Part shown: positions 1-64,000 of the stretch, in pieces
Position numbering within the stretch: position 1 is the stretch's first letter
Layout of the letters: each line of letters begins with the position of its first letter
Source: Undaria pinnatifida
Taxonomy: Eukaryota > Sar > Phaeophyceae > Laminariales > Alariaceae
Length of the DNA: 64,000 nucleotides
Direction of reading: 5' to 3'
Assembly: GCA_012845835.1 (NCBI GenBank)
Contig: JABAKD010000019.1
Span: 12,541,344-12,605,343, forward strand
Notes under the pieces: generated by a model
What the model saw: only the letters and a program-made list of their open reading frames with translations
Told to the model about the DNA's origin: nothing
The model's database searches: none
Translations under genes and position numbers: made by a program

Positions 1-172
1 TGGCGCACCCTTCGAGTCCCATTGTAGGTATAGCGTAAGCTATCCCTATCATTGGTCCTCGTTACAACCCCGGCAGCGCAAGCTGCCGTTGTATACGGGT
101 GCGTGTGTATGTCGACCCGGCCTGTCCCCTGAGGGTCAGGTTCGGTGGAGATAGCCACCCGGAATGTCATCT
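1..172 (-). mobile_element. SINE-like repeat S1, partial copy at the window edge
   Basis: Reverse complement of 14763-14937 with few changes (TGGCGCACCCTTCGAGTCCC to CACCCGGAATGTCA). The poly-A end lies outside the window. Confidence 0.7.
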
Positions 173-2340
173 TTCCGGGTAGTGTGGGACTTGCGCAAGC
201 TCACCCACTAACAAAACCCCTGGCCATGGGAGATAGCCTTCCGCCGGACTTGGTCCAGTTACGGTCCACCCTACCCATTCGGGCGTTGGTCCTCGGTACG
301 AGTTGTGTGTCCTCATTAAGGATATATGCGCAGATATTATGTTGGCAGTTAACAGCGAACGTTGTGGCAGCGCATCGGCTCGGATTTAGCGCGCAAATCT
401 GAAAGTGTGGGAGAGGGGAATTATCCCGTATGTTGGCAAGTAAGTGTATTTGTTTAATGCACATGGTGTGTGCATGCGTGCATATATATTACACGCGTGT
501 GTGTGTACGTTTTTGTATGCTGCACGTTATAGGTGGTTGCCTCGTATATCTTCTTCGAGTTGCCAACGATTGTTCGTCGTTGGCTGTTGGCTGGCGTCGA
601 GAGTTCGATGTCGCCAGTTGGGTTGGGAATTGACTCGTGTATACGGATGTTAGCGTGGGGTTGCCGGCGGGGCAGCCCAGGGGTGTTTTCATCTCCAACC
701 CCCCTCTCCGGGCGGGGGGTTGCGCATTATTAATATTATAATGCAACTTCGAAAGCAAATACTTTAAGTGCAAAACTACGCTTTCCCGCCTAAAACGCAC
801 GATACGAAGAAGGCGCACAAGTGAAAAGGTCCACTGCTGTGTGCAAACTGAACTCACATGGCCGCGGGTATCCACTCAACTACAGCATAGAGTCCCCCGT
901 TCCCACAACTAACCAACTCGCGGCTACAAACTACAGCCGTTGGGCTGCCTGCACCGTACGAAATACTCACAGCTGACATTTCTCGATTTTCATAGAAAAT
1001 ACCCATGATATAATACGAGTACTTGAAAAAAGAGGTATTAAATAGCTATTATTAATGGCACACTTTTTGGATGAAACATTTTTCTCTCCTCCCATCCAGC
1101 AGCTCAAGAATCGCAGGAGTCGCGTAGCATATGAACCAGATACTACGTACGTGGTGACTGCTGCTGATGATGACCTGCGCTGATTTTGTGCCCTCAACTT
1201 GCTACGAGACGTTTTTGAGCAGATCGCGCTCACTCTCTCGTCGTGTTTTAGGCCGCAAAATAATGCGTTGTGTGGGTCCTCAATATCTTGCCGCTAGCTC
1301 TCGCTTTACGTAGCCAAACTTTTTGGCGCGCTGTGGTACGTATGATACGAGCTTTGTTCCGTTTTTTGTCAGTGATGGTGGCTTCCTTGTCCACAAAACC
1401 CACTGCACATTATTATTGTCAAGCCCATGCATGCTTATCCCGCCAGCGAAGTCCATACGCTCGCTTGTCAGAGCATCTGGCATCCCGCATGCAGCAACTC
1501 GCATACCGCTTGCTTGCAGTGTACAGCATCTCGTATCTGCTCCCATACATCATCATCGTTGATCGTCAGCACAACGTACTTGTGGCGAGTGGCAGTTGCA
1601 CTGGCGGCTGCTGCTGCCGCTGGTTTTACGATCGCGGATTTTTCTCGGATGCTGAAGCTTGGTAGCTTTGGCCGTGCCAGATAACAACGACGACAACCCC
1701 ACCAGAACCCAAACCCGAACCCGAACGCCATGGGGTGACCTGCGCTTGGATGCTATGGCTCGTGAGGGCTGTACACAGCAGTAGGTTGGAGGACCCGGTT
1801 CAGATCGGGATGCTGCGGTCGAAAAACAAAAGATACGAACACACGATCTACGATCTCTACGTTCAAGCCCACGGTCGACAGTTATTCATTTTTTTTGTTT
1901 GGTTTAAATATAAGTACCGTTCATAATGTAAATTAATGACTAGAATAGACTAAACATTTATTATATTTACGTAAAAAGTGGCATATTTTCTATTTTCCTT
2001 TGTGTACATACATGCGTACTATAGTAAGGGTCCCCTTACTGTGCTTGTTTAATAGTGCCTTCTTCCGTTATAGTGCTGGTTTAATCGCTGGAACCCGCCA
2101 GTGTCTTGAACTTTTATTTTCAATACTTGTACACAATAGTGCTGGTGATCTTTATAATGCTGCTTATATAGGCTAGCATATACCGGCACTATACAGGGAA
2201 ACCACCGCTTGAACTCTCACATCGATTTGTTTTCCCATTTTTTTCTTCTGTATTTCGTGTTTCGTGTCCCCTTTATCCCCACCCGTACATGTACCTCGTC
2301 CCAGCCTCAGCAGCGCGCCACGCTGCCATTGTCACACCTA
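173..2340. other. No gene recognised
   Basis: Short overlapping open frames only, none with family motifs. 2030-2200 has several ATAGTGCTGG or CGGCACTAT motifs belonging to the CGGCACTA repeat family. Confidence 0.4.
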
Positions 2341-2429
2341 GGTGGCAACCAGCCCTACCTCTGTTAGGGTGGGTGGTGGTTGGTCCTGTGGTGGTGTCGT
2401 ACTTGTGGTACGCCGTCGTGATTTCGAGT

Positions 2430-2710
2430 TGGTACTAATTGCTGCTGCTGTCATTGTTGGTGCTGCTGCTGCTGCTGCTGCCGTTGTTGGTGCTGCTGGT
2501 GGTAGTAGTGCTGGTGGTGCTGGTGGTGGTATTGCTGTTGTTGGTGCTGCTGCTGTTAGTGCTGCTGCTGCTGCTGTTGGGTTGATCCCGATACATCACG
2601 GTACATCCTATGCGAGAGGAAGGGGTCGGCTTAAAAGGAGCTGCTGCTGTTGTTGGTTCCGCTCGTGCTGTTGTTGGTGGAGGTGGTGCTGCTGCTGGTA
2701 GTTTTTTTTT
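2430..2710. repeat. GCT/GGT trinucleotide-rich tract
   Basis: Imperfect runs of GCT and GGT, ending in a T run. Open frames of Ala/Val/Gly or Ser/Thr/Asn on the two strands are compositional. Confidence 0.85.
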
Positions 2711-3349
2711 TTTGGAGGTGATCTCGATACTGCTATTCGAGGAAGGGACGCAAGGGTCTCGGCAATCAGAGGACAACCTATCCAACTAGCCGGACCCCCG
2801 GCGAGCCTTGGAGGTATACCGACAGAGCACGGACGGTCTCTCTAGCTGGTCGAAGGGCCGCCGCATCTTCCTCGGTTCGAGGAACTCCGAGCCATAATGG
2901 CGGAGGCCACAGGTGAGCGAGTTAGTTGCTACGATACGGCTACTGTATTCGAGAGGCCCTCCGGCAAATGGTCCCTTTCCATTGAGAAAATTATACGGGG
3001 ATACCGGTGGTTTCACGTCAGAGTGCTTTGTTGTTTCGTTCTTTCGTTCACTCGTGTTCATCTCTGGCCCCAGAGGCGTCGGGCATGGGCTATGTATCCT
3101 TCACATAGGCTATATGCATACGAGTACTTCTGCTTGTAGTTCTAGTTGTGTTATCATCCTGCATCACGGGCCACAAAAGTCACAATTGGTGTGTCGCGCA
3201 CAGCTTGCATGCACAACGAAAATTGAACGAACTATCAAAACGTTTGTTTTCCTTTTTCTTTCATGTAAAAAATAAATTCAAACCAAGATGGATAAAAATG
3301 ACAAGATGTGTGTGATACAAGAATGAAGAACGACGAACGATCCAACCGC

Positions 3350-4810
3350 ATTTTGACTGATTTGATTGATAGATTGATTGATTGATTGATTGCTGATTGA
3401 CGTTTTGCGACCATCCTACCACCCGACCATCCGACCACCCCGCTCTCCCTTCTCTTCGCGCGACCCGTTGCCATGTCAGCGTGTGCTACCAGGCAGCCCT
3501 GCTGTTATCCCATCGAAGTAGATGCTCGTCGTGATGATGAAGGAGCGACCCAACTGCATCCCCATCGCATGATGTAGCGTTTCATTGACCAGTCATAACC
3601 CGCACACGCAAACTTGCACTTGGCACCCCTGATCCCACCCGTTTGTCTGGGACCTTGTTCCACCCGGACCTGGGCCCTCCAAGCTGCCACCGGGTGTATA
3701 AGTGAGGGCAGCTTACTATCAATACTTTTCCAAGAACATGGTTGTCATACACTTTGAACTACAGCACTACCACTACCACTTCTATCCACAATTATATTAC
3801 CCTTAGCTTATAAGCCTTAGCTAGTAGTCTAGACTAATGATATTATAACAGTTAACCCTAACCAAACGCCATTCAAACCCAATCAACCAATGAATGTAGC
3901 GATAACCTAATTCGTCTCGCACATACAGCAGTAGCAGTGTGTCTCAACCCTTTTCTCGATTGTACATAAAAAATCCTTTTCTCGATTGTACATAAAAAGT
4001 GGTAATTTTTATAAAATAAAGTGGTAAGCTCTTCGTACGGTAAAAAAGTAGCCGCGGGCAGATGCGGCGTGCCCCTTTGTTCGTTGATTGGTTGATTGGT
4101 TGGCTGATTGGTTGGTTGATTGGTTGGTTGGCTTTTTGATTGACTGATGGATGATTGATGCGGCGTCCATCCGACCGCCGCACGCCCCCTGCCGTCTTCT
4201 CGCGACTCGTCATCATGTCATATTCAACGAGACAACAACAACGACAACAACAACAACAATTCATGTTGTGGCATCAGCGCCGCTGCTGCTATTCCATAAA
4301 AAAAAATGGTGCCGTCGTCGTGCTGGGTAACACGACCCAACTGCATCCCCATTGCATGATGCAGCGATTGCTTAATTGATTGGTTGAGTGATTGATGTTT
4401 ACGCCGCGATCGACCGACCGCCCCTCCCTTCTCCTGTTCTCGGGACTCGTCATTGCTCCATCATCCTGTCGTGGTATCGGCGGCGCTGCTGTTATTCCAT
4501 CAAAGATGCCGTCGTCGTGTTGGGTAACGCGACCCAACTGCATCCCCATCGCATGATGCAGCGATTGCTTATTTGATTGATGAGTGATCGACGTGTAGGT
4601 TTCGCGGCTATCGCACTGCCCTTCCCTTATCTTCCCGCGACTCGTCATCATCTCGGCATAGTGTGGTATTTAAGCGGGCCTAATGTTATTCCGTCAATTG
4701 TGCTCATCTTGATGAGGAGAAACGACTCAGCTGCATACATCCCTGATGCATCGATTGGTGGATATATTGAATGGTTGGTTATTTGATTGATGCTTGATGC
4801 GTTACGTTTC
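3350..4810. repeat. Degenerate ~200-bp tandem repeat with GATT microsatellite
   Basis: Units near 3360-3600, 4080-4385, 4386-4590 and 4591-4800 share TTGATTGATT runs, CGACCGCCCCTCCCTTCTC, CGCGACTCGTCATCAT, GGCGCTGCTGTTATTCCATC and ACCCAACTGCATCCCCATCG. Related units are at 5920-6200. Confidence 0.75.
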
Positions 4811-5820
4811 GACCGTCTAACCCTCCGCGCCTCATCCCCGATTCGTAAACCATGTTTACATATATACTCCGGAGTATATACTACTACGAAACGGGGACGT
4901 AGGAAATAATCGCAGCGGGTGATATCGACCAGCATGGTGTACAAACCCCAATCCCATTGGTTGATATAATAGCTGATTACGTGGAGTTGGTGAAGCCAGC
5001 GGAACCCGGACGATAGGGCCCCTTTCTCGCACCGGGCATCGTTTCAAACATCTACAACTCCGACCAACCGGGGTCGAAAACGGGTATCCCCCGCGACGAT
5101 ACCACGCCACGCCGTGTGGAATTCCCGACCGCAATGGCTGGCCCTAGATTGCCTGCGGCTCGTGAAGCCATCGGAACCTGGGAAAAATACGGCGTTACCA
5201 GGTTATCTTTCTCTTAACGCAATCGCCTACGGTTACACTCTCCCCCCCCCCCCCCCCCCCCCCCCTCCTCGTTCTGTCCCTCTATAACTCCATTGCTTGC
5301 GACTACCATTCCCCCCCCTTCCCCCCCGGCGCCGTCGCCGAACCGTCTACCAATAGCATAACTCAGTCGATTGTGATATGCGTATTTTCTATGTTTCGGC
5401 AACCCCGGGGGTTGGTGTCGTTTGGCAACGACGCCGTAAAACACGCCTCTCACTACGTGAGCTTGACCACCAGGGTACCGTCTTTTTTTTTCTCGCTTTA
5501 ATGTTTTGGCGGTATCCGAGATGATGGTCGAGTTAGATCATGTCGTGCGGAGTGGAGAACCTTTACTCCGCGCAAGGGGGGAAGATGTTAGGTCTTGTGC
5601 ATAGGGTAAGGTACCCACGAGGCAGTTGCATTGGAGTAACCCCATTGCTGTCTCTGGAAGTGGCCACACCAGAAAACAAATTAATTCGTTCGAACCTGCC
5701 ACCCAGTGGAAGAAAGTAGGCACAAGGTGCGGACGTCCCGCCTCACAAGTGGTTCTAAGCACCTGGTAGGATGCAGCTCACCCTTCGTGCGACTTGGTGA
5801 ACACCTCACGGCGCTTCGCG
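4811..5820. other. No gene recognised; poly-C tract
   Basis: A palindromic ATACTCCGGAGTAT near 4865 and a C run of about 24 bases at 5242-5265 are the only clear features. Confidence 0.4.
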
Positions 5821-5821
5821 C

Positions 5822-6200
5822 TTGGTGCACGCGATGTCTGCCTGGTCGGTGAAACTCCGACGTGCTCCGTCCCGGGTTTTTAGACACGCAAGGGTCCATG
5901 TTATACGGCTATGCCATGAAATGAGCACACCCCCTGCCCTCCTCCCTTTTGTTTTCGCAACTCGCTATCCCGCCATCACGTGGTATCAAACGGCCCTGTT
6001 GTTTTCCCTCAGCGATTGATCGATCGATTGACTGATTGTGTGATTGATGATTGATGATCGATCCGACTGACAGGAGTTGTTGCGTCCACCCGACCGCCCC
6101 TCCGTTCCGTTCTCTCTCCCCGCGATTCGTTATCGTCGTGCCGTGATGTCGTATCAGGGGGGCCTGTTGTCATCCCGTTCATTCCGTTGGACCTCATCCC
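5822..6200. repeat. GCACGTCGG element (minus) and two further GATT-type repeat units
   Basis: 5826-5928 on the minus strand matches the elements at 60.2-60.9 kb (GACGGAGCACGTCGGAGTTT, CACCGACCAGGCAG). 5930-6200 holds two units of the 3.4-4.8 kb repeat. Confidence 0.55.
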
Positions 6201-7225
6201 GCCGCCGCTCACCAAGACACAGATAGGTGAGAATCAGCGAGGGTGGGTATGGCATGGGCGTGGGTTTCTGCTTGTTGTTCGTTTCGCCGGCCAGTTTTCT
6301 GTGCTCTGCCGTATGCTGCACCTCTCTATTTATAGCAAAAGCAACTATTGGTAGTACCCGTCGTGTGTTTGTTTCTTTCTTCAGTGCAACTCCAACTTAC
6401 CACGTACTCGCTCTGTCAAAAAGACTGTGTAGGTGTCCCCTCATCAAACACGCGTCCCGTACATGAACACCCGGTACCGCTCGTACTGCCCCAGATTTCC
6501 TACATTCGATCTTGCACATTACGTACGCATACTTACGTCTTGTACCGGGGATGAGCTCGAGCCACTCCCGGGGCAACTACCTTAGCCGTGGACCTACGTT
6601 ATGTTGTAGTCACACAAACGACAAAACAAACTTATCCTCCCGCGTAGGCTTGGGGCTGCCTACAACTTAAGTATTGACAGCCGTAGTGCATAACTTCAAT
6701 TGGGAAGGGCCAAAATGCGCCGCAAAAAATGTAAGGCAGCATCTTTCCTGCTGTGCTCGTTCATGTTCGTATTGCCTGTACCGTCGTACGTATAGGAGCA
6801 GCGTCGCCGTTTTACGGCACTGCAGCAGAGTACTTCTACCGGCCTACTACAACTACTGGTGATTGGCGGCAGTAGGACAAACACTCCCATATATACTTCC
6901 CATACGTATGAAGCTTCAATATCGCCACAAACCCCAGATTTCCTACGATCCATCTTTTGGTTCAAGTTTGGGCTACATAGACTAGTAGAATAGATGTAGA
7001 GGACCTGCACGTACTACAGTAGTACCCTTCAAAGGCAAGTCTCGTGTTATACCTGGCAGCGCGGCCTGCAAACTGGGAAACAAAACTGTACGGGTGATAT
7101 GATGTGATGCATCGCATTTTCGCACACATGTTTGTACGACAGTGGCAGCCGATGGATGAGAAAAATTCCAACCTAACCCACAACCCAATCCGCATCCCAG
7201 GCCGACCCAACCCAACCTCCTACCC
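6201..7225. other. No gene recognised
   Basis: Short frames in all phases, no supported splice pattern and no tandem repeat seen. Confidence 0.35.
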
Positions 7226-7231
7226 AACATA

Positions 7232-7471
7232 ACAAAACATAACACAGCACGACACAACACAACACAACACAACACAACACAACACAACACAACACAACAC
7301 AACACAACGCAACACAACGCAACACAACACAACACAACGCAACACAACACAACACAACACAACACAACACAACACAACACAAGCAACACAACACAACACA
7401 ACACAACACAACACAACACACCACACCACAACACAACACAACACAACACAACACAACACAACACAACACAA
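7232..7471. repeat. (AACAC)n microsatellite, about 240 bp
   Basis: CAACA pentamers with occasional CAACG variants and one AAGC interruption. The long Cys-Val-Leu open frames on the minus strand are its translation. Confidence 0.97.
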
Positions 7472-7799
7472 AATTGATGTGAGGTCGCTCCTCATTACCA
7501 CCAATTTCTTGTAATTGTTACGATATCTTTCGGAGATTCCGACGGTCGGGTGGGGCATGAAAAGTCGGGCACGCGTGGATGGAAACAGGAAAATGGGCCT
7601 GATTTTTTTTTGGCGCGGGAGGAAGTTAGAAACTAGCTTCGCACTTCACGCGTACATGCTCGGCAGTGGTAGCCGACGCAGAGAGAACAGGACGGCAACA
7701 AAGTTCGAAGTTAACCTTGATGTCAAAGAGACGAGAAGAAGAACAACCACAACTTCAGCGTACAACGGCGCTGGGTGTGGGTATTTATATCGTAATAGT

Positions 7800-7965
7800 T
7801 TGCGCCCCTCTGTAGTGCCGGTCGAGTAGTGCCGGATGCCCGCTATGGCGGCTGTGGAATCGCTTGGCACAGATGGGAACAACCGGTAGTGGTAGTGTGT
7901 GGAGTAGTGCCGGTTTCCGCTATAGTGCCGACAGTTCCCTCTATAGTGCACATACCCGGATCGTA
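7800..7965 (-). repeat. CGGCACTA repeat family, two to three units
   Basis: Minus strand units with CGGCACTA, CACACACTACCACTACCGGT, TTGTTCCCATCTGTGCCAAG and CGATTCCAC. The same unit is tandem at 49.76-50.03 kb and single at 43.82-43.97 kb. Confidence 0.6.
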
Positions 7966-8244
7966 GAGCGACCCCTGCTGCTGCTGCAGCCGCATAGTTT
8001 ATAAGCAGTATCCTAGCCACCAAACGTCCAAAGAAAATTCGTGTAAAGTTCGTGTGGCCCTGGTTGGAATAATATGTGGACCAGAGGCAGGCAGAGATAA
8101 CCAATTGGGATTGCTCGTACAGTCAGTGTGCTATAGTATCGACCGCTCAACTGGTCGAACTCAAAGCTGTTTGTTTTTAAACAGTGTAACAAATACCCCG
8201 ATTTCAATGGCACCCCGTGTCAAACCGAAGCAAGCGCTCTTTTT

Positions 8245-8310
8245 TTATGAAAATATTTCAAGGACGTCAGCCGTGAGCTCGACGAATTTCGGGTCAATAC
8301 TCATCTTTGC
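8245..8310 (-). repeat. MSIDPKFVELTADV element, best-preserved frame
   Basis: After GCAGCTTGCAAAG the minus strand reads ATG and 19 codons, MSIDPKFVELTADV followed by LEIFS, then a stop. At least eight other copies lie in the window. The frame is kept while flanks differ, suggesting a fragment of a coding exon spread by duplication or transposition. Parent gene not recognised. Confidence 0.6.
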
Positions 8311-8451
8311 AAGCTGCGTTGTTGGTACTTGTAATATACTATGTGGTACACGTAGTATGTAGTGGAAAATGTAGTAGTATACCTGGTAGCTTTTAGTGTA
8401 GGCGGGACATGCATGCCGAATTGACCGCGAATGCTCCTATCTTTCGCTCCC

Positions 8452-8541
8452 TCAACCCTTTTAGAGTCCCCTAACCCCTTCCTATACTAAATCCAAGTAT
8501 TTTTGTCCCCAAACACGGGTTTCCAGTTGTAAAAGGGTTAA
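8452..8541 (+). mobile_element. piggyBac-like mini-MITE, copy a
   Basis: TCAA-CCCTTTTAGAG at one end and TTGTAAAAGGG-TTAA at the other give ~11-bp inverted ends next to TTAA-like sites. The core carries CCTATACTAAATCCAAGTA and TTGTCCCC. Too short to code. Confidence 0.65.
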
Positions 8542-8635
8542 ATCGGGGTACCCACTTTACAACTATACTACGGCAGGCTCGCGTCATGTGTACCGCCTCT
8601 GCTGTTGAAGTAGTCCGCAGATGACCAGGGTGGCT

Positions 8636-8661
8636 TGGGGGGGGGGGGGGGGGGGGGGGGG
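8636..8661. repeat. Poly-G tract
   Basis: About 25 consecutive G. Surrounding 8542-8965 holds nothing recognisable. Confidence 0.9.
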
Positions 8662-8965
8662 CTCTTTCGCGTCTGCGTCGCGTCGGGTGTTCCCCCTCTC
8701 AATCTTGATGTCTTGGCCCGCCAGCCCAACCCCGCCGGGCCAAAATATTGTTCCGAAACAAACGTGATCGGCCTGTTTGCCTGACTTATCACATCATCAC
8801 AGATAGATGACGTAACACTCACTCCCCGTAGATCATCCATCAGTTTTCGAAAAATGTTTCTTAGTACGAGTAGTGTTGTTCCGTAGGTGCCATGGATGGT
8901 ATCGTACCAGTCTGGGCTACGGCAGCTAGTCTCCATCCAACAGGCCAGTCTCGAATTTAGATTTT

Positions 8966-9188
8966 TTTTTTTTTTATCCTCCGGCGGATGGGGAAAAATA
9001 AAGCTTTAGCTCACCACACTTCCGCGTATTTTCATGCGCGTCGTGTGTCGATTTAACTCAGTTGCTTTCGCAGCCCAACGCTAGCTGGCGCACCCTTCGA
9101 GTCCCATTGTAGGTATAGCATAAGCTGTCCCTATCAGTGGTGTTCGTTACAACCCCGGCAGCGCAAGCTGCCGTTGTATACGGGTGCA
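8966..9188 (-). mobile_element. SINE-like repeat S1, 5'-truncated copy
   Basis: The plus strand begins with a T run and ATCCTCCGGCGGATGGGG, then matches S1 as far as TATACGGGTGC, where it stops. Confidence 0.7.
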
Positions 9189-9443
9189 AAGTGGGTTGAT
9201 TTGCGGTTGAAGTTTATTGTAGCGAAAAGAGTTATTTTTGTCAAATTCTTAGCTTAATATCTCGATATTGTCAGTTATGGCGAAGGTACATACGGGTTCA
9301 AGTCCCGTAAAAGGATTAATATAATTGAACATTGATTTTCTGTTCCTACTGGGGGCCAAATACAGCACGAATATAGGCCACAATTAAAACTGGCCTTCTA
9401 CCTAACCCTGGTGCTCGGGAAAAGCGGCTTGTATTTGAACCCA

Positions 9444-10323
9444 GATTGTTGGTATTGTACGTATGTAACAGCGTTACATGTATGTGCATTTCCCCCTCCC
9501 TCCATTATTTTGTGCTTGCTGGCGACGCGTGCAAGGGCCGGGTGTTATGACAGGTATGGCAGAAGCGGGAAAAGAGTTGTGTGATGTAGCCGTCCGTAGC
9601 TATCAATAGTTTCTTGTTTCCGAGGTTTTCTTGAGGGCATGCCATGTACGATATGGTGAGTGATCAACGTTCAACCTCACCCTGCGCGTTACTATCGGAT
9701 GGCAAGCACATTAACCCAATTCCAATTCTCAAGGTGTCCCTACCGTAGTCTAATTCCAAGTGGTTCGTCCCCATATCGGGAGTGCGGTGCTAAAAGACTT
9801 TATTATATTAATAGACATAATAAGCGCATAATACCCCTCGCCTTTTATCATGTATGACGCTGGAAGAAAACATCCCGCGCTGATTATTGGTATTATACGT
9901 ATGTAACAGCGTTACATGTATGTGCATTTCTCCCTCCCTCCATTATTTTGTGCTTGCTGGCGACGCGTGCAAGGGCCGGGTGTTATGACAGGTATGGCAG
10001 AAGCGGAAAAAGAGTTGCGTGATGTAGCCGTCCGTAGCTATCAATAGTTTCTTGTTGTTTCCGAGGTTTTCTTGAGGGCATGCCATGTACGATATGGTGA
10101 GTAATCAACGTCCAACCTCACCCTGCGCATTATTATCGGATGGCAAGCACATTAACTCAATTCCAATTCCCAAGGTGTCCCTACCGTAGTCTAATTCCAA
10201 GTGGTTCGTCCCCATATCGGGAGTGCGGTGCTAAAAGAGTTAATTATTTATAGTAGACATAATAAGCGCATAATACCCCTCGCCTTATACTATGTATCAC
10301 GCTGGAAGAAAACATCCCGCGCT
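9444..10323 (+). repeat. Tandem duplication, two ~440-bp units
   Basis: 9444-9881 and 9882-10323 are about 95% identical from GATTNTTGGTATT to CATCCCGCGCTG. The open frame in the first unit is disrupted in the second, so no conserved protein is indicated. Confidence 0.9.
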
Positions 10324-10379
10324 GGTATTCTACAGTAGTAAGTGCTTTGTCCCCACACGCAAACAAACTTGGGTGGGAG

Positions 10380-10770
10380 TGGTGACAGTTGGAAAGGGTT
10401 AGCGTTAGCCTCGGGGCGGACACGATCGACTTTTTCGCTCACTCGCTTACTCGTAGGGTAAACGACCTTGCCTCGGTTTCTTATCCTCATCATATACCTG
10501 GTACCTGGTACCAAGCAATGAGGCGGTGTCCTCGCTGTGATGACCCTGGTGGCCCAGGGGATCTTCACGACTATCTGTCGGTTTCAGAATATTCCCCGCT
10601 CGGCGTCGGCTCTATCGTGCGGCACCGGACCGCCCGCGCCGCAACGACCGTGCCACGGCCACCGCTACACGTGTCAGCCCTCGGTGTGGTCCCCGGCGCA
10701 AAAAGGGGCGCCGACGCCGAACTCGGCGAGCGGGGGTGCTGTATGAAGTCCCTAACTATTTAATACGGAG
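10380..10770 (+). other. GC-rich patch with overlapping open frames, unassigned
   Basis: Base composition between 10530 and 10740 is exon-like (GC-rich), and two frames are open, one reading MRRCPRCDDPGGPGDLHDYL and another LVAQGIFTTICRFQ. No splice sites or family motifs settle it; it may be a captured exon fragment. Confidence 0.25.
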
Positions 10771-10959
10771 CGCAGGTTTCTTCTATTTTGCTACCGGAAC
10801 CTAAAACTAGCCTACTCTCAATCAGTTTTTCCCGAAAAACTGGGTATGATGCATATATATATATACGTAGTAAAGGCGCGCCAGCAAGGCACTGACTGTT
10901 ATTTCTGGAGTGAGTCCCAGATTATTTGTATAACAAAATAAAACACGCTCCAGCTGTGA

Positions 10960-11004
10960 GAGATCGAAGGTTTCGTCGAAACTCATCTTTGCAAGCTGTG
11001 TGTG
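10960..11004 (-). repeat. MSIDPKFVELTADV element, short degraded copy
   Basis: Only CTTGCAAAGATGAG and TTTCGTCGAA-like parts remain; the middle is deleted. Confidence 0.4.
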
Positions 11005-11879
11005 ATACTCCTATCGCGCGTATTACTGGGTGTGTGTCGTCAGATTCTTGTTGTGACACCACCCTTGAACAACCTTGAGCATAGCAGGCTTTTAGACAGG
11101 ATTTTGTGATGTAGCGCTCGCCGCCGATCACGTTTTGTCAAGTCTAATTTTTGATAGCGTCCGCCCAAAAGTTAACGTCACGTTCGCATTGGGCGCTTTC
11201 TTGTTTGTGGGCCTATACCGTACTGTTGCCAAGAGTTAGGGTTATTAGGCTGTCACCAGGTATGTTGTTAACACGGTTTCCTTTTTTGCTTGCGGCTTCG
11301 TCGTGCGCGTCAAATCTGTCAAAATAGAGCCACACCCGCACTATAGTGGGACACTCGAACTAAACAGGTATAGTGCGGTACCTTGGTATTCTGTAGGGCG
11401 AGGCCGCGATAAGCGGTTTCCACCGCACTAAAGTGGATCCCAGCGCTAAATGGAACCGCACTAACAGAGCCCAGCACTAAATGGTAGCGCACTATCGGAG
11501 CCCAGCAATAAATGGTACCGCACTAACGCGGTGCCACGACTGATGACGTATGCACCTATTTTTTCCCTGATTTTTTTTTGTTGTCCGACGCCAGAGTTAT
11601 TGGCACCTGCCCTGAAATCAGGTACTATTGATAGATTATGGTGATGGTGAGTTCATGTGATGACAACCACAACTGTTAACAACTGCTTTTCGTTAATTAG
11701 TACACGATCTCTTCTTCTATCTTCTTTGTGGCTTCTTAAAAGGTACTTGTCGTCTGTCTTGCTGCGTGCTTCTTGTGCTACTCGAGAAAATGAATAAGGC
11801 TCGTAGTTTTTTGTTTCTTTCTATTTTTGCTCGTCCCATCATATGTGATATTTTCGCACTTTTTCTTTGTTTTTCTTCC

Positions 11880-12012
11880 CTCGTCACACATAACTCAGAT
11901 CCAGGGTCACATAGCGGGTCCTCCTCCCCCCTGCCCACTACGGTACGCGCCATCGTTTTTATAGCGAGAAAACTTCGGCCCTTTTTTCCCTCGTCGACTC
12001 GCATCGAGTTGG
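11880..12012 (-). mobile_element. Truncated SINE-B body
   Basis: The minus strand carries GCGAGTCGACGAGGGAAAAA, GCGCGTACCGTAGTGGGCAG and CCCGCTATGTGACCCTGGAT, matching 54725-54840. No tRNA head is seen. Confidence 0.6.
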
Positions 12013-12071
12013 CTCAATTCAAGCTGAGGTTGCTTGTTGCTACCTAATACAGAGCACAGACCCTTCCCCAG

Positions 12072-12150
12072 CATCAGCTTGCAAATATGAGCATCAACCT
12101 TCAAATTGATCGAACTCACAGCTGACGTATTTGAAGCATTTAAAAAAGAA
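12072..12150 (+). repeat. MSIDPKFVELTADV element, frameshifted copy
   Basis: CAGCTTGCAAATATGAGCATCAACC, then an extra base, then GATCGAACTCACAGCTGACGT. Confidence 0.55.
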
Positions 12151-12690
12151 AAGAAAAAGTGCCCGGCACGAAATCCATGTAGGGTATTTGTTGCCGAAAA
12201 CTTGGGGTATGATATTGCTAAGGGGTTTCATTGTTATGAATAACATAATGACCCCTCTTTGATTGTGGCTATTTTTTTTTATCGCCTCTCACGTTCGCGA
12301 TTCTTCTTCTCTCGTGAAAACGAACAGGGCTGGCTTGGTTTAAGCTGACATTCGGATGTTTCTTCATGGTGGTGGGCTTGGGCATCTTGGCGAGATTCTA
12401 CTACGTTCGAAACGTGTTCGAGATCAAAGCGAGGTATGATATTACGATAAGATACTCGGTTAATACTGGCGTCTGTAACTCCCGCTATTAACGCCTTTGA
12501 GGCCTAGTCGTTGAGGACCTTACGTTTTGACCGAAAACAATAGAACTGCGATGTTATCAACAGTCTGAGGACTCGAACAGCGCATAGCAGCACAGGCGCC
12601 ATTATGCTGCGCGCGCATCGTACAGCTCCGTACGCTGCAGTTCGTACGCCCCCCCCCCCCCCTCCACAGTACGGTGCACGCCTTCGCGAG

Positions 12691-12853
12691 ACCTTAGCAG
12701 CTCGGCCTGCTGCTTGTTACCTCAGCAGCTCGGCCTGCTGTTTGTTGCCTTAGCAGCCGGCCTGCTATTTGTTACCTTAACAGCTTCGCCTGCTGCTTGT
12801 TACCTTAGCAGCTCGGCCTGCTGCTTGTTACCTTAGCGGCTCGGCCTGCTATG
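12691..12853. repeat. 27-28-bp minisatellite, about six units
   Basis: Unit TTAGCAGCTCGGCCTGCTGC plus TTGTTACC, with small changes. Each unit is partly self-complementary (AGCAG...CTGCT). Confidence 0.9.
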
Positions 12854-12997
12854 TTCGGCTGATGCTGTAATATTTGTGGTCACGTTTTGTGAATACTGTT
12901 TTTCCCTTTGAAGTTCCAAAGAGTTCAATGGGAACTCACACCGTCGGTGCGTTTTTGTAACTGTCGTGACCTGTGTGCGTTGGTGACAAGCAAGGAT

Positions 12998-13049
12998 GAC
13001 CCAACCCAACCCAACCCAACCCAACCCAACCCAACCCAACCCAACCCGG
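12998..13049. repeat. (CCCAA)n microsatellite, about ten units
   Basis: Same pentamer as the long array at 55.1-55.4 kb. Confidence 0.95.
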
Positions 13050-14695
13050 CCCAAACCAAACAAAAGCAACCCAAAGAGTAAGATTAAACGCAGGAAATCT
13101 GGGGCTTGTGGAGCGGGAATGGGTCTTGACATATTTGGAAGGCATATTTTCTTGCAGTAGTAGGGGGATACATCCGAGTGTGAGAGAGCGAGTTCCGTGG
13201 AGATGACCTGATATTTTCTGCTTCGCTGTCATGGGACGTTGTTGGTGTTGGTGTTGGTGTGTGCGCCCCATGATGGTTTGTGGTTGCTCTTTTTGGGGAG
13301 ATCCGCTCGTCGGTTGTGGACTGACGCTTTTATCACCATAGAGATACCGGTATACAGCACCTTCTTTTTACTAAGGGCAGACGACAGAAAGCGGTATACC
13401 GCAACCATTCCGCGCCACCGTGCGGTACAGTGGAATACACCTAATAGATGTTTGGCCCCGATCCGCGATGCTGATTTGTCAACTCAGCCTCGTGCCGGTT
13501 CTTGACGCCAACCCCTTGCGGTACGTCGTACCGCGGCTTTTCAACTCGGCCGCCACCGCTTTCTGACGTGACCCATACCGCTTTCTGTCGGAAAGTATAC
13601 CATGCGGACCGACTTTGCCCGTGGCTCTTCCCCCCCCACACCCTTTCAAATTTCAACCGAATCTCAACCATCGGCGCCACGTCGTGTAGACTGCGTGGCT
13701 ACAAGACTACAGATAGAAGGCCATGTAGAAGACTACATCTGTCTCTAATATGCTCCCGATTATTTCAAGGTCCACATTTCAACACTCGAAAAAGCCGTTG
13801 TTTCGTACAAAACCAGTTGTGTACGACTATATTAATACAGATCGCACAATCACTTGAGTTTTTTTTTTTGCCGAGGCTCGGTTCTTATTCTTCTTATTTT
13901 TCAATGGGGCATATTTAATAGGTTTAGTGTTTGGGTAGTGAGTGCAGTATGCGGCATTTTCCTGGCATCTCAAGTTAGCCCAAGGTTTTTAACTACCAAA
14001 TGTAAGTGGTGGCGTCTCTCTCCCCGCGTGGATTTCCACAGAATGCGGTGTAGGAATACGCAAGGCGGACGAGAGAGCGGTGTGTGTGCATCGTCAGGGT
14101 CGATGGTGGCGCCATCGGTAGCGAGGGTTTCAACAGAATGCGGCGTGCGAACGCGCATGGCGGACGCGAGGTGGTGTAAGTATGGGCCAAGAGGGTCGTG
14201 CGCGTGTAGCCAGCGGGATTGTCCACACTCTCCCCCTTCATCCCTTTGTCCCACCCCTTTGTCCGCCATTCATACATACATAATACATGCGTGTGCGTGT
14301 GCGTGGGGCGTGCGAGCTGTCTATGGTTGAGCAGCGGTTCGTGCTATGTGCCGAACAGAGATTTACATTATTGTGTTTTTTCAACCATTTTACCCCGGTG
14401 ACGTCATTAGAGTTCCATCCATTGTTAAGCAAACTCGATAATGTAGGGACACCCGAAAATCGGACACGCAACTAGGATGAACATGAGCGATTTATGTTTT
14501 TCCGCGCCGTCAGAAGATGTGCTCCTGTGCTCCTGCTATTTTGTTTGTATCCTGAGAGCTAACAATAAATAGCTTGCACATACGACCTGGTAGGAATAAG
14601 GAACAAGCTGTGTCTCTCCGAACCAAAACCAGCTCTTCTCTCTACTATGTACGCACCTAATAAGACTTGTAGTGCGTGTGATATCAGTTTTGTTA
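13050..14695. other. No gene recognised
   Basis: Several 90-160-residue open frames exist on both strands, but they overlap each other, lack family motifs and no consistent splice phase was found. 14032-14160 has a doubled CAGAATGCGG-type block. Confidence 0.35.
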
Positions 14696-14696
14696 C

Positions 14697-14765
<69 letters not shown>
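14696..14765. repeat. (ATT)n microsatellite, left of S1
   Basis: About 23 perfect units, ending at the S1 element. Confidence 0.97.
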
Positions 14766-14767
<2 letters not shown>

Positions 14768-15052
14768 GACATTCCGGGTGGCTATCTCCACCGAAACTGA
14801 CCCTCAGGGGACAGGCAGGGTCGACATACACACGCATCCGTACACAACGGCAGCTTGCGCTGCCGGGGTTGTAACGAAGACCACTGATAGGGACAGCTTA
14901 CGCTATACCTACAATGGGACCCGAAGGGTGCGCCAGCTAGCGTTGGGCTGCGAAAGCAGCTGAAATAAATCGACACACGACGCGTATGAAAATACGTGGA
15001 AGTGTGGTGAGCTAAAGCTTTATTTTTCCCCATCCGCCGGAGGATGAAAAAA

Positions 15053-15057
<5 letters not shown>
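14763..15057 (+). mobile_element. SINE-like repeat (S1), most complete copy, inside an ATT microsatellite
   Basis: The element runs from TGACATTCCGGGTGGCTATC to a terminal hairpin CATCCGCCGGAGGATG followed by a poly-A tail. It contains GGCAGCTTGCGCTGCC and GCTAGCGTTGGGCTGCGAAAG. (ATT)n lies on both sides. Other copies: 1-172, 8966-9188 and 46157-46410, and tail fragments at 29505-29546 and 39648-39690. Confidence 0.7.
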
Positions 15058-15119
<62 letters not shown>

Positions 15120-15290
15120 CATCATTATTATCATCATTATTATTATTATCATTATTATCATTATTATTATCATCATCATCATTATTATTATTATTGTTAT
15201 TATTATTATTAACATTATTATCAATATCATTATTGACATTATTATTAACATTATTATTAACATTATTATTGTTATTGTTATTACTCCAGT
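15058..15290. repeat. (TTA)n microsatellite, right of S1, decaying outward
   Basis: Perfect for about 60 bp next to the S1 poly-A tail, then mixed with ATC and AAC units. Poly-Leu and poly-Ile open frames are artefacts. Confidence 0.95.
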
Positions 15291-15435
15291 GTTTTTTTCT
15301 TTAGGAGATGGGTGGAGACGCCACGAAAATATAATTGCCGAGACAGCAGTACCGATCGGCAAACGCAGGGTCGTAATAAACCGCAATAACTGCTGCTCTG
15401 GTTTGCCACAGGGCTGTGAGCTGGCTGAGTATACT

Positions 15436-15712
15436 AAGTCGGAATTCGATGAGAATCGACGGGCATAAGAAAAAGCCGTAATGTGGGAAGTGCTGAACCA
15501 TATGCGCGATAAAAATGAAGGCATGCACCCGGGGGGCGTAGAAGGGACTGCTGTAAGTCGGAATCCGATGAAAATTAACGAGCATAAAAAACGGAAGATG
15601 TGGAAAATGCCAAACCCTACGAGTTATGCGCATCAACACTGAAGGAATATTAATACTCCGAGTATTATATGTACTGGAGGGGAGAAGGGAAGACACGCGT
15701 GACCACGGCATA
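15436..15712 (+). mobile_element. Diverged SINE-A body, partly duplicated
   Basis: GCGCGATAAAAATGAAGGCATGCACCCGGGGGGC and later GGGGAGAAGGGAAGACACGCGTGACCACGGC match the SINE-A body. The first part, AGTCGGAATTCGATGAGAAT to GAAGG, is repeated at 15555-15645. The tRNA head is missing. Confidence 0.5.
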
Positions 15713-15744
15713 TCCAGAAGTTCGCTTTGGGTAAAACTTGTTAC

Positions 15745-15826
15745 TTGACCCCTTTAGAGCCCCAAAATCCCTCCCTATTTTAACTTCAAGTAAAATTGTC
15801 CCCAAAAAGGTTTCCAGTAGTGAATT
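15745..15826 (+). mobile_element. piggyBac-like mini-MITE, copy b
   Basis: TTGACCCCTTTAGAGCCCC start, then CTTCAAGTAAAATTGTCCCC and TTTCCAGTAGTGAA. The right end is degraded. Confidence 0.55.
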
Positions 15827-16042
15827 GAGCTCGACACACACGCGCCACGATAGAGGCGCACCCCTTTTTGTCTTAATACTACCCCTCAATTTGGTAGCTT
15901 CAGATCTCTCGCCAAAAACTGTTTTTTGGAGGAAAAAAAAAAGACTACTGCTACTACCGTGTGAATAAAATCCCATTCATTGCCTTCGTACACGAACGAG
16001 AACCATGCAAAAGAAAATGGACAAATTTCCGACGGTTTTGGG

Positions 16043-16132
16043 TTAGCCCCTTGAGAGCCCCCGTACCCTTCCCTATACTAAATCCAAGTAATTTTGTCCC
16101 CAAAAACGGGTTTCCAGTTGTCAAGGGGTTAA
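16043..16132 (+). mobile_element. piggyBac-like mini-MITE, copy c
   Basis: TTAGCCCCTTGAGAGCCCC start and TTGTCAAGGGGTTAA end, with the CCCTATACTAAATCCAAGTA core. Confidence 0.65.
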
Positions 16133-16305
16133 GGAGCCACGTCATTCAGAAAAAAAAAATGGGACGAAAAAAGTGCCACCTCCATCGTTGCCCGCGTCAA
16201 GAAAAAGAAAAAAAAAAGGTTCGCTAACGAGTAATTAAATGGCTCATGGGTTAAAGTAATGCACCCCTACTTAATGTACTACTAGTCTCGTAGTAGTATT
16301 CCGAC

Positions 16306-16630
16306 TTTTTTTTCTTGTTTTTTTGTTGTTAACACAACTTCTACTTTTCCAGCTTTTGGACAAGCCGTGGTCGCAGGTGTCGTCCTTTCTCCCCCCCCCC
16401 CCCGGGTTCTTGCCTTCAATCTTTATCGCGCATAGGGCTCAGCAACCCCACTGCTCGTCGATTTTTTCATCGAGTGTTGGTGCTAACTCACGGTCTCGCG
16501 CTTTCCGCAAGTCAATGAAAAAAAGTCCCCACAAATTTATACGAGTATGCACTCGGGGGGATTCGAACTCACGAAACTGACCTATTATACCAGGTTCGAG
16601 GATAACCTGATACGCTACCGTGGCGACCGA
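16306..16630 (-). mobile_element. tRNA-headed SINE, copy 1 (SINE-A)
   Basis: On the minus strand the element begins with a tRNA-like head (A-box-like GGTAGCGTATCAGG, B-box GAGTTCGAATCC), then a body with GCGCGATAAAGATTGAAGGC, a poly-G tract and GGCTTGTCCAAAAGCTGGAAA, and ends in an A-rich tail. A second copy is at 28672-28978. Confidence 0.7.
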
Positions 16631-16680
16631 TATGTTGTTGTTCTCACATTAAGTCGCACAATCAAGTCTGTGGAGGACAG

Positions 16681-16699
16681 GCTCCAGTCACTCTGGAGC
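16681..16699. other. Perfect 7-bp-stem hairpin downstream of the Helitron-1 helicase gene
   Basis: GCTCCAG TCACT CTGGAGC forms a perfect hairpin 430 bp beyond the helicase stop. Helitron 3' ends carry a hairpin of this size shortly before CTRR. No convincing CTRR end follows at the expected 10-12 bases on the minus strand, so this is only a candidate. Confidence 0.3.
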
Positions 16700-16951
16700 T
16701 GAGGAATACCCCAGGGAAAAAACGCAAACAAACAAAGGTATACCTGGTACCAGGCCCTAACGCGAACACAGAGTAGGCCTAAGCCCTAACTCCTATGGGC
16801 TGGACGGCGTTTCTTTCCGCGTCACTTGCTGCGCGGTGGCTATTGCATGGCCAAATCGCTTTGCTGTACAAGATCTCCCTTCGGAGTGTGCTCATGAGAG
16901 CACAGCGGATGGGGGTGATGCAAAACGAAAGCAAAGAGTGATATAGATTTG

Positions 16952-16971
16952 AAACGCCTCTTTTCCCGCAA
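16952..16971 (-). repeat. 20-mer shared between Helitron-1 3' flank and the companion exon-1 5' flank
   Basis: The minus strand reads TTGCGGGAAAAGAGGCGTTT. The same 20 bases are at 24876-24895 on the plus strand, 126 bp before the exon-1 ATG. A second shared block, GTGTTGACACG, lies about 60-75 bp away at this end and 150 bp away at the other, in the same relative order. Confidence 0.7.
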
Positions 16972-17131
16972 CAACCCGCTGCCGAAACACAGCGCGAACC
17001 ACTTCCTGTACGAACGCATACGGATGTTCAGCCCGTGTCAACACTGCTGAGCGGCGCACCCAGCCCCTAAGTAGTATGACGATATTATGTTAAACTGAAA
17101 AAAATATATATAATTGAAAAACAGTTTTCAG

Positions 17132-20100
17132 TCATGGATCGCTATCATTATTATTGTGCGCGTTCGAAGGTGACAGAGTGCAGTAGTGAAGGGAATTGGC
17201 GTGGAAAAGAACAGTGAGAATGTTTGGCTGGTGAGGGTCAGCCGGCGGTGGGTAATTTGTTCCAGCGACCCGGACTTCTATGGTCACCCCGTATAGTATC
17301 TCGGCGGCCGCTATCTCGATGTATCCAGCGTAGGCCGTGGGTAGAGCCATGATTTGCAAGTATTGCTGGACGGAGTGGTAGATTTGTGGGCTAGAACCTT
17401 GAACATGAATGGGTTCATTTCCAAACCCGTTTTGAATGTGTAGGAAGAAGTAGTCTTGGTTGGCATGGATGTGAGACACAATTTGTTGGCGAACTTGATG
17501 GTGATATTCTGGGTCGCCGAAAACTTTTCTGGCAATGGTTCTGAGCAGACAGGCACCATCACCAACCTCGTCGACAATATTCCACGAAGAAGGTGGTTGT
17601 GGTTGGTCAGGCGCGGGCAATGATGGACGGGAGGGAGGGTTTAAGTTCGGCGGTTGGTAAAAAATGGGGTTGAACTCCGGAAGCTTGTTGCCGGTGGCTG
17701 CCTCGATGAAGGGCGCATAGACGCAGTTGGCGACATGAGGCACGCCGTTGATGAGACGTTCTGGCTGCACCAGTAGGAGGACGCTGTTGCTAGAAGTGGT
17801 CCTGCTGAGAGCGACGTAAAGCTGACCATGGCAGAACACGTCAGATCGAAGATCTAGTCCGACGCGGGCAAGTGTTTGCCCCTGGCTTTTGTTTATTGTC
17901 ATTGCGTAGCAAACACGCAGCGGAAACTGTCGGCGGTGGAAGCACATCCCTTGCCTGCCGACCTTAACCTCGAACAGAATGCGCGGCACTTTCACGAGCG
18001 GAGAACCTGGAGCGATGATTTCGACGTCAACAATTCGCGGCGAAATTGCGCGCACAATGCCTTTCCTTCCGTTGACGATACCGCTGTCGAAGTTCACATT
18101 TCTGATGAACATGACGATACAGCCAACTTTGAGGTCTAGTTGGTGCGGCGGTACCCCAGGAACGTCAATCTTCTCCAAGAATTCTACAGAGGTAACCTCC
18201 TCAATGTCTTTTGGGTTGGACTTGATGATTGTGTTGGAGCTTTTCAGAGAATGCAATTGGTTGGGCAAGAGATTGAGTATATGATCGTTGATCTTGTCGG
18301 TGCTGGCGTTAGTCGGCGACAGGATGCCCCAGTCGGCAAATTCTGCGGGCTGAGCGGTCAAAATGTCAGGATAAACAAAATCGATGAGCGTTTGGAACTC
18401 GGTGGTGCCACTCAATGAGCAAGTTGAGGGGAGAGAAGCAGTTGGATGGGATTCTGTATCGTGCTCCTCGGGTAGGGTGTATTCCAGCGGGATAACAACA
18501 GACTCGTCCGGAAGGGTTACAGGAGGTATCAAACCTTCACCTACCGCTCTGACAGTGCGCGAGTATGGTTTGTCTAGGCGGTCGCGCATGGACTGCACCA
18601 GGCGGAACCTCTGTAACTTACCCCAAAGATAGGAAGAGATAAGAGAAGCCTCGACGACGTCTGCAGGAGTACCAAAGACAACGACAGGCCCGACCTGTCG
18701 CCAGTCTCCTCCGAACAAAACTGTTGCGCCTCCGAACGGCTTGTCACAGCGGCGCAAGTCACGAAGAGTAAGATCTAAAGCTTCGGGTGCAAGCTTGTCA
18801 CTCATAGGTATTTCGTCCCAAATAATGAGGTCGGCACGACGAAGAACTTCGGCACGTTCTGTTTCGGCCTTGACGTTGCACACAGAGCCCTGCACGAGGT
18901 TATCACCGAATGGGATTTTGAAGGTGGAGTGGGCTGTGAGACCCCCTGGTAAGAGAAGTGCAGCGATTCCTGTGGAAGCGGAGCACAGTACGAGGTTGCC
19001 CTTTGCTCTCAAGTCTGCCGAAATGGCGGTCATGGTGAAGGTCTTGCCCGAACCAGCCGGCGCGTCGATCATGAAAATGCCACCTGCCTTGTTCCGCACG
19101 GAGTTGACGACGGCATCGAAAACAGTCCTCTGTTCTGAATTCAACTTAGGTATGATGCCGTCAGCCTCTTGCCGCATGTCTTCACGGTTGAAGGCAGCGA
19201 GAAGCCGGTGGTATTCCGTGTCTGGATGCGAAACATGCGGCAAGCCGACGGAAGCGGTAGTCTTTCCGTGCTTGGCGAGCATTACATCGAGCTGCCTGAG
19301 CGCGCTGTCGGTGGCTGAAGATTCGGACATGCGGCACATGTAGTCGGTCATGAAGTGCTGCTTGTGAGTGTCCCACAGGTCGCGTGCCGGAGCACCTGCG
19401 ATGATGAGCGTAACTAAAAGAGATCTGAGTTCCCGAGGAGTGGAGAAATTTAGAGCCTCTCTTAACGTAAGGTCGTACTCCTGTGCGTCTGCCACCAAGC
19501 CAAGTGCATGCGCTGCAGATTGGTGAGACTCGTGAAGGACGGCATCTACGGTGCGAATTTGCTCCCGGCTTTGCGAGGCGATGTGGTGCAGAAGAAGCCG
19601 AAGGTACCACACGTCGCCTGAGTCGGGCTTGAGAAAGTTAACACGGCAAACGCATTGAGAGCGTCGGCGGTACACGTAGTTGCCGTAGCCATCGATACGA
19701 TTGGGCGTAGCGGTAGGGTCTGCGTCGTCGCTGTCGTAGCCATCGCTGTTGTCATCCTCAGACTCGTTCCGTTGTTGGTTACGGCGGCCACGTTTTCTCC
19801 GTCGCTGTTTCGGCTCGACGGTAAATTGTTCGAAATAGTCGAGGAAAGTGAGTTCGTCAAAAGGCTCTCCGGTAGGGCGTCTGAAATACCGCATGAGGTC
19901 AGTTTGGGAGTTCTTGGCCAATTCGCGGCGTTGCTCCGCTGTATCATCCTCGTCGTGGATTACGACTTGTTCGCCCTCGAGATGAACATAGAGCAGTATG
20001 ACACCAGGAGAACGGCTTTGCATGTCGAAGCCAAAAATTCTCCACATTGCTTCAGAACTTGATATGTAGCGAATACTTTTGTACGCCTCTATCTCATCTC

Positions 20101-22042
20101 CGTCGTACATAATCCGTGCTTTGGCCATGTCCGGTCCTTTATAGCAGTATTTGTATATATAGGCAACTACTGCCATGGCCGTGACCAAATCAACGCCAAT
20201 GTGACAATCGTATTTCATGAGAAGGTATGGATTGTAAGGCACAATGTAGCGGTTATCAATTTCGGTCTCAACGTACTGGTTGGCCCCATTTTTTTGCTTC
20301 ATTGTAGCGGTATCTCGGTTGTCTAGACGTCGGTACTCGGCCCTTCCTGTCTTGGGGTCTGTTGCAAAATTGTCCCTGAATGGTTGAGGGTAGTGCTTTG
20401 AGCAGTGCTTTCTGTTCGTCTTGTGGTCTGTAGTCATGCATGGCGCGTTGGGGTTGAACTCCCCGCACTTTTGGTGTACCATGTACTTAATGACTTTTTC
20501 TCTCGGTTTTCCGCCGGCAATATATTCGTCCGGCAAGTTCGTCCACACCCACTTGCCCACCTCCTGACGAGCTTCAGGGCTCAGGCCGTCAAACCTTATT
20601 ACAATATGACTGTGGGGCATGCCCCTTTTCTGAAATTCAATGACGGAGAGGTGATAAATCGCCTTCCCGTAGAGGTTGTTCTTCAGGTCGTTCATGATAG
20701 CTTTAAGCTTTATTTTGAAAACGCGGTTGCGCAGATCCGGTCGGTCCATCGCGCATTGTCCTGGCAGCAAATTAGCTTGAATTTCAGGCCAGAACCCGTT
20801 GCACGTAACAGTAACCATTAACGACGGTTTCCCTTTGCGTGTGACGACGGCCATGCCGTCAAGCTGTCTCTTTTTACGGTTTGCTGGTGACGCGTGAAAT
20901 GCTGTCGGCAATTTTTTGCCCGTCGGAGTTGTGCCGACTGCACTTCGTAGAGCTTTGTATTGTGTGATTCTTTTCTGGCATTTGTTGGAACCGATGTAGT
21001 CTAGGGTGCTGTCCTCCTGTCTGGAATAAGCATCACATGCATATTCTTGAGCAAGGACGGAGAGTATGTGGAATACTTTTTCGCACAAAATTCGCTGGCG
21101 AACAAACGTCCAGATCTTGATTGGTTTGTCGCAAGTAGTTGAGAGGGTCCGAGAATCGTAGGGCGGGTCTTCTTTGTAGTAGCCTGGACTCCATCCTGGC
21201 TCGCCGTGAAAGAGCAGAAGTGGGTATTGTAGTGAGGAATACGTTGGAGACCAAATTGGCACAAAGCGAGGTCGATCGCAGATTTCACCCGGTCCAGTTC
21301 TAGGAAAGGTGTACACAAATCTTTTCGAGCGAGATTGCGCGTCGTCTTTGAAAATCAAAGCAGCGATTTCTTTTCCTGAGGGAGGAGGAGCGTCGCCGAC
21401 TACGGGCCCGTGTGTTTGTCGTGTGACTTGAGCGAATTCAATGCCGACATTGTCGCTAGGATCTGATTGATTGACCTCTAGGAGAATGGACTTGTACGTT
21501 TTTATCCAAGAGTTGTTCGCGTGCAGAGCTGCGGACAGGTTGGCGACGACTGTCTGGTCTAATTTTTTCTGTTTGGCAGCATGCTGAAGCATGTTCGAGT
21601 CGTACATGTATAGTTGCGCTTTGTTTACGACTGGGACACGCTCAGAGTAAGTTTGGAAGGCGTCCATGATGCGGTGGTAGGATCGACCGTGCAACTGAAG
21701 CATTGAAGGATAAGAGGGTTGTGTCCAAGTGGGTGTCGGAGCAGCGCCCATGGCGGTGAAACTAAACAACCCGTTATACCGGCGCTGGTTCTGTAAGAAG
21801 TGTTTTGTCTTGTACAACTCCTCAACGTCACTCGACAGCGGAATCAATGGCTCCACGACATACTTGCCGCTGGAGCAACAGTTAATAGTCTCCTCACGCC
21901 AAGTGCGAGCATTGCAGTGTTTGCAAATATCGTTGGACGGATCGTCCAGGGATGGAGCACGCAGAACGTACTCACTCGGCAAGGACACTGTGAGATCGCC
22001 AAATGTCAACACTCCCAACCTCGGAGTTGGTGGAGAGGACAT
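17132..22042 (-). CDS. Helitron Rep/helicase with C-terminal OTU protease domain (intact)
   Basis: This is a single uninterrupted 1636-residue reading frame for a rolling-circle (Helitron) transposase. Visible parts in order: an N-terminal zinc-finger-like cluster (C40, C43, C55, C56); a Helitron-type N-terminal region; a HUH nuclease motif PHSH with H477 and H479; a tyrosine motif around Y628-Y634 (YIYKYCYKG); an acidic linker near 760-775; a PIF1-like SF1B helicase with Walker A GSGKT at 997-1001, Walker B WDE at 1075-1077 and a C-terminal INKSQGQT motif near 1383; then an OTU cysteine-protease domain with GDGAC at 1494-1498 and a likely catalytic His at 1619. By family knowledge the Rep nicks and joins DNA and the helicase unwinds it; the role of OTU in Helitrons is not settled. 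All key residues are present and there is no intron, so the element may be active or recent. The ATG at 22042 is the first in frame. Its companion exons lie upstream on the same strand. Confidence 0.95.
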   Translation of the reverse strand: MSSPPTPRLGVLTFGDLTVSLPSEYVLRAPSLDDPSNDICKHCNARTWREETINCCSSGKYVVEPLIPLSSDVEELYKTKHFLQNQRRYNGLFSFTAMGAAPTPTWTQPSYPSMLQLHGRSYHRIMDAFQTYSERVPVVNKAQLYMYDSNMLQHAAKQKKLDQTVVANLSAALHANNSWIKTYKSILLEVNQSDPSDNVGIEFAQVTRQTHGPVVGDAPPPSGKEIAALIFKDDAQSRSKRFVYTFPRTGPGEICDRPRFVPIWSPTYSSLQYPLLLFHGEPGWSPGYYKEDPPYDSRTLSTTCDKPIKIWTFVRQRILCEKVFHILSVLAQEYACDAYSRQEDSTLDYIGSNKCQKRITQYKALRSAVGTTPTGKKLPTAFHASPANRKKRQLDGMAVVTRKGKPSLMVTVTCNGFWPEIQANLLPGQCAMDRPDLRNRVFKIKLKAIMNDLKNNLYGKAIYHLSVIEFQKRGMPHSHIVIRFDGLSPEARQEVGKWVWTNLPDEYIAGGKPREKVIKYMVHQKCGEFNPNAPCMTTDHKTNRKHCSKHYPQPFRDNFATDPKTGRAEYRRLDNRDTATMKQKNGANQYVETEIDNRYIVPYNPYLLMKYDCHIGVDLVTAMAVVAYIYKYCYKGPDMAKARIMYDGDEIEAYKSIRYISSSEAMWRIFGFDMQSRSPGVILLYVHLEGEQVVIHDEDDTAEQRRELAKNSQTDLMRYFRRPTGEPFDELTFLDYFEQFTVEPKQRRRKRGRRNQQRNESEDDNSDGYDSDDADPTATPNRIDGYGNYVYRRRSQCVCRVNFLKPDSGDVWYLRLLLHHIASQSREQIRTVDAVLHESHQSAAHALGLVADAQEYDLTLREALNFSTPRELRSLLVTLIIAGAPARDLWDTHKQHFMTDYMCRMSESSATDSALRQLDVMLAKHGKTTASVGLPHVSHPDTEYHRLLAAFNREDMRQEADGIIPKLNSEQRTVFDAVVNSVRNKAGGIFMIDAPAGSGKTFTMTAISADLRAKGNLVLCSASTGIAALLLPGGLTAHSTFKIPFGDNLVQGSVCNVKAETERAEVLRRADLIIWDEIPMSDKLAPEALDLTLRDLRRCDKPFGGATVLFGGDWRQVGPVVVFGTPADVVEASLISSYLWGKLQRFRLVQSMRDRLDKPYSRTVRAVGEGLIPPVTLPDESVVIPLEYTLPEEHDTESHPTASLPSTCSLSGTTEFQTLIDFVYPDILTAQPAEFADWGILSPTNASTDKINDHILNLLPNQLHSLKSSNTIIKSNPKDIEEVTSVEFLEKIDVPGVPPHQLDLKVGCIVMFIRNVNFDSGIVNGRKGIVRAISPRIVDVEIIAPGSPLVKVPRILFEVKVGRQGMCFHRRQFPLRVCYAMTINKSQGQTLARVGLDLRSDVFCHGQLYVALSRTTSSNSVLLLVQPERLINGVPHVANCVYAPFIEAATGNKLPEFNPIFYQPPNLNPPSRPSLPAPDQPQPPSSWNIVDEVGDGACLLRTIARKVFGDPEYHHQVRQQIVSHIHANQDYFFLHIQNGFGNEPIHVQGSSPQIYHSVQQYLQIMALPTAYAGYIEIAAAEILYGVTIEVRVAGTNYPPPADPHQPNILTVLFHANSLHYCTLSPSNAHNNNDSDP

Positions 22043-22284
22043 GTTTAAAAGATGAAAGTGTTTTATTTATTATTCAGAATCCAGAAGTCTTTAAAGACCA
22101 AAACACGCAAGCCTTGACACGAGTCAAGATCAGACGAAACGAAACCGGTGTTGCCTCTACTCCAAACGATGAGCAGAAAAAACGGTCACAGAAAAAACGA
22201 ACGCCTGAGCTCAAACGCAGGCACACGCACAAAAATGCTGGTAACTTACCCGGCTGAAGCCAAGATGCAAACCAACAAAAGGCA

Positions 22285-22735
22285 GTAGTAAAGCTGCGCT
22301 CCTTCAAAGGAGCTAGTCGAAGAAAACAACAACCCTGGTCCAAACCAAAGTCAATACGGATGACGTCAACCCGAACAGGCAAACGTAGAAAAAAGCTGGT
22401 TACAGACCTGGCCGAAGGCAAGGTGTAACCCAGCGATAGGTAGCAGCAGTAAAAGCAGCGCCCCTTCAAAGGAGCTTACTGAAAGAAAAATTAACCTAGG
22501 TCCAAACCAAAGTCAACACCGAACACGTGTAGCTCAAGCTCACGAACGAACGAAACCCCAACTTCTCAAGAAGAAAAGGGCAAGGTAGTAGTAAAAGCAG
22601 CGCCCCTTCCAAGGAGCTTAATGAAAGAAAAATTAACCTTGATCCCAACCAAAGTCAACACCGAACGTGTGGAGCTCAAGCTCACGAACGAACGAAACCC
22701 CAACTTTTGAAAAGAAAGGGCAAGGCGATAACGAA
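22285..22735. repeat. Three-unit tandem repeat between Helitron-1 Rep and companion gene
   Basis: Units near 22285-22360, 22445-22575 and 22585-22725 share AGCAGCGCCCCTTC.AAGGAGCTTA, GGTCCAAACCAAAGTCAA and ACGAACGAACGAAACCCCAA. Each holds a short palindrome of the form CTCCTTCAAAGGAG. The last unit runs up to the stop codon of the companion gene. Placement between two genes of the same element suggests a regulatory or 3'-end role, which is inference. Confidence 0.7.
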
Positions 22736-22739
22736 CGCC

Positions 22740-24468
22740 TCAAAGGTCGTCGTCAGAGTCAGGCGCGAGGGCAGCGAAGCCGACTGCGCTCTCGACCTTG
22801 AGCTTCTTTTCCGCCGACTCCTGCTCCTTCTTGAGGTAGTTCTTGTGGCGCTTGTCCTGGGAGCCGAAGACCAGGCGAAGGAAGTCCTTGCGCTTCTTGC
22901 GGGCGCACGTGTAGTGCAGGCGAGTCCCCAGGGGAGCGCTGGAGAGCAGGACGTCGCCCTCCTTGATGACAGGGTCGGCCTGCACGCACGTGGTGCACTC
23001 TTTTCCGATCTGCGCGGAAGAGAACAAAAAACAGGAACGGAGGAGGAAACAAATTTTGAAACAAAATTAGACTTGTTGCGCGGAGCAAAACACTCACTCG
23101 AAAATATAGTAGCTGCAACACAAACGGGAAACAATACATGCACGTTTTTTGCAAGCATTCTGCTCTACCGTGCGGCTGTCTAGTTCTTGCACAACCACTC
23201 ACACAGAAAATAAAAAGAGGGAAAACACCTTCTGTTCTGTATAATACTGGGAGGGAAAAAAAAATAAACGACTTCTGCATGCTGCACACATGTTGTATGA
23301 ACACATACATAGCAGCGTTGTTGTTGCGAACGTAGAACACGGTCGTACGGAGACAGCATGCAGAACTTGAAAAAAAAAAAAAAGTGGGAGGATCGAACCT
23401 GACGCTAATCACACGGCATCATGCAGGCACGCAGAAATGCAGTAATTTATAGGATCACTTGGATCACGCCAGAAAAAAACGGTGTGAGGAGGATAGAACC
23501 GGGGTCGGGGTGCGCACCACGATTCGTCGTATTCTATGAACACATTGCTTGTTGTGTTGCTCATTTCAACGCCAAACACGGGGCTGGAGGAAAACGCAGG
23601 AGAAAAAGAAACAACGACGGTGTAAAGATCGAATCGGGGTGACACCGCGAGCATACAGAAACTGAGACACGAGGAAAAAGCAGGTGAATACTGATGCTTA
23701 GTACTTGCATAGAGAAAAACACTCACACAAAAAATAAAACAGGGACAACACACACTCTCTGTTCCGTGAACGCTCATTACGCATAATACTTTGAGGTGAC
23801 AAAAATGAAAACAAAATTACTCCATGCATGCTGCACACATGTTGCGAACGTACAACACAGTGCGCAGACAGCATGCAGAAATTGAGACAAAAAAAAACTT
23901 GAGGATCGAACCTGGGATATAACCACAGGAGTAAAAAACCAGGAGTAAAAATGTTGGAGTATGTTGTATTTTATACGGTACAGAGTAAAAGAAAGAAAAA
24001 ACGCGTGAGGCGGATAGAACCGGGGTGCGCAGCAAGATTCATCTAACCCTACCAATACAGGACTGCTGTTGTTGCTAAATTTAACGCTTAACACGGGGCT
24101 GGAGGAAAACACGGGGAAAAAAAACGTTGGTGACACCATCAATCAGCAGGAAAATCCAGTGGGGTGCGTTACACTCCTCGTTCTTCTCTGTCAGACGTCA
24201 GGTTTGTTTGTAAATGCACCTTCCAACACACACACATATATTTGAAACAGCACTGGACACACTTCATCATGCCACGTCACATAAAAACAAAAACAACGGC
24301 GGGATACACGTGACGCGATGAAGCCAGACGCCTGTTCCCAATAGAAGGGAAAACATACAATAGATAGTGTACTCACGTCCTTGACAGCAGCGTTGCAGGC
24401 GAAGGCCGCGTTGTCCGTGCCTTTGGCCTTGTCCAGCAGGCAGTTCCTGAGGTGCTGGTTCGTGAACT
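22740..24468 (-). CDS. Helitron-1 companion gene, exons 2 and 3 (cysteine-rich, PARP-type-like zinc-binding)
   Basis: Two minus-strand exons are visible. Exon 2 (24377-24468) has an acceptor ...cacag and a donor gtgagt, starts with two bases of a split codon and contains QHLRNC (H..C). Exon 3 (22740-23009) starts in phase 0 after gcgcag and ends with a stop after DSDDDL. Exon 3 carries ECTTC, then IKEGDVLL, then LHYTCARKK. This CxxC ... H-x-x-C spacing recalls the PARP-type zinc finger; that fold is an inference. It matches the last exons of the companion gene at 37484-40936 in motif order, intron phase and acidic C-terminus. No start codon exists on this strand; the matching exon 1 is at 25022-25471 on the plus strand, so the gene looks broken by an inversion. 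The 700 bp between its stop and the Rep/helicase start hold a tandem repeat. Function unknown; DNA or RNA binding in transposition is plausible. Confidence 0.65.
23130..24145. repeat. Degenerate tandem repeat in the companion-gene-1 intron
   Basis: Blocks such as GAGGATAGAACCGGGGT, AACACGGGGCTGGAGGAAAAC, ATGCTGCACACATGTTG and GACAGCATGCAGAA recur two or three times at about 330-530 bp spacing (for example 23490 and 24010; 23280 and 23826). No exon is seen in this stretch. Confidence 0.55.
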
Positions 24469-24709
24469 CTGTGCAGCAGGGGAATGGGACGACAAAACAG
24501 AAAGGGCGTTGGTTGGTTGCAGCGGGATCTTTTGATAAAGATTTGTATGAGCGTCATGCATCTGAGCGTGCTGACGCGCACAGAAATGAGAGAGAGCAGC
24601 GAAAACGACAGAAGCAGTTGAACAAAAAAAAGTCATAGTTCAACAGAAAATCGTCATATGCCAGCTACGAGCACTGCTGTAAGGCACAGCTGTAAGGCAC
24701 AGCTATGCG

Positions 24710-24751
24710 CAGCTGTGTTGACACGAGCGTCCGTACAGGAGCACCCGGTTC
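24710..24751 (+). repeat. Left arm of the inverted repeat around inverted exon 1
   Basis: The 42 bases starting CAGCTGTGTTGACACGAGCG match the minus strand of 26252-26292 at about 35 positions. A shorter relative (AGTGTTGACACGGGC) is on the minus strand near 17032-17046, downstream of the Rep/helicase stop. Confidence 0.65.
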
Positions 24752-25021
24752 TGTATGCAAAATCTGGGGCCGGAACTGTTGGTGGTGTGTTTTGCAGGGG
24801 GAGCTGTTTCCGTGTACAGAAAGCTGATGATGTCGATTAAGATCGGCAGAACCCAGCTGAGTTTTGCGGGAACTTTTGCGGGAAAAGAGGCGTTTGAGGT
24901 CAAGATCTTTGGTTCAAAGATCTGTGTTCAAACCTAGAGCGCCTCGCGCTGCCCCTCTCTCTCACAACCCTCACACGCTCTCGTTCCTGACCGACAAACC
25001 ATACACCGAACAGCTTCGAGC

Positions 25022-25471
25022 ATGGCCCGCACGCCCCGCACCCCTGCACTCCCCGCAACTCCCCCGGCCGCTTCAGCTACTGCTGCTGCTGCTTCCACTG
25101 GTGGGGGTCCTTCGTCCCCTCCTGCTCCCCGTTCTACGGCAGAATCCCCTCCCTCGGCCCCTGTCAAGGACAAGCCCATTTCCTCCTTCGCCGACTACAA
25201 GGAGAAGTGGAACACGCCTGCGACTGCGAAGACGACCAAGCTCGAGTTCGACGAGGAGCTCCGCTGCAACCGCCCTTCCTGCCCCTTCACCCTCGTGCAG
25301 TTCATTCCCCCCGGAACCAACCCGCAGACCGGTGTGACCTTCGCCGTCTGCCGCTCTGGGAGCTGCGCTGGAGGCGGCACTATCCTGAGGTACTCCGCCA
25401 AGTGCTGCGCCTGCCACGGTACCATCCCGGAAGGGACAGTGTGCCTGTCTATCAAGACGGACTACGACAAC
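25022..25471 (+). CDS. Helitron-1 companion gene, exon 1, inverted relative to exons 2-3
   Basis: The exon opens with ATG in MARTPRTPALPAT, runs through an Ala/Ser/Pro-rich tail-like region to about residue 60, and then holds a cysteine-rich module: CNRPSCPF, FAVCRSGSC and CCACHGTIPEG. It ends at AACA|gtgagt (phase 1). If the donor is not used, a stop follows at 25480, giving 152 residues. Companion gene 2 has the same design in its first exon (low-complexity start, CPRQGC, YAVC, CDWC, phase-1 donor), and exon 2 at 24377-24468 starts with the two bases needed to complete the codon, but on the opposite strand. The C..C half-motif at its end would be completed by H..C in exon 2. Codons are strongly GC-rich at position 3, as in real exons here. 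It is most likely the original first exon of the minus-strand gene, flipped; a separate plus-strand gene cannot be excluded. Confidence 0.65.
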
Positions 25472-25885
25472 AGTGAGTAGTTGACTAAGTTCGTTCAATG
25501 TTGCGTGTTATTCTCATGCGTTTGTTCATGCATCTGTTCGTTTCTGTTTTATTCGCTGCTTCGCGCAATTTTCAACCGGACTGCACATACAAACATGTTG
25601 TCACACCAGTCTTTTTTTCAAGCTACCCAGAGTACGATGGTTGTACATGCACGGGTAATTTAGGGTGACGTGTCTCGGCCTATGGTTTTCGGCTGATGTA
25701 TGTGTCGATCTGTTGTCCGCACACTGCAGAAAAACATAGCTGTGCAGGTCTGCTAGAGCAGCGACGTTTCATTACGGCCCACAGGACTTGGTGAATTCAC
25801 GGCTACGACAGCAGCAGCAGTAGCAGCAGTCGTCGCAATGGTCGTCCTGCGATTCTTTGACAACCTACACAGCACAGAGCGGGGG

Positions 25886-26540
25886 CTCTGAGCAGTGTGT
25901 AGGCCTGTGCCTCTCGGCAGTGTGCTTAGCTTTAGCTAGGGGCATTTTTTGTTCAACTATACCCTGCTGGAGTTGCTGTAAACGTGTTCAACCAAAAGAG
26001 GCAGCTGCTGTTTTTCTGACGTGTTTTTGGACTGTTGAGCCAACAGCCCGCCAACAGCCCGCCGACAGCCCACGGAAGCGGAAAGAAAAATGACAGTCCT
26101 GCGCCAGATTTTGTATATAGCCTGTTACAGCAGCTGTGCAGCAGCTGTGCCTGCTCTCAGTGCAGTGTGCTCAAAACGTGTTATTGTTCTAAATTACTGC
26201 TGCTGCAACTGCCGACAGCTGCTGCTGACGTAGCACAGCAACAGCAGTGCTGAACTGGTGGCCCTGTACAGACGCCCGTGTCAACATAGCTGTGCAGGTC
26301 TGCTCCTCTCAGCAGTGTGTAGGCCTGTGCCTCTCGGCAGTGTGCTTAGCTCTAGCTAGGGGCATTTTTTGTTCAACTATACCCTGCTGGAGTTGCTGTA
26401 AACGTGTTCAACCAAAAGAGGCGGCTGCTGTTTTTCTGACGTGTTTTTGGACTGTTGAGCCAACAGCCCGCCAACAGCCCGCCGACAGCCCACGGAAGCG
26501 GAAAGAAAAATGACAGTCCTGCGCCAGATTTTGTATATAG
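25886..26540. repeat. Direct duplication, 235-bp units 420 bp apart
   Basis: 25886-26120 and 26306-26540 are almost identical (a handful of substitutions), from GAGCAGTGTGTAGGCCTGTG to TTTTGTATATAG. The open frames they carry are the same shadow frame and show no family features. A shorter shared block, AACATAGCTGTGCAGGTCTG, lies at 25735 and 26283. High identity indicates a recent event. Confidence 0.85.
26252..26292 (-). repeat. Right arm of the inverted repeat around inverted exon 1
   Basis: On the minus strand it begins CAGCTATGTTGACACGGGCG and continues through GTACAGG and CACCAGTTC, pairing with 24710-24751. The two arms enclose 1.5 kb including the exon at 25022-25471. Confidence 0.65.
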
Positions 26541-27654
26541 ACATACGTATGTGCAACGTGTATCACTGCTGTTTCGAAGTTTTTTCACCACACATCGTAG
26601 CAGTAGTAGCAGAGCTCGTTTCAAGAGGAGGCATAGGCACGGACACTGGTCGAGCTGGATGTATTATAGATGGGTGATGGGTGAAAATTTAAATATCGTC
26701 GATTTAATGTGAAGAATGCGCACATAGAGAACGACGAATGCCATTCTCCTAGGCCAGCCAACCCACGGAGGCCGTAGATTTTAGAAACTAACAAACATAA
26801 AGATGGTATAATAGCAAATCATCACTATTTAATCTAACATTTTTCGCTGATTTTTCGTGGGTTGGGCTCGCCTTGGAATAAGACACTCGACGGCTTCGGT
26901 ACTATTCTTAATACGTTTTCCTACCCAACTCGTACCCAACCAAAAAAGTTGTTTTCTCGCGAACACCCCAGTGCCACCATTTTAGACGGTATCATTATCA
27001 GTACTCTGTCGTACCTACTCTGTGATCGCCGTTGGGTCTCGCATTGTTCTATCAATTAATTCGCCATGCGTTCTACTCCGCATCTACACATATATATATG
27101 CCACTCCAGCTCGGGCAATACGTTAGTTGCCGTCGGCCATCGCTACATGCCACCTCATGACGTATAGCTACCTAAAAAAAAGTGATAGGTAATACGGTAA
27201 AATCTTCTTCTGGCAAGAGCGCGCGGCAGTACAAGTATGAGGCATCGTGTTGCGCGCGTGACATGGATCTGCGTACTACACGCTGCGTCTCGGAAGCGTT
27301 TGTTAACCCTACAGCCCGGGCTGCTTCGGAGCCGACGCTGTAGTCATGTCACTTTCATTTTAGGCATTTTACCGCCACCGTAACTTGAAACCAGAAAAGA
27401 GGGGACGCCAGCAGGGTGCCCCCTTATTTTTTCGCGAAAGCCTTCTGATGTTACTTGGAGAATGGGCAGGGTTAGTCCACTCCTCCGTGGTTTGTCGTCG
27501 ATACCCGACAGCGGCACGACAAGCGCGAGGAGGTTTGAAAGAATAGAAAACAGGTTACCAAAACTGTTGTGTTGATGGTACGAATGAAGCTACGTCGCAC
27601 TCTTTTTTTTTTGTGGGGGGGGGGGGCTCATCCCATCTATTGTGTTCGCAGTTT

Positions 27655-27795
27655 TTCTATCTCCTTCTCCCTCCCTAGACGTAACTCAGGGGTCACTAAG
27701 TAGGCTCTTCTCCCCCCTCCCCGCTACGGTACGCATCTTCATTTTTATCGCGAAAACTTTTCAGCACGTTCTTCCCTCGTCAACTCACGTCTAAT
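27655..27795 (-). mobile_element. Truncated SINE-B body
   Basis: The minus strand carries GTGAGTTGACGAGGGAAGAA, GCGTACCGTAGCGGGGAGG and GTGACCCCTGAGTTACG, matching 54725-54840. Confidence 0.6.
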
Positions 27796-28379
27796 TAGGC
27801 CATGATACCACAGGAATCCCAAAGAGTTGATACGCCATGCTCAGCGGCAAGCGCCACACTAAATCCTATATATAGTAGTGGTCCACCACTAAGGCGGTGG
27901 TTTGTCTAACTTGGGGGAACAAAAAATGTCGGAATCGTTACATTTTTTTTCAGCATCGTGATATTTGTCAGGAATCTTGATTTTTCAGGTCACGATGTGT
28001 GCCGAAAAAAACACGAATCATGACATTTTTTTTTCTAGACGTTTCCAAAGCGATTCATGATCGCGATCCGTGACAAATGTCACACCTCTCGAAAACACGA
28101 AAACACGCCTGATCAAGACACACAAAAACCACTCTGCACCCCATCTCCACCGAGAGAGATAGAGGATATCCAAGGCCGGTGGGGGCATATATGGGGCCTG
28201 GCATACCCTGCTAAGCACGATGATTGCGAGGAAAGGCGTGGTACTGCGGACGATGAGCAACTGCCACAGGAAACGCTGAAACGTCTGTGGCGCTTTGAGT
28301 GTAAACGTCACGAACCGTGATACATCATATTTTATCGTTAGGAATGAAATGTCAGGATTCGTGATATTTTATAGAATTA

Positions 28380-28450
28380 TTCAGACGTTGACGTCAGCTG
28401 TGAGTTCGACGAATTTAAGGGTCGATACTCATCTTTGCAAGCTGCGTTGT
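28380..28450 (-). repeat. MSIDPKFVELTADV element, frameshifted copy
   Basis: The minus strand has GCAGCTTGCAAAGATGAGTA, TCGACCC with one inserted T, AAATTCGTCGAACTCACAGC and TGACGT. Confidence 0.55.
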
Positions 28451-28671
28451 TTTTTACACCTAAAAGTCACGATTCCTGACATTTGTTTTTGTTCGGTAGG
28501 AACGACCCTGAAGAGCAATATGACCGCCTCATAGGGGGAAGCCGCCTTGTTCATTCAGAGATTTTTGTGCAGTTCCCCAGTCGCGCCAAGCGATTACGCC
28601 CGCCTTGTATCGGGATACCCGCCTTACTTGAACCGCCTTATCGCAGGACCCCTACTACTGTACGATAGACT

Positions 28672-28978
28672 TTTTTTTTTTTTTCTCACACATTTACTTT
28701 CCAGCTTCTGGACAAGCCGTGGTCACAGGTGTCGTCCCTTCTCCCCCCCGGTTCTTGCCTTTAATTTTTATCGCGCATAGGGTTCAGCAATCCCACTGCT
28801 CGTCGATTTTTCATCGAGTGTTGCTAACTCACGCTCTCGCGCTTTCCGCGAGTCAATTTGTCCCCCAAGAAAAAGTCCCCACGAATTTATACGAGTATGC
28901 ACTCGGGGGGATTCGAACTCACGAAACTGACCTATACCAGGCTCGAGGATAACCTGATACGCCACAGGGGCGACCGGT
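28672..28978 (-). mobile_element. tRNA-headed SINE, copy 2 (SINE-A)
   Basis: Collinear with the copy at 16306-16630 over its whole length, with a 16-base A tail (plus strand T run at 28672-28687). Main differences are the poly-G length and a few indels. B-box GAGTTCGAATCC is intact on the minus strand. Confidence 0.75.
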
Positions 28979-30429
28979 TCTGTTGAAGCCTGGCGTAATA
29001 TTTAAGGTTTCCACCATTGCTCCGAGCAGGCGTTTTTCATTGTGGGGAGCATATACTTGTGTATTGTGCCCAAATAGCTCTCACAGCAAGCAGTGTGCGT
29101 TCTTCACATTAAACTCCCACCCATCTACGTCTAGCGCATCTAGCGCCCGTGCCAGCGCTTCCTATAGAGACGAGGTCTGCTACTGCTGTGGTCGCAAACT
29201 ACGAGGCAGATATACGCATCGCAAATACAGCAAGGTGGTTTGGCCATGCAATGCCAACGCAATGGACACGCGGGCACTAGTTAATGTGTGTTGCTGCTGT
29301 GTCGCGTTAATAATTTGGGGGGTTTCTCTTGCCCACCAACAAGAACCGCCAATAGAGTACTCAGGGCAACGCTAAAACCTTCGTATTGCCACACCATCCT
29401 TTGACATTGATATTAATAGATAGTTTATTTATTGGATTGTGGTGTAGCGCGCGACGGCCCAATGCTGAGCGCTTTTGTCTTCGTCTTATTTCTCGCGAAT
29501 GTCCCAAAACTTTATTTTTCCCCATCCGCCGGAGGATAAAAAAAGTCCTCCGAAATAGTGAGCATCGGTTTCGTATTTCTCGATAGATCTTTGCTTATTT
29601 TCTTGCTCGTAGGCCCATGCTGGAGTAACCCGTATACTATTGCTGTAGGACGGAATGAGTCGAAGCTTGTCCGGCAGTTAAGATTTACGGAAGGATATGT
29701 TTACGCTCTACGGCAGGATATTCGATTTACATCGGAACGGCATCATATCTTATGCGTTAATATTATCGGAGGGAGAAAAAAAACAATTAAGTTAGGATTG
29801 ATATCGGAACGGCATCGGCGCTATTTTGTCGTAAGGCCAAAATATGCTCATAATTATAATATTATTGTTGCTATGATCATTACAATTTATACCGTAATGT
29901 TGAGGATTAAGGTAGACTCAGCTATAACACGCGAGGTATATACGGAGTATATCGTAGGGAAAGGAAATAGTACTCACTTGTAGATAAAAGGAGAAGATGT
30001 GGGGAGAGGAAATGGGCAAATGGTTGGCGGAAGATACCACTGCATTATAGTGCGATCATTCGCCTTCAGAATAGGTGCTACTGCTGCTTTATGGAAGGAT
30101 ATTCGATTTGTATCGAAAAGGCATCTACGCTACATTGTCGGAGGGCAAAAATAATAATAATGTACAAGGGCTCCGCTGCGCGGGCGGCTATCGCCGCCCG
30201 CTACGCTCGCGCAAGAAAAGGGGCCGAATAGATGCACGACGTGGTGCAATTAGCGACTTGAAAATGCCAAGAGATAGAAGGGAAAGCATTGTGAAGTTGA
30301 CACGTACTCGAAAAACACTCAGGACAGAAGACACAGTGCATCATAAAAAAATATGTATGGCGGAGGCATAAACATATGTATCACAGAAGAAACGATGGTG
30401 TTGAAAATTTGAATTATTGCAAACGGAAA
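28979..30429. other. No gene recognised; repeated GATATTCGATTT blocks
   Basis: 29700-29800 and 30090-30155 share GGATATTCGATTTRYATCGRAA, GGCATC and TCGGAGGG. 29925-30155 matches 48755-48945 on the other strand (GTAGATGCCGTTCCGATGTA, AAATCGAATATCCTTTCATA), so this is a dispersed repeat. Confidence 0.5.
29505..29546 (+). mobile_element. S1 tail fragment
   Basis: Only the 3' end, TTTATTTTTCCCCATCCGCC followed by GGAGGATAAAAAAA, is present. Confidence 0.55.
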
Positions 30430-32090
30430 CAACGACAACGTCGTTTTGATCACGGATGGTCGTTGAAAAACACAAAAACACGAACGGAGGGCGTTGCCGT
30501 GTAAACCGTCAACACATGTACGTGTAACACTTGAAGAACGAAAGCCACTTACTCTATATAAAATGCGCCGTGCAACATATCGTCGTCCCAAACGCCGAAA
30601 ACTTCCGTCAGGTTCAAGATGGGCATGCAGACGCAAGCTAGTTACCGAAAAAAAAATGCTGTGCAAACGCAAGGAGGGTCGCAATAAAAGTTGCCGCGTC
30701 CGTTGAAAAGCACAAAGAAAAGCGAAATCCACCGAGATATAAAACCGGCCGTGCGACATAAATCCCGGCATGTGAATGCGGTAGGAAAAGACGAACTCAA
30801 TTACGTATAAAAACAACAGTATTCCCATCGCCTTGCATCATGACGAGGAAAAGCGTGCGATCGAAGACAAAAGGCAAAAGCTACTTAATTAGTCGCCGTG
30901 CATCATCACGAGGATGTGCGTGTGGAGACGACAACAGACGAAAGCTAATTCTAAAGCTATTTACTTGAAAAAAAAAAAAAACACTGCAATACAATCGTTG
31001 TGCATGACCACCGGCATGTGAATGCGGTAGATAAAGACGGCAGCAACGTATAAAATCCGCCGTGCAACATCACCATCGCCTTGAATCATCACGAGGAACT
31101 GCGTGTGGTGGAAGAAAAAGATGAAGGCAAAAGCGCACAAAATCCGCCTTGCAACAGTACCATCGCCTTGCATCACCACGAGGAAGAGCGTGCGGTCAAA
31201 GACAAAAGGCGGAATCTACTTAATTACTCGCCCTGCATCGTCACGAGGATGTGCGTGTGGAGACGACATCAGACGAAAGCTAAATCTAAAGCTATTTAAT
31301 TTTAAATCCGATCAAAAGCACAAAAGACGAAATTCACCAAGACACAAAACTGGTCGTGCGACATGACCATAGCCGTGCATTGTGATTCGGAGGAGGATGT
31401 GGTGGCGAGAGCTACATAAAAAGTGGATGTGCAACATCACGCCCAACTTGTAATAACACCGGCCGTGCATGATCACAATGATGTGACCGTAGCAAGAACA
31501 CAAAAGTGGAAAGTGCACTCGCCACAACACTTGTGAGCATGACTACCACCACTTGAATGCGGTAGGAAATGACGAAAGGAAACATGTATAAAAGTCACCG
31601 ACGAAAGGTCATTGTAAAGCTATTTACTTATAAAATCCGGCGCACATCATGTGCTGAAGCATCAAGTATAAAGCTAGTTCAATGTAAAACCGGCCGTGCA
31701 ACATGAGCATCGCTGTGAAGCATCACTGAAAGGTGCATGCGGTAGAGCACACAACACGAAACGCACTTCATTACTTGCTGCGCATCACGACGACCACGTG
31801 CGTGCGGAGACTGCAACATACGAAAGCTACTTACATATAAAACCTGGTGTACAATATGCCCATCGCCGCGGCATCATCTGCAGGTGGAAAAGCATGAAAG
31901 ACTCAAGTTATTTACTTACAAAACCCGCCGCGCATCACCACCATGCGTGTGTGGTGAGAGCATGTGGTGGAGAAAAAATTGCGAACGCTACTTAACCCCG
32001 CGGTGCCATCATTGAACAGACCAAAGCTATGTACTTACGAAAATCGCTGCGCGTCACCACCAAGCGGGTGTGGCGAGAGCATAAAAAATC
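30430..32090. repeat. Degenerate ~85-bp tandem array downstream of Helitron 2
   Basis: Roughly twenty diverged units carry GCCGTGCAACAT, CATCATCACGAGGA, TGCGTGTGGAGACGACA, CGAAAGCTA and TTTACTTATAAAA blocks in the same order. It begins about 370 bp beyond the stop of the OTU/helicase frame. No gene is seen. It could be the 3' non-coding part of the Helitron or an unrelated satellite. Confidence 0.65.
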
Positions 32091-32461
32091 GCCAGCTTAC
32101 TAGCGATAAGGTGAAGGACACTTGTCACATTTATGCCCTCTATTAGACGCAGCGCAGACCTCTGTCGACGACACTTAACCCGCACAACGTTTGTCGGGCA
32201 GGACGAAGCCGAATGGGCAGAAACCCAATCACACGTCTCCTGGAAGGCCGCGGGAATCTTTTCCCGGGTCTCAGCGTCATCGAAAATTGAGCTTGTAGGC
32301 GCACAAATTTCTTTGGCTTTGCCGGAGATGTCGGCAGGAAGCCAGGCAGGCGGCGCGGCTCAGATAAACGCAGAAGAATGCGCTTCATGTGGACGAGCCA
32401 GCCTGAAAGAAGGCCGTAAGAAACACGGCGTAACAAAAGCAGTAGCGTAAGAGGAAACTTG
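32091..32461. other. Intervening region between the tandem array and the Helitron-2 stop
   Basis: A GC-balanced stretch that is open in several frames on both strands (about 100 residues each) without recognisable motifs. It is probably the 3' untranslated part of the Helitron-2 transcript. Confidence 0.35.
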
Positions 32462-34924
32462 TCAGGCTGACGCGTTGTAATGTAGAGATACGTAGTAGGA
32501 GGAAGAGGGTAAGTACATTATATTGCATGTGCTGTCGGTTGGAGGATCAGGGCAGAGTTGGTTGTGCTCTGAGTAAATTGTAACTGAAATGTTAATGTTG
32601 TAGATGAGCTGCGCAGCAACAATTTCGAGATAGCCGGCGTAGGCACGAGGGTTAGCCATTAGTTGAAGATATTCTTGAGGAGAGGAATACATAGCTGGTG
32701 GGGCATTAAGTGTTTGTACTGGTTCAATGCCTATACCGACGGAAATGGCGTCATGGAAAGATAACTCTGTATTCGGTAGTGTTTCGTGCAGGTGTTGTTG
32801 AATATACTCAATAATGCTGGTGCGAACGGAACTGTGTTGTTCAGGGTCACCCAGGACTTTGCGTGATATGCATCGTAGCAGGCAAGCTCCATCTCCAACT
32901 TCGTTTACGACAGTCCAGTTGTTGCGAGATGAAGGTGGAAGCGGAGGAGGAAGGAGAGGTGAGGGACGCGGGATGGGGTTGCCAGTTGCGGCTTGGATGA
33001 AGGGAGAGTAGACGACATTTGGAGCATGGGCTATTTCGTTGGCAACATGTGAAGGAGGAACGAGGCACATAATCGAGCGTCTGTTCTTGACACGACTAAG
33101 GGCAACGTACAGCTGGCCATGAGCAAATATGTCATTTCGTAAATCGAGCCCGATGCGCGACAGGGTTTGTCCTTGAGATTTATTTATTGTCAGAGAGTAG
33201 GCGAGGCGTAGAGGGAACTGCACACGACTGAACTTGATACCTTGTCGACCAACTTGGGCGTGGAAGTTGATTCGTGGCACAAGGATGATGGGCCGATGGG
33301 CGGTAAGAAGTTGCACTTGGATGACACGAGAATTGGGTGAGACTCCCAACAACACACATTTTTGGCCGTTAACGAGACCCTGCCCGAAATTCAAATTCCT
33401 CGTTAGCATCGCTAGGTCGTTTGACCGAAGCTCTAGTTGGTGAGGCGGAACGCCCTGTGCGTTGAGAAGGTTAAGGTGTTCAGGAGCAGCAAAAGCCGTG
33501 TAGGGGTTTGACTCATCGCTGATAAGGGTATCCGAGCTGAAAAATGAAGTGGCGTTTTCAGACCGCCTTTCGGCGATGTCTTTATTGGAAGCGTCAATGG
33601 CAGTGTTAGTAGTCGCAAGAATGGCACGATCATGCATAAGATGTGTGTCTTCGTTCAAGTCTGGATACACAAAGTCAACGAGGTCTTCAAAATCCGTGGT
33701 AAACTGAAGTTTGAAGTTGTCAGTTGTTGAATTGGTGCCGTTGTTTGATAGGGCAATCATATCGCCGTTAGGTGTGTTGACGACAGCTTGTCTATCTTCT
33801 CCGACGGCACGAACGAAGGAGGCGTACTGTGGGTCTTCTTTATCGCGTTGCGAGGCGGTAAGGCGTAAACAGGCAATATTATTCCAGAGGAAACTGGAGA
33901 TGACGGCGGCTTCGACAGTGTCAGACGCGGAACCATATTTGACCACTGGGCCCACTTGCCTCCAATCCCAACTAAAAAGAATGGTTTTACCACCAAAAAG
34001 GCTGTCGTTATTGAGCAGGTCTTGTAGTGTCGTGTTTAGCGCTTCCACGCAGTACTTATGTGACATTGGGAGTTCGTCCCATATGATCAGGTCACAGTTG
34101 CGGATGAGCTCTGCGCGTTGGGATTCACTACGAATTTTGCACACTGCTCCCGGCACTACATTTTCATCAAGCGGCAAATTGAACATGGAGTGGGCAGTCC
34201 AGCCGCCTGGGAGTTGAAGCGCGGCAATTCCAGTAGAAGCGACTGTCAAAACGACACGCCCATTGCCACGCAAACGTGCTGCTATAACCTTTTCAGTAAA
34301 TGTTTTCCCGGTCCCTGCAGGACTATCAGCCATGTACGCGCCCGGTTTGTTCAAAGTAACAGACTCGATAATGGTGGAGTAGATAACGCGTTGTTCCTGA
34401 GTAAGAAGATTTTCGTTGTCATCTGCGTATTTAGTTTGTTCTATACGATCAAAAGCACCTCTTGTACGTTGAAGTTCTGATTGTTGATGTATGGCGGCAG
34501 GAAGATTGACCTGTTCGTTGTCTCTACCGTGTAGCTTCAATTTAAGGTCTATTTCCCGTAAGGCTTGAGCGATCGCCTGTGCTCTTGTCATAGACATGCG
34601 AAAGTCTTCTATTAGATCATCTTTGAAATCTTGCCATAACTTGGCAGCTGGGGCACCATCTATAATGAGCGTCACCAGTAACCCTCGAAGTAAGTTTGCT
34701 GTTTGGAACGAAGTAGCTTCTTGCATGCAGATGAAGTATTCCTCATCACCCGTGACGAGCCCTCGAGCCCGAGCGGCATCGTGAAATGTGTCGTGCACGA
34801 CGGGCGGTCCGATATCGGAGTGTAAAGTACGAAGTTCGACAAAAGATCTGGCCGGAATTTTGTGAAGGAGGAGTCGAAGGTAAAAACATCGCCAACGGCA
34901 GGGCTTTTGAAATGTATACGGCAT
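32462..34924 (-). pseudogene. Helitron-2 Rep/helicase, C-terminal part (PIF1-like helicase plus OTU), after the frameshift
   Basis: This frame (820 residues as an open frame; true homology starts near YLRLLLHKI) continues the Helitron-2 transposase. It has Walker A AGTGKT at 203-208, a Walker B WDE in LIIWDELPMS, a DWRQVGPVV motif and the C-terminal SF1B motif INKSQGQTLSRIGLDLR. It ends with an OTU domain (GDGACLLR, and a C-terminal SLHY histidine close to the stop). The apparent ATG at 34924 lies upstream of the frame switch and is unlikely to be a real start. Order, spacing and sequence follow Helitron 1, but identity is only moderate, so the two loci are separate families or old relatives, not a recent duplication. 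Without a frameshift correction the Rep and helicase would be separate proteins. Confidence 0.85.
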
Positions 34925-37401
34925 ACATGCTCTGTAGTCCTCGTAGAAACAATGTTACCGTACTGGTCAAGCCATTTTCCGGCCGGTGCAGAAGTCGGGA
35001 AGCGGTCATCTTTTTTTCTTTTTGTGATAATATAAGTTTCGAAATAGGAGAGCAAAGTAAGCCCGGTGAAACGTGCCGCAGTGGGACGTTTAAGGTAACG
35101 CATAAGATCGGAGGCGGCGCCGCGAGCGATAGCTGCGCGTTCTTCAGTGGAAGCATCGGCAGGGTAAACGACGTTGTTTTCTTCCTCAAGGTGGGCGTGG
35201 ACACGGGTAACTGAGGGGTAACGGCTGTTAGATTCAAAGCCTAACATCTTCCAAGTAGCTTCTGCAGCCGAAATATATCGTGTAGTTCGGTACATTTCGA
35301 TTTCACTTTTAATTCCAGAGATCCTGGCTTTGGCGAAGTCGTTGCCCTTCGCGATATACTTGTAGATGTACTTAGCACATGAAGCAGCGGTAACGACGTC
35401 AACACACACGTGACAATCTAAGAGAAGGAGTAAAAACGGATTATAGGGGACCACCCACTGGTTGCCCACTGAAACATCGACCCATGAGTTGCCGACTTTG
35501 TTACGTATGATGGGATTGTCGTCACTTTTAGTCCTGCAGTACTCAGCGCGGCCGCTGCGTTCATTTAGGGTGGCGGTTGTCCTAAAAGGTTGCGGGTAAT
35601 ATTTATTGCATGACTTAATGTTAGTATCCCGGTTTGTTTGCATGCATGGAGCGTCAACGTTGTGAGAGCCGCAAGGCTTATGAATCATATATTTCAGAAC
35701 CATTTCACGCAGCCTTCCGCCTGCGAGAGACACATGAGGCAATTGCGCCCAAACCCAGGAGTCCATTTGGTTGAGAAGATCAGGGCCGGCATTTTTGAAC
35801 TTCACAACAACATGAGCGTGCGGAAAACCTCGTTTTTGGTACTCAATAACAGACATATGGTAATCGTAAGGCCCAAACACTTTACCGCTTTTCAGGTGAG
35901 ACATGAGCACTGCAAGCTTGATTTTGAATACTCTACAGCAAAGGTCTGGACGGTCATAAGCTTGTTGACCTTGTAGGAGGTTTTGCACAATTTCAGGCCA
36001 AAGCGGGTTGCAAGTCATCGTTATCATGAGGTGTGGTTTGCCCTTTCTATTAACAACTGCAAGAGCGTCTTCTGTGTCGTGTTTACGCTTGGCAGGCGAG
36101 CCATGAAACGAAACAGGAAGAAGTTGGCCAGGTTTTTCGGCGCCGCTTGATTGTGTAATTGAACGCGCAGTGGCTAACCGTTGCTGAAAAGGTGCTGCTT
36201 CGATATATGTAAGCGTATTTTCTTCACTTCGAGACAAATTGTCTGTAATCCACTCTTGGGCAATACGACTATTTCTTTGGAAGACACTTTCACAAAGAAT
36301 GCGTTGCCTGCAGTAAAAAGGGAGAGTAACATGGGTTTTACCTGACACGTTCATGGTTCGAGACTTATTCGGAGGATTTTCATGGGCATGGCCAGGGCTC
36401 CAACCAGCTTCGCCGTGCATAAAAAGTAGAGGGTACTGTAGGCTCTCGTAAGCCGGCGACCAAAGAGGAAGGAACCGAGGTCTGGAGTCTGGACTATTTT
36501 TGGGGTATGTTATAACGGTTCTCTTCATAACGTCTTGTTCACCTGATGTGTAAAGGATAGCCGCGATTTCGGGGGCGCATATTTCTTGGCCGAGGACGTT
36601 CCCGTCGTTGACTCTGCTAGTTTCCGCAAATGAGATAAAGGCTGGTTCGGAACTAATGGCGTTAGAATGAATGATGTCGTCGACAGCAGCGCGAAATTGA
36701 CGAGCCCATGAAATATTTTCGCGAACGTGGGTGCGCAACGTTTCCGCAACACCAAGGTCGATGCCTAGTTGTTGGGCCTTATCTACAAATTCCGAGTCGT
36801 AAATATAGAATCTTGAGCTATTGTTGACCGTCATGGTTTCGTATTTTTCTTGGAGGTCGAAAATGCGATGGTACGCTTTCCCATGTAATGTAAGCATTGA
36901 CGGAGGCTTAGGATTTGTCCAGGTCCTACTTTCACAACCGCCGGCGGCGAGCGCTGTAAAAGAGAATAGGCCGTTGTATTTGCGTTGGTGGGTCCTAAAT
37001 GCTGGCGAGCTGAAGAGACGCCAAATATGATCACTAACAGGCCGAAGGCGTGGAATTACAGCGGCACCGGATTTGCAACAGTTCAGGTTTTTTTCTTCCC
37101 ACCAAAGTTGGGCGCCGCAATGCTTGCACGTGAAGTTGTTTGCGTCGTTCAAAACAGGAAACCGAAAATTAGATGTTTGAGGGATATGTAACTCAGGTGC
37201 GTTGAACTCATACACGCCAAGAAGGTGTGGTGATTGTCGAGCCCTGCGTCTGGCGTTTAAGATATGATGTCGAAGAGCGCGACGACAGCGAGCTATTTGA
37301 CCGGTGTCAGGCATACGCCTGCTAGCCATGATGGCAGCGCGAAGATTTCGGTTGAGGCGTGATCGAAGCCTAACTTCTGAATTATTGGTTAAATCTGACA
37401 T
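34672..37401 (-). pseudogene. Helitron-2 Rep/helicase, N-terminal part (Rep), before a frameshift
   Basis: This 909-residue frame encodes the first half of a second Helitron transposase. It has an arginine-rich N-terminus not present in Helitron 1, a zinc-finger-like cluster (C92, C95, C108, C109), a canonical HUH motif PHAH (H528, H530) and a tyrosine motif YIYKYIAKG at 678-686. Alignment with Helitron 1 stays good up to VCRIHFKSPAVGDV. The frame then diverges for about 70 residues into unrelated sequence and stops. The break lies at a run of five T (minus strand) at about 34882-34886, where one base is missing relative to the frame that continues in the next entry. Everything before it looks intact, so the lesion is recent, an assembly error in a homopolymer, or a used frameshift. 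The start lies 82 bp after the stop of companion gene 2. Confidence 0.85.
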
Positions 37402-37483
37402 GTTGTAACAGCAAAGTAAGAGCTGAACGCTTGAAGAGGGTAAATTACCCGGCAGTAAGGAAAAACACTCAGTAGGCTGACCT

Positions 37484-40400
37484 TTAAAATCCGTCCCCGA
37501 AGTCGTCGGGGATATAGGCGCAGGCCTGCTTCGCCTCCTCCTCTACGGAGGTACCGAGCACCTTGCACTCTTGCTTGTTTGCGACGATCTTGTGCAGCTG
37601 GTGACGGGAGAGATTGGACAGCGGCAACAGGGAAAATAACGGATAAAATGAAAAGGTTAACTGAGGGCTAGTAATTGCCGAACCGTTGTTGCTTATATTC
37701 AATCCGTACAGTACAGACATTATGGTGAACAAATCCGCACTGGGCCACAGAGCAATGTACAGTTACGTACCGCCCTTCACTTTTCGAGACTGTCACACTG
37801 AAACCGAAAAAAGGGCTGAAAAAAACAAAATATGGATGGTCCCGTGGAAGGTCCCGTGGCTGTTATTTATATGAAGCAAATCGTGGGCCTAGTCTGCCAA
37901 CTTCACACGTTTTGGTGTATTCTGTCTTACTCAAGCGTAGCGAATACCGTAGAGATGCGGCAACAAATCCGCACTGCGCCGCCCCTCATGATCCAACTGC
38001 AGTACGTGAAAAACACAATGAACAGCTACGCAACACAATTCCGCCGAAAGAGTTAAATCACATTTATTTATATATACGTGAGTCTAGATGAAAATATACT
38101 ACCGCACATTGTTCTCAGGAGTAGCAGCAGTAAACACGCAGTCTAGGAAAGTATACAAAGAGCAGTCCATACCTCTTCGTCGAAGTGGCGCTTTGCGCAG
38201 TGGAAGTGGAAGGCCGGGGGGTCTTCCAGGAGGTAGTCGCCTGATTTTTTTAGAAGGATGTCGCCCTCCTTGATTTTCCCGGTGCAGGTTATTTTGATGT
38301 CGTCGCCGATGTCGTCGCCCCTGGCCGCCGCCTCACAAGGCTTCTGCAAACGACAACAATGTGCAACAGTAGTAGTGGCCATTGGTCAGTGCTTGCATTT
38401 TGAAAAAATAATTTGAAAAATCCAAACATCTTCCAAGCAGTGTCGGATCTAAGACTTGCCGAACTACTACTCCCGGTACGTAATCATACCGGGTTGTTCG
38501 GTACGCCCAACAATAATACCCGAACATATTGTTGTGCCCACCAATACCCGAACATATTGCTGTGTTTTCCATACGATATCATTGATATGTAAAACAGCAC
38601 AACAGCAGTAAGATCGTTACGTGGCACATATTTATTTATTGGTACTGTTTGAAACAGCATCAACTTTAAACAGCACAATCAACACAGATATCAGAAGAAA
38701 AACGGCGCTGCGGTGCGATACCTACAGCAGCAGCAGTAGGTATTGTGGCATCTAACTGCTGTACAGCAGCCATAGCACAATAATACTGGTAACACTATTA
38801 ATACTCGTATACTTGGTACGTTTTTCTTTCATGGCAAGGTTTATAACAGGACCAACTTTAAACAGCACAGCCAGCACAGATATCAGAAGAAACATAGCGA
38901 AGCCAACGAATAAAATTGAAGCACAAACATCAGCTATGTGTCGTAAGTAGGTACGTGCTTTCCATACAAAACACTTACGTAGTAACACAGCAGTGCCATC
39001 TCATAAAAAATTACGCATCGCGCAATTTCAAACTTGTATCTGTGTGCAACGACTAATTTCGGGGATCTTTCATCTAAAAAAAAAAGGACAACAACTGCTG
39101 TGGCTCACCCCGATCACGGGGCTGTCCTTCGACACCTTCGAGCAATACCTATTAATAGTGCTGTGTGTATGTGTAACTGAACGTATAGCACCCGCCTACC
39201 GCTGTGTCGTTTTGCAGCAGTAGTCCTGGTAAGTGGCATGTTTCAAAGCATGTAGTCTATTTGTATGAAAAATATTTCAAGGACGTTTCCCGTACATTTC
39301 AGGTCATTACTCATATTTGCAAGGTGCGTTGTTGGTACTTGTAATATACTATACGGGTGAGTTTTTAATGGGAGGGGTCCTATTTTTTGTCCGCTATAAA
39401 TAGTAAGTTGTACAGCAGTCTACGCATCGCGCAAATTCAAACTCGTATCTGTACTATTTTTCGGGCTATTTCATGTAAGAATAAAGGGACAACAACTGCT
39501 GTGGCTCACCCCGATCACGGGGCTGTCCTTCGGCACCTTTCAGCAATACCTACTGCTGTAGACTATATACGTACAATTGAACATGTAGCACCCGCATACC
39601 GCTGTGTTGTACTGCAGCAGTAGTCCTGGTACGCGGCCTGTGGCAACATTTTTTTTTTTTTTCATCCTCCCGCGGATGGGGAAAAATATCTAATTATACA
39701 GCAGTCAACACGCCCACACAAAAGCCAAACAAACAAAACGTACGTACCTGGTAGCATTGTGATATCATAGAAGTATCATGTGAAAAAAGCACGCCAAAAC
39801 AGGAACACATCAGTGACATATCAATGAAAAAAATATGTTTCGCGCAATTTCAAACCTGTACCTCGTTCGAATCTGTAATGTACTATTTCTCAGGGCTATT
39901 TCATCTAAAAGAAATGGACAACAACTCACCCCGATCACGGGGCTGTCCTTCGGCACCTTCCACCCAAACTTGAGCTTCAGGTCGCTGCGGCTGCCCAGGC
40001 AACACGTCCAGACCACGTGGTAGTTGTTCCACTCTGGTTTCGAAAATAGGAAACAGCAAACGGAGTGCACGAGAAACAAAACGTTATGGAAAAACGATGC
40101 ATGTCCGCTCGTTGGGACAAAAGGTGCAGCAGTCAGTCTCCAAACAGCACCACAGGCGACTCGAACTACAACAACCCATGACGCATCGCAGTTAGCCAAT
40201 CGAAACCGGGTGGGGACGTGGGGACACGTCAAACCCGGAAAGCCTGTGACATGCGGCGCCGATCAGACCGTGACAACGAGATCAAGCCCTGCTCAAGGAC
40301 GACACACGAAATTTCGTACACACACAGGAAAAAGCAGTGAAACAACACCGACACTTACTATCAATACAACAAAAATATGGCAAGAGAGTCTCCAAACAGC

Positions 40401-40936
40401 ACAACAACCCCAATCCAGCATGCCTGTCCAGACACGGTGCTGATTAAACCGTCGCAGTCGCCTCAAGCACTGAAGGCCAGTGCGATTGTCAACACCCTAT
40501 AATACACTAGCTACTCCAACCGAACAGGAACAAATGGAAACTTACCTTTGGACGAGCTGTCCGTTCCGTCGCTGGGCACCCCAATGGAAGGTGACTCCCC
40601 TGTATCTCCGTCGCACCAGTCACACGTGCGAGCGAGGTCGCTGTTCGTGCCCCAATGTTTCTTGTTGACGTTGTAGAAGGCCTGGCAGGTGTTGGCGTCG
40701 TCGAGGCGACGAGTCTCGCAGACGGCGTATTGCGAGTTGCTGTTTTTGCGCGTTTTGGTCAGCAGGAACCCAGGGCAGCCTTGCCTGGGACACGGCCAGA
40801 GAGGGTTACCTTTCTCAGGCACCGGACCGACCAGCGTCCACGACGCCGAACCACCACCACCTCCACCTCCGCTCTTACCACAGCCAGTACCCGCCTTAGA
40901 ACGCTTTGCAGGAGACGTGCGGTAGATAGACGACAT
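37484..40936 (-). CDS. Helitron-2 companion gene, four exons, cysteine-rich PARP-type-like zinc-binding protein
   Basis: Four minus-strand exons fit together in phase: 40546-40936 (phase-1 donor AAAG|gtaagt), 39930-40033 (donor gtgagt, phase 0), 38173-38343 (donor gtatgg, phase 0) and 37484-37597 (stop). They give 780 nt, 259 residues plus stop. The start is ATG in MSSIYRTSPAKRSK, followed by a glycine run. Cysteine pairs follow: CPRQGC, YAVC, CDWC completed across the intron by YHVVWTCC, then KITCTG, IKEGDILL and FHFHCAKRHFDEE. These resemble two zf-PARP-like C..C/H..C modules (inference). The tail is acidic (DDFGDGF). The gene ends 82 bp before the Helitron-2 Rep start on the same strand, and its relative sits in the same place at Helitron 1. 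A nuclear nucleic-acid-binding role in transposition is plausible but unproven. Intron 2 contains repeat copies of the exon-2 end. Confidence 0.75.
39268..39347 (-). repeat. MSIDPKFVELTADV element, diverged copy
   Basis: Minus strand CACCTTGCAAATATGAGTAA to CGTCCTTGAAATATTTTTCA; the central part is altered. It shares the TACTTGTAATATACTA flank with the copy at 8245. Confidence 0.5.
39645..39690 (-). mobile_element. S1 tail fragment
   Basis: A T run followed by CATCCTCCCGCGGATGGGGAAAAAT, the terminal hairpin of S1 with one change. Confidence 0.55.
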
Positions 40937-41029
40937 GACTACCTCTGACCTCGAACTTGCTTTGTGTTGTGTGCCGGAGGGTGTGCGTGTGTCCTGCATG
41001 CGCATGAGCGCTCCCAGCAGCAATTCTTG

Positions 41030-41500
41030 AAGTTTCAAGCTACAGGCGTAGCCGGCAAATTTGGGGAACTTCAAACTGTTTATGTAGCCGGTAAATTGGG
41101 CGTTTCTTATTCTTATTTCAACCCCAAGCCGGCAATTTTGGGGAACCTCGAACTTTTCTGTACCCGGTAAAGTTGGCGTTTCTTATTTCAAACGAAGCCG
41201 GTAAATTTAACGTTTCTTATTCAACCGCAAGCCGGCAAATTTGGTCAAAATGTCTCTGTAGCCGGTAAATTTGGCGTTTCGTAATTTAAAACGAAGCTAT
41301 CTCTGTAGCCGGTAAATTTGGCGTTTCGTAATTTCAAACGAAGGTAGAAAGTAAAGAAAAGCTGGAAAGGTTCCGCAAGTTGGAGCTCTGAGAAAGCTTC
41401 TGTAGCCGGTAAATTTGGCGTTTCGTAATTTCAAACGAAGGTAGAAAGTAAAGAAAAGCTAGAAAGGTTCCGCAAGTTGGAGCTCTGAGAGGCCAGGGAT
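41030..41500. repeat. ~45-bp minisatellite upstream of companion gene 2, plus a 92-bp duplication
   Basis: About seven units of GTAGCCGGTAAATTTGGCGT with TTCTTATTTCAA-type spacers lie just upstream of the first companion exon. 41308-41399 and 41400-41491 are a near-perfect direct duplication ending GTTGGAGCTCTGAGA. Confidence 0.8.
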
Positions 41501-41682
41501 GGGCAATCCCTGAGAAAGACAAAATTAAGTAAGTCTATACCGTATAGACTATGGGGTGAACCCTTCAACCGCAACGAATAGCATCACACTAAGTCCAACT
41601 AGTGCTTGTGGTGTATCCCAGAAAAACAAAAACAAAAAAGGTTGGTGCAGTTCCAAGGGGTTAACCCGTCTTCAACCCCTAT

Positions 41683-41924
41683 TACGGAGATCCACTGTTA
41701 GCAGGGGTAAATACCTGATCATGTGCAAAACATTCACCGGAAAGTTCTCATAATTTTCGCAATATCTCGGCCAGAACATAATATTTTTTATTTTTTATTT
41801 TTGCGCCGTGACCGTAAGGTCTGTGCAAACAATCCAAGCTGTCGTTTACCGTTATCGACGAAGAATTGACAGAGTTATGACCCCATAGGCATTTACCCCT
41901 GTTAACAATGCATCTCCGTAACAG
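41683..41924. mobile_element. Short inverted-repeat element (MITE-like)
   Basis: ACGGAGATCCACTGTTAGCA followed by GGGGTAAAT at 41684-41712 is mirrored by ATTTACCCCTGTTAACAATG and CATCTCCGT at 41890-41918. Arms of about 29 bp enclose 180 bp without coding capacity. Confidence 0.6.
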
Positions 41925-42079
41925 TGTTAGCCCTTAGGAGGCAAGAAGTGCCGAACGAAATTTTGACGATTACTACAGCATCGACCACAAAGGAAGCACG
42001 GCGGGTTGCAATCTTAGGGTCTGGTTACTTTACGTTCCGATGTATTGCACAATAGTACAGCATATAGTAGCACCCCATT

Positions 42080-42300
42080 CAATCCGAGGAGTTGTACGAC
42101 GCCATCCAAGGAGTTGTATGACGCGATCCAACGAGTTGTATGACACAAATTATGCAAGGAGTTGTACGCCATAATCAAGCCAAGGAGGTGTGCGACACAA
42201 TCAATCCAAGGAGCTGTACGACACAATCAATCCAAGGAATCGTACGACACCAATTACCCACGGAGGTGTACGACACAGTTAATCCAAGGACTTATACGAC
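42080..42300. repeat. 27-28-bp minisatellite, about eight units
   Basis: Unit CCAAGGAGTTGTACGACACA plus ATCAAT with drift. Confidence 0.85.
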
Positions 42301-42495
42301 GCGGTATAACAACAGCATGATGCATGATTATATTAGTAGCCATCCTGCTGTTGTTGCAGCGCTCACGCTAGACTGGTGAAAAGGTCGTACGTCTCGTTTT
42401 TTTCTTGTGGCGTTTTTTTATCACCAACAGGGCTAACAGTGTTTATCCTCTATTAATAATTCCAAGAGGTATGTCCTCGTATCGGGAGTGCAGTG

Positions 42496-42584
42496 CTAAC
42501 CCCTTTAGAGCCCCCAAACCCCTCCCTATACTAATTTCAAGTAGTTTTGTCCCCAAACAGGGGTTCCAGCTGTGAAGAGATTCA
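42496..42584 (+). mobile_element. piggyBac-like mini-MITE, copy d
   Basis: CTAACCCCTTTAGAGCCCCC start; CCCTATACTAATTTCAAGTA core; degraded right end GTGAAGAGATTCA. Confidence 0.6.
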
Positions 42585-43221
42585 AGGGTCCCATGTTTCA
42601 CTGGGACGGTGTGTACCAACTGGTGTGTACCAGCCCTCCGGTGCCTGTGTTATGGTACCCCCTCTTCCCCCGGGTACGGCGTTATGGTTGGTAGGAAATG
42701 TCCCCGCATCATCACCTGGCAGGCGTTACCGCCTTTGTCTTGGTGGGGATTTTTCTCCAGCCGGCGTGCAGAAGGCATCTATCTGGCGAGCAAGAAACTA
42801 CGGTCGTACCAGTATATGCATTACGGGACACCTACTACTGTTACAATGTAGTAAAAAACATAGTAATAGGAGAGCCGGACTGGGGCCAGATCTCGTGTAA
42901 GACAGTTTCTGCATCCGAACATGAAACGGCAAGTTCGGGCCGCAGAACCAGACGGGCAGAACTGCGCCCCCCTTTCCGGGTAGGGGCCGTCCCGAAAACG
43001 ATACCCGAAATTGAGAGCTTGAAAAATCACCCGTTTCGAGTCTGTTCAAGGGGTCTACAAACTGTTTTTTTCGATCCGAAAGCGTTTATTTTTGGATTCA
43101 GAAGCGGTCTTGCAAGAGATGCCTGAGTTCACCGGGAAGTGTGAAGTTTGGGAGCCGTGGTTATGCTGAAGTTAGTGTGGAATGCACCCTTCCTCACCTT
43201 TGGAATCCAGCCTGAGCCGAC
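42585..43221. other. No certain gene; region upstream of the receptor start
   Basis: Overlapping frames of 80-140 residues without recognisable motifs. If the receptor has an upstream exon spliced to the acceptor-like site at 43517, it would lie here. Confidence 0.3.
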
Positions 43222-46200
43222 ATGTTCCGATTTCTTGTTATGATAGGTGTTCTATGCCGTAAGTCGTACCTGGTATGTCAAGATGTGCTTGCAACATCCA
43301 AGCAGCCCGTCATGTGCTTGGTCCATGTCGGCCCGAATGTGTATCGTTCACATGTGTCCGTCGCACCCGAAGGGTTCGTGCGTAACCCGTTCTCGTGCCG
43401 TATCGCGATGGTTTCAACAACCCCCAAGGGCAGTACCATAACACTAGCCCACCCTGATGATCCGTGTGTACGTCGTTTTGTACCGAACGCATGTTGTTTT
43501 GTGCCTCTGTCTGACAGATCACCTTCCTTGATTATGGTCGGTGGGGCGTCGCTGCTGGGGTTGATCGGACTGACGACGTATCTCGCCGCATTTGCGCTTG
43601 ACGCAACGTTTCCGCTCGACGTGTACAAGGTCTTTTATGTGAGTCTTATGCGAGTCTTGCATTTTTTTCTTATTATTTTCCGCAGGACGTGTACAAGGTG
43701 TTTGGATCTGAGATTTGTTTTCGTGTGACCTTTTACCTGCTAGTTTGTTGTGTTCTAGATTTTATGAGTTTTGCTTTTGTCAACAATTTCCCGCTGGACG
43801 TGTAGACTAGAGTAGTGTTGGTTTCCTCTAGAGTGCCATCTGTGCCTAGCGATTTTACCTGTACTGTAAAGGGCAACCGGCACTACTCCGCACACTGCTA
43901 CTACTAGTTGTTCCCATCTGTCCCAAGCGATTTTTAGGCATTATGGCGGGCAACTGATGCTGTAGAGGGACACTGCATAAGTTTTTTCAGGCGATTTTTT
44001 TGTTCGTTTTTATTAACCATTTCCCGTTTGACGTCTACAGGATGGTTTCGAATAGGGTTTTGTTGATAACCCAAACGATCTCGACATTTTTTCCGGGCAG
44101 AGTGGTGCCAGATACCAAATAGTTCATAGCTCATATTTCCGTCAGGCGTTTGCGTGGCACACGTCGTCGAGTAATGAGCCCCCCCTCCCGATACCGCTCC
44201 CCCCCTCCCCGCCTCTCCCTCCCCTCCGTCTCCCCCCCCCCCCCCCCCCTCCATTATCTCTCTCTCCCCTCCGTTTTCCCTCCCCCTTCCCCCCTCCCTT
44301 CCCTCCCCCCGGTCCCCCATTGACATGGGTGTTTTTGGTTCTTCAGTCTTTCTACTTTTTCATCTTTTGTTTTTCCGTTTCTTTCTGGCTGAGAATTCTT
44401 CGGCTGGGGTTGGCGTATTGCCCCAAGTACAAGAGAAAGCTGCCCTGGCTCATGTCGGTGAGTGGGAAGCTGAAAAAGGAAGGTAGAAATCGAAATCTTG
44501 AATGGTTTTGTTATTAATATGCGGTGAGTGGGAGGCTAAAAATGTACCTGGTATAGAAAATGGAGAGCTTGAACGGTTTTGTGTTTTTCAAAACGTTTGT
44601 AATCCGACAGTTAGTGCGCAGAATGAGGTTCAAGGTCGATGGCTCGTAAACGTTCCCCCAGATCGCTCTCAACACATTCAACACCTCGGATAGATCGTCG
44701 AACCCCTGCTTGATGATCTAGATATTTCAGGAAACATCTGTATGGCCTAGCTCATGTTACCCGGTGAGAGCCGTAAGATCTGTACATATAGCACACGTTA
44801 TTGTTATTATGCTTTCCATCCGGCAGGAAATATGCAGCATGGTCAGGTTCAAGGTCGATCACTCGTAAGCATTCCCAGAAAGTAGAAGAAACCATGGGAA
44901 ACTAGAAAAGAATGCCTAGATTCGCGAAGTCGAACCCCCTCGCCTGTTCCTAGATACTTCTTTTTAAAAACGAATCAAATACTTTTTAAGTTATGTTGTC
45001 GGTTTTTTGTTTACCTCTGCTGCTGCTGCTGTTTCTCCCCAGACTTACGTTTAAGAAAAAACGAAAGCTTGCAAAGTTGTACATGTTTTTTTTTCGCTTT
45101 GGGAACGTCATGTTGAAAAACAATTGAAAGTTTGAATACGCTTATGTTTTTTATATTTTCTTTTCTTTTCTGGGCATCATTGTTACTTTCCTGGTCGACT
45201 CGTTTCAGTGTTTTTATAGGCCGTCAGGGCCTCCCAGCCGCAGCAATGTATCACTTGAAGAGCCTTACACGCCCCCATCCCCTCCGCTCCCCTCCCTTCC
45301 CGCTCCCCATGGCGACCCCTCCGTTTGCAGGAACGCCTGCTGGTGTGCTTCAGCATCCTCGCCGGCCTGGCGTCCATATCGATACCGTTCCATGAAAAGC
45401 GCACCGCGGGTGATGATCCCTTCGCCTGGGTGTAAGTACTTGCCGTACGTGTTTTGTTTTTTCGCCCTGTACATGTTTTTTGGCTCAGGAAGGACTCTCT
45501 TTTGTTGTGTTTTCCTGGGTCATGCAGTGTCTGTCCCCGGGCCCTTTCAAGTTGAGGCCACATGGCTTGCGCCTCCGATAGTCGATGACAGCGACACATT
45601 TTTGTTTGTGTTGAATTGTGCCATATATTCGTTTCTGCGTTTCAGCTGCGTATGTAATGTATGGACCGTATACACGCATGGGTATGAGTACGGTATGTCC
45701 ATGTTTCTTGGCCCCGAATAGCTCTTGTTTTTGCTCCGTTTTCCAGTATCTCTCCGGATGTGTTTCTTGGTCCTCAAAAGGCGAAACGGGTTTCCCCACT
45801 GTGCTTGCAGTACTGGGAGGGAGGGTTCCAGGTAGATGGACACACATAACGTGTAGATGAAGTGCTCCTCTCGAGTGCATTGCGGAGTGAGCTCCGTGGA
45901 GGAGAGGCGGTCGAATAGATCGTCGAACCACATGAATCCCGACATACCGGGGATATTCCGTGATGTATTTACCACCACAATAAAGCCAACCTGATATTGG
46001 AACTCCATGATATCGTGAGACCGTTACTATTGCTGCATGCTTGTGCAATCACAATCGACATGATTCTTATCTGCAATGCGTCGAGATATCATATTCGCCC
46101 GCAACAGGTAGCGACAGCTTTGCTTTGTTTCGTTTTGCTTTGTTTGTGCTTGAAAAAAAATCATCCTCCGGCGGATGGGGAAACAGAAAGCTTAAGCCTT

Positions 46201-49200
46201 ATACAACTGGAAACCCGTTTTTGGGGACAAAATTACTTGGATTTAGTATAGATAGGGGTTCGGGGGCTCTAAAGGGGTTAAGCTCACCATAGCACACTTC
46301 CACGTATTTTCGTACATGTTGCGTGTCAATTTTGATTCAATTGTCTTCGCAATCCAGCGCTAGCTGGCGCATCCTTCAGTTCCCGGGGTATCGGCAGCGC
46401 GAGCAATTTTTTGTTTTTGTGGGTGTATACCATGCCGTTTGTTGTGTCCCCGTTTCTTCGTGTGTTGAGAACAAAAATGTGACTGTGACTACTCGTACGC
46501 CTTGTTTGTGCTCCTCCGTGCCTCTAGTGTGTACGAAGCTCCTTTACTGCTGTATATGTTGAGGCGGCGGATGTAGTACACATGGAGAGGACGCACCCAC
46601 ATCGTCCTTGGGTACTGTTGATGTGAATGCTACTACCGCACAGGGAAAAGTTGTTTTGTTACAGGGTAGAAGTATGGCCTCAACCGGACGTTCTTAACAA
46701 GCACCAGGTATGGTTGATCAAGTACGCAGCTTGCAAAGATGACTATTGACCCTAGCGTTATCGAAGTCACGGCGGGCGTGTTTAGAATTCGTTTTTTTTT
46801 CAGTATCCGGTAAGGTAAGGTAACAAATGCTGTATTAAGAGCAACATATAGATAACTAATACTCCGGAGTAATATTCTATATTCGTGCTCTTCCCGATAT
46901 TAAAGCCGGGGGGAGAAAAAAACAAAATAAACCGCCTGCCATACATATGATAGAGCAGTATAGTGGAAATTACAGTGATAAATTTATAAAATAGATGTGA
47001 TGTTTTACCTAGCTCAAAATTCCCCACCTAGAGTATAAATACCAACACTTACCGTTATGGTGGACAAAAAATGGCACACCTCCCAATAAAAACTCACCCA
47101 TATAGTATACTACGAGTACCGACAGCGCAGCTTGCAAAGATGAGGATTGACTTGAAATTCGTCGAACTCACGGCTGACGTCCTTGAAAATTAGTTATAAA
47201 ATAATAATCATGGTTGGGTGGACATTGCACGGCGGTGTCAACAAGGGATGCGTTGCCAACGTTTTACCTGCGTGGATAACCTAGGGACACATGCTACAGG
47301 AACTTGTGCACTTTTCAGAGCATGGTTAGGGTTGCTCACAGGTCGGATCACGTCTCGTAGGGTCGGACCGGAACTGGGTGGCCTGACCCGTCCCAGGAGG
47401 CTTGAACACCGTCTGACCCGGGCGGAGCTGACCCTTCACATGTCGATCACCTGCTGATCCGACCCGAGCTGATCCATGACATTTCGATCGCACCTCCTGA
47501 CCCACCCCGACTCGATCCGCGATTTGAAAAAAACTGGGTGGCCTGACCCGTCCCAGGAGGCTTAACACCTTCTGACCCGGCCCGAGCTGACCCTTAACAT
47601 GTCGATCATCAGCTGATCCGACCCGAGCTGACCCATGACATTTCGATCGCACCTCCTGACCCACCCCAACTCGATCCGCGATTTGAAAAAAAAAACTGCT
47701 CCGACCCCGCGGGCCGGATCATGACCCGTGAACAGCCCAAAAATGATGAGACTCCTTGCTTGTGGGGGCTCTATCTTACGCCCCCACCCGAAAATTGAGT
47801 TTTTGATGCAATATGAAAGCAAGAAGCCCGGCGCACGATCCAATGGCCTAGGTGTACACAACGAGTATTTAGCATGTTTTTGCCAGGTCAGCACGGGGAT
47901 CGAAATTACGGACAGACCGCACACTCCTACGAGTAGAAGGTCCAACATGAAAAACAGATCGGAGCGTGTTGGGATTTTCTGCACGAATCGAACGAAAATT
48001 ACGTGCCAGAGGTATGATTTTATTCAGGCTTTCTTTTTTCCCCCTTGGTTTTTATTTAGTATACCCCCCCCCCCCCCCCCTGTCTGGGCTCTCGAAAAAG
48101 AGGCGCGTGGCTCTCGGAAAGAGGAGCATGGCTTAAGAAAAGAAGAGTGTGGCGTTTTCGGGAGAGTGTGGGGAATCCTCCCTTGGTATTTGAGCGGTAT
48201 CTGTTGAGGAGCCCTAATCAGTCTGGACGTTTTCGGCCAAAAAGTGATCCCCCCCATCGGATTACGCGCGGAGTCTACGGTCAGCCGTGGCGTCTCTTGG
48301 CGGTTTGGAGTTGGGATTTGCCTGCTGAGACGCTCTTTCCTGCCGCTCGCTGCGAACGAGTTTTTAAGTGTACAACTGAAAGTGTGCACAACATCGGTAC
48401 CCTTGCTGCGTCGGCTTTCCGCTCAGTTGGTGATCCGCCATATAGCACAAGACGCCGAATTTTTACGAGGGGACAAAATATGGCTTAGCAAAAAAATTGG
48501 CAATATTTAGGTTTTTGTGCGTGTCGTGGGTCCTGGTTACGATGGTCCTCCGTAAAATAACAACAAGCGGAAATATCGTTGTCGTCTTTCCGCTCAGTTG
48601 CCAGTGCGTGTATGCATACAGGACAAGACGGGTAACAAGAAAACAGAAGTGTTGACTCCAACCCCCAGGCTGTATATTTTAGTTGGGACTGGGTGCGTTA
48701 TATATTGACTTCAGTAAAACGGCTCCCGGATTTCGGCCATTATTGCTTTTTTTGCCCTCCGACAATGTTTAGCGTAGATGCCGTTCCGATGTAAATCGAA
48801 TATCCTTTCATAAAGCGGTAGTATCTCTGATTTTCTGCCAACTATTTCCTCACTTCTTTTCCCCCACATCTTGGCATTTTGTCTACTACTTCCTTTCCCT
48901 CCTATATCTGTTGATTTTCACTGCTAGTCTACCTTAATCCTCATAACTCCCGTCCCAGGCCATAGGCCGCAGTCCTCCCGCCTCTTCCTCCCTTCCCCTC
49001 GCGGCTTGGCGGTCCCTCAGAGCTTTAGTCGGCGTCGGAGAACTCTGCGCGTAATCGCGACCTGATTGAGTGGTCACGGAGATTATTTGAAATAGGCGTT
49101 TCTTGCAGTCGCCTTTCTGCGATAGGGACGATCCGTCCGTCCCTCCTACTATTTATTATATTCACACATCAGACTGGACCGGTCACGATCTGTTTGATCA

Positions 49201-52200
49201 TCTACATAGATAGATCGTATAGATCATGTGTGAAGGATCTGTGTGGTACAGATCCATCCCGGTAAACACGTGCTAGATCATTCAGACCATACACCTCTCA
49301 CCTGGCAATACGATCTGTAGCCCATGCAGATCATACACACCAGGGGTCCGTCTGCAATGAAACACATAGATCAGGAGTAGGGACTGGATGTGTTCGATGT
49401 GTGCATAAATACCAGCCTGCCTTTGGTAGTACCCCTGTTTCTCGTTTGGTGTCCTGTCGTGCTGTCTACATCTGAACGTGCGTTATACGTCGGTACGTTC
49501 GCGCACCCCTTCCCGTCGGTCTTCTGTGTGACCAGATATTTCACTGCCAACCAGGAGGACCAGCTGTTTATCTGCCAGGTGGTGCTGGTTGTCGCCGCGA
49601 TCCTCTTGTTCCCTGTCGTCTGGTAAGCCAGCGTCGCCGCAACAAGGTGTCCGAGCAGTCGACGCTCTTGTTTTTGTAGTTGTTTGGTTGTTGATACAGT
49701 ATGAATAGGGTTCCGTCAATAGTACCGGTACTGTGTGCCATTCAAAAAGCACCCGCACCACAGCGGGCAACCGGCACTACTGCTCACACTGCCACTGTAG
49801 GCTATTGCCATCCGTGCCAAGCGGTTTCACCGGCACTATACAGGGCAACCGGCACTACTCCGCACACTGCCACTGTAGGTTGTTCCCAATGTGCCAAGCG
49901 ATTTAACCGGCACTATAGCGGCAACCGGCACTGCTCCGCACACTGCCACTGTGCGGTATTCCAATCCGTGCCAAACGGTTTCACCGGCACTGTAGCGCGC
50001 AACTGGGCACTACTCAACCGGCACTGCAGAGGGGCCCGCTACGGTATTGTTGTGACCTTCGCGTGACGCTGGTGCAACTGCGCCTACAACTGTACTGGTG
50101 CGTTGTCGGCGAGGCACGTGCAAGCGAGCCGTCGGTGGCTTCTGTTTGCCCTATCTTAGGGCAATCGAGTTTTCGACGCAAAACGGGCTTCTTTTTTTGC
50201 AGCTATTTATTATAATAGTTCATGCTTTTTGTTCGTTCTGGTGTTTGTTTTTGGCAGGTATGTCGACGACCTGTTCAGGATAAGCACGGAGCTGCTCGTT
50301 GCAACCATCTTGCAGATCATCCAAACCGGTGAGACCTTCCCCTACCGTGCCCTGCCCTGTTCAAGCCGACCCTTCTTTGGCTGCCCTTCCGTACTCTACG
50401 CCATCGTACCCTACCCTACCCCACCCTACCCTGCCCTACCCTACCCTACCCTACCCTACCCTACCCTACCCTACCCTACCCTACCCTACCCTACCCTACC
50501 CTACCCTGCCCTACCCTACCCTACCCTCCTCCTCCCGCTATTTGTGCACGATTCCTGTTCGTCGCTGCGTGCCCTCCTATGCACCGCCATTTGTATGATT
50601 TTATGCAATTCGTGTTATTTATATTAATTGTATCCTTTGTACGATTTAATACGGTTTGTCGATTTGTATGGTGTGGTTTGCATAATGTGTATGGTTTGTA
50701 CGGTTTGTGTTGTTAGTGGGCGATCCCTGGCCATCGTTGCGTGTAGCCCTATGCGTCGCTGTTGTATGATTTTGTATGGTTTGTATGAATTGAATGAATG
50801 AACACGAATTGTATTGTGAATAATTTGCATGATTGATCCGATTTGCATGGTACGCATGGTTAGGTGTATTATGTGTGATTTTTATTTTTTGTATGAATCA
50901 ACACGATTCGTATAATTTGTATGATTCGCATGAGTTGTATGTTATGATTTGTATTATTTGTATGACAAATAAAAACAGGCGGCAACTTTCTGGCTGACAA
51001 ATACGGGGACGAGAAGACGAAGTACTGGATAAACAAGGAGAACATCCCGTTCACCGCGGGCATCGTTCTCTTCAGCATTGGGTAAGTGCTGGTTGTACTC
51101 CGAAGTATTGCACTATCCACAAAACCTCTGAGACACTCTTGATTCCCAAGAGCTTGTCCGTGGCGAAGGGAGTACCCCGGAGATCAACCCTAAGAAACCG
51201 GCGAGATGCGACGAACTCGAAAGTGCCGTGGGTACCCCAATTTGAGAGCGCCGAGGATAAGAGTGTTCGGGGCTTAAGAGCGGTCAAATCGGCATATTCC
51301 GCCTATACTGAAAGTTGTATACTTCCCACAAGGGATAGGAGTAATGCATCGTTAAGAGCGCTTGCTTCGGCTTGTCGTGGGGCTCTCTAAAGTCGGGATA
51401 CCCACTGCATATATCTTGCTGGTTGTTTTTGAGTGGCACTATCCACTAGACCACAGCACTATCCACTAGACCACAGCACTACCCACTAGACCACCCATTC
51501 AGCGACGGAGTGGTCTAGTGAATACAGTGGGTACCCCGATTTAAGAGCACCCGAGTTAAGAACATTCGGGAGTTACGAGCGGCCAACTCGGTATATCCCG
51601 CCACACTAAATGATATATGTATTTCCCACTACTACAGATAGAATCGCTTCGTAGTTAACGCCTTTACAACTGGAGCTCCTTTTTTTTACAAATTCACTTG
51701 AAGTTTGTGTAGGGGTGTTTTTGGGTCTCTAAAGGGGTCGAGAGCTCATGTTTCGGCCTGTCACGGGGCGCTCTTAAATCGGGGTGCCCACCGTATATAT
51801 ATAAATACAAGTTCTCCCTTCGGAGGTAAAGTATAAGGAGGCAGAATGCTAGGCAGAACAAAAATTGAGCGCAGAACCCAAACACTAAACATGTTATAGA
51901 GTAGCAAGGAGCAGTAAACGAGGCCATAAAGAGTATATATAAACATATGTTGGTTATATACGAGTAGCACTATCCAGTAGACCGCAGCACTACCCACTAG
52001 ACCACACTACTCGCTACAAGTGGACCACATCACAATCCACTAGACCATAGCAAAACAAGAATGGTGACATGCCGACGATTTTGGGTTAAGGAGCCCCGTC
52101 CTGTCAGGAAATATTTCAACCGATAAAGGGCTACCCCTCTAGCGTCGCGCGCGTCAAAAGTGGACCACTGGGCCCGAAAAGCCTTGACAGCGCGCGTCTT

Positions 52201-55200
52201 CCAGTGGTTGACCTGTCTCGTGGCATTTTTGCCACGCAGCCTATTTGGGGAGGTGGGATCCAGCAGTAGTAAGGTAGGCTGCTTGCGATGCATCAACTTT
52301 TGGTTGGGCAGGAGTCGGGTAGGAAAATGTAGTAAGAATAGTATTGAAACCGTCGATGTCACGATCCTATTTAATAGGCCAACCCAACCCACGAAAAGTC
52401 AGCGAAAAAAATGGGTTAGAACTACGGTTTCCGCCCATTTTTTTTTTTTTTTCTAATCCATTTTTTTTCGTGGGTTGGTTGGCCTTGGGCTTAGTATGAC
52501 ATTCGTCGGCGTCGGTACACTATTTTTCACATGTTTTCCAAACCAACAGAGTGTTTGTAAATCGTGAACACCCTAGTCAGTAAAACGGTCGAGCTTTCGG
52601 TCTGCTGGTCGGTTTGTTGGCCGGTCTGTTCGTCAGTATGTTCTTCGGTCGGCAATTCATGGTATAATGTTCTCATGCGCGATGGTTCATGTATATTAAC
52701 CATTTTAGTATCACTACTCGTAACCATTTTCAGGATTTATCACGGGTCGAATCATTTCTTGCGGGTCAGATCGGGTTGGGGTGGCCCGTCCCTACCCGTG
52801 ATGTCTGGAAAGCTTCTGACCCGACCCAACCCGACCCAACCCAACCCGACTCAACCCGCGGAGTTTTTGAAAACTCCCTACCTGACCCGCGGGCCGGGGC
52901 ATGACCCTTGAAGAGCACTCAAGTTGTTGGCCAAAAGCGCTATCATACCCCCCTCGTAGCCCTCGTTGTCATACCATATATAGTATTGTTATAGTGTTTA
53001 TAGCAAGGCAGTGAAAATGACGAAGGGCAGAGATAGACCCGGGACAGAGGAGGCCTGGCTTACGGATGGCCGCTTTGCTGAAGGGATTATGTTGTTGAAG
53101 CCCTTGGCTGAAAAAGTCGACAAGTTTAGTACCGGGGCAAGATGATGATGCGTGCGTGTTAGACGATCGTACTCGCAATGTGCGCACCCCCGCTAAATAT
53201 TGGAGATATATATGTTGGGAGTAGGAACGGTGCTCCGTCTCTAAAAGGGATGCGTGGTCAATGGTCAAATGGCTACGCCAAGCAGAAGCTAAGTACCCCC
53301 CTCTGCCTCCAACCCCCAACCTCCCACCCCCGCCTCCCCGCTGCACCCGGCACGGCCACAGCGTCATCGAACCCCTCAGGAGGCTGATTTTCCATCCCAT
53401 GGCCAAGACATACCCGGCACTTGCCAGAAGCCAGGCGAACCGGAAGCACAGCGGTCTACGGTAAGCTGGTTACACAGCAGTGCTAGTTAACCCCATTTAG
53501 AGCCCCAAAACCCCTCCCCATACTAATCCCAAGTCTTTTTCCCAAAAAAAGGGTTTCCAGTTGTAAATGCGTTAAACGCGTCGGATTGATCACCCCTCCG
53601 TCTTTGATTATGATCTAGCTACTTCAGAGAAGATCTGTGTGATCTAGCTAGAAACGCAGGACACATCGCCGACCGCGACGTGATGCTCTAGATCTTTCAT
53701 GGAAGATTCGCATGATCTAGCTCGATTTCCTGACCTTGCAATCGCGCTTGTGACAGTTGTTACAATACGTCGGAAATATTACCGATCCCCACATGATGAT
53801 CTACATTTCTCAGGGGAAGATCTGTACGGTCTAGCTCGGTTGACCGATTGCAACCGCGCTTGTGACAGTTCAACACATGATCGGACAGATCACGGATCTC
53901 TTGACGATCTAGATATTTCACGGAAGATCTGCATAATCTACGGTAGCTCATGTTGCCGGACGGGAGCCGTACGATCTGATCTGGAACACAATGGGCAATG
54001 GGGGATCGAGGGGGGATCAGGGGCAGGAGGGGAGGGGGCGGAGGGAAGGAGGGGGGCGAGGGTGTACTCAGTTTGTGCCTGGCCGTAGTCGTATGACCAT
54101 AGACCCTCGCATCCCTGCTATGCCGGAACGAAGCACGTCGGGTTTTCACCAACCGGGCAGGCCGAGGGGAGGGGGAGGGTAGACGGCGGGGAGGGAGAGG
54201 CGGTGGGACAGGGGGGGGGGGATTAGGGGGCGTGCCACGGCAGAGGCGCAGCAACCATTGTTTTTTCTGAGGATCTTAACATGATGAGGAGCTCTGAACC
54301 CAACCCAAAAAAGTTGATTTTGAGACGAAAATGACAGTGCAACTCGATGCGCAAGGTCATGGCCTAGGTATACAAAATGCCTTTTTTTAAAACCAAGAAA
54401 CGGCATTCTGGCGATTGTGGGTTAAGGAGCCATGCCGTCTATTCCGATTTTTTTTCTTTTCCGTGTCCGAAAAGGTGCTAACCCTGTGTCGTAGCACGCG
54501 TTTTGGGACAAACTGCTCGGAATTAGAGTGGGATGCGCTTTGCCGTGGTGAACAGGTTACTCAATGAAGTCATCCCTCTATATCGCTCCAGTGGTCTAGT
54601 GGTTACCCTTGAATACTACTAGCGTTGGTCCTTGCGTTCGATTCCCCCCGTGGAGACAAAAAAAAGAAAGAACACGGATCAACTGCTGAGAGCGCCCAGC
54701 AGCGTGTGGTACAAACGCACAGTTCAACGCGAGTCGACGGGGGAAGAAAATGCTGAATTCTTCTCGCTGTAAAAAAATGAAGGCACGTACCGTAGTGGGG
54801 AGGGGGGAGGAAGGGCCCGCTATGTGACCCCGGATCTGAGCTACTACTGGGAGGGAGGGCTAGAGTAATGCGAGGACAATAAAGTGCGGTAGGAGTTGCA
54901 CTTTTTCGGTAAAACGTTTCTGACCTTCTGGCTTTCTAACCTCTATAGTGCGGTTGAGCTTCTCAAGTAGCGCATAGCAATGTTGGTCGGGTTATGGCAT
55001 GGCTCCTGATCCTCCCCCGTTTCCACCGCAAAAAACTGCCTCGCAGGAGTTTGAGCAGGGACCCGCTCTCGGAGATCACCGTGCCGGATAGGCAGCTTGA
55101 GCGCCAAATCTCACCCGACCCCACCCAACCCAAGCCAACCCAACCCAAACCAACCCAACCCAACCCTACCCAACCCTACCCAACCCAACCCAACCCAACC

Positions 55201-58200
55201 CAACCCAACCCAACCCAACCCAACCCAACCCAACCCAACCCAACCCAACCCAACCCAACCCAACCCAACCCAACCCAACCCAACCCAACCCAACCCAACC
55301 CAACCCAACCCAACCCAACCCAACCCAACCCAACCCAACCCAACCCAACCCAACCCAACCCAACCTAACCCAACCCAACCCAACCTAACCCAACGAAAGC
55401 ACGAACTATGTTGCCGTGCCGCTAGTGGACCCGACCACCCCCCACCTACGCACCCCTCCCTTTCCACCGAGAACACCTCGCAAGAATTCGACCCCCCCCC
55501 CCCCCCCCCCGCTCTACCACCCCACGCATTCCACCGCGAAACGCCTTGCAGGGGTTCGAAGCGGGGCTTGAACTCTGAGATCACCGAGCCGGACAGCCAG
55601 CTCGAGAGGCAAAACTCGCAGTGTGAGTTTACGGGCGAATTGGGCACCCCTCATCGCCGCCATTGGAGCTACGAGAACCTGGCGGCCGTTCCGGGCATGG
55701 CCGCAGCCTTCCGAGCTTTCGCGTTCAGGGCTCTCTGCGAGGAGTCCGTGGTGTTCCTGGAGGAGGTTTCCAGGTGCGTGTGGGCGGGGGTTGGGGGGGA
55801 GGCGACCCCACGCCTTTGCAACTGGGAACCCTTTTGGGTGACAATTTACTTGAAGTTAATATGGGGAGGGTTTTGGGGGCTCTAAAGGGGTTAAAAAATC
55901 CCCAAATGAGCAAAACGAAAACGCCGTCGCACCACGGTCTCGTTGAAAAATATACTAAAATGTTTTAAAGAAAGCAGACACCGCTACGTACGACCCTGTC
56001 GAAAAGGCCCAACTAAAGGGAACACAAAACCAAAGACCCCGACTCGTTCTCGTTGAAAACTAATACGAGTATAAACAACTCAAAAATTCGCGGCTTTTGG
56101 GCTTAAACCATCCCCTATCCCCGGCGGTGCAAATCTTCCCATAACCCAGTGAAAACCCCGTGTATTTTGTTTTTTCATGCACGGAGAAGTCGAGACGCTT
56201 AAGTCGTTATCTGCCATAAGTACGCGACATTTGGTCCTCAAACACAGTAAGAGATCTGTACTTTTCTACAGATGTGTGGGGACACCGTGGAAACCCGGGG
56301 ATATTTTGTTGTTGTTCCTGGTTTTCTCCGTAACTCGCGTACGTGGCAATAGCCCTAAGCACATTGTCGGATGGCAAATGTAACAATACCTGTAGATGAT
56401 TTGGCATGCATATGATGCTCGTACGCGTAAATGTTGTTCTTGAATTGCCGTACAACCTATGATATATCGCTGACAAATAGACGGTCAACTGACGCGTTTG
56501 CCCCTGACGGGCGGGCACGTGGCTGTCACATGTAGGGCAGCGTGTTTTCGGTCCCGGTTCTGGAGAAAACGCGGTTCGTGAAGGCTTTGGGTGACAACCC
56601 CCTGAATAGAAACGCCTTGCTGGAAAACCCCCTTTGTTTTGTGCGTTTTCTCAGTGGGGGGATGATAGTCCATCGACCCCCCGCTACCGCCATTGTTGGC
56701 GATAGCTGTTCTTGAGTATGGCTACGGTGGGCTACCCGATTCAAGATCACCCCGTGACAAGCCGAAGCAGGCGCTCATAACGCTATTACAAGTGGAAACC
56801 CGTTTATGGGGAGAAATTGCTTGGAAGTAGTATAGGGAGGGGGTTGGGGGTCTCCAAAGGGGGTTATCGCATTTCTTTTATATGTAATGGGAAATATACC
56901 AGTGGCATGTTTTTTGGTATGGCGAGATATGCCGATTTAACCGCTCTTAACGTCTGTACAACTGGAAACCCGTTTTTTGGTACATTACTTGGATTTAGTA
57001 TAGGGAGGTGTTTTGGGGCTCTAAAGGGGTCAAGTCTCGAATGCTCTTGACCTGGGCGCTCTTGAAACGGGGCTCCCACCGCTGTATCACAATTTTTTTC
57101 GTATTAAAAGTTCGGTCGCATTCAAAACCTGTCTGCGGCTAACAAGTAAACGCTGATCGTGTGGGGTGGCAGGTATCAAAACGGGGATTACTCCGTTTGT
57201 TCTCCCGCCACCCGTAACCAAAAGAGTGCATTTTCAGCCATCGTGGCGAGATTTATCGCGGACGGCTCGGCCGACGAAGTGAATATCAGGTAAGCAGAAT
57301 ATGGAGGCGGAGGCGGGGGAGAGAGCGGGGGTGGTGAGGTGTCGGAAGGGATATGGGTAAGCTGAATCCTTGGTCGTTTATTGTTTTCTACGGCCGTTGA
57401 TCACTGGTCATTGGTCGTTGGTCGCTGGTTCTTGATCCTTCGTCGATGATCCTTCGTGCTTGGCCATTGATTCTTGATTCTTGATCCTTGATGCTTGGTG
57501 ATCTATTTTCCTTGGTTTTTGGTTGTTGATTCTTGGTCGTCGATCCTTCATCCTTGATTCTTGATTATTGATCACTGTTCGTTGATGAGTCGCACTTGGT
57601 CCTTGGTCGTTGATCATTGGTCCTTGGTCGGGGGTCGTTGACCCCTGGTCGTTGATCCTTAGTCCTATATCGTTGGCATTTGATCCTAGGTCGTTGATCC
57701 TTTGTCCTTGGTGGTTGATCCTTCTTGCGTTGATCATTGGTCTTTGGTCGTTGATCCTTGGTCGTTGGTCGTTGGCCATTGGCCCTTGATCGTTGATCCT
57801 TTGTCATTGGTTGTTGATCAGTGGTCCTTGGTTGTTGACCCTTGGTCGTTGATTCCTGGTTCTTGGTTCTTGGTTGTTGATCCGTGGTCCTTGGTCGTTG
57901 ATCTTTGGTCCTTGGTCGTTGGTCTTGTGGCGCGATAGGCAGTAAGGGCATTGACGGAGCTGGATGCGACGGTTGGTTTTCCGGACCGCTGGTGTGCATA
58001 ACCGCATGCGCATTTTATGAGATCGGAAGATATACATCTGGTTGAAGGAACACACGTATGTTGTCGCCGAATGTGGCGTTTTTTTCCGGTATCCAGCGTA
58101 AGATGCTCGGTACGCTCGTACATCAAATATTAGCAACTGTATTTGGGCCTTCTCTCCTTTATCTGACAACGCCGTGGTGGCTTGAAGAGTGAGAAAAGGC

Positions 58201-59288
58201 CTCCGTTGTCGCCGCCTCCGCGGCTTTTACAACGCCTTTACCCCCGTTTCCGTTGTGTTGCGCTCTTTTTGTCGGTGTGGTCACGCAGCTGGGGCGATAA
58301 AAAGCAGATATTGGAGCTGAGCCGTTCCGATGCGGAACTCTTCGACACGCTGGATCCGGAGGAGAAGAGGTGATCCTTCGAACAAAACAGAAGTAGGAGA
58401 CACCCGCATCGACCCCCCTCCCCCCGCGCCGTCGCCGCCAACGCTCTTCAATAGGAGCCCACCAATATCGCGCTCCGTTCTCGGGAATGGTACTTACCAC
58501 GAAATCCGGCACGTGCTGGAGACTATAACCTGCTTAGGAGGTTCACGGTATACATGTTGAGTATATATGTATCAATCTGCACGATCTCGAATACGTTTGA
58601 CGGGTGTGATCTGCACATCACGGCCCTTGCGCCAGTTTCATAGCGGCAAATATGGGGTCTAGGTGATCTGTGTGATCTGTGTGGTCTATATGGTCTAGCT
58701 CGTGATCGATGTGCCCGAGGTGTGCTATTAACTCCGATACACTCCCTGGCTATGTTTGGCTTCGATAAACTCCCTTGACTAGCTTTTTTTGCGGCGGCAA
58801 AGGAAAAATATTACTCCGTATTATGTATAACGCAGCTTGCAAAGAGGAGTATCGACTCTAAATTTATCGAACTCAACAGCTGACGTGTTTAGAAGATTTT
58901 TTTTCAAGTAATAGCATATTAGATTTTGACTCATGAACAATTACTAAAAACGAGCGACCGGTGTAGTACGCAGCTTCCAGAGATGAGCATCGACCCTAAA
59001 TTCGTCGAACTCACAGCTGACGTTTGTTACCGCAATTTTATTATATATCTTGACTGTTTTTTTTTTGCGCCGAAACTACAAAAAACCAAACTGCACAGGA
59101 CCGTTTTTGGAGATGCTTACAACGAGATCCGACACGTCCTGGAGACGAACCTCCTTCTGCGGTTCACGACAACGCAAGAGTTCAAGGACGAGGAACTCAA
59201 GGGGGAGAGCGCCAGCAGAAGCTTCGATGCGTACGCCGGCCCTCAAATCGTTGCGGCTTCGTACGGCGATTTCGTGGAGCAAGCGTAG
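43222..59288 (+). CDS. Seven-transmembrane-type receptor with C-terminal RGS domain, 12 exons
   Basis: Exons with matching phases: 43222-43638 (start uncertain; the acceptor-like ctgacag at 43517 or ATG 43534 are alternatives), 44347-44457, 45331-45431, 45747-45831, 49555-49622, 50258-50328, 50979-51081, 53362-53460, 55552-55773, 57173-57289, 58289-58369 and 59099-59288. They total 1665 nt (about 554 residues from the first ATG). The first eight exons encode at least five or six hydrophobic segments, including LIMVGGASLLGLIGLTTYLA, FYFFIFCFSVSFWL, LFICQVVLVVAAILLF and FTAGIVLFSIG, with basic loops. The last four encode an RGS fold: LCEESVVFLEEV, FIADGSADEVNI, SDAELFDTLD and GDAYNEIRHVLETNLLLRF. 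RGS domains speed GTP hydrolysis by G-alpha subunits; 7TM-RGS fusions are known from plants and protists. It would act at the plasma membrane. Exons 4 and 5 are the least certain, and an exon could be missing in the 3.7-kb intron. Confidence 0.75.
43600..44046 (+). repeat. Four decayed copies of the end of receptor exon 1
   Basis: The exon end TTTCCGCTCGACGTGTACAAGG (43607-43630) recurs at about 43676-43699, 43786-43808 and 44022-44042 with substitutions. The second copy follows an acceptor-like ttattattttccgcag and keeps the frame for DVYK, so it could be a cryptic micro-exon. The later copies carry a stop or lack splice sites. Confidence 0.6.
44180..44315. repeat. Poly-C and C/T-rich tract in receptor intron 1
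   Basis: Long pyrimidine run ending 30 bp before the acceptor at 44346; it may act as an extended polypyrimidine tract. Confidence 0.8.
44455..44582 (+). repeat. Duplicated donor site and intron start of receptor exon 2
   Basis: The block CGGTGAGTGGGAAGCTGAAA followed by CTTGAATGGTTTTG (44455-44512) is repeated with changes at 44520-44582 (CGGTGAGTGGGAGGCTAAAA then CTTGAACGGTTTTG). Farther on, AGGTTCAAGGTCGAT with CTCGTAA and TTCCC occurs twice, near 44627 and 44843. Confidence 0.6.
46157..46410 (-). mobile_element. SINE-like repeat S1 copy interrupted by a mini-MITE
   Basis: ATCCTCCGGCGGATGGGGAAA and AAGCTT are followed by an 80-bp insertion (46198-46277) and then S1 resumes with AGCTCACCATAGCACACTTC. 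The insertion is flanked by TTAAGC on both sides. Confidence 0.7.
46198..46277 (-). mobile_element. piggyBac-like mini-MITE, copy e, inserted in S1
   Basis: Plus strand CTTATACAACTGGAAACCC to GGCTCTAAAGGGG, flanked by TTAAGC at 46192-46197 and 46278-46283. Comparison with uninterrupted S1 copies shows it is an insertion, which confirms mobility and target duplication that includes TTAA. Confidence 0.8.
46725..46790 (+). repeat. MSIDPKFVELTADV element, substituted but in frame
   Basis: ATG at 46739 reads MTIDPSVIEVTAGV and continues in frame for several codons. Confidence 0.5.
47122..47195 (+). repeat. MSIDPKFVELTADV element, in-frame copy
   Basis: ATG at 47140 reads MRIDLKFVELTADV followed by LEN and a stop. 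Confidence 0.6.
47373..47696. repeat. Two 160-bp tandem units rich in GACCCG
   Basis: Units start ACTGGGTGGCCTGACCCGTC at 47373 and 47533 and end GCGATTTGAAAAAAA. Related GACCCGC-GGGCCGG blocks occur at 52.74-52.92 kb and 62.48-62.70 kb. Confidence 0.8.
49755..50035 (+). repeat. CGGCACTA family, tandem ~90-bp units in receptor intron 5
   Basis: Three to four units of CAACCGGCACTACTCCGCAC, ACTGCCACTGTAGG and GTGCCAAGCGGTTTCAC. Confidence 0.75.
50400..50530. repeat. (CCCTA)n microsatellite in receptor intron 6
   Basis: About 22 CTACC pentamers, with a few CTGCC variants, starting 70 bp after the exon-6 donor. Confidence 0.95.
50590..50970. repeat. Degenerate TTTGTATGAT repeat in receptor intron 6
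   Basis: Repeated TTTGTATGATTTGTATGG-like words up to 10 bp before the exon-7 acceptor. Confidence 0.65.
51210..52060. repeat. Dispersed GGGTACCCCGATTT repeat and CTAGACCAC minisatellite
   Basis: 51217-51415 and 51528-51660/51742-51790 share GTGGGTACCCC, TTAAGAGC, TTCGGG and CACTAAA/TATACTGAAA blocks; the second is interrupted by mini-MITE copy f. CACTATCCACTAGACCACAG repeats lie at 51437-51500 and 51965-52050. Confidence 0.6.
51662..51741 (-). mobile_element. piggyBac-like mini-MITE, copy f (diverged)
   Basis: TTTACAACTGG start and GTCTCTAAAGGGGTCGA end, with ACTTGAAGTTTGTGTAGGGG inside; several substitutions from the other copies. Confidence 0.5.
52380..52485. mobile_element. Short inverted-repeat element with CCAACCCACG arms
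   Basis: CCAACCCAACCCACGAAAA and TTTTCGTGGGTTGGTTGG enclose about 65 bp including a T run. A related element lies at 26750-26876, and both are followed by GCCTTGG, then TCG-CGG and CGGTAC-ACTATT blocks. Confidence 0.6.
53487..53575 (+). mobile_element. piggyBac-like mini-MITE, copy g, in receptor intron 8
   Basis: TTAACCCCATTTAGAGCCCC start and TTGTAAATGCGTTAA end, flanked by TTAA on both sides; it begins 27 bp after the donor of exon 8. Confidence 0.65.
53605..53985. repeat. Degenerate ~110-bp tandem repeat with GATCTAG motifs
   Basis: Three to four units of GATGATCTAGATNTTTCA, GGAAGATCTG and ATCTAGCTC. Related sequence occurs at 44710-44780 and 58560-58720. Confidence 0.6.
54590..54870 (+). 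mobile_element. tRNA-Glu/Asp-like-headed SINE (SINE-B)
   Basis: The head has an A box TGGTCTAGTGGTTA and a B box GCGTTCGATTCC, but the acceptor and T stems do not pair well, so it is not a working tRNA. It is followed by an A-rich run and a body containing GCGAGTCGACGGGGGAAGAA, ATGAAGGCACGTACCGTAGTG and CTATGTGACCC. Truncated bodies are at 11880-12012 and 27655-27795 on the minus strand. Confidence 0.65.
55020..55625 (+). repeat. Three copies of the receptor exon-9 acceptor region around a (CCCAA)n array
   Basis: The sequence TTCCACCGC..AAACTGCCTCGCAGGAGTTTGAGC (55020-55056) through GAGATCACCGTGCCGGATAG is repeated at 55528-55620, where it forms the start of the true exon, and a short third copy lies at 55458-55491. 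The upstream copy keeps the acceptor, the same phase and an open frame (SLSRDPLSEITVPDRQLERQ). It looks like a duplicated exon 5' end that was split off by the satellite. Confidence 0.65.
55105..55396 (+). repeat. (CCCAA)n microsatellite, about 290 bp
   Basis: Nearly perfect CCCAA repeats with a few CCCTA or CCTAA variants. The array sits between two copies of the exon-9 acceptor region inside intron 8 and generates meaningless Asn-Pro-Thr-Gln and Gly-Trp-Val-Leu open frames on both strands. Confidence 0.97.
55552..55773 (+). CDS. RGS-domain first exon of the receptor gene
   Basis: This exon begins after cgccttgcag and completes the phase-2 codon left by exon 8 at 53460. After a 40-residue polar linker it encodes SYENLAAVPGMAAAFRAF and LCEESVVFLEEVS, which match the first helices of an RGS domain. 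It ends at TCCAG|gtgcgt, again phase 2, as needed by the next exon at 57173. The open frame that includes it runs back through a (CCCAA)n array, but that part is microsatellite and lies upstream of the acceptor. Confidence 0.75.
55813..55894 (-). mobile_element. piggyBac-like mini-MITE, copy h, in receptor intron 9
   Basis: TTTGCAACTGGGAACCC start and GGGGGCTCTAAAGGGGTTAA end; begins 40 bp after the donor of exon 9. Confidence 0.6.
56784..56866 (-). mobile_element. piggyBac-like mini-MITE, copy i
   Basis: TTACAAGTGGAAACCCG start, TTGGAAGTAGTATAGGGAGG core and CCAAAGGGGGTTAT end. Confidence 0.55.
56947..57033 (-). mobile_element. piggyBac-like mini-MITE, copy j
   Basis: TTAACGTCTGTACAACTGG start, TTACTTGGATTTAGTATAGG core and CTCTAAAGGGGTCAA end. 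It lies 80 bp from copy i in the same orientation. Confidence 0.6.
57363..57935. repeat. ~20-bp degenerate minisatellite (TTGGTCGTTGATCCTTGGTC)
   Basis: About 570 bp in receptor intron 10, starting 75 bp after the exon-10 donor. It yields Asn-Asp-Gln-Arg-Pro repeat open frames on the minus strand that are not proteins. Confidence 0.9.
58475..58552 (+). pseudogene. Decayed copy of the last receptor exon inside the preceding intron
   Basis: The stretch keeps ATCCGGCACGTGCTGGAGAC, matching ATCCGACACGTCCTGGAGAC in the true exon at 59126 onward, and in translation EIRHVLET is unchanged. The flanks diverge, with small indels and no working acceptor. It lies 620 bp upstream of the real exon and reads as a tandem-duplicated exon that has lost function. 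Confidence 0.7.
58829..59035 (+). repeat. Two MSIDPKFVELTADV elements in tandem, in the last receptor intron
   Basis: 58829-58900 has AAAGAGGAGTATCGACTCTA and a one-base insertion before CAGCTGACGT; 58968-59025 has ATG reading MSIDPKFVELTADV. They lie about 135 bp apart, just upstream of the last receptor exon. Confidence 0.6.
59099..59288 (+). CDS. Last exon of the receptor gene (RGS C-terminal helices and tail)
   Basis: The exon starts after ctgcacag and reads TVFGDAYNEIRHVLETN, then RFTTTQEFKDEEL, then a serine-rich tail ending DFVEQA before TAG. The first part corresponds to the last two helices of the RGS fold, where family members have Asp/Glu-Ala-x-x-x-I and an R-F pair. A decayed copy of its first 80 bases lies in the intron at 58475-58552, and copies of its last ~90 bases are repeated downstream to about 60060. 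Confidence 0.75.
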
Positions 59289-60070
59289 CGGTGGGTGGCG
59301 GAGAGGTGTTGTAAGTTGTTGTTTCCGTTTTTACCGATTTTTTTTTCCCGTGAATGAAACCGCCACGAGCCGCCGTCGGTACAGCCAGAGAATTGGAGCG
59401 AGGTACTGGTGTAAAAGCTGTTACGGTTGCTTCTTGTGGTGGCTTTTGACGGCGGTGGAGATTTGGGGGATAGCTCGGCTTCAGCGGGAGCGGTGGCGAT
59501 GACCTGTATGCTGGCCCTTGAGTGGTGGCGGCTTCTTGTATACGTCGACTTCGTAGAGCAAGCGTTGCGACGAAGAGCAAGGTGTTTTGTTGTTATTACG
59601 ATGGTGATTTTTTTGTTCCGTGGGAAGTGGAGGAGGACGGGGGGGGTGGAGGGCCGGGGGGGCGGGGGGGGGGGCTCGGAATCAGCAGAGGCGATTATGC
59701 TGACGCGTGTTAGGGCCTGCAAGTGGTGGCGGCTGCTCAAGGCGATTTCGTGGATCCCCCGGGGCTTCGGCAAAAAGTATGGTGGCTTAATGTTTCTTGC
59801 TGTTGTGTTTGGTTGGGGTTTTGAGAGGCGGGGGGGGGGTCGGGAGGGGGAGGGGGTGAGCAGCGTGTTCGCTGTTCTTCTCCGTGTATGTCTTGTGTCT
59901 CGTTGGCGTTTTGGCGGGGGGAGCGATGGTGGGGGTGAGGGGAGCTCTTGGCAGCAGCAGAAGCGATGATGTTGACGCGTGTGGTGATCCTCCATGTGGA
60001 GATGGCTAAGCACGGCGACTTTGGAAGAACCAACGTAGCGGCTGGGGTCAAGGTGTTTGTTGTCATATTG
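59200..60070 (+). repeat. Tandem array seeded by the 3' end of the last receptor exon
   Basis: Four degenerate units start near 59205, 59470, 59675 and 59945. Each carries a version of AGCAGAAGCGATGATG..GC, then a GGCCCT or GTGGTGGCGGCT block, then GGCGATTTCGTGGA, followed by T-rich sequence. The first unit is coding; the others have decayed. GC-rich strand asymmetry here produces long proline-rich open frames on the minus strand that are not genes. Confidence 0.6.
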
Positions 60071-60189
60071 ATTTTTTTGGCTCGATGGTTTGTACGGGGA
60101 GTGGCGGTGGTGGGGTATACCGCAATAATACCTGTTGGGTGGCCGTTTAACTTTCCCCCGGGGGGGAAAGGGGGGGGGCGTAATCATTG

Positions 60190-60940
60190 TAATGCATGGC
60201 CGTAGTCGGTAAACCCGTAGACCCTCATATCCGTACCATGGGTGGGGGAGGGGAGGGGGGCGGGGGGGGCCCTTTCGCGGGCGGTTTGCTAAGGTGTCGT
60301 GTTGGGGGTAAATTTAGATGGTGCGTGCTGTTTCCCCTCCCCGTCTTGTTTTTTTGGTGATGTTTGTTTCTATTTTTTGTTTTTGTTTTTTCGAACAAAA
60401 AAAAACGGCTTTCAACTTGAATATATCATACGAGTTGTGTCCGTATTGTATCGTGTTGCGTAAATCGGGTAAGAACAAAATAAAACGGTTTAATTCGTTG
60501 CCGGCCCAAGGTTTGGTCGAATCAGCAGAGCGTGTTGCGGAACAGAGGGGGGAATCATGGGAGGGGGGGAGGGGGGGGGGGGGGTACTCATTTCATGCAG
60601 ATCCGTAGTCTTAAGAACGCAGACCCTCGCATCCATCCAATACCGAGACGGAGCACGTCGGGCTTCGATCGACCAGACAGGAAGGGGTGTGATTATTGGC
60701 ATAGGTAACCGTAGGCGTATGCCGATAGACCGTCGCATCCCTACAGTACCGGGAAGAGGCACATCGGTGTTTCACCGACCAGGCAGGCATTGCTTGAATC
60801 GGGGGGGGCGGATGGGGGGGGGGGGGGGGGGGTAGTCATATCATGCATGGCCCTAGTCCTATGATCATAGACCCCCGCACCCGTACCATGCCGGGCAAGA
60901 GCACGTTGGGTTTTCACAGACCACTTAAGTGGGGGGGGAG
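60190..60940 (+). repeat. ~90-bp GCACGTCGG elements next to poly-G tracts, four copies
   Basis: Copies near 60192-60240 (partial), 60592-60690, 60700-60792 and 60838-60930 follow TCATGCATGGCCGTAGTC, TATGACCATAGACCCTCGCA, TACCATGCCGG, GAGCACGTCGGGTTTTCAC and GACCAGGCAGG. G runs flank each copy. Others: 54062-54166 (+) and 5826-5928 (-). Confidence 0.7.
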
Positions 60941-61890
60941 GATAGATCTCGTGGTTGGTTTTAATATTTTCCATTTGGCGTATGGTGTCGCGCGGATCTA
61001 GGAGCACAACACACACCTACACATCTACGCCCGTTTACTTTGGCAGGAGCCCGGGGCCGACGTCGCCGTATATACACCCGGTCACACGGGCGTGAGATGT
61101 ATGGAAACTTTTTTTTTCTAGGGATTTGTCTGATGCGTTCAGGGCGTCGAGGCCCCAGTAGAGCAGGCTGGTCACCGAGAAAGGCCGATGCTCGGAAAGT
61201 TCGGGTATTCGTTTCTCGCTTCCCCGTGAAGCATCTCTTCGCTTTTTTTTTGGTCCGTCGCTTTTCTAGATGACATGAGCAGGAGTAGACGTGCCAGGCG
61301 ACATGTCAAGCAAGGAAAAACGCGCACTCTTGACCGTGTAGGGGCGAGTGTTCTATACTAAAACCTTTGAGTTTGGGTGGCAAGTCAAGGCGATTCTTCC
61401 TGGACTTTTTTATCAAGGGGTAAAAGTGCCGTGTATGTATGTCCTGGCGTCGTTGGCAAGGTCAGAAAGGCGGTAGCAGGGAACGGAGACGCGATGATGA
61501 GGCGGGCATGATGGGGGTTTTCGTTAATTGGCTTACTCGTGCTCCATGTCAGCCCTTCTTCGCCTTTGGTACGGGAAGGAAAAGCCGCGCTGGTCATGTG
61601 AGGACCGAGTCTTGTTGCCTCGTGTACGAGCACGCGCAAGACCAAAGCTTTTTACGATTCTAGCGCCGCTGTTTTATGTTCATGATATACCACGATGGAC
61701 GTAAATGTAAATACCGTTTGGTATTTACGCTAGTACACTAACGGTTCTTATGTTTATATCCATAGCGGAGTCTCACTTGTGTTTCTCGTTTTTTTCGGAG
61801 GCGTGTTTTCGTTGTATGTAGAGTAAAACGGGCAGCCCCCGATGGCGTGCATGTGTCTTGTTTCTAAATTGTAGTTTTCCGGTGTAAATG
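60941..61890. other. No gene recognised; half of a local duplication
   Basis: 61285-61390 resembles 63640-63745 (CATGTCAAGCAAGG, CGAGTGTTCTATACTAAAA). No supported exon. Confidence 0.35.
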
Positions 61891-61899
61891 AGGCCTATT

Positions 61900-61946
61900 G
61901 GGGGGGGGGGGGGGGGGGGGGCATGGGGGGGGGGGGGGGGGGGGGC
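61900..61946. repeat. Two poly-G runs
   Basis: About 20 G, then CAT and about 20 G again. Confidence 0.95.
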
Positions 61947-63320
61947 ATCATGGAAGGGTCGGTAGTGGTTTCGAATCGTTAGGGACGGGTTGTCGTTGGT
62001 TGTATTGCAAGCCCTTCTGCACGTACGTACACACATAGGTGCGAGCCGACTTTTTCTGTTCGCCGCCGCGAGTGAGCCTACTTTCGTTTTTCTCTTGATG
62101 TTTGCTGTCGCCGAAAAACAGGCTTTTGACGCCGCACACATGAGGACGGGCAGGCTTTCCATTTGGGCCCCGCGAGTAGCTTACCATCATGCGTGGCTTC
62201 ATTTTTTTGTGTTGGCGAAAAAGAATACTGCGCTGTACTTATGTGCCAACTTTGGTGTGTCCCTTGCGTTTTGCTGTTGGCAATAAATGTTGAACGAGTG
62301 TGTGCCCTGTGTACCCAGTACCATAGGCCGTTGGGGGGGTTGGTGCTAGTACTACTCCAAAAACAGCGCCCCACACTAATTCTAAGTACGTTTCCCCCTC
62401 AAAAAATGTGTGGAAGTTATGCAGGGGTTTCCGAAAAACCGTACAACCTTTCCGGGATTGTTTTTATGCGGGGGTTTTCACGATTCGTGACCCGGCCCGC
62501 GGGTCGCGTCAGGAGGATTTCAATGTCTCGCGGATCGAGTCGGGTTTGGTTACGTGGTGTACGAAATCTCACGGGTTGGGTCGGGTCGGGCCGGGTAGGG
62601 CAGGGCCTGGAGGCTTTCAATTGTCACGGGTCGGGTCGGATCGGGTCGGGTCGGTCTGGCCCAATGAGACGTAGCCCGACCCGTAAAGAATCATGTTTTT
62701 TTTTTGCGTCTTTTGTGTTTCCCATGCGTGTGTGGTGTGGTAGCTTCCCAGTTCCTCGAGTAAAAATATTGCCTTGTCTGTCTGACCCTCCCCAGTTCTG
62801 ATGCCCAGGACCTTTGTACGCAGTTGTTTTTCCGCGACCCCTATAGCTAGTAGAGCGCTGGCGGGGTCAAGCGGACGGGCGCTACCCTAACCGCGTGTGT
62901 ATGGCATGAATGGGGGTTCGTGGGCGGCTTGTTGTGGCCGTTACGGGGAAACGTAACTGAACAAGGGTCTGTAGGCGGCTTGTTCGTGGATGGACGGGAC
63001 CCCCACGTTCCGTGGACATTGTAGAAGGTGACCGATAGGCCGACCTTGCGCGCGCCTTTAGGAAGCGTCGAGCATCCCCCAAAAGCGTGCGGATTACCCC
63101 CCGTTCTGCAAGCTAGGCGTGTGTTTTTTTCTGCTTTCGAAGATGTACTTCCTAAGGCTCTGCCGTTTGCGGTTTGCCGATGCTCTGTGGATTTGGCGTC
63201 ATAGCTGGTTTTGTAGAAGGAGCTCAGATGGTGAGCCCTTTGCCCACCTTGGGGCCCATCTTCTAGGTCGGCGGCGCTGGCGGATCCCTTCCACCCGTAT
63301 TAGTGATTATGTAGGGGGCA
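61947..63320. other. No gene recognised; GGGTCG-rich repeat
   Basis: 62480-62690 carries GACCCGGCCCGCGGGTCG and CGGGTCGGGTCGG blocks related to 47.4 and 52.8 kb. 62345-62405 looks like a remnant of the mini-MITE. Confidence 0.4.
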
Positions 63321-63324
63321 CGCA

Positions 63325-63565
63325 GCTGATCGAGGGTCGCGGCTGGCGGCCTGTCGTGATGTTCGCGGGACACCCAGCAAGACCCCGGGGCCAGCATCGC
63401 TGTTCACCCGTAAACGCGCGGCTGTGGTGTTCATGGTAGCTTGCAGCACGAGCCAGGTTCGGGGCCAGCATCGCCTACACCCGTACACCCGCGCTTTTGT
63501 GGTACTTTTGGTGGTGCACGCATCTCAACGCCGGGACCAGCATCCCGTTACGCCAGTCACGCCGC
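63325..63565. repeat. ~80-bp tandem repeat, three units
   Basis: Units share GGGGCCAGCATCGC, CACCCGTA-ACGCGCGGCT and GTGGTGTTC-like blocks. Confidence 0.65.
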
Positions 63566-63937
63566 AAAGATATATATCCCAGAGGAGGGAGGCCCCTCGA
63601 CCCCACGTATTCCTGTCAGAATGTATGTACGAGGAAATGTGTCAAGAGCATATGTCAAGCAAGGGGAGGGGGGGACGCTGTCAAGGGTGGAAGGCCGAGT
63701 GCTCCACACTAAAATTCAGTAGTTTGGTGTCGTTCACGGCAAGTTTGCCGTCTGTGGCGGGATGAGAGTGCTGCGCCCTGGTATGTGTCCGAGTAGCGAC
63801 CGGGTGCTGATGCACTCCGACTTTATTTTTTGGGGGGTCGCCGCTGTCGTCGTGTTGTTCCCTTCCTCCCTTTGTTTTTTTTTTCTCTTTGCCTGTACAG
63901 GCCTTAACCGTTTTTTGAAGTGCAAAAGTTTTCCAGC

Positions 63938-64000
63938 AGTAAATTCCAAGTAGAGCATGTTCCTGAACACGTTGGTGCGGCAGTTCTTCCTGAAACGCTT
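63938..64000 (+). CDS. Possible first or internal exon of a gene running off the window
   Basis: After a pyrimidine tract and acceptor-like ttttccag, an ATG at 63956 opens MFLNTLVRQFFLKR to the window end, with nearly all codons ending in G or C, as in the confirmed exons here. Too short to identify. Confidence 0.25.

Follow-up and report, generated by a model that had tools for sequence, protein, structure and literature searches.

Two Helitron genes on the minus strand

The window, i.e., the whole 64,000-nucleotide stretch of Undaria pinnatifida DNA that was analyzed, had a G+C content of mostly 43-56% in 2-kb steps and contained 0 Ns. As the first-pass annotation had reported, there are two Helitron loci in it, both with RepHel-OTU genes on the minus strand and both with the Pfam domains Helitron_like_N, PIF1 and OTU, the OTU domain being carried by Rep itself. 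A second, cysteine-rich gene, hereafter called the companion, lies on the 5' side of both Reps (Table 1).

Table 1. Positions of the Helitron genes, companion exons and related features in the window
Feature	Position	Strand	Remarks
Locus 1 Rep/PIF1 helicase of the Helitron, OTU domain at the C-terminus	17132..22042	-	Open frame (ORF of 1644 aa); first ATG at 22042
Locus 1 companion exon 3	22740..23009	-	CTTC...IKEGDVLL...HYTCAR, acidic C-terminus, stop
Locus 1 companion exon 2	24377..24468	-	Phase-1 acceptor; NQHLRNC completes second predicted zinc site; phase-0 donor
Inverted-repeat arm, 61 nt, 77% complementary	24685..24745	.	One flank of inverted exon 1
Locus 1 companion exon 1	25022..25472	+	150 codons + 1 base; donor GTGAGT; orientation opposite to that of exons 2-3
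Inverted-repeat arm, partner	26257..26317	.	Other flank of inverted exon 1
Locus 2 PIF1 helicase + OTU half	32462..34954	-	Different frame from Rep half
Locus 2 Helitron Rep half (Helitron_like_N)	34672..37401	-	Frame broken before helicase
Locus 2 companion exon 4 + stop	37484..37597	-	Least supported exon
Locus 2 companion exon 3	38173..38343	-	KPCEAA...ITCTG, IKEGDILL, HFHCAK; relatives in P0008, P0009
Locus 2 companion exon 2	39930..40033	-	YHVVWTCC would finish second zinc site; phase-0 donor
Locus 2 companion exon 1	40546..40936	-	MSSIYR..., C-x4-C...YAVC-x10-C, CDWC; phase-1 donor; P0001 99% identical
P0014 residues 1-118	36544-36897	-	Locus 2 Rep part
P0014 residues 119-149	24377-24469	-	Locus 1 companion exon 2
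P0014 residues 150-238	22743-23009	-	Locus 1 companion exon 3

The locus 1 Rep ORF (minus strand, 17132-22066) encodes 1644 amino acids with Helitron_like_N, PIF1, Pif1_2B and OTU domains, and P0015 is 99% identical to it. The same domain set was found at locus 2, where the Rep frame was judged to be broken because the domains are split over two frames (34672-37542 and 32462-34954) that overlap at 34672-34954. The combination by which a Helitron is recognized, i.e., a Helitron_like_N Rep domain and a PIF1-type helicase in one protein, was found in a single ORF at locus 1 (PF14214, E 2.1e-33; PF05970, E 6e-58) and in the two overlapping frames at locus 2 (PF14214, E 3.6e-37; PF05970, E 1.1e-55). 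A Helentron has an AP-type endonuclease fused to RepHel; in the three Rep ORFs, no endonuclease domain reached E 0.001, and by this feature the two elements are not Helentrons.

The two Reps were 42.9% identical over 812 and 42.7% identical over 836 aligned columns, in agreement with the moderate similarity noted in the first-pass annotation. A quick Rep tree had 32 rows: two for the window loci, represented by their helicase parts, and 30 drawn from the 120 relatives listed. In this tree the locus 1 clade (11 rows) and the locus 2 clade (7 rows) each received 100% SH-aLRT support and were joined at 82% within one 20-row group, which fits the earlier suggestion that the pairing of companion and Rep is old. 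The locus 1 clade contains Scytosiphon promiscuus (P0018), Ectocarpus sp. (P0021) and Laminaria digitata (P0023), which we take to represent the kelps and Ectocarpales. Given this span, the split between the locus 1 and locus 2 Reps would, if they were inherited vertically, predate the kelps and Ectocarpales.

Gene models of the two companions

The four minus-strand exons proposed for the locus 2 companion were recovered, with GT-AG borders, intron phases of 1, 0 and 0, and an open product of 259 amino acids; YAVC is encoded at 40685-40729 and IKEGDILL at 38254-38274. The companion lies 5' of Rep, and only 82 bp separate its stop from the Rep ATG. When a protein database was searched with this product, 10 of 737 candidates had E values of 1 or better. 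One of these, P0001, showed 99% identity over half of the query, P0003-P0007 and P0010 were related to exon 1 and P0008-P0009 to exon 3, with no relative of exon 4 among the database matches. Six exon-1 cysteines were invariant in 7/7 aligned sequences of the locus 2 family. The only other Undaria model of the locus 2 type that was found, P0002 (HiC_scaffold_21.g09488; 47% identical), has the same exons 1 and 2 joined in a related copy, followed by a different tail, predicted to form a long helix, in place of exons 3-4. Within intron 2 of the locus 2 companion (39012-39962) we observed duplications with copies of the exon-2 end and its GTGAG donor, which are possible decoy splice sites. Degenerate tandem repeats (GAAACGCCAAATTTACCGGCTACAGAGA-like, ~70% alike) lie immediately 5' of the companion start, at 41050-41490.

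The earlier description of both companions as upstream of Rep and on its strand holds for locus 2, whereas at locus 1 only exons 2-3 lie on the minus strand and exon 1 lies on the plus strand. Because of this orientation, the phase-1 junction of locus 1 fits only with the exon-1 segment turned round; with that proviso, the matching phases claimed for the first two junctions (1 then 0) are present in both genes. When joined in this way, the locus 1 junction reads ...TDYDNKFTNQHLRNC..., which finishes a C-x2-C...H-x3-C site. Exon 1 of locus 1 encodes an Ala/Pro-rich N-terminus, C-x4-C...FAVC-x4-C (FAVC at 25340-25366) and CCAC, the first half of the second predicted zinc site; IKEGDVLL is encoded at 22947-22967. 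The motifs quoted in the first-pass annotation, i.e., FAVC/YAVC, IKEGD(V/I)LL, the C..C and H..C pairs, H..CA(K/R) and the acidic C-terminus, were all present.

In the database search with the joined locus 1 product, 4 of 6360 candidates had E values of 1 or better. P0011 (Undaria HiC_scaffold_21.g09478) matched the window exactly, with residues 1-143 corresponding to exon 1, 152-181 to exon 2 and 182-219 to the tail of exon 3; this model omits most of exon 3, either because it was annotated that way or because it represents a splice variant. P0013, from Pylaiella littoralis, aligned across all three exons in a match covering 88% of the locus 1 product, with 136/266 aligned residues identical (116/190 from residue 79 on) and 15/17 Cys/His residues kept. 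With the exons in a single order in P0011 and P0013 aligned throughout, these protein matches indicate that the joined three-exon gene is real. It also follows from the exon order of P0011 that the exon-1 segment of the window copy is inverted or misassembled. The 61-nt inverted repeat on either side of this segment may be the inversion breakpoint; by calculation, flipping the segment between the arms would give an intron 1 of ~1.06 kb, the other four introns measuring 0.51-1.59 kb.

The region from 24469 to 26320 may be a rearrangement hot spot or a site of assembly trouble, and P0012, a gene model on scaffold 9, also has exon 1 in both sense and antisense. P0012 matches locus 1 exon 1 exactly over 148 residues and then continues with antisense exon 1 (70 residues, 25199-25408) and antisense Rep (46 residues, 19203-19340), so that there is a second place where a single gene model includes both companion exon 1 and a Rep piece, in a rearranged order. 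Scaffold 19, to which the window belongs, and scaffolds 21 and 9 all carry near-identical gene models of the locus 1 type, and the P0011 cluster comprises 8 sequences. Judging from these models, the locus 1 companion is multicopy, i.e., not a single-copy gene. Between the locus 1 companion stop and the Rep start (22218-22725) there are direct repeats, 142-162 bp apart and 73-91% alike in the aligned pieces, which perhaps mark a promoter region.

Undaria P0014 (HiC_scaffold_19.g08474) matched the minus strand of the window exactly and in order. This model is an annotation chimera, in which a locus 2 Rep part has been fused with the locus 1 companion across 12 kb. On scaffold 21, P0011 (locus 1 type) and P0002 (locus 2 type) have gene numbers ten apart (g09478 and g09488), and the two companion families seem to lie close together there too.

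The companion products, of 259-270 amino acids, have a low-complexity segment at the N-terminus, rich in Gly or in Ala/Pro, and end in an acidic C-terminus. From the spacing of their Cys and His residues, approximately three zinc sites per protein are predicted. Predicted module 1 has the form C-x4-C...C-x4/10-C; predicted module 2 has the form C-x2-C...H-x3-5-C and is split by the phase-1 intron; the predicted last module is C-x2-C...H-x2-C in locus 1, with a different spacing in locus 2.

A putative accessory gene of brown-algal Helitrons and its alternatives

We consider it probable that the companion serves the OTU-bearing Helitrons of brown algae as an accessory gene. The first-pass annotation had already proposed a second gene travelling with these elements, and several results support this: the gene lies 5' of each of two 43%-identical Reps from separate supported clades; the gap to Rep at locus 2 is 82 bp; near-identical models occur on three scaffolds, with companion exon 1 and Rep linked in P0012; and both the Cys/His residues shared with Pylaiella, from a second algal order, and the exon-1 cysteines of the locus 2 family have been conserved. 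The link is also supported by relatives of both partners in other brown algae, although these came from separate species, with the companion in Pylaiella and the Rep in Scytosiphon, Ectocarpus and Laminaria. Several observations were counted against the accessory-gene reading. On scaffold 9 the standard order is not kept, the P0002 tail replaces exons 3-4, the two products are alike in the last finger only, and none of the 120 Rep relatives listed contained a companion-like stretch. Neither window copy is a clean, intact unit, as exon 1 is inverted at locus 1 and Rep is frameshifted at locus 2. In addition, Helitrons typically begin with TC, end in CTRR behind a hairpin and insert between A and T; a scan of the 3' flanks for the hairpin plus CTRRT gave 0 hits in either flank, with 0.3 and 0.35 expected by chance.

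An unlikely alternative is that a Helitron ancestor captured a host zinc-finger gene that has since been carried as a passenger and contributes nothing to transposition. Gene capture by Helitrons and Helentrons is described in the part of the literature available to us (PMC4067079), the companion has no recognized transposition domain, and the two loci differ widely outside the last finger. Such a passenger would not, however, be expected from the occurrence of the companion with Reps of two old clades or from the Cys/His conservation between Undaria and Pylaiella, and none of the named database matches carried a host function name.

We also regard as unlikely the possibility that the two companions are unrelated cysteine-rich genes, alike by chance or convergence, which would be compatible with the accessory-gene reading in that one or both may be Helitron-linked. 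When the two whole products were aligned locally, their score was reached by 12/2000 shuffles, and that of the last exons by 4/2000. The similarity of exon 1 alone (405/2000) and exon 2 alone (920/2000) was at chance level, as expected of unrelated genes, and hhalign of the two family alignments gave a probability of only 21% (E 0.0011), limited to the IKEGD...H..CA stretch. Against this stand the shared IKEGD(V/I)LL...H..CA(K/R) block in those last exons, and the motif and finger order and junction phases common to both companions. Moreover, a search with a profile of locus 1 and Pylaiella ranked locus 2 at the top of 5001 sequences (including 5000 shuffles), albeit by a margin of 0.1 bit (9.4 vs 9.3 bits). 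A common origin of the two companions is therefore likely as judged from these comparisons; it is the last finger for which it is likely, the remainder being unproven.

It is improbable that the companion belongs to a separate multicopy mobile element that inserts near Helitrons or nests in them, the pairing reflecting proximity. The exon-1 segment is flanked by repeats, and its inversion in the window and its sense and antisense copies in P0012 show that it rearranges on its own; but the 82-bp gap at locus 2 and the location of the companion on the same side at both loci argue otherwise, and no other transposase domain was found in the scanned Rep ORFs and companion pieces.

In Pfam, neither product nor any of their relatives gave a match near the cut-off, the best being E 0.033 for a piece of P0008, and nothing convincing was found for the companions in NCBIfam and PHROGs. 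Pfam likewise gave no match to zf-PARP (PF00645) up to E 10, subject to HMMER filters, no match to zf-GRF, and no sequence match to RPA (OB fold) up to E 10. A three-finger zf-PARP profile, made from PDB-confirmed fingers, scored 2.2 bits with locus 1, 1.0 bits with Pylaiella (outside a finger) and -1.2 bits with locus 2. The locus 1 score was reached by 15/2000 full shuffles and by 37/2000 with Cys and His held in place; for locus 2, 259 and 400 of 2000 shuffles were as good. With a zf-GRF profile, none of 5 sequences scored above 1.1 bits, and at least 38/2000 shuffles were as good. The companion has the C-x2-C...H-x2-C layout of the zf-PARP finger of PARP1 and DNA ligase III, and a local match, CCACHGTIPEGTVCLSI, to the zf-PARP profile, but with scores at or near noise and no Pfam match, membership of either family is unsupported. 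It is thus highly improbable that the companion is a zf-PARP (or zf-GRF) protein of this known DNA-binding type, a reading otherwise compatible with an accessory gene, and the label "zf-PARP-like" given earlier could not be upheld in the sense of membership.

The EsV-1-7 motif has the form C-x4-C-x16-C-x2-H, and by eye the companion is without its C-x2-H end. As with the companion, this cysteine-rich repeat is a possible brown-algal zinc finger and is found on a brown-algal transposon, according to the available text of that study (PMC12477816). Two predicted structures were too poor to be of use (mean pLDDT 30.6 and 50.0), and a search with the second model gave no usable match. At the level of sequence, the companion would represent an orphan cysteine-rich family, belonging to no recognized family.

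Proposed role and comparison with known elements

If the companion is an accessory gene, the ancestral arrangement would have placed it 5' of RepHel, on the same strand and within the element ends. Its most likely mode of action would be that of a nuclear, zinc-dependent nucleic-acid-binding cofactor that is required for transposition. As such, it may hold the single strand displaced by the Rep/helicase, as has been proposed for RPA in plant Helitrons; alternatively, it may mark the element ends for Rep. In lineages whose Helitrons lack an RPA-like ORF, a conserved, element-borne zinc-binding partner, if confirmed, would be a concrete candidate for protecting the displaced strand and choosing the ends, and would widen the definition of an autonomous Helitron in stramenopiles.

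In the account of Helitrons available in part (PMC4067079), RPA is proposed to bind single-stranded DNA during transposition, and plant Helitrons and Helentrons with RPA-like ORFs also have a second ORF beside RepHel that is thought to bind nucleic acid. That ORF is recognizable as RPA, whereas the kelp companion has no Pfam match. Helitrons carrying Fanzor1 likewise have an extra gene with a zinc site; as far as their published description was available, however, Fanzor proteins resemble TnpB and have a long conserved motif, whereas the companion is short and has no such Pfam match (PMC3627910). The nearest published arrangement that we found is proto-Helentron-Pi of Phytophthora infestans, in which the first ORF beside the Rep/helicase encodes a hypothetical protein (218 amino acids, EEY70650.1), as given in the accessible part of its description (PMC4067079). 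Like the kelp loci, this is a stramenopile Helitron-like element without an endonuclease and with an extra first ORF; unlike them, it also encodes a SET-domain protein and, in its last ORF, a further hypothetical protein, the likeness being one of description (PMC4067079).

The companion family is undescribed as far as our database and literature searches reach, and to that extent the earlier statement that it is absent from the usual catalogue stands, although a hypothetical first ORF had already been described in proto-Helentron-Pi. The portion of the Ectocarpus transposon survey available to us lists 13 families in its table row for Helitrons and mentions no companion gene there (PMC12477816), and the word "helitron" is absent from the text available for the Undaria genome paper (PMC7929912). 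A broader proposal, which we advance tentatively and hold to be doubtful as a whole, is that the companion is a lineage-wide, three-zinc, non-RPA-like Helitron cofactor. Its position just upstream of RepHel would predate the split between Laminariales and Ectocarpales, and it would handle the displaced strand in place of RPA or recognize the element ends, and might share an origin with the first ORF of the oomycete proto-Helentron.

Companion exons have been misplaced in chimeric brown-algal gene models, i.e., P0012 and P0014, and gene catalogues would be corrected accordingly. Elsewhere in the window, two same-direction repeats of ~310 bp (16318-16629 and 28672-28976) are 85% identical and contain a tRNA-like stretch, GTTCGAATCCC, and may represent a SINE family, and a tandem duplication of ~440 bp with 95% identity lies at 9444-10324.
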